Source: Owenia fusiformis | Taxonomy: Eukaryota > Annelida > Polychaeta > Sabellida > Oweniidae | Reading direction: 5' to 3' | Length of the DNA stretch: 64,000 bases | NCBI GenBank assembly: GCA_903813345.2 | Contig: CAIIXF020000001.1 | Location: 23,827,915-23,891,914 of the forward strand | Part shown: in pieces, positions 1 through 64,000 of the stretch | Position numbering within the stretch: the first letter of the stretch is position 1 | How the letters are laid out: each line of letters starts with the position of its first letter | Made by a program: the position numbers and the translations under genes | Notes under the pieces: generated by a model | Told to the model about the DNA's origin: nothing | Database searches by the model: none | The model's input: only the letters and a program-made list of their open reading frames with translations

Positions 1-1799
1 GTGTCTTGGTATAAACACTGTGGCAAGCAGAATGAATCATCAAAAATTGTTGAATGTAGTCCCCCTTTCAACATTGATGGATTCAGTTTCAAATTTTAAA
101 ATATTATCAGAATTCATGATGAAATTTCGCGAAAAGAAATTTGAGTCAAAGTTTTGTTGATATTAGTTCACTGTACTTGGGGTTATCGATTAATATGCGC
201 AGTGCAACCAATCACTTTCTCTTGATTTCGCAATCACGTTGTACGAGCAGAGGCTAATTATTTGTCCACACTTGACCACATATGGGAGTATACATCCGGG
301 TCACTACAATGGCGAAATGAATATTTGTGATGTAATGATGGTTTTGTTGAGATGAATATTTCTGAAACATAAGTAAAGTTCGTAAGGAGACATATGAATT
401 TCAACAACAATAGGAAGTTGTCAATATAAGTGAATGATCTGGAAAATCGGGTAAGTCACAGCGGAGAAAATAACGCCATAAAAGGAAAATGAAATCAGTA
501 GAAATTTATCAAAATATGGGTTGATTATGTTTTTCGAAAAAACTTGTTAGTTTCACTTACAAAATATCACTATTAAGGTGCCTGAATGCAATTTTCTTCA
601 TTTTATTGCATTTATGTGCTTATAACCTATCCAGTGAGGTGCTGCAGTATGAATATTTTTTACATTTTCCTGCATTTTTAGGCCTTGATCAAAATGTGGT
701 AACTTTACGTGGATAACTTCCTTTTTACTTTTATATGCTTATTGAGTCAAGGCTTGCTCTATTGACTTATTTTTCCTTCTAGACGAATTCTTAAATTGTG
801 GCTTGTTGATGAACTAGGATATACATATACATGTATATTATTGTTAGTACAATGTTGATACAAAACAATTGATAAGTCGTATAGTTGGCATATTTTCTTG
901 AATTTAACATTTAATGTCCCAAGCTCCCCCAAACTGCAGAAAAACATACACCGTAAATCATATTTACCAAAATGAGTGTCTCCAAGGCTTCATACCAGCG
1001 TATACATAATGCATTTTTCACGAGTTAGACCTGAAATTTCGCTAAAAAGGAGTACTGGGGTAATCTCTGCCAGGTTTGTATATTGTGGTTAGCTTTTAAT
1101 GGTAAGTGCTCAGAAGCAAATAATTCAAGTGCGCAAAATAATCAAATAATCTGATTGGTTTTAGCTTAAGTATGCATGCACACAATGTGTGCCATGTTTT
1201 TTTCTAGTGATTTAGTTTTGTTCCATGGAGTTTGTCTTTAGATTTAAGAGAACTTTTTACCTATAATAGCAAAACTTTTGTTTTATTTATGCATTCTATC
1301 TATCAGATAAGAGTTTCAGGTATATAGGCAAATCCATTTTGGAAGGAGCACTCTGTTTAGTTTGAAAACCCACCCTTTATTCATTCTGATACTGATAGCA
1401 TCTTTCTGTTTCACCTGAAACATGCTCTGATATTATGAGGCATATTCTGTGATCTGAGTACATCAGATGGGAAGAGTTATAACTGTCAATAAGTGTGTTA
1501 GTTATCATGTTATCATTTAACTTGATGTCAATACATTACATAATAGGCATTGTATTTAACAGCAGATACTAGCACAGCATGTTCACAAGTTTAATGACCC
1601 CAGTTAGATGAAATATGAGCTGGGATGAAAGATCTCAAAATCCTAAATTTTGGGCTCTCTTGGATCGCCAAATCAAGCTCATTATATCATGGCATCTCAG
1701 GGCTGAGAAGAAATGAGATGTCATGGTTTATCATGATGCCCTTTATTATTTACTGTCAGCACTATAGTGTGCGATTGATACATTGCCAGGGTGGTAAAA

Positions 1800-1965
1800 T
1801 ATTGAAAATACTGCTATACCTGCACTGTTATTTTCTGGTACAAAATAAAGTATGAAGTCATGAATGAATTTCCTTGGTTTTTTTAAGAACGCATCATTAT
1901 ATCATCTTCTTTTAGTAAACCTTGTAAGAGGTCAATGGTAACTCAGGAAATGCTGATCTTTCAGG
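1800..1965 (+). repeat. Dispersed repeat C, copy 1
   Basis: This segment shares long stretches with 46415-46570, for example TTATTTTCTGGTACAAAATA and the following AAGTATGAAG. That later copy lies inside a TTAA-flanked MITE. Here the element ends are not recognisable, so this looks like an older or partial copy. Confidence 0.65.
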
Positions 1966-2179
1966 GGCGTAGCCAAGATTAGTAGTGCTAGTATGTGAGG
2001 CTGTAGGCCAAGCAATTACTAATGGAGTCAGTACAGGGGACATACTCCTCTGGAAAAATTAGGATTTTGGGCTTATTAGGTGCATTCTGAGCCTTCACTG
2101 ATATAATACCTCACTTATATATATGGAACTGGTTTAAAGTTACAAACTTAACTTTAAACCAGTTACGTTTTGCTTCTAG

Positions 2180-2320
2180 TTTGAAGAGTGCAGTAGCAAA
2201 GTAAAACAAGACAATGTAATGATGCTTTCCTGAAAAATGCAAGCAAATTTACATGTGCCTTCATACTGAAAATAACATGTGCAGGTATAGCAATATTTGT
2301 ACAGAACTCTGTTATGTCAC
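2180..2320 (-). repeat. Dispersed repeat C, copy 2 (inverted)
   Basis: The reverse complement repeats the words GCACATGTTATTTTC and GGAAAGCATCATTACATTG found in the 46.4-kb copy. It faces copy 1, about 215 bp away, so the two could pair as a hairpin. A shorter perfect stem (AACTGGTTTAAAGTTA and its complement) lies between them at 2132-2165. Confidence 0.6.
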
Positions 2321-2394
2321 AATGTAATACATGTACTTCTCTTACACTCTCCTCTTGCATACATTATTGGCTGATATTAAAACAGAGATATTAT

Positions 2395-3023
2395 ACAAAT
2401 AGTGACTGCCATTGAGGGCAATAGTGTAAATTATTTCCCCGAGGGGAAATCATTTACACTATTGCTCGAAATTAGGCAGTCACTATTTGTTATATTATAT
2501 ACCCTATACTGACTCTTGTCCCGTTTCCTCTGCGAAGGACAAAAAGGCTTAGAAAGCCCCCTCCCCGGGTCCATTGTTAGCATTATAAGCTGTGACGTCA
2601 TCAGATGCTCAACAGAAATTTTTGCCTCAGAGACTCTCACTTGACAAATTCAATCGCGTTTAACACGCGGAATAGATTATCATAATACTTGAAATTACAC
2701 AGACGTATTGAGCTTAGGGAACTTTATACACGTTGCTTATATTGTATCGTTCACGCACATCTGTCATGGTGAACAGAGTTGATTTGTGTTTGTGCTCATC
2801 CTTCATTTTTCTGTTTTTCGTCTGCGCAGTGATGATGCACAGACGTTTCCAAGGGTAACAGAAGTTGCAATCGTGACGTCAGCGGGCAATAGTTCAAATG
2901 TATATTCCCGCTGACGTCACATTTGAGGGAATATAACTTTCCGAGGGAAATAGTAAATCTATTTCGGAACACGTGACTAGGTATTGACCAATCAGGATTA
3001 GTGTTACATATTGGGTATATAAT
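2395..3023. repeat. Composite fold-back repeat
   Basis: A 96-bp hairpin (2395-2490) has arms ACAAATAGTGACTGCC and its complement, with a second nested stem around CCCCGAGGGG. It abuts a segment of about 530 bp bounded by ATTATATACCC at 2494 and GGGTATATAAT near 3013-3023. The right part carries a related word (CGAGGGAAATAG). This looks like nested or rearranged non-autonomous DNA elements. No target duplication was clear. Confidence 0.5.
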
Positions 3024-5552
3024 AAACCAGAATATTAACTGATTTATTTAAGCATTTGAGTGACCCTTTGGGAGTTTCAAAGGCAGAAAACTGAATATCA
3101 GAATATCATACCTCAATGTTAACTTTTTTGAAAAATTAATAAACCACAAAGTTTCATAAATTTTCTTTAAAAAGTGATAGATCAAAAATTCATATTTGTT
3201 CAAAAATTAACTTTTACTATATATAAACTGAATCTGTGCATGATCTGACTCTTCACTCAATGTTTAAGTTTTGCTACTCTATCTTGCTTTAATTTTGTAA
3301 AGTTATTAGTTATCCTTTGTAAATTTATTTAGGGTTGTTAAAGTCAATGAAAACCAAAATTATTTTCTCTGACCTGGAAAAAGTTGAAGATTTTTAGAAC
3401 TTAATAAAGTTAATTGTCAGGGAATTACAAAGGTGAGGACTTTTGAATGAAATTTTGAAAAATTGAAAAATACTACGAACTGATTAGATTGATAATGTTG
3501 TGCTAACCTGCCATGTTATTATGTTTCCAAGTTTAAATTTTCTTAGATGCTTTTTAGTACAAAATTCTAGACCTCAGAATGTTTCCAACTTCAAAGAACG
3601 AGTGTCTTTTAGACCCTATATTAGCTCCCAAGATATTTAAAAGAAATTGTACAGGATATCAAAGAAGGGACTTTGTTTGATAACCAGATCCAAATATTAG
3701 GTCATTCTGACCTTTATGTTCTAAAATATAGGTCATTCTATTAACATGTGTAATATGATCTTTTGAAGCAAATACAACCCTTTCACATCATTAGTGTCAC
3801 TGTTTCTATTTATTATCAAAATAATCTTTATTTACAGTCGTTTTAGACTTTTTTAATTGATCTTCTTGGTGAACAGTGACAAAGCATAATGGGAAACATT
3901 CAAAAACACATAAAATATAACATATAAAAATGCAAAAAAATGTTGAGTAGTGATCTTCTTTATACTTCAATAAGATGTGTCAGAAATGTGTCAGAAAAGA
4001 ATATTGAGTTTATTAATTTACATCACAATGAGAAAGAACAAGGGGCAACATTAAAAACACCTGAAGTAATTAACAATTCAAAAATACATATCAATCAATT
4101 ATACATTGATCTGCTTTCTTGAGATCAATTGCTCATGTACAGTTTGCATTAAAGTGGCAGTAAAATACTGAATTTATTATTTCACATCACAGTGATGAAG
4201 CACAAAGGGCAACATTTGAAAACACATAAAACATAACAATTTCTAAAAGGTTACTCTGGACGTTACATGTTGTAACTGTTGTACTTCAATCTTTAAAAGT
4301 GTAGATGATTCATGTATTTGTTCATAATAAGAGACTCTATGAGCCATCATCATCTTCTTCAGATGACAACATTTCAGGCATATTTTTTGTTAAAATGTCA
4401 AACTTTGTGCATTTCCTTTTGCTTTTATACCATGTGCACATGAATCTACAGCCCTACTCCCAACTGGGAATGTACAACACCATCCACTGATTGCAGCATT
4501 ACTATTACATTACTCCACCCATGTACAGTGAGATTTGGAGGAGACAAACCATTTTTACACAAATGAGGCCACATGTTTCTTTCTTAATAATGATGGTATA
4601 TTTCCCATCTACTTGAAGGTGGTTGTCTGTGTATCGTTTAGATTGGTTGGCTTGATATACACCAAAGTGACTTGACGTACATCGTCTCCAGTCAAAATGT
4701 CCTCAAGAGAGTCCACTACGATTTAGATGTGACCCTCTGTCTCCATATAGGGGGCACTGAGTGATTGCAGTTCACTCATACAGTTCCCTTTGCTTTGGGC
4801 AATTTATTAGCAAATGTCATTTTCCCACCCACTGATATTTCTTCTGCACAATAAAGTTGAGCTGGTTTTTCTAAATATAAACATTGGTAGGATCAGCCAA
4901 TGAACTGTGATAATACAAAAATATTATTCATTGACAGAAATGACACCTGTCACATGAAGATTAAATGATTGTACAACAATCATCTCAATTTGGCATGTAC
5001 ATTTATATGAATATATAGAAAGGAATTACGGTATTATGTTATTTATTTGACTGAAATATTTATCCAATGAGAATATAGACTCAGTGATACAATTAAACAA
5101 TTGGACATCTGCCAAGTTTGGTTTAAACATTCTGGAGATATTTTCTGAAACTGATGAAAAATGCCTATTTTCACAGGAAGTGATACATACCTCCAAAATC
5201 GACCAAAATATACATATATCAGGAATATTGAATGTTTTTTATTGCTGTTTCTTAAAAACATACATATTTATCAACAATTTGATCCTAGATATCAAGGATA
5301 TTAACGACAATGCATTTTTCAAAAAATGTAAAGTGACCCCAGGGGTGTGTATAGCCATTAGTTCTTTTCTTAGATGCTTTTTTACAAAAATCTAGACCTC
5401 AGCATTAGTTTTTGCGCTATTATTGTTTTGGGTGTGATATTGTTCACTCTTATGTTTTACATCAAATATTACAGTAGATGTAGTCAGTCAGTGCATCAAT
5501 ATTCCTTGTTGAAACCATCTAAGTTCATATTTGTATAATTTGTATGTTTTAG

Positions 5553-8500
5553 GTTGTATCAACCTTTCTTGCAAATGATGGTGGCAACTTCAGTATAAGA
5601 CTCCAAACCCTGCAAGCAGTGTTGAATGCATACAAAGAGACCAGGCCATTTTTTGATTATGTATCAGCAGTAGACTCTCTCAGCACATACCTAGTCTTGT
5701 AAGTAAACTATCAAATTTAGAAAGACATACATTTTCTCCCGAGGAATGTAAATGAATGGTTTTATAGATGTTGTTAGATATTCAAAATTTAGTCAAAGTG
5801 ATATCATTTTTGAAATCTACATGTAAAGTAGCATCTAGAAATGTGATTTCAAAAATTGTTCATCAACTTTAGAATTTAATTAATAAAATCGCAAAAAGTG
5901 AAATATCTTTTCTTACTAACATCTAGATTGTTCAATTACAAATTATAATCATCGAGAGTAGATTACCCTGAAAATTGTAGTAGTTCATGAATGGAGATTC
6001 CTCTTGATGTTCATAAAAATAATTAACCCAATATATGTTATGACGTTGCAGGGAATGTGCTGAGACAATGCTTGGTTTGCCATGGCACAACATGCCTGAT
6101 GAAACTCCAGAGAAAGCAGAGTTGATACATATGATCCACAGCATGGAGGACCTCAGTATTGCCTTTAGAGATTTACACAAGTTTGCAATTCTGAAGGACC
6201 TGATTGATGGGCCATGGTCAAATCTGACTTTGGTCATGTTGATGACTGATGATAAGAGACTGGTGATAGACCAAGGTATGGCGGAATCAGTGATTTATGT
6301 TTTGTAATCTGAGCATAAATGTTATTTTACACTTTTCTGCAAAAATGTATGTTAACCTTTGTGTTGTTTATTTTTAACTTTAATGTGAAATATGCAGTTT
6401 TAGTACAAGGTTTAACTAAATTATTTATATATATTTTTTTATTTTATTATAAACGACTACACTGCATTTTTTGGTGATTTAACATCTCTCTAGATTCAGT
6501 TGAAAATTATGCTGTGCAAAATACCTTCATACATGTAGTTGGGAGACCAAGTGAACTCAGATTAATTGAAACAAATTCATCTAATTTTAAAGTTTATTGA
6601 ATTATTGCTGAGATAATACATGAAATGCAACTTTAAGCAAGTGATTCCACTTGGAAACTATTCCTTAGCTATATTAGAAGTTCTCATATTACCAGGTACG
6701 GATTACATCAAGGAGCACAATCCTGATGTGATGAAACTTCGCTTGAAGATCCTTGTAAGAGAACACTGTTCCAAATATGCCATCAACCTGAGTGGCTGGT
6801 GCCTCAGGAACCAAATCTATGCACAAGACTACACTATACGAGAGATGCAACTGAAGCTACTCTATGAAGAGGACATTGAATTATTTCACTGTGAGGTAAA
6901 TGGCTGCCTATGATGTAGAAATAAAAGTTTACATACAGTAAAACCTGTTTATATTGAACCTTTTTTGCTGAGAAAAAATTTATACAGAAGTCAGTATAGT
7001 GTGTGTGGAGGAAGGGTGTCCACTGGAGACATGTGTGTTCACAATATATATTTTTGTGTTTCACATTCTTGTAATTTCTTGATTAATGAAAAAATAATCT
7101 TGACATTAAATTTTGATGTTATTTGAATAAAATGCTTTTTATTCTGAATGCAGAGCTGGAATGTCAGCTGCCACATGGGCTTGAAGATTGTGCACAGTTT
7201 AATGAAGGATAAAGAAGATCCTGCAATGTGTCTGCACTTTGCACAGACATTCCTTGTCCAGGACTGGTTGCGACCAAAACTATACTGCTGTACAAAGGTA
7301 TGCAGATGAAACAATAGTTTATGACTCATGCATAAAGCCTTTTTAACCTCTGGGTTCACTGTTCTACCACTACTCATGGTTATCGCTACCTTGTAACTTA
7401 AACTGATCCATTGTAATATTGCTATGTTGATATCCACCACAGTAATTCTTGCTTGGGTCATCATTCGCAACAGTTAGACCATATTACTTATTTCTGCAGC
7501 TATTTTATTCCATTATTAAGACCATTACATATTTCAGGAGCTACTCCATGCATGGGTTCCACTTCAATACAAGCTGTCTGAGAATGAAGCAAAGTTTATG
7601 CAGGACATTTCAAAAGTAGTCGAAAAGTCAGTTAACACCATGCAGATCATGTATCTAGTTGATGTCATGTGCAAAGAGGTACCACCTTTTATCAATATTT
7701 CAAAAAATTACATTGAAAGTACATGTGATAAACAATGTACAGGACAATATAAAAGTGCAATGATAACACTCCTTTCACCTTTATGTTTCCTTGGAATGCA
7801 CATTGATACATTGACACACAGATTTTATTTGCAAAATCTTGATTTTGATTAAAGCTCACTGAACTGACATGTTTTATGAAAAACCAATCTTAATTTAGTA
7901 ATTTTATGGTTTAAACAGTTTCAGTTCTTGTATGATAACAGAAAACAAGAATTCCAAAAATTAGTGAAAATCTACATTAAAACTTGATATGTTGTTATAG
8001 GAATTAATGCAAAACTTACTTTAATATCTAATCTTGAATGTGTCATATTTGTTTTCTTTTCAGTTTGGTGACAAATTCCTTCAGTTCAATACAGAGTTGT
8101 GTCTCCTGGCACTGAAAATAGAGACTGGTCATGTTGAGAGGGCATATGCCACTAATGACTGTCATGGTCTAGATAATGCCGCAAATGCTCTAACATTCAC
8201 CTGTCACATCATGTCTTGTCTATACAGAGACAGCAACCTGAAGATGCGTCAAGTCTGCTCATTAACTGCCCTGTCTCTAGATCCCTCTGAGGATCTCTAC
8301 TTCCTCGTTGAGGCTTTGTTTAATATCGTAGAAGACACTGATAATCTGGACCTGGCAAATAAACAGGTCGTCAATAACAGTATCAATGCATTCAAGCAGT
8401 TCCTTAGCAAACATGAGGACAATGACCAACATGGAGATGTAAAGGAACAAAAGAATGCTGACAATAGTGACAAATCAAGTGATGTTTCAATTCACCAATC

Positions 8501-11500
8501 AGAGGAATCTGCCGATCATAAGGCAGATAATACTCCGAATGACAAATCAGATGACTTACATCGAGGTAAATCACCCAAAGACAACGAACATAGAAAAGAA
8601 AAGCATGCTCAAGCTATTCCAAATAGAACTGATATGAATAATAATAAAGGGAAGAAGAAAGGAAAAGGTGAAGAGGAGAATAACTCAAAAAAGGAGTTTT
8701 CTCGTAGTTTTGAATCAGTATTCAAGAAATTTGCAGGTGTAACAGATACAAAAGTTCCCGAAGAAAAGAAAACTGACCCTGAACCCAAATCATCAGTTCA
8801 ACCTGAATCCTCTGTACCTAAAAATGGGCAAGTAGGTGGAGGATTCATGAAAAACTTCCATGAGTTCATTCGCCAAAACACTGCAAGAAAGCAGTCATGC
8901 TGGCTGAGCAAAACTAAAGAAAGTGATTTGTCTAAGTCATACTTAAAGACACCATCAAGCATGGGGGCAACTCCACCTGAATCTGATGAGGATATACAAG
9001 GGGAATACCATATTGTAGTGAAGGGTATTAATCCAGAGACCATAAGTGAAATACTTCGTATTTTAGCAAGCATTCGAGCAAAAACTCTAGATCCAAGTCT
9101 ACCATGGGAAAAGCTCAAGCATCGTATTCTACGACATCTTTGGGTGAATGGATACCACTTTGATGTGCACAAGAATGATTTTTTCTCTGGTACATCTGCA
9201 GTAGTTCAGGTTAAACCTATAAGTCAGAGTGTACTTGACAGCATTACTGAGACTGAATTGCAGAGTGAATCAAACAGCCCTGTAAAGAGCAGTAGTCCAA
9301 TTAGGGTCAGTAGTCCAGAAAAGGGAAACTATTCTTCAAGGAACAATAGTCCTATAAAGCTAAACAGTCCTATGAAAGGCAACAGTCCCATAAAGTTCAA
9401 TAAATTACAGAATCATTCAGTTCAACAATCCAAAGAAAGTTCTAGTCCAGGTCGTAGACCAAAATTCAAGGGTATTAAACAAAAGACTTCACAGAGTGAA
9501 ATTGAAAGTATTACTGAAAAATCTCAACATCAAGACAATGTAGACAAAAGGCCATCGATTATCCATGACAGTCCGGTGCGGAATTGTTTTGATGCCCTCA
9601 AAAACATAGATTTTACATCAGCATATGAGCATCACTTAACAGAAAGCCATCCTAATGCAAACATCCTAAATGACAAAGACTCTTCCAGAGACGGACAACC
9701 CCCATCGCCTTCCCAAAGTCCACCCCTCTTATCACCCTTTGACAATTCCACAGAAGGGGACCATAGTTATAGTATAAGACAAAAATCCAATGGTTCTACT
9801 GAATCTCAGTCCTTCAAGAACACAATGAACGATAGTGTAAAAAGGATTAAAATTTCACCTAGGAGACAAACATGTCCCGTTTTCTGTAATGACGATGATG
9901 AAGTGGCTCTGTCTAAGATACAAACTGCGATAAGAATCAACAAGATGGAAGCGAAACTCATCACCAAGCATGCCATCGAGAACAAGGTGAGACTTCTTTT
10001 ACTTTCTGAAACTTCTAATCCTCTCTCTGTAGCTAGAAATTTCAGGGATGGTGATAGAGATCGGCTTGTTGCTGATGTTGCTGCCGTAGTAGCTGGAATG
10101 AATAGTATGTCCATAAAGACCAAGATGTATGGTCTAGATGTTCCACAAAGCAATGAGAAATTAATGTCTACATTTAAGCTGTCATTGAGTGAGATCATAG
10201 AAAGGTTACCATACCATGTAAGTCAATCCCATCGTCAGCATGAATTTGAGAACCCCAAAAAGAGGGACAGTTCCCCAATGCATGTTTCTGGAATTGATAA
10301 TATTGAAAGACCCCCTCCTCTCCCTATGTCATACACTTCATACTCCAATTTCATTCCCTTGCTTGATGAAATGTTGACTAGTCTAGAGAACGATATGGCT
10401 TTAGAGAAGAAGAAATTAATGGAAAGACTTGGGAAAGCGTTTCAAGATATGTGTGATAAGTCTGTTGCAAGGGAGAACGTTACTTCGAGTGTGGAAATCG
10501 AACAGAGTGAACCTCCATCTGATGAGATTACAGACTTTACTGATCTTGGTGGCAGCAAGAATCAAACACTTACAAAAAATTTAAATCGTTCAAATATTGA
10601 TGAACTATGTAATCAATATCACCATGATTGTGATCCAGATACTATTGGAGAGCCTGTAAAGATGGATGCTGCTACTCCAGTCGAAGAAAAAGAAAGCAGA
10701 AACCTCATAAAGGGAAAAGTATATGTTGACACACAAATTAATGAGCCTCTAAAGATGGATGCTGTTACACCAGTCAAAGAAAAAGTAAGCAGAAAGCCCA
10801 CGAAAATAAAAATAAATGCTGAATCGCAAAATAAGGAGCCTCTAAAGATGAATGATGTTACACCAGTCAAAGAAAAAGAAAGCAGAAAACCCATAAAAAG
10901 AAAAAGAAATGCTGAATTGCAAAATAAGAAGCCTCTAAAAATGAATGATGTTACACCACCAGTCAAAGAAAGAGAAAGCAGAAAACCCAAAAAAGGGAAA
11001 ATATATGCTGATACACAAATTAATGAGCCTCTAAAGACGGACGCTGTTACACCAGTCAAAGAAAGGGAATGCAGAAAATCCACAAAGGGGAAAAGTTATG
11101 TTGATAATAATGAGCCTCTAAAGATGGGTGGTCTTACACCAGTAAAGGTGAAAGTAAGTAGAAAACCTACACAAGGGAAAACATCTTACAGAAGTCAGAG
11201 GTGGGCTAACCGAACTAGGTACCTACAAGACAATAGACAAAGTACAACTATTTCAACAGAAATGCTCAGTTATTTGAGGAAAGGTAGATGTATCTCCTCA
11301 AAAACTATTTCTTGTTATCATTGTCATGTATCCTTTAAAGCAGGACATTTGAAGCGACATTTATTCCAATATTGTAAGGGTATCTCAAATGATCAAAAAT
11401 TGAAATACAAGCTCATGAAGACTGGACAAGTGATTGTGTCTGAAGAAATGCTAGAAATAGTGCAAGGTAATTCTTATTCAAAGGTACTGACTCAATGTCT

Positions 11501-14500
11501 CCATTGTGATTGTATGTTACAAGTACGTCGTATCAAGCAACATATCTACAAATACTGTAAAAATATCACAGATAACCTGAGAATGGAATATAAGAAATTG
11601 TGGACAAGATCTCTTGATAAGAAGGACAAGACTAAGAAAAGAGAATCGTCAGATAGAACTATAAAGAACAAAGTTGTAACTGATGCAAGGGATATCATAT
11701 CTGTTGATGAAATTGATGAGGAAGGTAGCAAAGAAGCAGGTCAAATTTATGATGGGAAAACAGCTGCTGATCTTGACACCAGTGAAGAGATACATGTCAG
11801 TGAAAATAATGAACAGATCATAAGTGACCTACCTGATACCAATGCAATACATTGTACTGATGTTCAGGAGAAAGATGCTGATATGATTGACATTGAGTCA
11901 ACTACAGAATTTTCTGTTACCTCTGTTGCCCCAAAAAGAATCAAAAGGAGTACCGTTACACAAACCTTGCCATTGAGCACTACTGTTCACTCAAATGAAC
12001 ATAGGTCCGAAAAATGTGAAAAAGTCTCTGATAAGGAGCACAATGTCTGTAAAAGGTATAATACACAGAAAAGAGGAAGACGATTTACACACAGAGTACC
12101 TACTAAAAGGGTAGCTGCTAAATATAGCCTAGGAAATATATTAGGAAACCCTGAAAAGACAGATGGAAATAAAAACATAGTTAAAAGTGTAGAAACATCG
12201 CTTACAACCGTTAGTGAAGAAACTAAAACCTCAGATGATGCTTACAACCAATTAGATGGCAGGCAAGAGATGGTAGGAAAACAGACACTCCAAATACCAG
12301 TTAAATTCCTTGAACCAGGAAACCTTGATAAGAAGGAAGATGAAAATTGCAACAGAATTGAAAGTGAAGAAACATCTTCTCTTTCAACATTAGCACAAGT
12401 ATGTGAAGAAACCGAAACTAGACCTGGTGCTGACAATCAATCAGATAGTGAGAAAAAAATAGTGGGGGAAGAAATTTTTCAAACCTCGAGTAAAGCAATT
12501 GAAGTACAGCCTAATTTGAATCAAAGAAGTGGTAATACTGATGAAGAGAGAACACACACACTACTTGTAATTCCACCTGGCCAAAAAAGGGAAAAACTTA
12601 CAGAAGATGATGTGAGCACATTTGATACTAAAGATGATGCACCTGTGCCAAAGGTGGACCGACATGAAGTACATCTGTTAAATGAAGATAAAATGGCTGT
12701 AATTGAGGGGACTGTTAACTCTGTCAATTCTGCTGAAGAAAACGTAAACAAAAGTAAACAGGACCTATCTGATGATGACAGCATGAAAATTGATGAAATT
12801 AAAGTTCATGGTGCCCAATCTACTAAAAATGAACCAAGCTCTCTTGATGATCAACAGCAGGATGATAGTGTCATATATGTGGACACAGTCAAGAGAAAGG
12901 CACAAGACCAAAACTTATTGAATGAAAGGATGCATACAAAGAGGCCAAGAAGGCTATTGGCTAAGGCTATTGATAGAAACAGAAATGCAAAAACAATAAA
13001 CAGAAAAGGAACATCACTTAGTGCTGATTATCCATCCAAATGTGCATATGTACTCAGGCCAAGGGGTAAGGATGATAAAAAAGCCCAAATCAAAGATTTA
13101 AAGCATCAAGGATCTAAAAGTGTTCAACCCATCTCTAAACCCTTATCATCCTCGTCACCATCACAAAGCCTATCTGCAATACAACAAACATATGACCAAA
13201 GCACATCAAGGCTAGGGAGTTCTGCTGAGCATAATCAGCTTGTAACCAACCAGCAACAGATAAGTGCACAACATACTCACCAAATAAATGTACAACAGCA
13301 AATCGGACACCAAATGAATGCACAGCCAGGACTAGTTCAACTCCCTATTACGAACCCTGTAATAAACAATGTTGATATGAATCCTTACAAGTTGTATAGC
13401 AGAATTCAGCCGAACATGATGATACCCCAACCCTTGTATGGGGGAGCAACAAATGTTCAGCCATCTCTAATAAAGGTACCTAAGAATACCAAAGTTATAG
13501 TTCTGCCCTATGGTAGTAGGATCAGTCCAGCTCACACAACCTCACATGCTACCACATCTATGCCAGGTGTTGTCATGCATATTCCTATACTTGATGCAAA
13601 TACATTTATTCAGCCGCCTCTCCAACAAAAACTTCCAGCTTCTTCAGCAACATCAATGAACATGAGTGAGAATGGATTTCAAAACCAAAATGATATTAAG
13701 TATCCTACTGTGCCTTGTACTGGTGATTGGTCAAATAGTTCAGCTGTTACTTCTTCTGTCTTAGGACAACCAACTGAGCTTGCTCAATCCCTTTCTATAC
13801 CTTGGACTGGGAATGGACTGAATAGTTCAGCTGTTACATCTTCTGCCTTAGGACAACCAACTCAGCTAACACAATCCTTTTCTATACCTTGGGCTGGAGA
13901 TGGACTGAATAGTATAGCTGTTACATCTTCTGCCTTGGGACAACCAACTCAGCTCACACAATCCCTTTCTATACCTTGGACTGGGAATAGACTGAATAGT
14001 TCAGCTGTTACATCTTCTGCCTTAGGACAACCAACTCAGCTCACACAATCCCTTTCTATACCTTGGACTGGGAATGGACTGAATAGTTCAGCTGTTACAT
14101 CTTCTGCCTTGGGACAACCAACTCAGCTCACACAATCCCTTTCTATACCTTGGGCTGGAGATGGACTGAAGAGTTCATCTTCTCACTTAGAGCAACTAGT
14201 TCAACAGACACAGTCCCATCCTATATCTTGGACTGGGGCTGAACGGAATAACATGAACTTTAAAGAATCCTTCTCCTCAGGAATGCCGATGCATCAAGCA
14301 CAGTTCACTGCCATGGCTTGGACTAAAAACGAACAGAACAATTTGAAATCTCCTATGCTAGGGCAACCTGTTCAAACAAAACAGCCCCCATCTGTGCCTT
14401 GGACTGGAAGTTTGATTGACCACCATAAAATATTCGACAACATTTCCATTGCTCAAACATGTCAGAGGACCACAAGTCCAATATATCCTAGCCCCAGCAT

Positions 14501-17500
14501 AAAAGTTACTCCTAAGTCAGCACACTTAAGTACTCTCCTTCCAATGAATGTAATGTCACAGCATTTAGGATTGATGCTGAATAAAGGTTCAGCTCTCAGT
14601 TCGACTGCACCTGTGTTTACACAAGAGCATGCAAAGAGAGGTATGTGGTCACCTGCAGCATTAGATAAAGACTCTTCTATGATAGCACCAGTGCAGACAA
14701 AATCAAACTATGTACATTCCTTGTCTGAATATATTGATGAGGATGTTGATTTGAATCACATCGAGAGAGAAGTGTCACAAATGAAATCAACTGCAAATGT
14801 TATGAAGAATCATACATATACTGAATATACATCATCCCCAGTGGCTGTAGAGAGAGGACAGCCATTACTAAGTCCAATTGACCCAATGATACCCAGGACG
14901 TTGCCAGACTCTCCTCTAAGTGATGTAGATTTGAACAGTCCAAATGTTCAGTACAATCTGCAACCATCAGCCCATCCATCTTTAGCTGAATCTATTTTAG
15001 AGTCTCCCTTGTCTGATTTAGGCCTCACTATTAAACTTTCTAATATATTCCAAAGAGGAAAGGCAGACTGTACACCTGTGATGGATGACAACTTAAACAA
15101 ACCAGACGATGATGTATATAACATTATAGATTTAGACACAAGTATGACAATCAGTCCATGTCATGGTCAACGCCAAGATAACCCAATCATAAAGCCCAAC
15201 AATGAACCAGATGAAGGATTTAAAGTGGATGGACCCCTCCAAGTAAAAATGATATCATCTTGCATGTTTACAAAGTTTATTGTTTAAGTTTAATCATTTA
15301 GAGTTATCTGTTTACTGCACCTGTTTCTCGTTGAGGCAACAAAGTAATTTTCAGCATTACTTTACAAACAGGGATACAAGTGGATATTTCTGCCAACGGA
15401 ATGTGGAGTTCCATCAACACACACTTTTGTTTATCTTTTTGATCTTTGATAGTTGTTTACTGTGTAGCATTAACATTGAATTACATTATATAAAAAAAAC
15501 TAAAAAAAACTAAAAAAAAGAAAATTCAACGTTAATAATAGCACATTTACATGTACATAAAACCTATTGCAGTATTTCCATTGTTCTTCTCATATTTTAT
15601 AATTTATTCATGATAATATATAGAGCTTAGCCACATGAAAATCAACATTAACTTAACTCTGAATTGAGTTAAATTGATCCTCATTTCTTTGAACATTCAA
15701 ATTGTTGCACAAATTATAGCAGTATATTATATTATTTTCTGGTTACATGTAATACACATGTACAGTCATTGATTTTCTTCCTGTGGGTTCGCTTATTTAT
15801 ATACTAACATATTTAGTCTTATTAATTCTATAATATAAATGGCATGTTATGTGTTATAATCTATAACATATATACATGTATGTAGTACGATATAACATAA
15901 GTAAAATATAAATCCTAATGTTCATTGCATTTAACAAATTAAAAAATTTCATAAGAAATACCTTTATCATAATTCAAAACCACTACTGTACATGCCTTCC
16001 CACTTCCATTGCATTTAGTAGAAATTAAAGTCAGTTCAAGTTGCTCAAATTTAGAAATTCATATTGATGATTATTATTTGTATTGTATGTGTATTTATGT
16101 AAAGTTAATGTTTGTTTCAGTCATCCACAGGGTCTTCTACCAGTCAGTCAGATGATGACAACTTGGAGTGGAATGCCCAGGTCACCACAGTTGCACCTCT
16201 TAAACCTCCCTCAGCAAACAAGGGAGAGTCAGACTCATCTTTGGAGCTAGATGACCTTCAGGTGAGAAGACTTTGTTGTTATGTTACTTTCAAGATTACT
16301 TTTTATATCAACTATCCAATGAACAAGGGTTCAACTCATCTAGTCAGGTTGGTAGTAGACTAGATGCAAGTCCAAATAATCCTGATTTAAATCATTAAAT
16401 GGTCAACAATTAGTCAAAGTAATATCATATTTGAAATCTACATATAAGGCTTCATCTAGAAATATGGTTTCAAAAATATTTATTTTCTTAGAAAATATGA
16501 ATTCAAGGTCAGATTTATTCTTAGAGCCCATGTTATGAAATCATGAAAAGTGCTGTTTTATGTCACCACAAGAAGTCATTGGTCTTTTTTCAACTTGCTT
16601 CAAATTTTTTTCAAAATTATCTACAAGTTCTCAAAAAATCTGACTATACATTTGACCTTCAATGGCATTCCCAATGTCAAAAAAGATTTGACCTTCAATG
16701 ACCTTCTCAAGCTCAAAAAGGTCTTTTTTTTCAACTTGCTTCAAATTGACCAATTTTTTCAAGATCATCTACAAGGTCTCAGAAGTTTTAATCTGACTTC
16801 AGATTTGAGATTTTACCTTCAAATTCAAAACTTCAAACTGACCATTTTTTTAAAATCATTGATACAGAGTTCTCAGAAATTCAAATCAGATGCAGACTTA
16901 ACATGTAGACTAATAGCACTGTGAGCAACTAGGTGGTGACATTTTGTCATGTTAATGCCTTGTCTTTTCTTGTATTAGACAGATTCTCTTTTACTGGACC
17001 TATTTTCAATAATACAATTATCAAAGTCAAAATGGTTCTTTGAAAATCGAACCACTCAAACTCAATCTACAGCCTAAATTTTAGGGGTACCCTTTCCGTC
17101 ATTATCCACCTGGTGGTGAAATTGGTAATAATTTCAGTGATTTGTGAATTTGCATGTACATGTAAATGTATTACAGAGTGTTCAGAAAGTATTGGTAATT
17201 TTGCTATAACTTTTGTTTTCTTGCTTTCTTTCTTCATGATATTTTCACAACAAAATAACTAAAATACCAGATTGTGTGGATGAATATGTTTTACAATACT
17301 GTATAACATGAAATACTGCCGTGGATATAAAGTTGCCGATTGCCGAATGTAAAACAGAAACGGCAACATAAAATTCGGAAATATAATTAAGTAATTGAAG
17401 ATCGATCTTAGTGGGCGATAATATGGTGTCTAACATGCGTCAACTTACTGTAATAGGGTAATTTTCTAACGAGTATCAACTTACTATACTTTAACAAAAA

Positions 17501-18149
17501 TCATAAATAAAATACGATAAAATCTAAGCTTTATTCCCCAGCACTACAATTACAAAGAAAGTTAATAATAAAAATGTTGCAGTTAAAATGCATGCAGTAA
17601 ATTCTACAAAATATTAAAAGGATTGTCATGTTAAAAAGTTAAAATGTCAGAAGATATAATCGTATCCAAGTGCTTTGGAAATCCCAGTATTAAAAGTTTT
17701 TAATCCCGATATTAAAAGTTTTTAATCCTGGTATTATTGTCCTGAGTCTATCAAATGCGGGTATTATGTGAATAAATCACTCAAATTGTCACTCATAATG
17801 TCAGGATGTCAGGTTTTCGGAGTCAGTCAAATGAAGGTGATTAAAATTCAGTTGTAAATCAAAATTATATTAGGGGTGTCAGCTTAGCAATGTTTTATTT
17901 GGCTTTACATTTAGGGGTGTCAGGTCGGCAAACTTTTATTCGGCAATAGCAATTTTAATCCAATTCGGAAAATAAAGCACCCGGATTTAATACATGTTAT
18001 ACAGTATCTGTTTTTTATTTCAGGAGCAACCTGTCAAAAGAAATCACAACTCTAACTATAAACTTAGAGAGAACAAGAAAAAACGAAGTTATGCTGAGAT
18101 TGATAGGGCAGATCTTGTTGACTTAGACATCCATGTTGAGTCAAATTGA
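5553..18149 (+). CDS. ZNF292/RLF-family-like giant nuclear protein (5' end missing)
   Basis: I read eight exons, all phase-consistent: 5553-5698, 6052-6275, 6696-6895, 7154-7297, 7538-7678, 8064-15242, 16121-16261 and 18024-18149, with stop TGA at 18147. Together they give 2,766 residues, and at least one upstream exon is missing. The first six exons encode an alpha-helical region whose order of short matches (an AY-x3-RP block, a CAE-x4-LP block, a block around KLKHRILRHLW) resembles the N-terminus of vertebrate ZNF292, RLF and ZNF654, which are large nuclear zinc-finger proteins of 1,900-2,700 residues. The remainder of the 7.2-kb exon is low-complexity: SP-rich, Lys/Glu-rich repeats, a pair of CCHC fingers, a Gln-rich stretch and 29-residue repeats. 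Unlike ZNF292 I see no long C2H2 array. A nuclear, chromatin- or transcription-related role is inferred. The gene model is firm, the family name moderate. Confidence 0.72.
5751..5870 (+). repeat. Dispersed repeat B, copy 1 (partial)
   Basis: It lies in the intron 5699-6051 of the giant gene. It shares GTCAAAGTGATATCAT and the word CATCTAGAAAT with 16352-16480, and in reverse complement with 29510-29930. Only part of the longer copy at 29.5 kb is present. Confidence 0.6.
9273..9402 (+). repeat. SP-rich motif cluster in the giant exon
   Basis: About eight Ser-Pro dipeptides lie within some 43 codons, several in the form NSPIK, NSPMK or NSPVK. S/T-P followed by a basic residue fits proline-directed kinase sites of the CDK type, so this may be a phosphorylated tail. 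That role is inference; only the motif spacing is seen. Confidence 0.6.
10649..11180 (+). repeat. Six tandem ~31-residue Lys/Glu-rich repeats
   Basis: Six in-frame units of 26-32 residues follow the pattern EPLKMxxVTPVKEKxSRKPxKGK with a variable spacer ending near QIN or QNK. The DNA period is about 93 bp. The core TPVKEK is kept in most units while the spacers diverge, so this is an older array than the 29-residue one downstream. The repeats are highly charged and probably disordered. Confidence 0.8.
11312..11560 (+). other. Pair of CCHC zinc-finger-like motifs
   Basis: Two segments about 60 residues apart share the pattern C-x2-C-x11-H-x4-C. The first reads CYHC then KRH then QYC; the second reads CLHC then KQH then KYC. 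Each is followed by a short basic helix. The final ligand is Cys rather than His, so they are CCHC-type and not classical C2H2. They could bind zinc for DNA or protein contact. This is the only finger pair I see in the protein. Confidence 0.6.
13737..14171 (+). repeat. Five tandem 29-residue (87-bp) repeats
   Basis: Five in-frame copies of an 87-bp unit encode SSAVTSSALGQPTQL followed by TQSLSIPWTGNGLN. Copies differ by only a few bases at the DNA level, pointing to recent expansion or gene conversion. Degenerate relatives (IPWTG-like words) continue to about 14420. The repeat is Ser/Thr/Gln-rich with one IPW aromatic anchor per unit. Confidence 0.85.
16352..16480 (+). repeat. Dispersed repeat B, copy 2
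   Basis: It lies in the intron 16262-16120+ of the giant gene (16262-18023). It begins near the word ACTAGATGCAAGT, continues through GTCAAAGTAATATCAT, and ends in the shared CATCTAGAAAT block. The orientation matches the copy at 5.75 kb. Confidence 0.6.
16557..16963 (+). repeat. Dispersed repeat A, copy 1 (GACCTT-type element)
   Basis: The element opens with ATGTCACCAC, closes with GGTGACATTTTGTCATG and TTAATGCCTTGT, and is filled with degenerate tandem blocks built on TTGACCTTCAATGACCTT and TCAAGGTCAAAAA. The ends contain inverted GTGGTGACAT. Similar elements lie at 26131-26713 and, inverted, at 56188-56545. A non-autonomous DNA element with an internal minisatellite is likely. Confidence 0.7.
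17299..18004. mobile_element. MITE-like element with TA flanks beside a splice acceptor
   Basis: A 15-bp inverted pair, ATACTGTATAACATG at 17296 and its complement ending at 18007, bounds about 0.7 kb. If TA is the target duplication (17297-17298 and 18005-18006), the element starts with CTGTATAACATG. The interior repeats words such as AGGGGTGTCAG and GGCAA blocks. It ends about 19 bases before the last exon of the giant gene (18024), so it adjoins the polypyrimidine tract of that acceptor. Confidence 0.55.
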
Positions 18150-18312
18150 GTATATTAAGACAACATGTGATATGGTTTGATCTACTACAATGTAGGAGGT
18201 CATAAGGCTGCAATATAAGTGTCCATGTATGGTTTAGATGTACAAGACATAAAGTAAAGATGCATTGAAGATAAAGAAGCGTTGAACAGCTGATGCATAA
18301 CTTGTGCATACT

Positions 18313-18772
18313 AATATTGGAGCCATAACTTGGTGCATGTACATGATAATGTTGGAGCCATACCTTGGTGTATGTACATGTTAATATTGGAGCCATAATT
18401 TGGTGCATGTACATGATAATGTTGCAGCCATAACTTGGTGAATGTACATGATAATGTTGCAGCCATAACTTGGTGTATGTACATGTTAATGTTGGAGCCA
18501 TAACTTGGTGAATGTACATGATAATGTTGCAGCCATAACTTGGTGTATGTACATGTTAATGTTGGAGCCATAACTTGGGGTATGTACATGTTAATGTTGG
18601 AGCCATAACTTGGTGTATGTACATGTTAATGTTGGAGCCATAACTTGGTGTATGAACATGATAATGTTGGAGCCATAACTTGGTGTATGTACATGTTAAT
18701 GTTTGAGCCATAACTTGGTGCATATACATGTTAATGTTGGAGCCATAACTTGGTGAATACATCACTATGTTG
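18313..18772. repeat. 35-bp minisatellite, about 13 copies
   Basis: A 35-bp unit containing GTTGGAGCCATAACTTGG and TGTATGTACATGTTAAT is repeated about 13 times with few substitutions. It starts about 165 bp after the stop codon of the giant gene and is probably within its 3' untranslated region. Because 35 is not a multiple of three, open frames on either strand here are by-products of the repeat. Confidence 0.93.
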
Positions 18773-21700
18773 AAGCCTGGTCCCTGCTGTAATAGAGTAA
18801 AGAAGCCTAGAACAGCTTGTACATTATCTGTGAATGGAGTCACCATTTGAATATGTGTTATATGTACATTACTATTTCAGTGAATCCTGTATATGGAACA
18901 CCTAAATTGTTCCTTTTGTACAGGTGTTTCTTAGAGAGAATTGTTCATTCATATGTTAGTTGATGAAATTTGGTTCTTTTTAAAACTTCTATATAGGTCT
19001 TCCTTAAAGAATAAGTGTTCAGTTTGTCAGGTGTTCCTGACAGAGAGGTATTCCATCTGAGAGGTGTTACTGTTCTTTTCTTAAGTTGTAAGAGGTTCTG
19101 ATTACTGGAGTTACTTAGGTAATGGCTTTTAAGATAAAAGCAAGTCAATCATGCATGTAAAGACCATCAAGTTTGATTTTTATTATTCTCAAGAGATGAA
19201 GGTACATAATCTCTTCAAATTAAGAATGTTGAAGAATTTACATTTTGTTAGTTTCCTGGAATACTCTACATTACAATCAATTTGAATATGTAAGTTATAT
19301 ACATATAATACGTGAAGTTCACATTCATGAAGTAAAAGTTCCATGGAAAATATATTGGAAAATGTGTTCATTAACTGGTGCTCTAACTAATGTAACTGAC
19401 ATCTGTTGCACTATTTAATACCCTTTAATTTGCAAACAAATTAGAATTTCAGCAAAATGATATGTAGCAGTAAGACAATTGATATCAATGCATTGATTTT
19501 TTAAAAAATAGTTTAAAAATTAGCATTTTTTTCTTTATTTGAGTTGAGTGAGCTGTTCAATGTTTCCTTAGCATATTTTTTCAATATACCAAGTGGCACC
19601 ATTTTTTGTTCAATTTATAATGTTAGTTTTGTAAGTGTGTGTTTAAAGCTGTGCATTAACACCAGAGTGTTCTAGATGTGGTACCAGCATGATAATGTAT
19701 GTAACATTTATATGCTTTGTGTCTTTTTTAATTTTTAGTTTAAATCTAATTTGGAACATCATGCAGAGAGGTTCACGTCACCTTCTTATCTTGTTATTTA
19801 TCGAAAATGAATAAAACAGTGAAATGTCTGACTTGTAAATTGCGAAGTTAGTTAAGGTTTAGTTTATATTCAATTTGGTGATGTGTAATTAATATATATT
19901 TAAGAACTTCTCAACCATTTAGAAGTGCCACTTTTGTGCAACCTTTGCTACTGTTTGTCTGGCTGGTACCACTATGGCTTATTAAATAGTAATTTAGTGT
20001 AAAATATAAGGGATATTAGAAAGTTGACCAAATAACAGAAATGTGTCATAATTAATGATTAAACTGGTCAAATAGTGTAAGATTCACACACAGTGTCAGC
20101 ATTACTTCCATTAACATTGATACGGAATTGTAAAATAGGAATTTATGTTTATTGTAAAATTTACATTGACAATCGTTAAGGTAGAATAGCTGTTTATTTT
20201 ATATCTTTAAAATATGTTAGTGTTGTACCTTTCAGATAAGAAATGAAGAATTTTTATAAGATATTTTTCTCTGGTGAGTAGTTCATAGAGATTATCCTAT
20301 GAGGTTCAGTCAGGATATTGAGATTATCTTGAGGTTAATATAATACATCTGACAGAGGTTCTCGTACACGTGTGGGAGAAATAGTAATATCTGCTGAGAT
20401 CTCATATTCTCACTTTCAAATACAAAAAAAACTATGTATTCTGGAATATATTCTGAAGCTCATTAAGAACCTTAGTCGTTAATCTTTTTTGCTTTGTAAA
20501 ACAATCTGGCTATGGATATGCAAAGTTTAGTGGGAAAATGACATTGATATGATATGATTTACTATGTACAATATCAGTGATATATAAAAGTTGAGAACTG
20601 TACTGTATTGTATTATACAGTACTGTGGAGTACACATACTGTATAACAATAGTACACATACTGTTCTGTGGTGTTATGACTCTACCATACTGTAATGCAT
20701 AAATTCCTTTATTATATAAGATTAATTATGGTATCATATCAGCACAAAATGTACACAAAGTATTTCCTGATTTTATTTATTGTTTGAATGTTTAGTATAA
20801 TGTTTATAGTTATTAGATCATTCATTATTGTACAATTGTACCCTATTTTGTGCTATTGCACTCTATTGTAGTGCATGACATAACTAGATTAGTGACTAGA
20901 TTAAGGTTAAGTATGTAATCCATGAACAGTTCAGTTTTATTCAACCAGATTTCAGATATTCATGAGGTTTTGTCTACTTTCTAAATCAAGACAATATACA
21001 TGTACATGTAATTTAAGATATTCATAATATTGATATTAAAACAAATAATTTAATAACTTCGTGTGTTCATAAATCATTTAGAAAATACATATATGTACCT
21101 CGTTAGTAAAGTAAATACATTTAATTAGCAGTTTACCACCCTGTATATTCTGGTGCCATTGGAGGAGCTGTTCATATCATTTTTGGCTCACATGGTGACC
21201 TTAGGCCCATTTGTCTTTCTGTTCATCCATTCCTTAATAAGGATTATGCCTTGCAAACCCATTGCTGCGTTGGTATAGTTGAAGAAATATGAGAGACATT
21301 TTAGTATGATTTAAATGGGCTGTTACCAAGAGAGAAATCAACTTGCAAAAATTACTATACTACTTTGCCTTTGAAACAATATTTGGACAAATGAAAAGTG
21401 TCATTCGTCTTAACTGAGGCTGATATCCATTTGGGTTCATACAGGTAATTTACGACTTTGCTCCTAAGCTTCTACTTCCTTGTTTTGAGAAATCTGCCTT
21501 TTTGTCGTCAAAATATCATATTTTTGGCCAATACGAGCATATATGCAAGTCTGTATCGTTTATAAAGTTCCCAAATAAGACATATTTTGCAATTGATGCT
21601 GAGAAGTATCATTGTTAGTTTCAGCATCCAAGGTTTTAGTTTGCTCAATAGATTATTCAGGAAGTTTGACTAAAATTCAGTTATTTTTATCCCAAATTTT

Positions 21701-23444
21701 GCAGTGTAACTCACATGATTCCATGCTGATCTGATTCATTGAGTTGTCATATTGTATTATATTGGCTGTACTTATCTATGATGTTTTTTGTGACTTGACC
21801 TACTTTTGAACTTGAGCTATTTTTAATAATGAGAACTAAGGAACCACCATGTGAGCCCGCAGCAAATGGTGCCATTTTAATGATCACACTAATTTGTAAT
21901 TCAAGAAAATAATATCTGATATACTGTATGGCAACTGTTTATAAACATTAAGTTGTAATGTTGTATCATTTTATAATATTAATGTAATTTCAAGTGTTAA
22001 TTTGAAATAAATTCAATAACATTTCTACTTAAATTGTTCTGTAAAATCAGTGAAAAGAATACAAAATATATGGTACGTGCTGAACACTGTGGCATTATAA
22101 TCAAACATCTCATTGACAATGTGCAACTGACATGTCTGTCTCAAGGGATCAATAATTTTCTATGAATTCTTAATAACATGCAGTGCCTCTTAGGCTTCAC
22201 TTCCTATTATAGGTTGTATAATATCTTATATGCCCTAAATATGTCTTGAGACCAACTTCTCCGCACAGTATTGCCAATGCAATTGAGAAAATAACAACCA
22301 ACTGTCAAAATTTGAGCTTTCTGCCATCAAATGTAATTCCATCAGTATTTTTACATGACTTGAACTAGAACCCAGGCAGCCAAATACGAACTGTTTTTTA
22401 ATTTCACTTCAATTTCTGACCATGCCCCACCCCCCTTTAGTGGGCCCAGAAAAAATATTTAGTTTCTGGGCCCCACAATTTTGTAGGGCCTCAAAAAATA
22501 ATTTGGTCTTTTTGGGGCCAATTTATCAAAAATCGGCCTTAGTTTTCAAAAAGGCCCAATATTTGGTTTTAGGAGCCCAAAATGTTGAGTTTTGTTTTGA
22601 AATTTTTTTTTCCAGACTCAAAATTTGCCCCCCCCCCCCTTGTTAATTTCTGGATCCGCCAATGGACACTGCAACTTGAACATGCAGAATCTCGAATGCA
22701 TGGTGATGTATAAAGTCTCCATCAGAGGCTATGTGTTACATTCTGAATGGTAAATGTGGGTAAAGTTCTTGCCAAATGCCAACTTCATCTATGATGGGTA
22801 GACTGTAACACACCAGCTCTGATGACTTAGAGTATTTGGAGTTATGACTTGCATCAGAGAGTCAACATCAATGTCAAATTTTAATAAAGACCCTATATTA
22901 TAGATTGATCTCTGCACCTATGATGGGCTACTATTAGAAGTCTGCCAAATGTAAAAGCTTTTACCTGTATTTTGGACGGGGTGGGGGATACCTTTAAGAC
23001 CCATTTTCCTTTAGAAATGATTCAAGAAATGGAATGTTCTAGTCTGATCAAAGAGATTTTGTATCCATCTAATGGTTGATTGATACTGACTAAACTTTTC
23101 AATTTAGCATGGGCTTTCAAATGCCCATGAATATAGGAAAGCTAGGCCCTTACTTTCATGGATATAATTTCCTTCAAGCCCTTGAAAGACATTTTTGAAC
23201 TGTATATGAGACTAGGAGGGTCCTTAAATTCATGGTGTAACTTAAAAATATCCAAAGTTAAATGAGCCTTGCTGCTTGGAAAAATGTACTGTTAGTTTAC
23301 ATAGCACAGCTCCCTACTTCTACATATTGAAAGTCGCGTATGTGCACAACCTTCGAAACTGAATCCATTTTCATGTTTTTCTGCACGTGAAGAATTTTTA
23401 TTCAGTTGGTCTTTATGTCGAATTGAAGACATACATAAGCACAA
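18773..23444. other. Intergenic / probable 3'UTR and spacer before OGFOD1
   Basis: No coding exon was seen. Candidate polyadenylation signals AATAAA occur at 19810 and 22006. A stretch near 20600-20690 is rich in ACTGTA and TACAGT words. The region 21157-21880 has GGCTCACATGGTG near its left end and the complement CACCATGTGAGCC near its right end. The region 22425-22640 is a degenerate GGGCCC-rich repeat. Confidence 0.45.
21157..21880. repeat. Repeat bounded by inverted GGCTCACATGGTG
   Basis: GGCTCACATGGTG lies near 21195 and its complement near 21845-21860; the word TGGTGCCATT occurs at both ends. This looks like a non-autonomous DNA element or its remnant. No open frame of note lies inside, and no clean target duplication was found. 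Confidence 0.4.
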
Positions 23445-26400
23445 ATGAGTATAAAACGGAAGCCTATCGATGTGTCGGAGCCGTCAACACCAGTGGGATC
23501 CCCTGTGAAGCGCCAGTCAACCGGGAAACATAAACAGAAGAGTATCAAATCTCCACAACATGTTCAGTTGAATGAACTCTACAATAACTCTGAATACAAA
23601 TCGAAGCTTGGACATTCGTTCAAAACAAAAGCTTCGTTAACAGGTATGTCGATAATTTGCAACAGAAACAAGGAGGATTGGCAGCCATTATTCTAACTCG
23701 ATCCTTTGTTGCATTGCGTGGAACAATTTCATAAAAATATTTCTATTCCTTGGACCAAGTATTTCATTGGAGATGGGCATTACATACCTTCTTCTAAGGC
23801 CACTGTATCGTGGCCTTCGTCCAAAGATAAATTCCTGCATGTATAACTGGTAACTGGTCATGTCATAATCATAATTTGAAATCAAATATCCACCATTTTT
23901 CCACATCACAATTTGAATTGCGAGTTTTGGTCTTATATAATATATTACCTCACCAAAAATTCCAAAACACACATGAAGTGATCAATGTATTAGTTCACAT
24001 CTTCTGGATCGCTAACTTAGAATTTACAGCCAGTTACTAATGTCAGACATTAACGACATTTCGTCCAGTTTTCGAATAGCGCCATTTTTCGTGGTTTGTT
24101 TTAATTTTAGATGAAATCCTGACGAAATCATGCAATATCTCTGGTGATTTTTAGAATATTCAATAAATGAATTAAATGTATACCTCTGTAATTTGAGACA
24201 GTCACTACTTTTTTTGGCTTTGAGAGAATGTTTAGGCTGGTGGTAGAATAAGAATTGATAAAGTCAAAAATATGTGCATACTAGCACGGTTACTTTTCAT
24301 TTTTTGAAATATAATCAATGTATGGTTGTATTGTATGAACGTAAGACCAGAAATTCAGACAAAGTGTACACAGTGTAGAACAGCTAAGAGAAACCATATT
24401 TCCAAAGAATGCAATTGTTTTTTAGATGATTGTGCCACCCTACATAATGACCCATTCATGTGCTGTGTGTTGCCAGACTTCTTGGATGATCCACAATTTC
24501 TAGATGGTCTACAAAATGAAATGGAAGATCAGATATACTATCAGAAAAATAACGATCTTTACAAGTTCCAACAGGTCTGTTCAAGCATTTTAGAAGAAAA
24601 GAAATAAAAAATGGTGTGAATATAAATAAATTGAAGTATGATAAAAACCCTACAATATTATACAATATAATAGTTCACAGTTATTCATCGAGATTAGAAT
24701 TGAATATTTGTTTTATTATTCACTGTTATATTCCTCACTCACTTTAATGGAATAACAAACTATTAATGTCTAATTAATCATAACAATGTACTCCCAGATA
24801 TATACAAAATTAAAATTATACTGGACTAAATCGGACTGGTGAATATCATTTGGTATTCAACGAAAGTCAGGAATATGACAGTGTGATATAATAATGATTT
24901 ATATTCTAAGCTTAATATTTTATATATTATACCGATAAATTGGCTCATTATACTGTTTAATTTCAGAGTGATGATTTAAAGAAATGTAAGAGCCCCCATA
25001 TAAAAGCACTAAGGTATGGAAAAGTTATGTGAAGCATCACTTGGATTTTCAATGTTATACTAGGTGATTGTTTGTGGCCTTAAAAACACTTGACAACAGA
25101 GCTCAATTACCAAGAATATGTTAAAGATACATTAGCATACTCGTAAGGAAAAATAAAAATAAAGAAACGATTTTAATTAATTTTTTACCAATTTATTTAA
25201 CTTAAAAGATGAGTTTTTGTTTGTACATACACTTTATATTGTAGGAAACTTTTATCAGGGAGTTTTGTACAATGGCTTCGAGATGTGACAGGTATTCCCC
25301 TATCTAGCAAGATTGACATGACTTGTTCCAGATATGACCATACTGGTGAGTCAGTTATATTGGTAAATACACTTTTTTATGTTACATTATTTAATGTTAT
25401 GCATGTACATGTATATGTATAAAGCCACTGTTTTTATGACCAGTATTTGGTATTTGTATAATTGTCAGTCATCTTTCTGCAGTTTGTGTCATACAAATTA
25501 TTGCACTTTGTAACTATTCACAATAACTTACTCAGTGGTTCACTGTTGTAACATGAGTGCCTTGTTTGTGAATTATTTGTTGAATTAAAGAGGCACTGAC
25601 TGATTATTTGTTATTTTCATATGTATGCTTCAGACACTTTACTTTGTCATGATGATGAACTGGAAGGGAGAAGAATTGCATTTATCCTTTACTTGGTGCC
25701 TGTCTGGAGTAAAGAGGATGGTGGCACATTAGATCTATTCAACATGGATGGTAGGTAGAAACAGCAAAATTAATTACCATAAATGAAAACAGCATTATTA
25801 ATTCTAAAATATGCAATACATATTTTAATTTAAAGTTTATTTGTATTAAAAATAGTTAAATGGACTTTTCATTAATGTTTTCCCCACAAAAACAATGTAT
25901 AAAATATAATTTTGATTTAATGATTATTTTCAGAGTATGGTCAGCCGAATGACATTGTTAAATCTATTATTCCATGTAGGAATACATTTGCTTTCTTTGA
26001 AGTTACTGAAGCATCACATCACCAGGTAAAAGTCAATGGAGTTATAATCTGAACACATTTTCTGCAAATTTGTGGCCCAATGTTATTATATTGTAGTGTG
26101 ATTGATGAATGCCTTTGTAAGTCTTATAATTTTTATGTCACCACCAAAAAGTGGTATATTTGAGATTTGACCTTCAATGACCTTTTCAAGGTCAAAAAAA
26201 GATTAAAAAGGTCAAAAAGGTATTTTTAACTTGCTTCAAATTGACCTTTTTTCAAAATCATCTACAAGTTATCAGAAGTTCAAATCTGACTTTAGATATG
26301 AGACTTGACCTTCAATGACCTTTTCAAGGTAAAAATAGGTGAAAAAGGTCTTTTTCAACTTGCTTCAATTTAATGGACCAATTTTTTTTTTAAATCATAT

Positions 26401-29400
26401 ACAAGTTCTCAAAAGTTCAAATCTGGCTATTGATTTGACCTTCAATGACATTCTCAAGGTCAAAAAAGATTTGCCCTTCAATGACCTTCTCAAGGTCAAA
26501 AAAACATCTCCAAGTTCTTAAGTTCAAATCTGACTTAAGATTTGAGATTTCACCTCCAATGACCTTCTCAGGGTAAAAAAGTTATTTTTTTATTGACCAA
26601 TTTATTTTTTCAAATTCATCTACAAGTTCTCAGAAATTCAATTCTTACTTAAGATTGAACTCATAATACTGTGAGCAGCTAGGTGATGACATTTTGTCAT
26701 GTTAATGCCTTGTTATTTTGTACAACCCATTTCTTTTACCCACTAGTTTAACATAAAAGGCCAACATATTGTCATGTTATGAATGTTCAAGTCAAGAATG
26801 GTTATAGATTGAAGATTGAAGTTATAGATTTCTCATGTGCATAAGACATTAAGTTTTCAGAACAAAAACGATTCAACAATATTGACCATTTCTTGGCTCC
26901 AGTACAATATCATTACCTTATGTTCTCTTTATGTGCATGTCATATAGGTGTCCGAAGTACTAGCTGAAGGTAAAGTGAGGCTCTCAGTGAATGGCTGGTT
27001 CCATGGTCCAAATATTCCACGCCCCAAACGTCATATAGAAGTACCGAGGCCATTAGAACCACACATTCCAACAGAGGTAAACAGCTTTTGAAAATTTGAA
27101 TAGGTGGAGACTAGATGTAATGCTTGAATATATTTAAAGAATGCAACATTATTGGGATGTTAAAGCTGAGGGAGGGAAAGAACATATTTATTTGACACCC
27201 AATTTTTTACATTTACTGTACTTTGGTTTCTGATCAGTAAAGTCTAGAAGTACATGTAAATAAGACCCCTCATGTAGATTCAGTGTCACTGAACCGAACT
27301 GAACGAACTGAACATACCTTGACATATCATATGGATTTTTTTCTTTAGATGAGGATAATGAGGCTGTATTCTTCTTATAAGGTGAAATGTGATTTCTGTG
27401 TTTTATAGGAGGACATCTTGTATGAATGGGTCAACCCTATATACCTGGATATCAATGTGCAATCCCAGATTCAGGAGAAGTTTGAGGAGGACTCTGAAAT
27501 AGAACTTAAAGAATTCATAAAGGTATTTATCCTATCGAACAAAGAGGGATATAGGGAACGCCTCCGCCTGTCCGTCCGTACTGCCATTTTTGCTATATAC
27601 TTTGTATGTAAAAATGCCAGCCATGGCTGTTCAATGGGATTTGCTACGCTTTGGAGTTGCTGTTGTCTTATATTTTGCAAATACAAATCTGTCAGTAAAG
27701 TTGTTGGACCTTGTTACAGTTAAATTACATGGAAGTAATAGCGGCAATAATATTTTGAAATTAATAAGAAGTGAATGCTTTCTTTAGGGCTCAACCTAAA
27801 CTCAAAATGAAATAAATCATAGTGTCCTTTAGTCGACCTGTGTAAGAATAATCTCAAACTGGCTACGACTATGATCTTTCAGACTGAAATTGACCTCTCA
27901 TACTGACTTTCATAAATTTATATTACGATCCATAGTGTTCAATTTTCAGGAGGAAAAATATCAGCAACTAGTGCAAGAAATGAAAGACCACGATGTGGAA
28001 TGGGAACACATAGGACCCCCTAATAAAAGGTACAACAGATCAAGTACAATCACATTCCTGATCCACAGAGTACAGGATAAGCACTGATCCACAGTATATT
28101 GCATTTAGGCTCTTATCCAACAAAAATTAAAAGTAGTGCTCTCTTTTTACCTTGGATGAATAAATCTTTAATATGTGTATACATGTACCTTCAGATTTTT
28201 AAACTGCATTATTTCCCCGGTGTAACAAAATTGTATATCAAATCTTTTAAATAATTGCACGATAAAACTTTTCAGAAATTACAATGCAGCCAATGTTAAG
28301 ACATTGCCTAGCTTAATGAGGGAATGTATCAAGTTGTTCCAATCAGAAATGATGTTCCTGACACTCTCAAACATGACTGGGCTGTCTTTTCATGCCCTTG
28401 CACCCAGTGATAGTGAATCTGATGATGAGCCTGACACTGAAAGTGATAACCTTGGAGAAGCAAGCAAGGAGAGTGTTAAAGCCAACACTGAGAGGCAAGA
28501 CTCTAGTGTAATGGACACAGGGTTGGAACATACTGAACCTGATACAGATCACACCATAGATGCCACACATGTAAAAGTGACTCAGAGACAAGATTCTAGC
28601 ATAATGGACACTAATGACACTCATAACACTGGAACGGCAATTGAGAGGCAGGACTCCTCTGTCATGGATACCAGTGAATCTATGGGTGGTCACAATTTGA
28701 GATCAAGGGCAAGATCGACCTCATCTTCAGAGTGCAATGTTAGCGTAAAAGGAAAATCTAAAACTAAAAAAGATGCTGGTGAAGGAAAAAAGAAAAACAG
28801 TAAAGGTATGTGATTGTAATGCATGCATGAGAAGCAGATATACTTATAGGGTACATTTTTCAAGTTCTTAAGCAAAGCATGTCTATGCAAAGCATTTAGA
28901 AATCAATCTTTTTGTCTTGTAAATGGCTACACGGCACACATACTGGAATGCATGAGAAGCAGATATAGGGTACATTTTTCAAGTTCTTTAGCAAAGCTTG
29001 TCTATGCAAAGCATTTAGAAATCGAACTTTTTGTTTTGTAAATGGCTACATGGCACACATAATGTTTAATTGTTGTCTTGTAAATGGTCTAGCGCCTCTT
29101 GCCAGCTCATGTTATTCTAGATATTGTATTTCTTCAAACACTTCTATATTTCTTATGTTTAATAGAGGAAGACCAACATTCATCATTTCTATTATTTTAG
29201 AGAAAGCTCCCAAGAACCCACGTTGCCATGGAGAATTGAGAAAATGGCAGCATGGTGACTACACATTGGTGCATGATACAGATTCAGAGGGGGCAGAATT
29301 TGCACTGGATGCAAACTTCTTCTGTTGCTGTAAAGGTATAACTTTTGATATATCAAGGCTATTTAGTATATTAAGCTAGGCTATTAAGCTGCTAGTTAAG

Positions 29401-30657
29401 TGGTTACTACATGAGGACGATGGCATTAGTCTAATGTTTCTATTTTAAGGTATTATTAATCGTATGTTAAAGTGACATCCCAACTGTTCAACTCACCTGT
29501 CTTTGCCCATTAGTACTTGTATAGTAGTTATGGTCACCATTAAATAACTCAGATGCGAGTAGGTAGTTTCTAGTTTCATCACCAGGCGGCTCATTCGGTT
29601 GGTGAGATAGCATGGCGGGTATAATAGAAAGTTCCCTTTAACTTAATATTATCAGTTTTAGTGGTTCAATTTTCATATCACCCTAATGTAAAGAAATTTC
29701 ACTGATTTTATAACATATGGGGAATCTCCCGGAACTAGAAATCACATTTTCCCAAAATTTTAAATTTTCAAAGTTGGTAAACAATTTTAGAAACTATATT
29801 TCTAGATGTACGTTTACATGTAGATTTCAAATATGACATCATTTTGACTGAATTTTGAATATTTAATGAAGTAAATCAGGATTATTTCTACTCGCATCTA
29901 GTCTATTGAATACAAGTACAATTGTGTCATTGTTCCAGGCTGGAAGCAGGAGTATGGGGGCTTCACAAGTTACATCACTAAGGGTGAGGATGAGGAGGTA
30001 TGTACATTTATCTTCTCATATGCTGATCTTGTGCATTGTTGATACAGGTGCCTATCTGAGGCTAATGTAAACTACTGTATCTCTGTCATCATGCAGTATG
30101 GTGTCACAGCATCACTTAAAAGAATAACAATTTACCAGTAGCTCAGATATGGTGGTTCTACCAATAAAAACAAGTCCTTTGCGATAATTTCACTCAAAGA
30201 AGAGTAAAAGGTGACTAATGCTTTACAAAGAAAAGTTTTTTGTTTACTTTGTAGTGTGCTAATCTTGCTGGCACTCTAAATGAATTTTAATATACCACTG
30301 GTATATCTTTTTTTAAAAGAAATGTACATCCAAAAGAAAAGTTTCAAATAAACACCTGTTCAAAATAAATGCCTATTAGATAAGCCAGAAATCTGGTAGA
30401 CCATGTGTTATGGGCATTTTTAAATTTTTAGTTTGGGGGCCTTACAACTTTACAATTACTGTATAATTTTTTATATTTGTACCTATAAACTGGGGTTTGT
30501 TTATTTTCAGTTATTAACTGTGCAGCCATTGGACAATTCCCTGGCCCTTGTATACAGAGACAAGCAATCTCTAAAGTTTGTGAAGCATATCAACAGTCTA
30601 GTGAAACAGGCCGAGAGAGACCATTTTTATGACATTTCATTTGTCTACTACGAGTAG
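23445..30657 (+). CDS. OGFOD1: OGFOD1: 2-oxoglutarate- and Fe(II)-dependent ribosomal prolyl 3-hydroxylase
   Basis: Thirteen phase-consistent exons: 23445-23643, 24426-24574, 24967-25013, 25245-25345, 25634-25750, 25934-26025, 26948-27076, 27409-27522, 27950-28029, 28276-28805, 29201-29335, 29939-29997, 30511-30657. They encode 632 residues (human about 542). The Fe(II) ligands are H171 and D173 ([10 protein letters not shown]) and H234 (HHQVSEV). R246 (VRLSVNGW) fits the 2-oxoglutarate-binding Arg. Spacings match the human enzyme as I recall it (H155, D157, H218, R230). The C-terminal second double-stranded beta-helix domain ends in SFVYYE. In human and yeast this family hydroxylates a proline of ribosomal protein RPS23/uS12 and affects translation and stress responses. 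The N-terminus is basic (KRKP, PVKR), suggesting nuclear entry. A long acidic linker with three RQDSS-x-MDT repeats separates the domains and explains much of the extra length. Confidence 0.96.
26131..26713 (+). repeat. Dispersed repeat A, copy 2 (in OGFOD1 intron 6)
   Basis: It opens with TTTTATGTCACCACC and closes with GGTGATGACATTTTGTCATG then TTAATGCCTTGT, as in the 16.5-kb copy. The interior has at least five degenerate blocks of the type GACCTTCAATGACCTT with AAGGTCAAAAA. It is the longest copy in the window. Confidence 0.75.
28820..29064 (+). repeat. Tandem duplication (~122 bp unit) in OGFOD1 intron 10
   Basis: Two adjacent copies start with GCATGAGAAGCAGATATA and end with TGGCACACATA. 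They share the middle words CAAAGCATTTAGAAATC and TGTAAATGGCTACA. They differ by scattered substitutions and one small indel. The unit begins about 15 bases after the exon-10 donor, so the duplication lengthened the intron without touching coding sequence. Confidence 0.85.
29510..29930 (-). mobile_element. MITE-like repeat B, copy 3 (longest)
   Basis: It lies in the intron 29336-29938 of OGFOD1. Near the ends are inverted words GTACTTGTAT and ATGCGAGTAG (left) with CTACTCGCAT and ATACAAGTAC (right). The right half in reverse complement matches repeat B at 5.75 kb and 16.35 kb. It is probably a non-autonomous DNA element; the target duplication is unclear. Confidence 0.5.
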
Positions 30658-31128
30658 ATGACTAGAATATTATTAGTATATAGTCAATGCAGTAATGCAG
30701 TAGAGTTGCAATGCAAGTTGGTGCTTGCCTGGTCGGAGAAAGTGCCATATGCTACATACAGATTGTGATGTGCAACTAAAGAGTAACATTGAATCCAATA
30801 TAAATGTACTGCTTCAAGTTCAAATTTTTAGTTTTCACAACTTGGACAGTTAAGAGGTTTTGTTCTCAAGCTTTAACGCATGTTGAGGCTGAATCAGCTG
30901 AATGTGCATTAGGGTCAGAAACTGGAGATTGAATTTAGCCAAGCTTGAAGATTATGGATATACGTAACTGTCTAGAATTTCATATATCAGAAGTTCCATT
31001 TAACATATAGACACACAACCCAGGATCGTTTTGATTTTAGATGAAATCTGGCTGTTCTCAAACTTGCGATAAGGGAAGTTTGTTAGACCAATATGATTAT
31101 ACACAGCTGTGCAAGTTTTGATATTTTG

Positions 31129-31134
31129 AATAAA
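31129..31134 (+). terminator. Candidate OGFOD1 polyadenylation signal
   Basis: AATAAA lies about 470 bases after the OGFOD1 stop codon and is the first good hexamer in the 3' flank. Function is inferred from position only. Confidence 0.4.
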
Positions 31135-31472
31135 TTACTCCTGCTGTAGGACAACGGAACAGTTGCTGCTTCCATGTCAGTGGTAGTGTGTCTGTGTTAA
31201 TGGTTCCATAATAAGATAAAAGAATATTCAATTATTTGCTCCATTCTTTTGCTTCAAAATCTATTCACCAAGATACACACCAACATAGATTTTTGTTATA
31301 TCATTTCCAGATTTCATCATCTTCGCTATAAAACACACTCTACCCTACCACGTGACCACATTTAAAAGGGATACAGGCTACAGTGAAGTGCCAAATGTTT
31401 ATTTTCATATTTCTGAAGGTATACTAGATTTTAGATATCTTCCAAGTGTTCTACTATACATAATATAGATTC

Positions 31473-31838
31473 CAGGGTTCTCACTAGGCTTTTAGACTCT
31501 GGAGATTCTCTGGAGTCTAATGTCTTTAAACCCTCTTGCTCCATAGTCTAATAGCCTCTCTGGAGTCTAAAGCGTTTTTTTCTGGAGTCTAATTTTACAT
31601 TTCTGTCACATTATTTGTGATAAATCCCTTGAGAAAATATACAAAACTGGATAAAAACAAGGAATAGGAAGTGGGAAACCTTTCAGAAATGTATTTTGTG
31701 ATTACAATAGGTAGATAATCTTAAGTAGTATTTTGAAAAGTATACAAATAGTATATCTCTGATCTCAAACGTCAAATGAGTGAGTAGTCGTGATACTGCA
31801 AAAATCCGGGGTCTAAAAATTCCTGGTGAGAACCCTGG
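31473..31838. mobile_element. Short inverted-repeat element (CAGGGTTCTCAC termini)
   Basis: The left end CAGGGTTCTCACTAGGC and the right end GCCTGGTGAGAACCCTG-like complement form imperfect inverted repeats of about 30 bp. The direct repeat GATTC flanks both ends, giving an apparent 5-bp target duplication. CAGGGTTC termini recall hAT-type MITEs, but those normally make 8-bp duplications, so the superfamily is left open. The interior repeats GGAGTCTAA. Confidence 0.65.
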
Positions 31839-32976
31839 ATTCATTGAGCACGGATTTCATTGTATTAAAAAATTGAAAAATGCTCTAGATAAAGATAGAG
31901 AATACCTGCTCCATCTGCAACTTTACTGTAGCGTGTATCGTTTTAAACCTAGTAGTGTAGTGTCTAAAAGTAATTAAGAAGTTGAGTTTGGTTTGTATGT
32001 GGGAATGATGGCGGGGAAATTTGGAAGTACAATATGTACTGCATCTCTTATCTTGATCATTATAATACTGTAATGATGCCTATTGTGCATCCATTTCACA
32101 TACAATGTTATTCTCCGAGGTTTGATTCTGTAATACAAAATATCTGGTGTTTAAAATCTGGGAATAAGTGTATTTTTTAAATTCACTTAAATATTTATCT
32201 CAAGGCCGCAATATTGTTCACTCTATCATGTATTTATTGTTCTTGATCTGAATCGTATAGTAACTTATAAAATAAATACAATACTTTATTATTAATAACA
32301 TACTTTATTTTTTGTATCTTTATATAAAATTACAATAAGTAACTTAATACATCAGAACCTGTGTCACTGTGTGAGTGGAACACAAAAAGTGTTCCACTTC
32401 TGTCCTACATTCCTTTCATTTTTAAAAATTATGGCAAGTGGAATGAGGTGATCCACCTACAGTAGTGTTCCACTAGACAGTTTCTACTATATCTACTTTT
32501 AAAAAATGCAAATAAGTCTACTTTCTCAACCTAGTGGAAGACAAGAGTGACATTCCATTTTCAATACAAACTGAGCTTGAAACACAATACTGGATATTCA
32601 TTCAGATAATTGATGCACACATCTATCAATCCACCACCATAATCTCACAAGCAATGTTTCTGTAATCTAAATAATTTATTCAAAATCACAAAGTATGATA
32701 TTACATATTTCATGAAAATCAATCTTTTCCAAGTGAATATAGTCACTAAAAGTAACATCGTATGATCGTATGATCTGTAAAATGAAGCCGTCTGATTGGT
32801 CAGTTATTGTGCTGTACCAATCTGTATTGCTACTAAGATTGTCCCCATTGATTAGCTCCGTAGCAACACAGAAAATATTGGTACGGAGGGGGCAATCTCT
32901 GTAGCAATACAGAGAATACAGAATATTTCTAAGAGATTATCTCCTAAGTAAACTGTATTGGCCTAAGATCACACGA

Positions 32977-33104
32977 TAAAAACGTTATAGAATGATTTGA
33001 AGTGCAATTCAGGATATATTCTGCTTGAGAAACTTTGTAAATAAAAATGTTATAGAATGATTTGAAGTGCAATACAGGATATATTCTGCTTGAGAAATTC
33101 TGTA
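32977..33104. repeat. 64-bp tandem duplication
   Basis: Two copies, 64 bp apart, share GTTATAGAATGATTTGAAGT and CAGGATATATTCTGCTTGAG with few differences. They lie in the spacer between OGFOD1 and the zinc transporter. Confidence 0.85.
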
Positions 33105-33395
33105 TTGGAACGAGACGAAGTAGAGTGCCAATACAGAATATCTTATAATATTGCAGTTGCGGTAAAGACAAAAGATGTGGCCTATTAGTAGGCATGCTGT
33201 TTGACTACCCTGCCGTGATGCATATACATGTAATGTTCAAATGGAATATTGGCCCTTACCCAATTCATGAAAAATACATTAATATGTAAACTGATAAAGC
33301 ATATATATAATCTGAGCTTTATCTTGAGCCATTGCACATTGATTTTCACTGTGAATAAATTGCAATTTTTGGTGTTGGTTATTTTTATGGCATAA

Positions 33396-33401
33396 TTTAT
33401 T
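33396..33401 (-). terminator. Candidate polyadenylation signal of the ZIP transporter
   Basis: TTTATT on the plus strand is AATAAA on the minus strand, about 100 bases past the stop codon of the transporter. Assigned by position. Confidence 0.45.
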
Positions 33402-33500
33402 ACTTTTACACATATTTTTGGATCATTATAAAATGATTGAAATTGTGAAGTGATGAGAGTCTTTTACAATATGAGCAAATGAATAAGTGGATGATGATCA

Positions 33501-34649
33501 TCAGTGACCATTATCCATATTAAGAAGAGGAAGACAAGATAGGACTACAAAACCAATAAAAATGAAGAGCAGTTTCAGTAGGGGATCTTGATCATTTGAG
33601 ATTTCACCAGGTAAAATCTCTAAGAAAAGGACATACAAGAATGTACCTGCAGCCAGTGCCTCAAAAAGTATTGCGACTAAACTCCCACCAAATCCTTTGA
33701 CTTCCCCTAACCCAATCCCAATAGCTACACCAATAGGGATCATTATTACAAACACTATTGAAAGTTTAATGATCGTTGCTACTCTAAGGTTAGATTTTGC
33801 AAGGTTCATCCCAAGAGCAAATGAAACTAGACTTTCATGAATTAAAATTGCTATAAATAAATTAATTATTTTGGTGAGATCAGTTTGTAGCCCTAGCACC
33901 ATACCTTCAAATATACCATGAATGCTTAATGCTAGGAGCAAAATAAAGCTCCTAAGTCCAGCAGTCCGTGAACCTTCAGGTATTATCATATGGCTATGGC
34001 CGTGACCATTATTATGTCCACTTCTATGACCATGTTCTTTACTGGTATTGCAAGCAACATGACTTGGGTCAGCTGCTTGTTTATGTGTAATCAAACTATT
34101 GTACACCTCCTGATCACTATCATCTCCAGAAGTGGATGATGTTGATGAGGTGGTCACAGCAGAATTATTTGATTTATTCCTGTGTGATTTGATCTTTCTG
34201 GTAATCTCTTTAGGTGTTCTTGAGCTCTTTAATTGTCTTGGCATAGGGCTCTTTGACTTGATTGAGTTTAATTCTAACTCAGCGTCTGTATCACTGTCCA
34301 AGTGACTATATCCATTTTTATTGCATTTCATAACTGCTTTCTCTATGAAGACAACAAGGAAAAACCCTAAAACAACTGCAAATTCAGTTACAGGGTAATC
34401 AATATGTATATCCTCTTTCTTTAAAATGTTATTAAACTTCTCATGTATATTTGGCAAGAGAGCAATGAAGCATGTCCCCAGGAAGACACCACCAGCAAAG
34501 CAGTTGCAAAAGCTGATGATCCTCTCAGACTTGGAGCTTAGGACTCTGTTAGGGTCTCGTGGAATGATCTTGAGGGGCAGTATGCATGCAATGAAGTTCA
34601 CAGCAAGTATGGCCAATGTACAGAGGCCCCTGGCCAATATGGTATCCAT
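33501..34649 (-). CDS. ZIP-family zinc transporter (SLC39A1/2/3-like)
   Basis: One uninterrupted frame encodes 382 residues. I start at ATG 34649, which has a good context (CAACC before, G after); an upstream TTG is not used. A splice acceptor (TTTCCAG) lies at 34707, so a 5' untranslated exon probably lies further upstream. ZIP proteins move Zn(II) into the cytosol. The layout fits: N-terminal helices, a long loop between helices 3 and 4 rich in His (HGHRSGHNNGHGHSH), then helix 4 with HGIFEGMVLG and helix 5 with HESLVSFALG, which carry the conserved metal ligands. The C-terminus has three more hydrophobic segments, about eight in all. The loop also carries a Ser-rich, acidic stretch. Similarity is to the ZIP I/II group, so plasma membrane location is likely. 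Whether it corresponds to vertebrate ZIP1, 2 or 3 cannot be settled here. Confidence 0.93.
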   Translation of the reverse strand: MDTILARGLCTLAILAVNFIACILPLKIIPRDPNRVLSSKSERIISFCNCFAGGVFLGTCFIALLPNIHEKFNNILKKEDIHIDYPVTEFAVVLGFFLVVFIEKAVMKCNKNGYSHLDSDTDAELELNSIKSKSPMPRQLKSSRTPKEITRKIKSHRNKSNNSAVTTSSTSSTSGDDSDQEVYNSLITHKQAADPSHVACNTSKEHGHRSGHNNGHGHSHMIIPEGSRTAGLRSFILLLALSIHGIFEGMVLGLQTDLTKIINLFIAILIHESLVSFALGMNLAKSNLRVATIIKLSIVFVIMIPIGVAIGIGLGEVKGFGGSLVAILFEALAAGTFLYVLFLEILPGEISNDQDPLLKLLFIFIGFVVLSCLPLLNMDNGH

Positions 34650-34709
34650 GGTTGCTGTTAATGGTGTCAAGAAGTTCTTGCGTTACAATGGAAATGTAAA
34701 CCTCGCCTG

Positions 34710-36779
34710 GAAATAAATTTAAAAAATCAATGTGATTAATATTAAAGTATAATTCCTTTAAATACAAAAGTTCATCAAAAATAAATATTGATTTTTAATG
34801 CCTTAAATTTGCAATTCCTTAAGTTTCCTTGTTAACTTCCTTAGTATGGTGAGAATTTTTGAGAATTTTCACGCATCCACTACAAGTGTACTAAATTATC
34901 TATATCTTTTATTCAGTATAAGTCAAACAGTGATCAAATGTTACAAAAGAGAATCAGTTAAATTAAACTTGGTTTACCTAGCTCTAATCCTAATTCAGAG
35001 ATTGATTAATTTGCTATGAATGCAGATACAGCTGTTCAATCTAACATGCTAAACTGTTGCTGTCTAACTTGTATTGATTTTGTAATAAGCAAGATGACAT
35101 TGCACATTGATGCATATGTACCACAAGCATGTAGATTAATACTTAATAGCATCAATTGTATAAGTCTATTTTTGTTTATGTTTTTCACCTCGGGTATTAG
35201 TTCAGTTAGTTTGATTAACATTTAAATATTACCTCATGACCCACCTACATATCCGAAATATGAGTTACCATGGGAACCATATTTTTTTTCCAATAAGTGG
35301 ATAATGGGACAAACAAAAAACTGTTCAAATTTAAAGTAAAAGTCACAAAACTGTTATTTTAGGAGACTTTTTCTCAAAGGTTATCAATCAATGAGGTACT
35401 CATGCCCTGTCATTAGATGGAAAAAATGAACAAAGGGAGAGGAACCGATTTCTGCTTGAAAGTTAGCAATCTTGGAAGATTCATTTTTCCCCTATAAAGT
35501 TTACGAATAAATCTCTAAATGAATAGGTGCAATGTATTTAATAATTTTATCTTAACTGATACACTTCTAAGGTGTGAGATCTTTTAAAAAAGGGTGCAAG
35601 GCCACCAACGTGCACAAATCAGTGTTTTTGCTATAAATCAAGACAATGGTCTACATGACCTCTAATTAATACTTATAAGTGACATTTTTATTACAAAAAT
35701 AATGCCATTGTTAGTTTTTCAAAACAAGTTTCTTGCAGATTTGAAGCATTTCCTTGCAGAAATCAGCTACTCTCCCCTCTGTTCATCTTTTCCGACCACA
35801 TAGCGTAAAACTACTATTCTTTATTAAAGATATTAACAGATGAATCTGAATATGAATGATATTATTTTCTCTGCTCTATAAATAATAACAATCCCTTTAA
35901 TAGGTATTAGATATGCTGTTGTTTCATGGTTAACTTGACATGTATACAACTTACAAACATGATGTAAATAGAGGATATCCTATGATTTATGAGTGATATG
36001 ATTTTTATCCACGAATTGAGAGTGCAGATGTCAATATCCATGAGTGGATTAAAATCATATCACAAGTAAATTAAGTGATTTAATTCGAATTTCCCAAATG
36101 ATCCGCCGATGTTGACACTTAGCCTCGTTTTGAGTCTGAAGTAGCAAAAATCCATAATTCATAGCATACGGCGCCGTATGTCATGGCTGAAACACCGTAT
36201 GCTATGGTTAAATGAAAATAAAATATGATATTTTTGACAAATTTTCACTTAACCATAGCATACGGTGTTTCAGCCATGACATACAGCGCCATATCCAAAC
36301 TCTCTCGCTACGCTCGCTCGTGCAGATATCATATCCATTCGTGGATAAAAATCATATCACTCATAAATCATAGGATATCCTCTATTTACCACTGATTACA
36401 AAAATACTGTGTAATCCTATGAATAGCATGCTTGAGAATGATCATATATCTCTGGCTATCCTTTCTAAAGTCATTGCCTAATTTTTGAAGAGTGGAGAAT
36501 TCCTAACAACAAATTATTTTCATTTTTCAAAATAATATTCCATATTTATTTTCGAAGTTGCAATTGAAGAATGATCAGAAAACAATCCTTATCCTCACAG
36601 GGCTCCAAGTTCAGAACATTCATAAGGAGATTCTGGACACATGTACCCTTTGCATTCGTTTGACTTCACTTCTTAAAAGAGAGCTTCGTCGTGTAGTTTA
36701 ACTAGACTCTGCACACAGGGTAGGACACATGCTTTGGAGGATGTAAATTTTAGAATTTGTCTTCATCATTTAAGTCTGA
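34710..36779. other. Spacer with fold-back repeat, upstream of the ZIP gene
   Basis: AT-rich non-coding sequence. It should hold the promoter and a 5' untranslated exon of the minus-strand transporter, but I cannot place them. Its main feature is the fold-back element at 35964-36389. Confidence 0.4.
35964..36389. mobile_element. Fold-back element, family D copy 1
   Basis: Inverted arms of about 50 bp begin GTAAATAGAGGATATCCTAT at the left end and mirror at the right. Inside is a second inverted pair, 36165-36215 against 36240-36290, centred on CATAGCATACGG and GGCTGAAACACCGTATG. The whole can fold as two nested hairpins. A shorter relative lies at 38925-39059. Confidence 0.75.
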
Positions 36780-36790
36780 CACACAATATT
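36780..36790 (+). repeat. LINE target-site duplication (left)
   Basis: CACACAATATT here is repeated exactly at 38707-38717, on the other side of the LINE. This 11-bp duplication marks the insertion borders. Confidence 0.85.
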
Positions 36791-38706
36791 TTTTTTTTTT
36801 TAAGGTTATTTTATTTCCATATTTAGGACATGTATAAACATACAATAATACAATATTACATGAATATGGAGAAACAAGCCTACGTTTGCACATTATTGGC
36901 TTGTGAAAATACATTTTATACAGCAGATATTTACACATACAATAGTAGTGTCATTATTTACATAAATGCAGTGTTCAGATGGGATGAAGATGAGTGATGA
37001 TGATATGAAATTTGGCAAGGTACAGTAGCTATGGCACTTCACAATATTTTGTTAATAAAATCTGATGATAGATTTATAAGTGTTGAGTTAAGCTTTGGTG
37101 ATAGTTCTTTATCACCAAATAAAATCATATCAACCTTGTCATATTTACGTTTACTGGAGAAAAGTTTGAGGTCAGGGTCAGCTTGCTGGGAGAGACTTAG
37201 GAGAAATGTTTGTCTTGCATCATGTGTAAGAGGGCAATCAAGCAAATAGTGTACCTTTGTCTGGTTTCGAAACCCACATGGACAACTTGGATCTTGGTAA
37301 TTTACAAAGTTGTGCCGGAAAAAATCAGAGCGCAAAGACAGGTCACATCTCATTCGATTTAGTTTTATTTCCAAAGGTCTCTGGATATTTAAATGGGGTG
37401 TCAAAGCAGAGATCATTTTAGTCTTTTTGAAAAAGTGATTTGCATATGATCTTTTGAACTGTGACTTAGTTTCTTTGTTTTTGATTTGCACTGGGATAGG
37501 TATCCATATTTTAATAGGAGATATTGCAGGCGAATTTAGGAATTTTGATGATGCAGAGGCTGGGATTATATATTGACGTTGAGTTCTTAGTCCTGGTCTA
37601 TAAGCTGGGTTTAAAAGAGGTGTGTATATATCTTGAACATAGGTGGGGACCATTTCTCTGTTGACTTTGAACATTAATATTGCCTTCTTTTCCTGTCTAC
37701 GCTCAAGTAAGGATTTCCATCCCAAGGCTTGTAAAACTTTGTCAAAATTTGATCCGGTGATAGCACCTGAAACTATAAGCGCAGCACGATAGTGAATTCT
37801 ATTGAGCTTTTCAATATGGACTCTTGAGGAGGAGTCAATAAAAGTTGAGCCTTGTTCTAAATGAGGAAGGATAAATGATGTATACATTGTCTCCAAGTGT
37901 TTTGATGAAATTTTTGACTTTAGAAACAGAAGTGGATTGAGCATTTTGCTAGTTTTCAAAACAATGGCATTGATGTGTTCCTCAAAATTTAGATGTTCAT
38001 CAAGAATGATTCCCAGGTGTTTGTGACTATGGACTCTCTGAATTTGGTCATTATTTAAGAAAAGGGGTTGGTAATTTCTTAACTTTGCTCTTGGCTTTTT
38101 AAAGATTACCTCTCTCGTTTTACTAGGCTTAAATTTCATTTTCCATTTATTTGACCACAAATGTATTTTATTTAGATCAGACTGGAGTATATTGTGAGAG
38201 AGTGTAGTATTATCATTATAGGACACTTGAGCATAAATCGAAGTGTCATCAGCATAAATGAAACATGTGGAGTCTAGAATATCTGGAAGGTCATTTATGT
38301 ACATTAGAAAGAAAATCGGTCCAAGAATGGATCCCTGAGGAACTCCAGAGTTTATGTATCCTATTTGAGACCAGATAGAGAAATCTGAGTTTACTTTTGT
38401 TCGTACTCTACGTTCACTTAAGTATGAAGAAAAAAGGTTAATGATATTTTCACCGAAACCATATGATTTTATTTTATGAAGAAGTAGCTCGTGTGGAATT
38501 TTGTCAAACGCAGATTCTATATCTAAAAATAGAGTTCTAACGTCTTTGTTACTTTCAAAAGATGTCATTATATAATTTGTTATACTTAAAAGTTGGTATT
38601 CAACACTATGCCCTGGCAGAAATCCAGATTGGTTTTTAAAGAGTAATTGATTTTCTATTAAGTGTTTAAGCATTTTCTGATGTATTATTCGCTCACATAG
38701 TTTGCC
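36791..38706 (-). mobile_element. 5'-truncated LINE (CR1/jockey-like)
   Basis: A minus-strand retroelement fragment is bounded by an exact 11-bp duplication (CACACAATATT). Its 3' end is a poly(A) run, seen as T's from 36791 on the plus strand. The 5' end is cut inside the reverse transcriptase frame, as is usual for target-primed insertion. The reading frame is open from the truncation to its stop, so the insertion is probably young. Confidence 0.9.
37039..38706 (-). CDS. LINE ORF2 C-terminal part: reverse transcriptase
   Basis: About 555 residues are open from the truncation point, with no stop or frameshift. Reverse transcriptase motifs appear in order: SGFLPGHS, FLDIESAFDKI (motif A, catalytic Asp), SGVPQGSILGP (motif B), and FIYADDTSIY (motif C, YADD catalytic pair). 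The late region has CPCGFRNQTKVHYLLDCP, a C-x-C-x8-H-x4-C type pattern seen near the C-terminus of some jockey/CR1-group LINEs. The endonuclease and the first reverse transcriptase motifs are missing by truncation, and there is no real start codon (the first in-frame GTG lies in the duplication). The piece therefore cannot encode a full-length protein. Clade assignment is from memory of motif style only. Confidence 0.9.
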   Translation of the reverse strand, partial: GKLCERIIHQKMLKHLIENQLLFKNQSGFLPGHSVEYQLLSITNYIMTSFESNKDVRTLFLDIESAFDKIPHELLLHKIKSYGFGENIINLFSSYLSERRVRTKVNSDFSIWSQIGYINSGVPQGSILGPIFFLMYINDLPDILDSTCFIYADDTSIYAQVSYNDNTTLSHNILQSDLNKIHLWSNKWKMKFKPSKTREVIFKKPRAKLRNYQPLFLNNDQIQRVHSHKHLGIILDEHLNFEEHINAIVLKTSKMLNPLLFLKSKISSKHLETMYTSFILPHLEQGSTFIDSSSRVHIEKLNRIHYRAALIVSGAITGSNFDKVLQALGWKSLLERRQEKKAILMFKVNREMVPTYVQDIYTPLLNPAYRPGLRTQRQYIIPASASSKFLNSPAISPIKIWIPIPVQIKNKETKSQFKRSYANHFFKKTKMISALTPHLNIQRPLEIKLNRMRCDLSLRSDFFRHNFVNYQDPSCPCGFRNQTKVHYLLDCPLTHDARQTFLLSLSQQADPDLKLFSSKRKYDKVDMILFGDKELSPKLNSTLINLSSDFINKIL

Positions 38707-38924
38707 CACACAATATTATATTAGATACACTTGTTTTCTGCAATTAAAATATAAAATAGCTACCTAATTTGGACTATTTGGACAGATATTATCTTTCATC
38801 AAAATTCATAGGATAGTCATTCATAGTTATACTGATATTTATCCAGTAATATTTATTTTTCCATTAGCTGAATAATAAGCATGTATTGTTGATTGCATGA
38901 CATCACGTTGTAAATGTACTATGG

Positions 38925-39059
38925 GATAAATAGGATATCCTATGAATTTTCATGATATCATTCTAATCTACTCATTCGCTATGCTTGCTTATCCAGATAT
39001 TGATATCAACTCGTGGATAAACATGATATCACTCAAAATCATAGGATATCCTACATTTA
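38925..39059. mobile_element. Fold-back element, family D copy 2 (short)
   Basis: It starts ATAAATAGGATATCCTATGA and ends with the mirror ATAGGATATCCTACATTTAT. The interior shares CGCTATGCTTGCT and GATATTGATATC-type words with the 36-kb copy. At about 135 bp it lacks the inner hairpin of that copy. Confidence 0.75.
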
Positions 39060-40799
39060 TTGGGGGAGAATATCAATATAGATATCTTCCATCACTGACA
39101 ATATTCCTTTCTCAATAATATCTATACTTTCCCTTAAGATATACTCTACTTCTAATCCCTCCTCATGTATAACTCTAGTATTGTTGCAATTATATAATTA
39201 TCAGCTATCTACAGCTATCTTCAAAATTTAGAATTTGGCCAAAGCTAAATTCAGTTTACACCAAAATAAATGCTGGTGTCTCCCTAGCCGCCATGTTAAA
39301 AGCAGCAATGCTTTCCATATATGACCTGTAACTTTGGATAAGCTTTAAAATGATGTATGACACATACTATGAGGACAATGGTACACATCTGCCTAGGGGG
39401 GGGGGCATACTTTCGGGACACCCTGTATTACCTATTCATTGGATAATCGTGTTTGCCAATGGCCTCCTGTGCTAGATATACATTAAAATCATGACAACCC
39501 ACAAGTTCCATTAATTTTCATATTAATACAATGTATAAAATAACATACATGTATGTTGTCCTTACATTATAGTCCCAAAGTGGAAGTGTCATTCTTAATG
39601 GCCACCTTCATCTCATCATTCTTATGTTCAATATCAGCCTTAACCTGAAAAAAACATGGAATCTTAGAATAACATAATAGTAATGCAATAAACAACTTCA
39701 TGCAGTATTTCAGTATGAATTCCATGTATAAACTGGAGATGAAAAAAGGCTAGAACAACTAAAACATAGTACCATGGGTACTGCGCTCACATGGGAAGGT
39801 TTCAATATTTATTAAGAGCTGACAATAAAAATCTGAAACAATTTTTCCAATACAATAAAAAACTCTCTAGGTGAAACACCTTTGAAACCTCTAAAAGTGT
39901 TTATCTTGGGACTCTGAAAAGTGTTCTACTTGGAAGGTACATTTAAACAATAAGAAAGGTTATTTTGGGACTCTGAAAAGTGTTCTACTAACAGAGATGT
40001 TGCATATTGCTGGAGGTGTAAACAAGGAAAACTGGTTGATATTATTCCCCTAGTTGATATTCAACTGATTGCATGCCCTTTATTGGGTTTCATTGTGTAA
40101 AAAATGAGAAAAAACTGGGTAGCCCGGTAGCCGAGGTTCCGGGTGACTGAGTACCTAACAGTCCTCACAGGGTTTAAATTTGATTTTTTTTCTTTCATGC
40201 TCAAAATGCATCTTAATAGTCATAACACTTGCCAGTGCTGAATATGTCCAAAACTACTTGGCCTTAACTACAGGGTAAGCCAAAAAAGGTAACCCAAACA
40301 AATCAGTCCCCGAGTATGGGTTCTAAGTCACATTTGACACAATTGAACCTTGTTCGATGTTCTTTCATTCTAGTAAGCTTAGTCTATTCCAAATGCCAAA
40401 ACATACTGAAATAATGACATGCTTCGTGGAAGCTCATTTTCTATAAGGGCATTGGCACGTGACGCGTCAGGATTGGACCCCAAGGATATGAACCCCAAGA
40501 AGACCGTTAGGGTTATTTCAAAGATAATGTGTACACTCAATCCGATGTGTTCAAGTTTGCCTCAAAAACAAGATTTGCATTTTGAGCATGTTTTGTAAAA
40601 TGCTCATAAAATTGTGATCATCTGGAATAATAGACAAATTAAACTTAGTAGAATGAAAGAAAATTGAACAATGTTATATGACTTAAATCTCATATCGGAT
40701 GACTGAGTTATTAAGATTTGATTGGGTAACATTTTTAGCTCTCCATGTAGTAAGATTTACAAACATAACAGATCCTCTCCCTAAGGGCATTACACAGTA
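39060..40799. other. Spacer, no assured gene
   Basis: It contains a G-run at 39400 followed by ACTTTCGGGACACCCTGTA, which resembles one end of a mariner-type repeat, without a partner. A short duplication at 39900-40000 shares GGGACTCTGAAAAGTGTTCT. A possible minus-strand terminal exon at 39567-39644 is discussed as a finding. Confidence 0.4.
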
Positions 40800-41861
40800 C
40801 AGTAAAATCTGTCTAATCCGAACATACCCATGGGCCCAGACAAAAGCGTTCAAATTGGCAGGTGTTCAAATTTGGAGGATTTTGCTGGTCGGGGGATTTT
40901 CATTGTTCAGTCCACTTATTGCACAGAAAACAATACATGTTTTTGATGAGTTAATTCTACAATAGGCTATGTTTTATTTATATTTTGAATAATTTCATCA
41001 TTTTAGTAAAAGCAACTCTTATATTTTGGCAAAAACTTTGTAATACACTGTAAAAGTATATGATAGTCTCATACGAAATCTTATGCTTATCAAATGGCTT
41101 ATCCCATATTATGGTTATATAGCACTGCTTAACTTTTGCTTGAAAAAGTCCTTCATTGTTGCTTGTTTCTTGGCACTTTTAGCATTATAGCAATATTTGA
41201 GTATCATATCCTCTTCAACAGTTCAAGTAAAAAGAATTTTTCATGAGTGTTCATTCGAGATGATGTATAATCCTTCAAAATATCAAGGGCATTCAGGATG
41301 TCAGATGTATGCCTTTTTAGGAGACATTTTAGTGATAGGATATTACGAAGTTGAATTTTTTCTCTTTCTCGTGATATAATCTTGTCTGCAAATGTCGTCT
41401 GTGTTGTCTTTGTGATTATAAAACATTTACTGATTGAATCTTAGCTATCGTAACAGACCCATGGGATATAAAACAGGATAAACCAATTAACTCCTGTATT
41501 CACACCTTTCCAAAACATCCTGTGTTTTCCACAAAGGGATGTCATTGAGACTAAATAAGTTAATTAGGACAATATTGGTTCTTTGATTACATTGTATATG
41601 TAAAGATAAATAACAACTATAACACTGACTCAATATTTGGCTTTAATTGAAATGTCCAGACATTTGATTTCTGATAAAAATGTTCAGATTAGACAGGTCA
41701 CTTTTTCAAATCTGGTTGCTCACTGTTCAATTTAGGAGGTGTTTTGATTTCAAGGTTTTTTTAACATGGGAGTCAATGGGGGGAAAAATGGGACCGAAAA
41801 AAAGTGTTCAAATTGGAAGGTGTTCGGATTAGTCAGGTGTTCAGATATACAGATTCTACTG
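40800..41861. mobile_element. pogo/Tigger-like non-autonomous element with TA duplication
   Basis: The left end CAGTAAAATCTGT and the right end ACAGATTCTACTG are inverted repeats with one substitution in 13 bases. TA flanks both ends (40798 and 41862). The inverted similarity continues as imperfect TAATCCGAACA and GTGTTCAAATTGG blocks. CAGTA termini with a TA target fit the pogo/Tigger group of Tc1-mariner elements. No transposase frame is visible in the 1.06 kb, so it is non-autonomous or decayed. Confidence 0.75.
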
Positions 41862-42850
41862 TACTGTCAACCCCCAATGATTTTCTCGTGGGACAGATTT
41901 TTTTGACACAGTGCCAAAAATTTGCAGAATTTTGCAGGACATCAACCTGAATTCGCGGGATTTCGGGGGACATTTAAGGGATTTGTGTGATTGCTCTAAT
42001 AGGTCAAATTTTGATCAAATTTGCGTATTTCGCGGGACCATTCGAGCAACAAACACGCTAATTGCGGGACAGTTAACAGTGTAACCACCAAAGACTTCAT
42101 AGAGGTTTTTTAGACAAAGTGCCCTAAATTCGCAGGATTTTGCAGGACATCCACCTAAATTTTTGGGATGTCACAGGACATTCAAGGGATTTGCGTGATT
42201 GGGACTTAATGTAAAAGTACTCAAATCAAACTTTCAGATACTGATTTATCAAATATAATGCACTTAACTTAAGTAAACGTCAACACAATTCCACACAATA
42301 TGCATAGAAATATTATTAAACTATCAAAAAAACACGCTTTGCTTTTAGGTGTGAGTACCGTAATCCAACACGAAATTCAAAAATTCTGAACAATACTTTG
42401 CACTTATGGGGTTCATGACCAACTATGAAACATTTACCCCCCATAGTGTTATACATTAAAACGTACCTATTCATATAGGGGTTTGATTAATCTACATCAA
42501 ATTTTAGGGAGTCAGGTTTCTTTTCGAGATATGAGTGTCCATTTATTGGAACTCGCATTTGAGAAAAATGAAAATTGCACTCTTCCTCTTTATTTTGATA
42601 CCAAATAATGGCACACTAGGTACTTGAGAAGCCAACTACATGGACTATATTCTCTTTCCAAAAGCAGTCTTCGATGATCTGATTATTTAGCCTCGGGGAT
42701 AGTTACAATTTTGAAAATTCACGGAGGTCAAAGCTGACATTTGCGGGACTTCGCGGGACATTGCTGGACACGCGAATGAGCCAAATTTTGATCAAATTCT
42801 CGGGTTAATCCCGCCATTCGCGGGACATTCGACAGCTCTGGTTACACCTT
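41862..42850. repeat. Degenerate repeats with GCGGGACATT words
   Basis: A block of about 90 bp at 41900-41990 recurs at 42110-42200, sharing TTTTGCAGGACATC and AAGGGATTTG. The word AAATTTTGATCAAATT recurs at 42006 and 42783 beside further GCGGGAC copies. It looks like one or more decayed mobile elements. No coding sequence was seen. Confidence 0.55.
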
Positions 42851-43010
42851 AAAGGCGTGGTGCAAGGAAACACTAGCACTCATATAGATGCCAACCACCG
42901 AACCAACTGACATCCACCTCAACATACTAGCCATCCAACCAATCAAGTAACCAGCTAACCAACCATTCCGATACTGAAACATACTCAATATTATGAGGCA
43001 TACATGTATG

Positions 43011-43117
43011 TAACCAAACCCGTCTGGCCCAGTTATCTACTCCCGAAGTCGTAGATCTACGACATCGGGAGTACTATGACGTCGGGAGTAGATAACTGGC
43101 CCACACGGGTTTGGTTA
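43011..43117. repeat. 107-bp hairpin
   Basis: The outer arms run from TAACCAAACCCG, with CAGTTATCTACTCCCGA further in, to the mirror sequence at 43083-43117. The centre carries a nested stem around GTCGTAGATCTACGAC. It sits 60 bp before the large fold-back element and is a separate, much smaller hairpin. Confidence 0.85.
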
Positions 43118-43177
43118 ATGTATGATATAGTGTTCTGTGATCTGAGCCTTTGATTGAAACACTATATTTTTTATTAA

Positions 43178-45214
43178 ATATCGAGCATAGGAGACAGGTT
43201 ACCTGAAAAGGAAGATAGATATCATTAGAGGTCTATCTCTTATCTAAACAAGGACTGAAACTGAGGCAAGTCTACCCTGGCTGAAATCAGCTCTGAAATA
43301 ACAATTACTGCATGTCAAGCCGTCATTCAATGCTGATTTTGTAGAAAACAGATCTGTCCATCCTTCTACATGTGAGTTTTTCCCATAAAGATGCTTAATT
43401 AAGTAGAAATTCATCAAATTATACCCCTAGAATATCAAAGTTCAACTGTACATCAATCGCGTGAGGAAAAAAAACAAATCCATTCTTCACCTTCTGTTCA
43501 CAAACCCTTCTTCTTCTTCTTGGAAAAGTTGTCCCTCATTTGACTAACAGCAAATGTGTATGTTTATGCAGCAATATATGTTAGTTTAGAAAATGATTAA
43601 TTACAATCTTACCTGTACTTCACAGAAACATCCTAAGTATGAAAATATTTCACTAAAAATACATGCTTCCATTTTGTCACATGTTCATAATAATTTACAT
43701 ATTGACCATGTGATGTTGACAGGGAGTGTAAACGAACCTAGCGTACAGGAAATATGTTATGATATTTATTAAGAAATTAGGTATGGTAATCATTATTAAT
43801 TAAGCATTAAGTATTAAGCCCCCAACCCACTTCACAAAGTTCATGAAGTACCAAGGAAAGACCAAATATTAAATAAATTAGAAAAATTGGAATTTCCCAA
43901 AAAATCAAGTGGGCGATAATAGAGTCTCTGAAACATTAAATTTTTCCTCCATTAACTTATTACATACATTATTATTAGATAATATTAGTTTGATATGGTG
44001 TGGAAAGCACACAATGATAGATAATTATCGGGAGTATGCATTGAAAATTACAAAATATGTCACTTTTGCCATGTTTCAGAGGCTCTATTATCGCCCACTT
44101 GATTTTTTGGGAAATTCCAATTTTTCTAATTTATTTAATATTTGGTCTTTCCTTGGTACTTCATGAACTTTGTGAAGTGGGTTGGGGGCTTAATACTTAA
44201 TGCTTAATTAATAATGATTACCATACCTAATTTCTTAATAAATATCATAACATATTTCCTGTACGCTAGGTTCGTTTACACTCCCTGTCAACATCACATG
44301 GTCAATATGTAAATTATTATGAACATGTGACAAAATGGAAGCATGTATTTTTAGTGAAATATTTTCATACTTAGGATGTTTCTGTGAAGTACAGGTAAGA
44401 TTGTAATTAATCATTTTCTAAACTAACATATATTGCTGCATAAACATACACATTTGCTGTTAGTCAAATGAGGGACAACTTTTCCAAGAAGAAGAAGAAG
44501 GGTTTGTGAACAGAAGGTGAAGAATGGATTTGTTTTTTTTCCTCACGCGATTGATGTACAGTTGAACTTTGATATTCTAGGGGTATAATTTGATGAATTT
44601 CTACTTAATCAAGCATCTTTATGGGAAAAACTCACATGTAGAGTCCATTTCACTGCTTCAGTTCGTCAGTAGAACGGCAAAAATAAGAAATTGGGAGACC
44701 ATTGTGCAATAATATATGGAAAAGTATATTCATAATGTACATGAATGACATTTGTATATTTCAGATTTTTTAGTTTTTTGTGCAATAAGCCTGTGCCGTC
44801 TTGTAATTTGAAGAATTTCAGCCATGTTAATCTTATTGAAAATAACATGGCAGAGAAGCATCCAAATATAAGAGCTCACACACTTTATAAGCCAAACTAG
44901 AAGCAATCCAAGATATACAAATGTCATTCATGTACAATAGGAATATATTTTTCCATATGTTATTGCAAAATGATATTTTGATTTCTTATTTTTTAGCTTT
45001 TACTGACGAAGTTCAACAGTGAAATGGACTCTAGAAGGATGGACAGATCTGTTTTCTACAAAATCAGCATTGAATGACGGCTTGACATGCAGTAATTGTT
45101 ATTTCAGAGCTGATTTCAGCCAGGGTAGACTTGCCTCAGTTTCAGTCCTTGTTTAGATAAGAGATAATGATATCTATCTTCCTTTTCAGGTAACCTGTCT
45201 CCTATGATATCGAG
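43178..45214. mobile_element. Large fold-back element with 8-bp target duplication
   Basis: The element itself is 43186-45206. The left arm (43186-43934) and right arm (44073-45206) are near-identical inverted copies of about 745 bp around a 138-bp loop, once the 391-bp MITE inserted in the right arm is set aside. It starts CATAGGAGACAGGTTACCTG and ends with the mirror sequence. ATATCGAG stands directly outside both ends (43178-43185 and 45207-45214), a perfect 8-bp duplication, so the whole palindrome inserted as one unit. An 8-bp duplication fits hAT, P or Merlin-type transposition. An 8-base indel (near AGAGGTCT in the left arm) is among the few differences. No transposase frame is seen. 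Confidence 0.88.
44641..45031. mobile_element. TA-flanked MITE nested in the fold-back right arm
   Basis: The ends are GAGTCCATTTCACTG and its exact complement CAGTGAAATGGACTC, with inverted similarity running about 120 bp inward (for example ATGTACATGAATGACATTTG on the left and its complement on the right). TA flanks each side (44639 and 45032), and the left arm of the fold-back shows the uninterrupted TGTAGAAGG site. A Tc1/mariner-type MITE inserted after the fold-back formed. Confidence 0.92.
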
Positions 45215-45838
45215 CAGATAGACGTGTACACTAACAAGCTAAAGCTAATGGTTCAGGATGCAATAGACAACAATTTATTTCCAGATATATTGTTTCATAT
45301 AAAAAGATGATTCAACAGATTTGATATGAAAGGAAATGCTGACAAATTGACTGAACGAGAAGGGCTAAAACTGGAAAATAAAAAAATTTAAAACAAACCT
45401 CTAAACTCTGACATCATCATGACAAGACTTGTTCATAAGAACTCAAAAAAGGAATGGCCTGGATTTTATCATTTAAATTACAGTAATTTTAAGATTAAAA
45501 ATAAGATGAAAAGCAGGTAATATAAATTATGACTCTAATTCTTAGTATTAGAGTATAAAATTAAGCTACGAATTCAAAATAGTCTGTATTTTTATTGACA
45601 TGATGCATGCAATAAATGAACATAATTAATTTACAATGAGTTCATTCTTCAAAAGTACATGATTGTTAGATCCTAACTTTGTAAGATTCACCATACCTTG
45701 ATCATATTGATCATTTACAATTCAAGAGGATACCACTTAAATATTAAATGGTTCCGTCCTTACAATATTAATAATTTGCGAACATACGTAGTCCGAAACG
45801 AAATAAGTATCGTTTGAAAAACTCGTGCAATTTTCAAA

Positions 45839-48800
45839 ATGGCTGGCAGTGATAAAATGGAAAAGGTTGATATGACCAAACAATTTGGTCAATTAAAGGA
45901 CTCTGACAAACATTTCATTCGAAAACTCGAGCAGATGAATGCAGAAAGAGCAAAGGAAATCAAAATGCTCAGAAGAAGAAATCTTCTTACAGGATTTTGT
46001 CTTGCAGGAGGTGTCGTAGGAATTTGTATCCTTTCAATTTCGTAATTTCTTGCTTTTTAGTTTCACTTTCACTGTTGATATAACGCTTTTTGATATCACG
46101 GATTATGGGAAGTTCTCCATATTATCTATAGAATAATCCAGGTTAGGCATCTTGAATCACATAAATACTGACTTCAGTCCTGAGGTATCGTCATTCATTT
46201 AGCCAGAGAGTAGTAAAACAATGGAATTGTATACCAGAATGGGTAGTAAATGCCCAAAGTGTGAATCAGTTCAAAAACAGATTGGACCCCCACAGGTACA
46301 ATCACCCAATGAAATACGATCATACAGTGGACTATCATTTTATACATCGTTACTAACCTAAGTATTGATCGGTTAAGGTACAGCTGGAAAGTAACATTTT
46401 GGTAAAAAATTGCTATACCAGCACATGTTATTTTCTGGTACAAAATAAAGTATGAAGACATGTGTCAATTGCCTTGCTTTTTTCAGGAAAGTATCATTAC
46501 ATTGTCTTCTTTTAGAATATCTGGTAGGAGTTCAATGGGAACTCCAGGAAATTCTGATATTTCACACTTTCTATTTTTCCAAATTTTCTTTCAAAGTTTC
46601 CAGACAACACAGGCGCTGCCATTGACCTGTTTCCAGGTTTATTAAAAGTAGACAGTGTAACTTTCCAGCTGAACCTTAAAGGTTGAGTAAATAGTGCAGA
46701 GACGTATCCAACGATCATGGTCCGGGTGTCAAAATATATCGAATTTTGAATATTTCATCAAGGCTAACATCTATTTTCATTAGCTACAAAGAAAACCCCC
46801 GAATGTACCTAATTTCTGCCGATATTCACAATCACTGGCATCCTAAATCCCCGAGAATCTTCTCCCGACATCGACAGAAAAAATGCTCACATACCTTTTA
46901 ATGATTTCCCGGTTATATTGTCATTGGATTCCAGCCCCGTTTTCACATAACGTTCAGTCCAACATTCTGTTTCCTTTATACCATGCGCGTGTCAAGAAGA
47001 CCTTGAATATGGGCAGATTTGAGGTGTTTTAATCTTAGATTTTTTTTTATTTTTCTTCGTCAGTGGATCAAATTAACTGCAAGAGTCGCCGGTAATAGAC
47101 CGTCAACGGCGGTCATATCGTGTACCATGCATACGGTTATATTAGACAACCGCGGTTATACTGTAACATGCGGTCTTACCTCTCTCAGCTGCAGCAAGAA
47201 TTTTAAATGGCGGAGATTTAGAAATGTTTCAAAAAACAAATTGCGGGACGTCCAACCTTTCAATAGCTTATTTAGAAGTATATTTGCAAGTCTGATTGGT
47301 GGTATTCGTCGACAAGTGCATATATTTTAAGAAAATAGGTATGGCGAAGAAGACACTAGGCCAAACGTTGCACTAATAGCTCGGGAAAGGTAAAATGACT
47401 CCCAAATTTCTTCTATAGTCTTTATTCAACCTTTAAACAGGCAAAATATGCCTATAAACCGTAATCATCTTATAATCTTATAAAAATCTTCACTTTCATT
47501 ACAACTGGCTATTACTCTAATTCATAATCAGCTCTATCGAAAGGTTTATCTAAAGATAAAACACTTAGTCTATTGAGAAGTTCATATGGTTAAAATAACA
47601 AAATAATGAAATGTTACCCTGTGTCTACTTAGCAGTTTGTTCTGTGTCATCCCTCCTGCTACATTACATTGTGGAACTCAGCCAAACACGACGTCAATTA
47701 CCTTTTATTTGTTTTGAATTTTTTGTTCTGGAATAAGATCAAATCTGATGATTCAAAATCTGAGATGGAAAAATATTCAAAATGGGGGCATTTGAATTTG
47801 TTATTACGACATCCTTTAGATCGGCCTATTCACTCACCACAGGCGGAGCACGGATCAATTCTAAATTTTGAGCAACACCTCTGATTTAGTTCATTATCTG
47901 TCCAATAATAAGCCAGTTTGAAGTGAGAAATCAAAAGGTGGTTTTGATGAAGTAAGGTTCAATATTCCTGGAGAATCCTGAATGAACTTTAAAAACTTCT
48001 GGTAGCTTTCAATCGCATTCGTAGATCAACAGAGCATATTTCCATGTAGGTGCCATTTATAATTCATTCATTATAGATTTCAAAATCTGCTTTGAGAATC
48101 AATACATGACATGTACATGTATGCACAAAAAATAGTTTTGTTGATCAGAGATGTTTCAATTCATGTCTCTGGTAGAAATAATATTTGTATGCATAAATAG
48201 ATGGCAGCATTGTACAAGTGTTGAAATACTGTTGGTTTTATTTTGGTTTCTAAAATTGTATTTTTTAATTTTATCAGCCTAGTTTACAGGCGTACTAATG
48301 TCTCAAGATGATTTGTTGTTCTAAATAAGGAAGTATACAAAAAAGCTTTGTGGAAGAGTACAATGTAGTATTTTTAAATTTTGCATGATATTTGCCAAAA
48401 CTGTCAAAAAGCTCACCCTGGCAAAAACTCTTTTTAAATAATACTAGTACAGGCCCCTAGCCAGGGGTAAGCGGAGGGACCACATTCTGAGCACTTTTTG
48501 CATGATATTTGCCAAAATTGTCAAAAACAACTGGCAAAAACTCCCCCTTGGTAAAACCGCTCTCCCAGTAGATCCTGGCTATGGGCCTGTAGTATGTAAT
48601 TTCTGAATTTTTATTATTGGTCATCTCATTGATTCAGAATCAGTGATACTATAAAGTATATTTAATATTGAAAATTATGTGTCATTATCTTACATAACTG
48701 AACAACATAATATGTGTTTTCTACCTGCAGATTTATGCAGTAGCATAATATGATCATACTTTCCTTAACACTCTCAAAGATATTTACTCAATGTATGCTG

Positions 48801-48865
48801 TCAAACAAGAGAAGTTTCTGGATGATTTCGACCATGTTCCTGATCCATCACAAACAAACCGATGA
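45839..48865 (+). CDS. COA3: COA3 cytochrome c oxidase assembly factor 3
   Basis: Two exons, 45839-46025 and 48780-48865, join in phase to give 90 residues (human 106). COA3 (MITRAC12, CCDC56) is a single-pass inner mitochondrial membrane protein that stabilises newly made COX1 during cytochrome c oxidase assembly. The pattern fits: a charged N-terminal helix (residues about 1-47), a basic LRRRNLLTG at the membrane entry, a transmembrane helix through GFCLAGGVVGI and IYSMYAV, then KQEKFLDDFDH, the conserved tail after the membrane. The N-terminal start ATG is preceded by TTCAAA. The intron is 2.75 kb and hosts two MITEs. The donor is TTT|GTATCC, weaker than average, but phase and homology support it. 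AATAAA at 49187 may be its polyadenylation signal. Confidence 0.9.
46373..46679. mobile_element. piggyBac-like MITE with TTAA flanks (repeat C, copy 3)
   Basis: TTAA at 46373-46376 and 46676-46679 bounds 299 bp. The left end GGTACAGCTGGAAAGTAAC mirrors the right end GTAACTTTCCAGCTGAACC with two or three mismatches. A TTAA target is the hallmark of piggyBac elements. It lies in the COA3 intron, and its interior is shared with repeats at 1.8 and 2.2 kb. It is non-autonomous. Confidence 0.85.
48373..48552. repeat. Direct repeat with TTTGCATGATATTTGCC
   Basis: TTTTGCATGATATTTGCCAA followed by CTGTCAAAAA occurs at 48373-48431 and again at 48497-48552. A short MITE begins between them. It could be a duplicated internal segment of the same element. 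Confidence 0.6.
48450..48599. mobile_element. 150-bp MITE with CAGGCCC termini
   Basis: The left end CAGGCCCCTAGCCAGG and the right end CCTGGCTATGGGCCTG are inverted with one mismatch. The 5-bp TAGTA stands directly outside both ends. It lies in the COA3 intron. A partial look-alike (GGGGCGTAGCCAAG) occurs near 1965. The superfamily is uncertain. Confidence 0.7.
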
Positions 48866-49732
48866 CACATGCAAATAGTGATACATTATGAAAATACTTT
48901 TATGGATTATATGGTGTCCATCATAGCAATTGAAACACTAAGTGTCAATCAGTGTGAGAATTTTGATGCAGTATTTTGTACAGCAATTGTATTTGTGTTT
49001 TATACCAGGACTAAGCTTAAGGACTATACTATGGAACAGGCGCATAAGAAGGATGGCAATTTAGACTACTAGTATACTGAAGACAGGCGTATAATAAGAA
49101 TGACAATTTACAATAGAACATTTGCATAAGATGGATGACAATTTAAACAACTAATCATAACTCAGATAATATCCATTGTCTGATGAAATAAATGAACATT
49201 GAAAGTCAGAATTCATAAAAAAAATATTGCTGATTTAATGTAAAGTCTTTCAAATGAATTTTTCCTGCATGCAACATGTTCACTGTGATAACATGTTAAT
49301 AAGCATAGTAGCTAATAAATGAATAGTGATTATGTGAACGTAACATATTTTCATAGTTGATGATGAATGTTGGTTTAGACCAGGAAAATATTATATACTT
49401 TTTTATATTTATTTCAGGTAAAGATCATAAGCTTTTATTTACTTTCAGTAAACAGTATTTTTTTCAGTAAACAGAATCTGTTAACTTATTGAAAGTTGTA
49501 AGAATTTGTTTCAGTCGCCGACCACTGGACGCCAACCGCTGAACACTGTTTCAAAAAAGTGCTAATCATGGCTTGATGTTATCAATCAATACCATTTAAC
49601 ACTGATATAATGAGATAACTACATGTGCTATGTAATATGATTACTTGACGTATTAAAATAATTATATTCCATTTTAAACATCGTCATACACTGTACAAAG
49701 GTACCTTTTATGTAATACATTTAGTTCAGACT

Positions 49733-50908
49733 GGTGTGAAAGAAATTATGGTCCCCCAGGGATTATGGTCCCCTTTCTTAATGGCCCTTACTGGCCCTGA
49801 TTGTGTATAAGATAATGAGGGAAAGAGTTCAGTTGTATTTTTGTCACCATATAAATCAATGGAGAGTAGGACCATAATATTAAAGGACCTCCTACCCTTT
49901 TACACCGGTACATTCTATAGGAAAATCATGTGCTTTCAACAGTCTCTTGAAAGCCCATGGAACAATGTTTGATTGGATTTTAAAAAACATTGTTTTGAAA
50001 TAGCCAATAAATTCCCTACAGCATATACAGGGTGGGTCAAAACAATACACAATTTGAAGGGAATTTGAAATTAATGTGAATTACGTATATCCAAAACAGA
50101 TCACAACAACGGCTACATGGGTTACACATGGTACTAAAACTCCACGAAACACACGGTACTAAAACTCCATGGTAAACAAGGTACTAATACTCGACAGTAC
50201 ACATGGTGGTACTAATAATCTACACCTGTGGCATGAGAACATAACCAATTATGCGAGAGAGAGAGAGGTACAAGCAAAGTATACGATCAAATTGATTTGG
50301 AAATCATTGCATGCATAAAAATCATGATTTCAGTTGATGATAGATATGCGTCATTTGAGATACAAATTATGTCCTTTTATCAATACTCAAACTGGCATTT
50401 GTTTCGAAGATAAAATAACGAAGGATGAAAACATGAAAACTACTACAAAAATAATATAAATGGATTTGTACAACTGATCAAGAGTAATAATGTCAAATAT
50501 GAAAATCATCCAATGTTCCGAACCCATTAACTGTTAACGTTCGGACGATCAGGTTAGGTTTTGATTTTCCATTCCTTAAATATTCCGAAAACCTAGGTAG
50601 ATCTAACATGAAAAATTCTATTTATTTCTCACATGACGACATTCCTACCCCGGTTGACTTTTATGGGTAGGAAAATAACTTGCTTGAACTAAACTATGCC
50701 CCAAAGTTGATGTCTATGGAACCAACAATTACTGAATCAGGTGTAAAAGGGTAGGAGGTCCTATCAAATTATGGTCCTACTTTCCATTGATTTATATGGT
50801 GACCTATATACAACTCTTTCCCTCATTATCTTATACGCAATCAGGGCCAGTAAGGGCCGTTAAGAAAGGGGACCATAATCCCTGGGGGACCATCATTTCT
50901 TTCACACC
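49733..50908. mobile_element. 1.18-kb element with ~170-bp terminal inverted repeats
   Basis: The left arm (49733-49905) and right arm (50740-50908) are inverted copies with few differences. Both run from GGTGTGAAAGAAAT at the outside to GGTGTAAAAGGGTAGGAGG-type sequence at the inside, and both carry GGACCATAAT repeats. The interior of about 830 bp has no long frame. Within it, 50120-50220 repeats GGTACTAAAACTCCA four or five times. No target duplication is evident. It is probably a non-autonomous DNA transposon. Confidence 0.8.
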
Positions 50909-51564
50909 GGCCATGATAGGTGGCGCTAGTGAAGATTTGATTCAGAGACTAGCTCCTGCCCACTGTTACTGTTTATTTAACAGTTAAAGTGGTATGACCA
51001 TCGTCGAAATCATAGAAGCCGATTCCTTTAATTTTACGCTTTAAAATGATCTTACTTGTATATCCATTCCATTCAGGTAGATTCGGTTTTGAATTTGCGC
51101 ATCTTGAAGTTGAGACCCAGTACAGGCCCGTGGTCGGAAACGATGCCATTTTACTCTAAACCGATGAAAATATATGAACCATGCAAGAAAACAGTGAGTT
51201 TTGAATGCTTCGATAAATCGAGATAAATTAGAAATTTGATGATTGAGGTTGAATTGTTTCAATAAGCGTAATATGCTAAAAACGCAAAATTTATATTCCA
51301 TATTATGAGCAACAGTGTACGAACTCATTCGTCAGACATCGTTTACTATTACATATAAGCTAGCAGTTTGTAGTCGCTGTTTCAAACCAAGAACTAATTA
51401 ATATCAGTATTAACTGCAGCAACCTTTCCATATTCTGCATTAGCAAATCCATTCCGAGCATCATTTCAGCGGAGACACTGCTTCTAATTTGATAAATTCA
51501 TTCAAGGATTTTAAAGACAACTCATGGAACATATACTCGTATTCATCGTCTTTACGAAACTAAA

Positions 51565-54500
51565 ATGACCGACTGGCGGTTTGATTCGAGTCAGCGTTAC
51601 CTCGTGGATGGATTCGACAAGAAAGGTAACTTGTTAAAACGCCAAGGGAGAACGTCGAAAAATGGAGCGCTGTTCATTGACCAAACGTTCCCTGCGGACA
51701 TCAGTTCACTTACTTACGTATATAGCGGAGACGACAAATACGAACGCATGGTGTTTAAACGTCCATTGGTAAGTTTTTGCAATTATATGTGTTTATATAG
51801 TATATATATTCTTACTTTATATGGAAATGAATGTCTAGCTGATAAATGATACATTGATGATCTCTTGTATCTTTCGCGTAATAAGTTATATCTGGTTCAA
51901 CGTGAAATTGATTACGTAAACCTGTATGTTGCCTACGACATTAATGCATTTAGCCATATGTGAAAGACAAGATATTATTTTTACACCGTTAGAGTACGAT
52001 GACTTCAGAGGGTGGATAAGAATATCTACCTTAAGGTATTTCTGATATATTTATGATACTGTACGTACTGTACCCACAGACAGTGTCAAGGTCGTGCATT
52101 ATTGAGACAGTTTATATTCCGAGTTACATCACAAGATTAAAGCATATATTGAAATTGATTAAACATATTGCATGCAGTGTCATGTAGCTCTCAACAGATA
52201 CGACTGATTAATCTAACACATTTTGCTATTTTAATTGACTATCTATATTAAGTGATGATGAACTACTGTGAATTATAATTCATGCATGGAGCACGTTAAT
52301 ATACTAGCACTGCTTGATAATATGTCAGATCAATATGTGAAAATATAAAAAATGAAATACACTAGAATATTGGACAGATGAACAGCATCTATAAATACAA
52401 GGAATTCTCAATTGTTTACTATATATATTTATTAATAATAGTAATGTACGTTAAGCTGTCTGAGTATCTGGCAATCTCATGTCTGAAAAATAGTTAAGAT
52501 TAAATAATTTAATGGGTGTCGATCAGGTTTAAAGGCCCCATATGAAGCTCGTTTTTATGTCTAGTGTGAACTGACGCGTAATAAACACAGTTCACTTCCT
52601 TATTTTGCACAGAGCTCGCTTAATTTGTGCCCTTTGTGCTATTGAGATAAGACAACTTCTTGATAACTATATCTCCAAGTCGGCTTTTTCGTCTGGGATT
52701 GGGTCTGGGAAATTAGAATAACACGTTATTTTCATAACACAGCTGAGCCTCTTATTCAATTTCCACAACTGCTTTATATTTTCTCAATTTTATTTCCATA
52801 CATACAGTATAGTTGTTTGTGGGAATAATATTGATGCCGTATACGGAAAATGTTTCTGCTCACTATACGCAATGCAGTATAAAAGACCAACATGCCCGAA
52901 GTCATATTTCGAATAAAAAAGATCCAGTGAGTAACAATGGCGCGTTTTCTTATCAAAACAAGAACACATATTTTCCTGTTATGACAATTTGCAAAGTTCA
53001 ACGTTCCAGCTACCTTGAGCTCTGTTTAGCGAGATGAGCGTAAGCTGGCTATGATTAAATTTACCCTCAAGCCCCTTAGAATTCCGTAGAATTGACTTTT
53101 GTGCCCGCTTTTGTGTTGCTACTTTATCATGGGACTTTGCCCCTTTGACACTATTTGTGACTTCATGGAACCTTGACACGTCGTTATTGGCTATGCTGTA
53201 ATAAGAGGAGGGAAAGCCCCAGAGATTTACCGATGGCAGACGTACATGTATTACGTCTCTTACGTACCACCTTCGTTTGCGCAAATTTTCACCAGTTAGT
53301 TTTCGAATCTAACGCGTCGTTGTGATCTTTTAATCGATGTAAGCATGTTCCTAACATCTTTCTTTATCTTGATGTGAAATAACAAGCTATGATATTGTTT
53401 AACAAGCCAGAAATTAACATAATATTATTCGAAGCGTTATTAGAAATTTTTTAATCCGCCATTTTTGTTTGTCGTTTTGACCAATCAGAGACGTGGGTCA
53501 TCTCAATACAGGTTTACATTATAAGCGTATGTCATCTTTGAACTCTGGGGTTAATCCCCCTAGATCTTTGCAGTAATGAAGACGGGCATTCCAACGTCAT
53601 TCGCTTGTTTCCAAGTTGTTTTTGCATGATCAGTATTTCTATTTAAAATCGCATCCTACTAACGCAAGTTCAGACATGACAATTTAGATTCAGTTAGCCT
53701 ATCATTCTTTACGAAATCTTTGTCTCTGAAGATAAGTGCTGGAAACTAACAGAACGAGAATTCAATACAAGGTCACACTGGCTTTTGCAGTTGCCGTTGT
53801 CAGAGCATCCAGATAATTTGAGTTTTTAGTTAGTTAATATCGAACAATTACCTAAATATACTTAGTCAGTTAGAATTACTTATAGTTAGTGCGTTGCTAA
53901 ATTACCTTTATGGAGGTGTGTGTACATTGCACAATCATATGTCGCCATGGTAACGAATCTGCAGTCACTTTGTCAGTACCATTTAGTCATTTGATTTTTA
54001 ATTTAAAAGGGGCCAATAAAAAAAACAATTGCAAATGATGCCGCAAATTAAAACTTATTCAAACATGACCAGTAGAGACTCTCATTCCACGGGATTGCAG
54101 CATAGTCGTTCTCTAGATGAACGTAACGTCCGAGTGATATCTTCACCCGGGTGTCTTCATTCAGTGAAGAATTGCCCACAGTCGACAGTGCAATAAGGAA
54201 AAGTACGCGCACTGTGTTGTATAAGCTGCTGAATTTCTTTTACAATATATATATTCTTTTTATATATAAGAGTATATAATTGGGTTCGTGGGCTTAGACC
54301 CCTCTAAGGTGAACTGGTTTTCTTCGCAAGCTCGGCAAATAATTACAAAATGATCTAATGTTCGACATTCGCACTGATGGGCGTCTTCACTTCATCTCGA
54401 GCCTTCTTCATTATCCATTTCCGTGTCACGGAAATGGCAATGACCTCGAGCTTTCCTAATCATTATTTACATCTTATATTCCAATAATACTAATCCACGA

Positions 54501-57500
54501 AACTAATTAATCACTATAATTTTTTATCTTAGTGACAGTATGGTTTTAGACCTATTAGAGCAAATAGAAAAGCGGAATACCGATATTCTAACCTCTCTAC
54601 TTCAAACAACAATGTACATGCTGCTAGATATATCATGGAGGTCCATGATATATCGGAACAGTCAAGCACTTTAGCAAGTTATTTTGAGACAGGAAATATT
54701 CAGGAATAAAGACTCTTTGAATTCTTTGATTTCAGAATGATATCAATCATCTACATACAGCTTATTCCTTATGAGTTCCTTGCCAAGCCTGAATCTAAGT
54801 GTAACTGATATCATGAGACATTACATAGAATTTCTTTTTAGCATACCTATTTACGTCGATAATTATGTAATATTATGAGTCTTCGAGATCCACTTTCAAT
54901 CATCATTTGTCATATCTCGATATGAATGAGTATTTAATTTGAGACCTGCTGGATGGTAATAAGATGGCGGGATTGCATCTGATAACTTGATAACGATTTA
55001 TGTGAAACAAAAGTAGCCAATCATTTTGATTTATCTGACCCCTTCTGTTGTTTCTCTTCGGGGGCGTGGCAAACCACAATGATAGCCAACAGTCTTGCTT
55101 CAAGACAGTTTACCCCCTGTATTATGCCCCCCCCCCCAGATCCGCCACTGGGGGGAAGGAGGGCAGTCTTGAGGCAAGACTAGATAGCCAATTCTGATTA
55201 TACAAATCGTCCCATTATTTCCACGTTGTTACAATTGCATTTTTGCTGACATTGAGAAATCAGAGGTCATTGAGTCATTTTTAAAAACCTATTTTTTCGA
55301 GATCGTCCCATTATTTCCACAATGTTATTACTATTAGTCAAGATCAAAATTATGTATCTGATTGGTTCTGCTGCCTACCCGAACGGATATGACAAGGTGG
55401 GTCTAATTTTTTTCCTCATTTTGAACTGATGTGGCACTGGATCCATTTAAATGGACGTCAGAAATGAATTCCTCGTGAAAAATTGAGAAAGATAGTATAC
55501 TTATCTCAAAACCTGTAAAAAGTGAGTTATAACAATGTCAGGCACCCTGTCTGATCAACTTATTAGGGCCTCATGTCACATTTAACTGATCTTGAAGTTG
55601 TCGCATTAAACCAACTGACGTTGTTCGTAAATGGGTCTCATAGCTGTCACAATATGTCCACCGATGACGTACGTAAAAAAATCTGTCACATTAGGGCAAA
55701 TAGCGCCGTGTGTAACCTGTAGTCTTATTCAAAGCTGTTATAAACCAGGTACACCTAAAATATTATATAAGTAAATAGAATGATCGTGCAATATCGACAA
55801 TAAAAGTCGAGACGGAAAAGGTATTCAGTGTGTCAGTTGGAGACCTTTGAAGACATTGCTTGGAGTGCTTTATCCTGGTATGCTTTCTAGTGATTAATTA
55901 AATACAACGACGATGACAGAGATACGTCATTGAAGACAAAAACAAGAGATCGCCTTAAAAGTGAAGGTCTTCGCTGTCCAAAAGTACCATCAATAGCTTT
56001 GTCCTCAGTGTTTAAAAACATGATAATCATCGAAAAACGTCAATATGTCAGTAATACGTCTGTGCTTTATCCTCGGTATATGCTTGTTCTAGTGATGAAC
56101 AAAATGCGACGGCGATGACGTAATTTGAGACACAAACAAGATATCACCTTAAAATGGAGGTCTCACTGTCTATAATAACTATCATCAAGGCTTTAACATG
56201 ACAAAATGTCACCACCTAGTTGCTCATAATATTATGAGTTCAATCTGAAGTCGGATTTGAACTTCTGAGAACTTGTAGATGATTTTGAAAAAATCTGGTC
56301 AATTTATTACCTTGAGAGAAGGCCAGTGAAGGTCAAATCTCAAATTTAAAGTCAGATTTGAACTTTTGAGAACTTGTAGATGATTTTGAAAAAAATTCTC
56401 AATTAGGAGCAAGTTGAAAAAATACCCTTTTGACCTTTTTTGACCTTGAGAAGGTCATTGAAGGTCAAATCTAAAGTCAGATTTGAACCTCTGAGAACTT
56501 GAAAAATGAAGTTATTGGAAGTTTTAATAATATGTCACCACTTTTATGTAATCAGTGCTAAATGCATAATAATTGTCTAAATACTTCCAAGATACATTTT
56601 TTGTCCAACGAACACACTTATCCGTGTCAAACCTAGTATCATCGGGCGTTGCACACAGTATATTAGCTTTAGCTAGGTGATTACTATCCCTTGATTCAGA
56701 TTTGTATTCTAGTACTCATCACATTTTGCAAACACAAAATGCTCAGTTATATTCTCTATTTTATCAATCGAAAAAGAAGTTACCACATGGCAAACAATAG
56801 TTTACTTTGCTGTCGGTTATGTATGTGTGTATGTTCCAGTAAATATGTTAACACTAGCTATCTTTTCTAGCATACTTTTTGGAGGCATAATGATATCTAT
56901 AATTGTATTTCTTGCTTCATTCAATTCATATAAATTGTAATATATTTTTATATTATACAACTTTTGATTTTAGCACTGATATGCCCTTTTATGGGTATCA
57001 AGTGCCAACACTGCTAATGCAATACTAAATGAATATGATAATAAATAAATTAAAAAAAACAAAAAAAAATCTAATGTGGGGCTTTCCGAAAGTAATTTTA
57101 GATGCAATCTCAAATGTCTTGGTCTGTTTAATCCCCATGAACATAGCATTTTTGTCCATGATCCATGTAGTTCTAGATTGAAACGTATCTTGTTACAATA
57201 TTTTACACATAATTTGTCAAATTAAATGTCAATATCATCATAATATGGTCATGAGAGTCATCCTTCTAGATAATCGATGTGTTTTAAGCCAACTTGGCTA
57301 TCCGTTAACAATTCCGTAACATTTTGCCCATAGCGTATTACTGATAGCTTAAATAGCTCATTGGTTATCATCCTGATTGATGACTCCAAAACAAATAGCA
57401 ATCACATGTATAAATCGTAATGACCATAATGTAATTTCCAAGATGATTGCATTTTTATATCACAACAAATAAAATGTATAAACTTTTTATAATTTCATCA

Positions 57501-60500
57501 AACCAAGCATGGGCTTTCTAGTTGAAAGCCCATGAACCAAGCAAAGAATATCCAATACAATATGGTATATTGGCTAATAGTGTACGCACACATTTTCAAG
57601 GTTTATCACATATAGCAATTTCTTTATTTCTAAATTAATCAGAGATTCTCTGTTGGATAAAATGTACGATGCGTATTAGAATTGCGTTAACAATGTACAT
57701 GTATACTTTAACTTCTCATTTTCTTCCAGGAAATCGACGAAGACGCGCAATTTAATGGTATAGATGGTACGATGAAAGTGTCATTGCCATGGCAACAGTG
57801 GAACGAGAGATTCTGGCTCCTATACGCCATAACAATCACTTCTCTCAATGCTAGATTTCTAGAAAAGGCTATTCCTGGCTACGGGAGCTTCAGACAGAGT
57901 TTTCAAAGGGATGTTTATACAGGTATTGTACTATACAGATAATGTATAGAGTGAATCAGGAATTTTACTGATTCAAAGTTTATTATTCATGATTGGTCTC
58001 AAACTTTCTGAGATGACTAAGAATTGATGCAAGTTTTGTTCCATATCAGTCGTTTTTCTATGCATCGTGTTCAGGTGGCGGCCAATCAAATCATCATGTT
58101 CATTTTAGTTTGAGACCAGTCATGCCAATAATAAAAAAATATGAGTTATTGCACTTTAAAATCAATAACATTTTTTGGCCCAGCCTGTATATTCAGCAAT
58201 GTCTATTATTCACAACGATATCGTGAACTCATAATAGTGATAGTGATACTTTGGTTCTTTGCTAAAATGACTGTACAGTGAAAAATATCATTATCATTGT
58301 TGAAATATCATAGCTGTCTTATGTACCCTACTGCATATCGCGAAGTGCATATCGCGAAGTGAATAATCCTTCTATGAATTTTGTAACTGCTAAACCTTTA
58401 GGGATATATTGGGAAATGCATAACCTGTAATAAATACTTACAGGTGACGTTGATTATCAAAAGGTATATATGCGATCGGATTGCTGTATTTTAATGAGGC
58501 ATTACAGGTTACAAAAATAATGAAAACATTATACATGAATATATTATAGCGCGTTGGGGTGAATGGGGGTGCGTTGATGGTGAATCAGGGCATTTGGCCT
58601 ATAAACACATGTCTTTTATATAATTCTATGTATTTATAATCTAGGTAAATTCCAATTCAAAATTTGGCGGTTTGGCGACTGGGAAGATATCATAGTTGAC
58701 GATCAGATTCCAACACTTGACGATGAACCTGCCTATTGTCCGGCACTGGGAGAATACAAAGAATATTGGCCATCACTTTTGGAAAAGGCGTATGCAAAGT
58801 AAGAAAATTCGCTAATTCGCTTCCATTTCGAATGTTCAGGAAAATTTTACCAACAGTGTCACGATTTAAGAGTACATTCTCCATTTTATAAATCTCTATG
58901 TTTTTTGTAAAAAAAACACCACTCGGTCCACTGTAAAATTTGTGTTTTTTTGTTTTAAATCCCTACCTCCCTATACATCCATTGTTAATCCCTAACACTA
59001 CGTAAACATGTATGTTTTTACTTTTTAATCCCCACTACTTAAATCGTTTGTTTTAGATTTTAAATCACGAGGAAATTTTTCAATATGTGATCCATATTAC
59101 ACATGCTTAATGGGATCTTCATTGTATCAACAATACGCTATGGGTTAACCCAACTAATTAATTGTTATAACATGCGTATTCCCATACAAACGATCTGTCT
59201 TCCAGAGAAAACTAAGATTTGTGGACATATTTTGCTATCATTCCATCATACCCCAGTATGTCCTCTGTCAGTCAAAAAAGTTTGAATCAAAACTCCCCCC
59301 GAAAATCAAAAGATCTCACCTGTTGAAGACGCCATCTATAGAAAATGTCAAAAAATGTCATTCTGATTTTGACAGATGGAGGCAGGTCAAAAAGGTCACA
59401 TATACTTTTTCATTCATGTACTTACCAAAATCCAACCACTGGTGATGCTAATGTAATGACAATAATTGGACTATATTTTTGTTTTTGTAATGCCGTCTAT
59501 CCTTCCCACTCGGCGGAAGGATCAATAGGTTGTGTGTCTCCTATTATATTTTTGATTGGCACAGGATGTAACGCGCCTGCAAATTAACCCTGCAAATTAA
59601 TGATTGTCATCATAACCGATGATCTATAGGAACACCAAGTAAATGATTATATATTTGGTTTCCCCTGATGGTATGTGAGGAAAGGGGTAGTACGGAATAT
59701 AGATCCAAGCTAAACTACAATTGCCAATGTAAACATGTACATGACCAAAATTCCAAAACAAAAAATCAATTATCGGTGAGGTTATGATCTTTTTTATCGA
59801 AAATAACAATGATATTTTACATCAATGTAATTTTAGGTGTTTCAAAGCCTATGAAGTCCTTGAGCTAGGCAACCCTCTAAATGCAGTAACAGACTTTACT
59901 GGTGCAATTTGTGAGATGTTCAGAATCGATCAGCTGAAGAACGAAGACCTTTTTCACCTGCTGCATAAGTCTTGTATTAACAGGTAAGGCTAATGACCTA
60001 GGACTGTCACGGTTTTTACACGTATTATCGATGACGTCCTTGGTATTATGTATAAATCAAGTTGCTCGTTCGCGCTGTTGACGTGATTTCGATGTCATGT
60101 CATCCTCATTGGCGTCATGTGTCTTGGGACCTGGTTAAATGTATATCATGCATGTCACGTTTTTTATCTATTGTTGGATGTTTTGCACCGGATTCAGCAC
60201 TTGGTTTCCATGGTAATGAATGTTTTAATATCCTGTCACATAAGTATGTTTCATATGGGAATAACGTTACCTCAGTATTTAAGAACTTAGAACATCTTCA
60301 CTATCTAATTGTGTTTATAATTAGACGAAATAATATCACTTATCACGTCACCTTCGTGTGCACTGCAGGTTACCTGGTAATCAATGACATTATCAGATGT
60401 GAATTGATATCATCTTGATTCACAAGGTTTCAGTTACTCCAACTTTATTGTTACATGAAGATGGATATTATCCTGTTTCATTATTTATGAGCATGTGGTA

Positions 60501-63500
60501 GTATAATTGTCATAGGCTGGTACATCTACCTGATCCTACTGATTTAGAACCTAGTTCATTATTTGTGAATGTTCTAGCTTACGAGAGTGATATAACTTTC
60601 CCAAATACACAGCAGAAATTAAAACGGAATGCCAGATCAATGACCAAGTGTTTCTATGGTTATGCTCAAGATACCATTTTTCAGATCTATGATAACGTGC
60701 TGGAGAAAGATATCAAAGCCTTCCCAAGACGGTGTAGAAATCCTAGCAACACCATCCAGAGTTGTTCCCATAGTAACTAAATTGTCAAATCAGAGCGGTA
60801 CAGATGACAACCAGAGAGGTCATCTTCACATTATAACGTCTGCCGCTAAGGTATCTAAGAAAAAATTGATTCTGGAAAATATAAAGCACTGATAAAGAAA
60901 CAATGCTCAATTTTACATATGTTTTATATACTGCCACTATCAGAGAAAGTACAAATATAGTACAATGTATAACTTTATAAAAATAGTAGTCAGTGAAGTG
61001 TTAAACAATAGCTATGGCCAAAAATATAAATTCTCTATAGAAGGTATAGGAGAAATGCAAGACATATCACACTTTAGGAAAACATATGTATCAAGAGAAT
61101 AAGGAATATTTATGAGCTATACCAACAGAAAATGATGTTGGATATACAGTTCCAATTATGCTTATTGTCTCTTTGTTTTTCAGTTTCCACTGAAGGATGG
61201 ATGTGTTAAGCACATGCTCCGGATTAAGAACCCCTATGCAAAATATGTGAAGCTGCAGTCAAACTTTTCTGACAGGTAAGGTTATACTTTCTTTGTTAAA
61301 GGTAAATGCACATTGAAATTTGAACTTCTAATACCCGTCGATAGAAAAACTAGTCACTAAACTTTTTACCAAAATGGCTACAACATTGTACACACGTTAG
61401 GTTTTAAAACTGTATAATATAATGAGTCTAATCGTCTACAATTGTATCCAATTGAATCTTAAATATTAGGATAAGAATGAATAAATGAAGCATGTGCTTA
61501 TGATTAACATTTTACCACCCTGAAAAGTTAAGAACCCAAATCTAGGAGCAATGATTTTAAAAGCTGAAAACGATCCGTATACTTTTGTTTAATCAAGGCG
61601 TTCCACTGTTTATAGTAATAACTGTGCTTGGAGCAACTTTGACAAGGATTTCATGAGGAAGTATGACCCGCTTGGAAGTAAAGACATCAATGAGTGCTGG
61701 ATGTCATTGGAAGACTTCTATTGTCAGTTTGATGGTATTGTATTGTGTAGTTCGACTGAACCGTTTAAAGATGGGAGATATACTCAAGAGCGAAGAGTTC
61801 GAGATACAAACACTGACCTATATGAAACAGATTCTGAGGGATTTGGATGTGTAGTCGAAGACAATAATCGCCACTTTAAAGGGCACTATACAATCGCCCA
61901 GGAGAATCCAGTAAGTTCCAGGCGGGAAAATATACAAAGACTTGCTCACGTTAAACATTGCTGGACACAGCGTAGACAATCGTCAAGTGATTTTACAGCT
62001 GTCGGTCATGAGCACACCGCCAAGAGAGCAGTTGGCGCTGCGCACATACCACAAATGTTACGAATCAGTATGGACGATTCAATGACTAATGTATGTCAAA
62101 CACCGCCCACTCCGAATAAACAGTGCCTATCACAAGGCCACTCACTTTCCTCCTTTTCCTTTGGGGGTTCAGCACAAAACCTCTTAGCTAAAGGAGAGTC
62201 TAAACATTCCGTTGGTAGTGCTCAAAGTGTTTCTCACATCTTCATGTCTTTTACCCAAAGCCCAAAATTACAGGATCAACGAGATCATAACTCGGATGCT
62301 GCGTTTAATGACCTTCACAGTATGGAGGACACATTGAATCATACTCCACAGAGGAGGCATTCTCGACCTTGCCTAAGGCCAGTCAAGAAGGAGGAACTCT
62401 CAGAAAAGGAGCTCAAGTATAAATGTAATTCTACCTTATTTGAGTCCAGAATGGACCATTTCACTTCACACGGAAGCTGGAAACAACTTCTGTTTCACAA
62501 AGGGGAATGGGGAAATACAGGTTGGTATTTTTCACTTATCTGCAATGATGGAGATGTTTATCATGTGTGATATTGTTTTAAAAAATATATATAGTTTTTA
62601 TGTGCTTCAAGTATCTCCCCGAGTATTTCAAGTAAGATTCCCAAAAATACAACCCAATTTCTCCGAACGATTGTCAACATGCCTCTTATAAATGAACCGA
62701 TCACCCATTGTGTATCTTACTCTTTATTTTTATGAATTAACATCATGCTCTGCTTTAAGATACACCACACGAATGTAAAATGGGAAGATTCGAGAGAAGC
62801 TGTCGCATTCTTTTGACTTTATCTAAACCAGACGAAGCACCTAGCGGCAAGACAATATCACCAAGAGTCCATTCTGCTAAAACCCATACTATCATCTCCT
62901 TAATGCAAGACTATAGTCAAGGCAGTCGAATTGTCAACACATTTGTCTCCAAGATTGGATTTGAAGTCTATAGAGTAAGTTTTTTGCCTCATACATCCCT
63001 CTCCATCTCTGTCCCTTCATCTGCGATGCACATTGATTGATGCTACGGACATCAGAATGTTTATAAATTTACACTTTATTACAGCGGTTCAACCAAGTTA
63101 TCTCACTACTCGGGGGAAACCCCATCTTCGTTTACTCGGCTCCCGTCGATGAACGCAGTGAAGACCGAGCGTGCGAAGATGGGGAAACCCATTGAGTTGT
63201 ACTTTAAAAACACTTTAAATCAATAGTACCCAGGGCAGAAGTCACGAATGTTTAATTCCCTTTTTAATTATACACATATAATATATATGATTAATAATCT
63301 TCAATCACATTTACACAAACTTCAAAGTATTTTTATTTGGCCCACATCTCATTTACTTCTTTAAACATGAAGATCATTTGACAAAATTGTCTAATTGAAC
63401 TTGTCCATTATTGAAAGAAATATGAAGGACGATTAAAATAAAAATTGAATAGGGGTCAAAGAAAATATTTTGAAGTTTATCCTGTTTAGAAATTATAAAA

Positions 63501-63836
63501 AGTATTCAGAAACGAAAAGGATTATTAGGAAAATAGAATCACACCACCAGTTCTGTTCTGGCTACTACTAGCTACTGCAATCTGAATTCAACCATTCATT
63601 TTACACAGATTCACAACCCAGTAAAAGATGAAAAGAAAACTCTCCAGAAACTTCATATGGTTGCCGAAAAGACCTCACAACACGAGGAGAGAGAAGTGAC
63701 TCTACGTTTAAACCTTGATCCTGGTAGTTATTTTATTGTACCATATATCAAGGGAGGCTCTAAGAAAGGCCGGTTCTTGTTGAGGGTGCTTGGGGATAGC
63801 GACCACAGCAGTTCATTGGTGCAGAATGGATGGTAA
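51565..63836 (+). CDS. Calpain-family protein with catalytic Cys replaced by Phe
   Basis: Nine exons: 51565-51768, 57730-57922, 58645-58798, 59837-59983, 60685-60850, 61184-61275, 61616-62520, 62760-62974 and 63609 to TAA at 63834. They give 767 residues, all junctions in phase. Calpains are cytosolic Ca-activated cysteine proteases. The order is conserved: an N-terminal FPADISSL and FKRP block, protease core 1, core 2, and the C2-like CBSW domain ending LDPGSYFIVP and RFLLRVLG. In core 1, where active calpains have GDCWLL, this protein has ERFWLL, so residue 96 is Phe. The oxyanion Gln (Q90), His (H279, RGHLHI) and Asn (N304, KNPY) are kept. Loss of the nucleophile predicts a non-proteolytic role, as in calpain-6. 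A linker of about 220 residues sits between core 2 (WMSLEDF) and CBSW. The stop codon overlaps a possible splice donor (TG|GTAAAT), so another domain may follow. No EF-hand domain is seen. Confidence 0.9.
55865..56196. repeat. Diverged tandem duplication, ~197-bp spacing
   Basis: GTGCTTTATCC starts at 55865 and again at 56062. Both copies continue with GTAT, a TCTAGTGAT block, CGATGAC, ACAAACAAGA-like words and a GGTCT block ending near ATCA-GCTTT. The copies differ at many sites, so the duplication is older than those at 28.8 and 33.0 kb. Confidence 0.7.
56188..56545 (-). repeat. Dispersed repeat A, copy 3 (inverted, short)
   Basis: On the plus strand it starts TTAACATGACAAAATGTCAC, followed by CACCTAGTTGCTCA, then blocks of AAGGTCAAATCT and TTGAACTTCTGAGAACTTG, and ends ATGTCACCACTTTTATG. 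It is the reverse complement of the elements at 16.6 and 26.1 kb, here in calpain intron 1. Confidence 0.75.
56940..57070 (+). mobile_element. Possible retroelement 3' end with A-rich tail
   Basis: Sequence ending in TGATAATAAATAAATT and an A-rich run near 57050-57070 could be the tail of a short interspersed or truncated long element on the plus strand. No target duplication or family was recognised, so this is tentative. Confidence 0.25.
63119..63198. repeat. Small hairpin around CCCCATCTTCG
   Basis: CCCCATCTTCG near 63120 and its complement CGAAGATGGGG near 63175 flank a CTCGGCTCCCGTCG loop. It lies in the last recognised calpain intron (62975-63608). It may be the core of a decayed fold-back element. 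Confidence 0.45.
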
Positions 63837-64000
63837 ATATGAGTTTTAGCTATTTGAAAACATGTTTGAGATATCTGATCAGATATGGACGATTTTGAAG
63901 ATTTAACATGCAAAATTGGCCAAACTCACTGGCTATAGAAAGATATGTCCATCTTTTCAAACGTATTGCCACAATCGAAGAATTTTCATGGTGACATGTC

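Follow-up and report, generated by a model that had tools for sequence, protein, structure and literature searches.

A calpain gene of Owenia fusiformis with phenylalanine at the position of the catalytic cysteine

Gene model and domain architecture

The window, that is, the whole 64-kb stretch of DNA that was analysed, carries a calpain gene on the + strand at its 3′ end (51565–63836). Its nine exons code for a protein of 767 amino acids with no internal stop, and all eight introns are of the GT-AG type; the sequence-only reading had described a frame intact over nine exons, and it is indeed open throughout.

Exon 1 (51565–51768) encodes Met1 to Leu68, the start of the protease core (GALFIDQTFP ... 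FKRPL). Exon 2 (57730–57922, flanked by AG and GT), whose translation starts with EIDEDAQFNGIDGTMKVSLPWQQWNERFWLLYAI..., carries the former catalytic loop LPWQQWNERFWLL, in which the codon TTC at 57811–57813 encodes Phe96. It is followed by exon 3 (58645–58798), which contains conserved core sequence (WRFGDW..IIVDDQIPT ... LLEKAYAK), and by exon 4 (59837–59983), which codes for the end of PC1 (YEVLELGN..DFTGA). Exons 5 (60685–60850) and 6 (61184–61275) belong to PC2 and contain His279 (CAT, 60821–60823) and Asn304 (AAC, 61229–61231), respectively; in exon 6 the NPWG motif has become NPYA. Exon 7 (61616–62520) spans the end of PC2, an insert of about 250 residues (about 61764–62440) and the start of the C2L domain (calpain domain III), which continues in exon 8 (62760–62974) and ends in exon 9 (63609–63836), where the frame closes with TGG TAA. 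The last bases of exon 9 include a GT (63833) that might be used as a donor instead, leading to further exons of the calpain gene.

A spliced aligner run over positions 50001–64000 of the window, with a stretch of a mu-like calpain as the query, recovered the donor of exon 1, both borders of exons 2 to 4, the acceptor and donor of exon 5 and the donor of exon 6. It departed from the model by introducing one spurious intron (60764–60814) and by placing the acceptors of exons 6 and 7 further inside these exons, thereby skipping inserted residues. Exon 7 sits in a frame of 325 amino acids, longer than the longest frame found in 100 first-order Markov windows (maximum 200, mean 134), and therefore this frame is not due to chance.

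Searches against Pfam give a match to Peptidase_C2 (PF00648) over residues 37–364, which covers the profile from position 1 to 297 of 297 (E 1.4e-51), and a match to Calpain_III (C2L) over residues 629–752 (E 6e-14). The 19 PDB sequences found at E ≤ 0.01 are all calpains, the best being a mu-like calpain (3e-41) and calpain-1 (7.6e-41). The order of domains is thus protease core, insert, C2L and an in-frame stop. In a 254-residue stretch of the insert there is no Pfam match at E ≤ 1; compared with the core, the insert is richer in disorder-promoting residues (50 versus 43%) and poorer in order-promoting residues (27 versus 40%), in a 260-residue slice that includes the start of C2L. According to Pfam, the 767-residue model has no second C2 domain. 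A search of the open frames of L009 (10 kb from position 23891400 of C1, reaching about 9.6 kb past the stop) for an EF-hand gave none, by a scan which is weak, as it found the EF-hand in one of two control stretches; a stricter pattern, used first, gave no match in any of nine stretches. A tandem repeat of about 64 bp, seen by eye, lies downstream of the calpain gene (L009:4700–5040).

The rest of the window contains a 2420-aa open frame on the + strand (8025–15284) with two tandem arrays whose unit lengths are divisible by three (93/189 bp at 10650–11181 and 87 bp at 13734–14177), and for which Pfam returns only a match below the cut-off (TPR_Rlf, E 0.0009). On the − strand, a 393-aa frame matches the ZIP zinc transporters (33504–34682; PF02535, E 2.1e-58), and another, of 558 aa, codes for a reverse transcriptase (37042–38715; RVT_1, E 6.6e-28), which probably comes from a LINE-type element.

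The former active site

We aligned the window calpain with 13 other calpain genes of the genome and six calpains from the PDB, using MAFFT; the window gene is represented by a single sequence. The column of the catalytic cysteine holds Phe96, and those of the histidine and the asparagine hold H279 and N304. The predicted protein has no cysteine in residues 1–163, so that no other placement of gaps can restore the nucleophile, which confirms the earlier proposal that Phe replaces the catalytic Cys at residue 96. The same reading had taken Q90 as the oxyanion glutamine and H279 and N304 as the other two catalytic residues. The last two assignments hold, while that of Q90 depends on the alignment: the glutamine is Q90 if six residues are counted back from F96, and MAFFT sets a one-residue insertion beside F96 and has W89 in the Gln column.

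The changes extend beyond the nucleophile. The active-site loop is altered at many positions and has gained one residue, and the Trp of NPW is replaced by Tyr. Regarding the Ca2+ sites, compared here with the ligand list in section 11 of PMC4631099, site 1 keeps the Ile, the Gly and Glu175, and Asp96 is replaced by Ser; site 2 keeps Asp299 and Glu323, Glu292 is replaced by Lys and Gln319 by Ser, the latter in a variable column. The motifs DD..P, W..LLEKAYAK, TG and GH are all kept.

These losses do not follow the pattern expected of uniform decay, since they are clustered in the loops of the active site and the Ca2+ sites, and 28 of the 37 other near-invariant positions are kept. We considered 57 columns as near-invariant (93% or more conserved, with at least 12 of the 17 Cys-bearing rows filled), 36 of which are kept in the window calpain. 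With a partition between loops and the rest that was chosen after the alignment had been seen, the window calpain has lost 12 of the 20 loop positions and 9 of the 37 others (Fisher p 0.011). A second Cys-less calpain of the genome, L023, described below, keeps 32 of the 57 columns (one of its losses is a gap) and behaves in the same way (14/20 versus 11/37, p 0.005). We controlled for this by leaving out one Cys-bearing row at a time: L016 and L022, the two that diverge most, have lost 2/20 and 1/21 positions in the loops versus 10/42 and 11/42 elsewhere, respectively, and the remaining 15 have lost between 0 and 2 positions in each class. Such a pattern fits a protein that gave up catalysis but kept its fold better than it fits decay throughout.

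Another hypothesis is that splicing of a different exon 2, with the Cys loop, lets the gene yield an active isoform as well, in which case Phe96 would merely reflect the choice of splice sites. In its favor, the intron that precedes exon 2 is 6 kb long. Yet, a scan of the 64-kb window in six frames with no limit on length found no Cys-loop motif, although it could miss a motif that an intron interrupts (as the one at column 71 does in L010, L018 and L020). A looser scan, of frames of at least 25 codons, returned only the F96 exon on the + strand, and one unrelated frame on the − strand.

The comparison of introns leads to the same answer. Five of the six core introns match those of Cys-bearing paralogues in column and phase (39/0, 120/1, 179/2, 300/0 and 342/2). 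All five are present in the L014+L015 model, and four in L013, which lacks 300/0; the latter is also found in L010. It is important to note that L014+L015 is one joined model and that, should it consist of two genes, the match at 300/0 would depend on L010, and the one at 342/2 on L013 together with seven other loci. The remaining core intron, 237/2, is only seen in the window gene. In both L013 and L014+L015, the stretch from 39/0 to 120/1 is a single exon which bears the cysteine, so that exon 2 of the window gene, with the same borders and phases, is its counterpart. As far as can be judged from sequence, neither the motif scans, nor the introns, nor the alignment reveal another exon with GDCWLL or an aligned Cys, and the existence of a hidden active isoform is extremely improbable.

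Other calpains of the genome and the lineage of the gene

A search of the genome with the PF00648 profile gives at least 56 exon-level matches at E ≤ 0.001, all of them on contigs C1–C12; those counted belong to the window gene and to 13 further genes, every one of which was modelled. The catalytic Cys, His and Asn are all kept in 12 of these 13. The exception is L023 (L023:2567–4420, − strand), a stop-to-stop frame of 617 aa with a Peptidase_C2 match (E 5.5e-37), in which Cys is replaced by Ser, His by Leu and Asn by Ser. The spliced aligner placed an intron in L023, which the single open frame does not need. From its first Met, this frame starts with MGCNNS, which we take to be an acylation-like motif. 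Among 25 scored candidates in the genome, there is no close paralogue or second copy of the window calpain: the matches outside the window gene, down to E 0.03, are 26–50% identical, and the identity of the window calpain to the other 19 rows of the alignment is between 17 and 35%.

The window calpain, L016 and L023 form long branches in the tree. The terminal branch of the window calpain amounts to 4.11 changes per column; its placement is not starred and its sister is not resolved. Measured by path, it is closest to calpain-3, -9, -1, L018 and calpain-8, and in the best tree the window calpain groups with the classical calpains (support 71/83, not starred). Grouping it with the calpain-5-like rows, with L016 or with L022+L023 is not rejected (AU p 0.17, 0.191 and 0.198, respectively). 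Regarding introns, the one at column 120 in phase 1 is common to the window gene, L013, L014+L015, L019 and L020, and the window gene lacks the intron at column 97 in phase 0 that is found in L011, L012, L017 and L021. This intron pattern argues against membership of the calpain-5/-6 (TRA) family, and the window calpain is probably of classical lineage.

The loss of the cysteine had been suggested to be possibly independent. In relation to L023 this is likely: grouping the window calpain with L023 alone is rejected (AU p 0.0169, without correction for the four tests, made after the tree had been seen), and the clade formed by L022, which bears the Cys, and L023 is starred (100/97). Two separate losses of Cys in this genome, one in the window calpain and one in L023, would be the likelier reading of a tree in which both branches are long.

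Calpains without the catalytic cysteine

Inactive calpains are on record from many eukaryotes. In section 10 of PMC4631099, 29 out of 267 homologues are classed as non-peptidase, and the Cys is said to be missing from calpamodulin, androglobin and C. elegans clp-3. According to PMC3315469, where 1234 proteins with a calpain domain are aligned, 344 have an incomplete triad after removal of fragments and splice variants, and such calpains occur in plants, animals, fungi and protists. Our literature search gave no paper that joins calpain with Owenia fusiformis and none that combines the phylogeny and the catalytic triad of the annelid calpain gene family; a search on catalytically inactive calpains as pseudoproteases gave none on the subject, judging by titles.

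A close parallel is mammalian calpain-6 (calpamodulin), which likewise has its Cys replaced and is described in PMC6823460 as a non-proteolytic protein that binds and stabilises microtubules. The two differ in that calpain-6 has Lys where the window calpain has Phe, and in that the window calpain keeps His279, whereas section 10 of PMC4631099 reports that the His is also replaced in calpamodulin. Besides, the window gene and the calpain-5-like genes of the same genome have different intron patterns, calpain-6 itself being known here by description; a further difference is that the window model lacks a second C2 domain.

Drosophila calpain C, of the Classical family C, is also an animal calpain predicted to be inactive (PMC5650170). 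Section 10 of PMC4631099 gives changes of its His and Asn and does not list it among the Cys-less proteins; the lophotrochozoan members of family C presented in PMC5650170 all retain the triad, unlike the window calpain. The catalytic Cys is missing from the C. elegans cluster of clp-8 and clpr-1 to clpr-4 (PMC3315469) and from clp-3 (PMC4631099, section 10), as far as their descriptions allow a comparison, but these are nematode atypical calpains. Last, the Aplysia proteins AplTrunc1-3 consist, as described in PMC5650170, of a catalytic domain and C2L only, like the window model, from which they differ in that the window calpain lacks the Cys and has about 250 residues between PC2 and C2L.

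We consider, with a probability of about 0.8, that the locus holds an animal calpain gene of intact structure and probably of classical lineage, the product of which is no longer a peptidase: the catalytic loop has been rebuilt, and so have the NPWG gate and, in part, the two Ca2+ sites, while the motifs of the fold are kept. The best description of the predicted protein would be a fast-evolving, truncated pseudo-calpain, made of a protease core and C2L, with an insert of about 250 residues. That it lacks peptidase activity is nearly certain.

The sequence-only reading had proposed an expressed pseudo-protease with a structural or regulatory role; of this, the absence of the catalytic Cys from an otherwise intact gene is well supported, and expression and such a role are putative. 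Phe instead of the cutting Cys in an intact-looking gene makes a binding or scaffold role probable. The predicted protein would fold as a calpain core followed by C2L and, its nucleophile being gone, would be unable to cleave; it would then act by binding, through contacts made by C2L, the insert or the altered cleft. The partners may be microtubules, membranes or proteins, as reported for calpain-6, and by analogy with the latter the chances that the mechanism takes this calpain-6-like form are about even. Against this, the catalytic His and Asn are retained, which a protein without peptidase activity would not need.

A different role, which we regard as rather unlikely, is that of a dominant-negative or decoy calpain; instead of serving as a cytoskeletal scaffold, it would bind to the substrates of active paralogues, or to their inhibitors or partners. 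The conserved core motifs outside the loops would suit such a protein, and twelve Cys-bearing paralogue models are present in the genome, but the gate beside the cleft, NPWG, is changed to NPYA.

The gene could also be a young pseudogene, disused and yet to accumulate stops and frameshifts. The very long branch, which could also mean relaxed constraint, and the free change of the active-site loop are what one would then observe. However, 767 codons and eight introns have stayed intact despite the many changes of the loop and the residue it has gained, and the clustering of the losses also speaks against disuse, although it would be compatible with a decay that began only recently. We find this explanation improbable, and a functional gene very probable.

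Going further than the inactive calpain that we favor, we tentatively propose, as a conjecture that is more likely wrong than right, that a truncated classical calpain lost its nucleophile and its Ca2+ gating, and then gained the insert between PC2 and C2L, thereby becoming a dedicated adaptor, and that L023, with its acylation-like start, would be a second, independent case with a different targeting.

The general picture is unchanged by this gene, because inactive calpains have already been reported across eukaryotes (PMC3315469). It is nevertheless a well-defined case of the loss of an enzyme with retention of the gene structure, and having paralogues with and without the Cys in the same genome offers a clean contrast, in which the scaffold is kept and the catalytic and Ca2+ loops are lost. 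The gene would help explore the function of a calpain fold that has no proteolytic activity.
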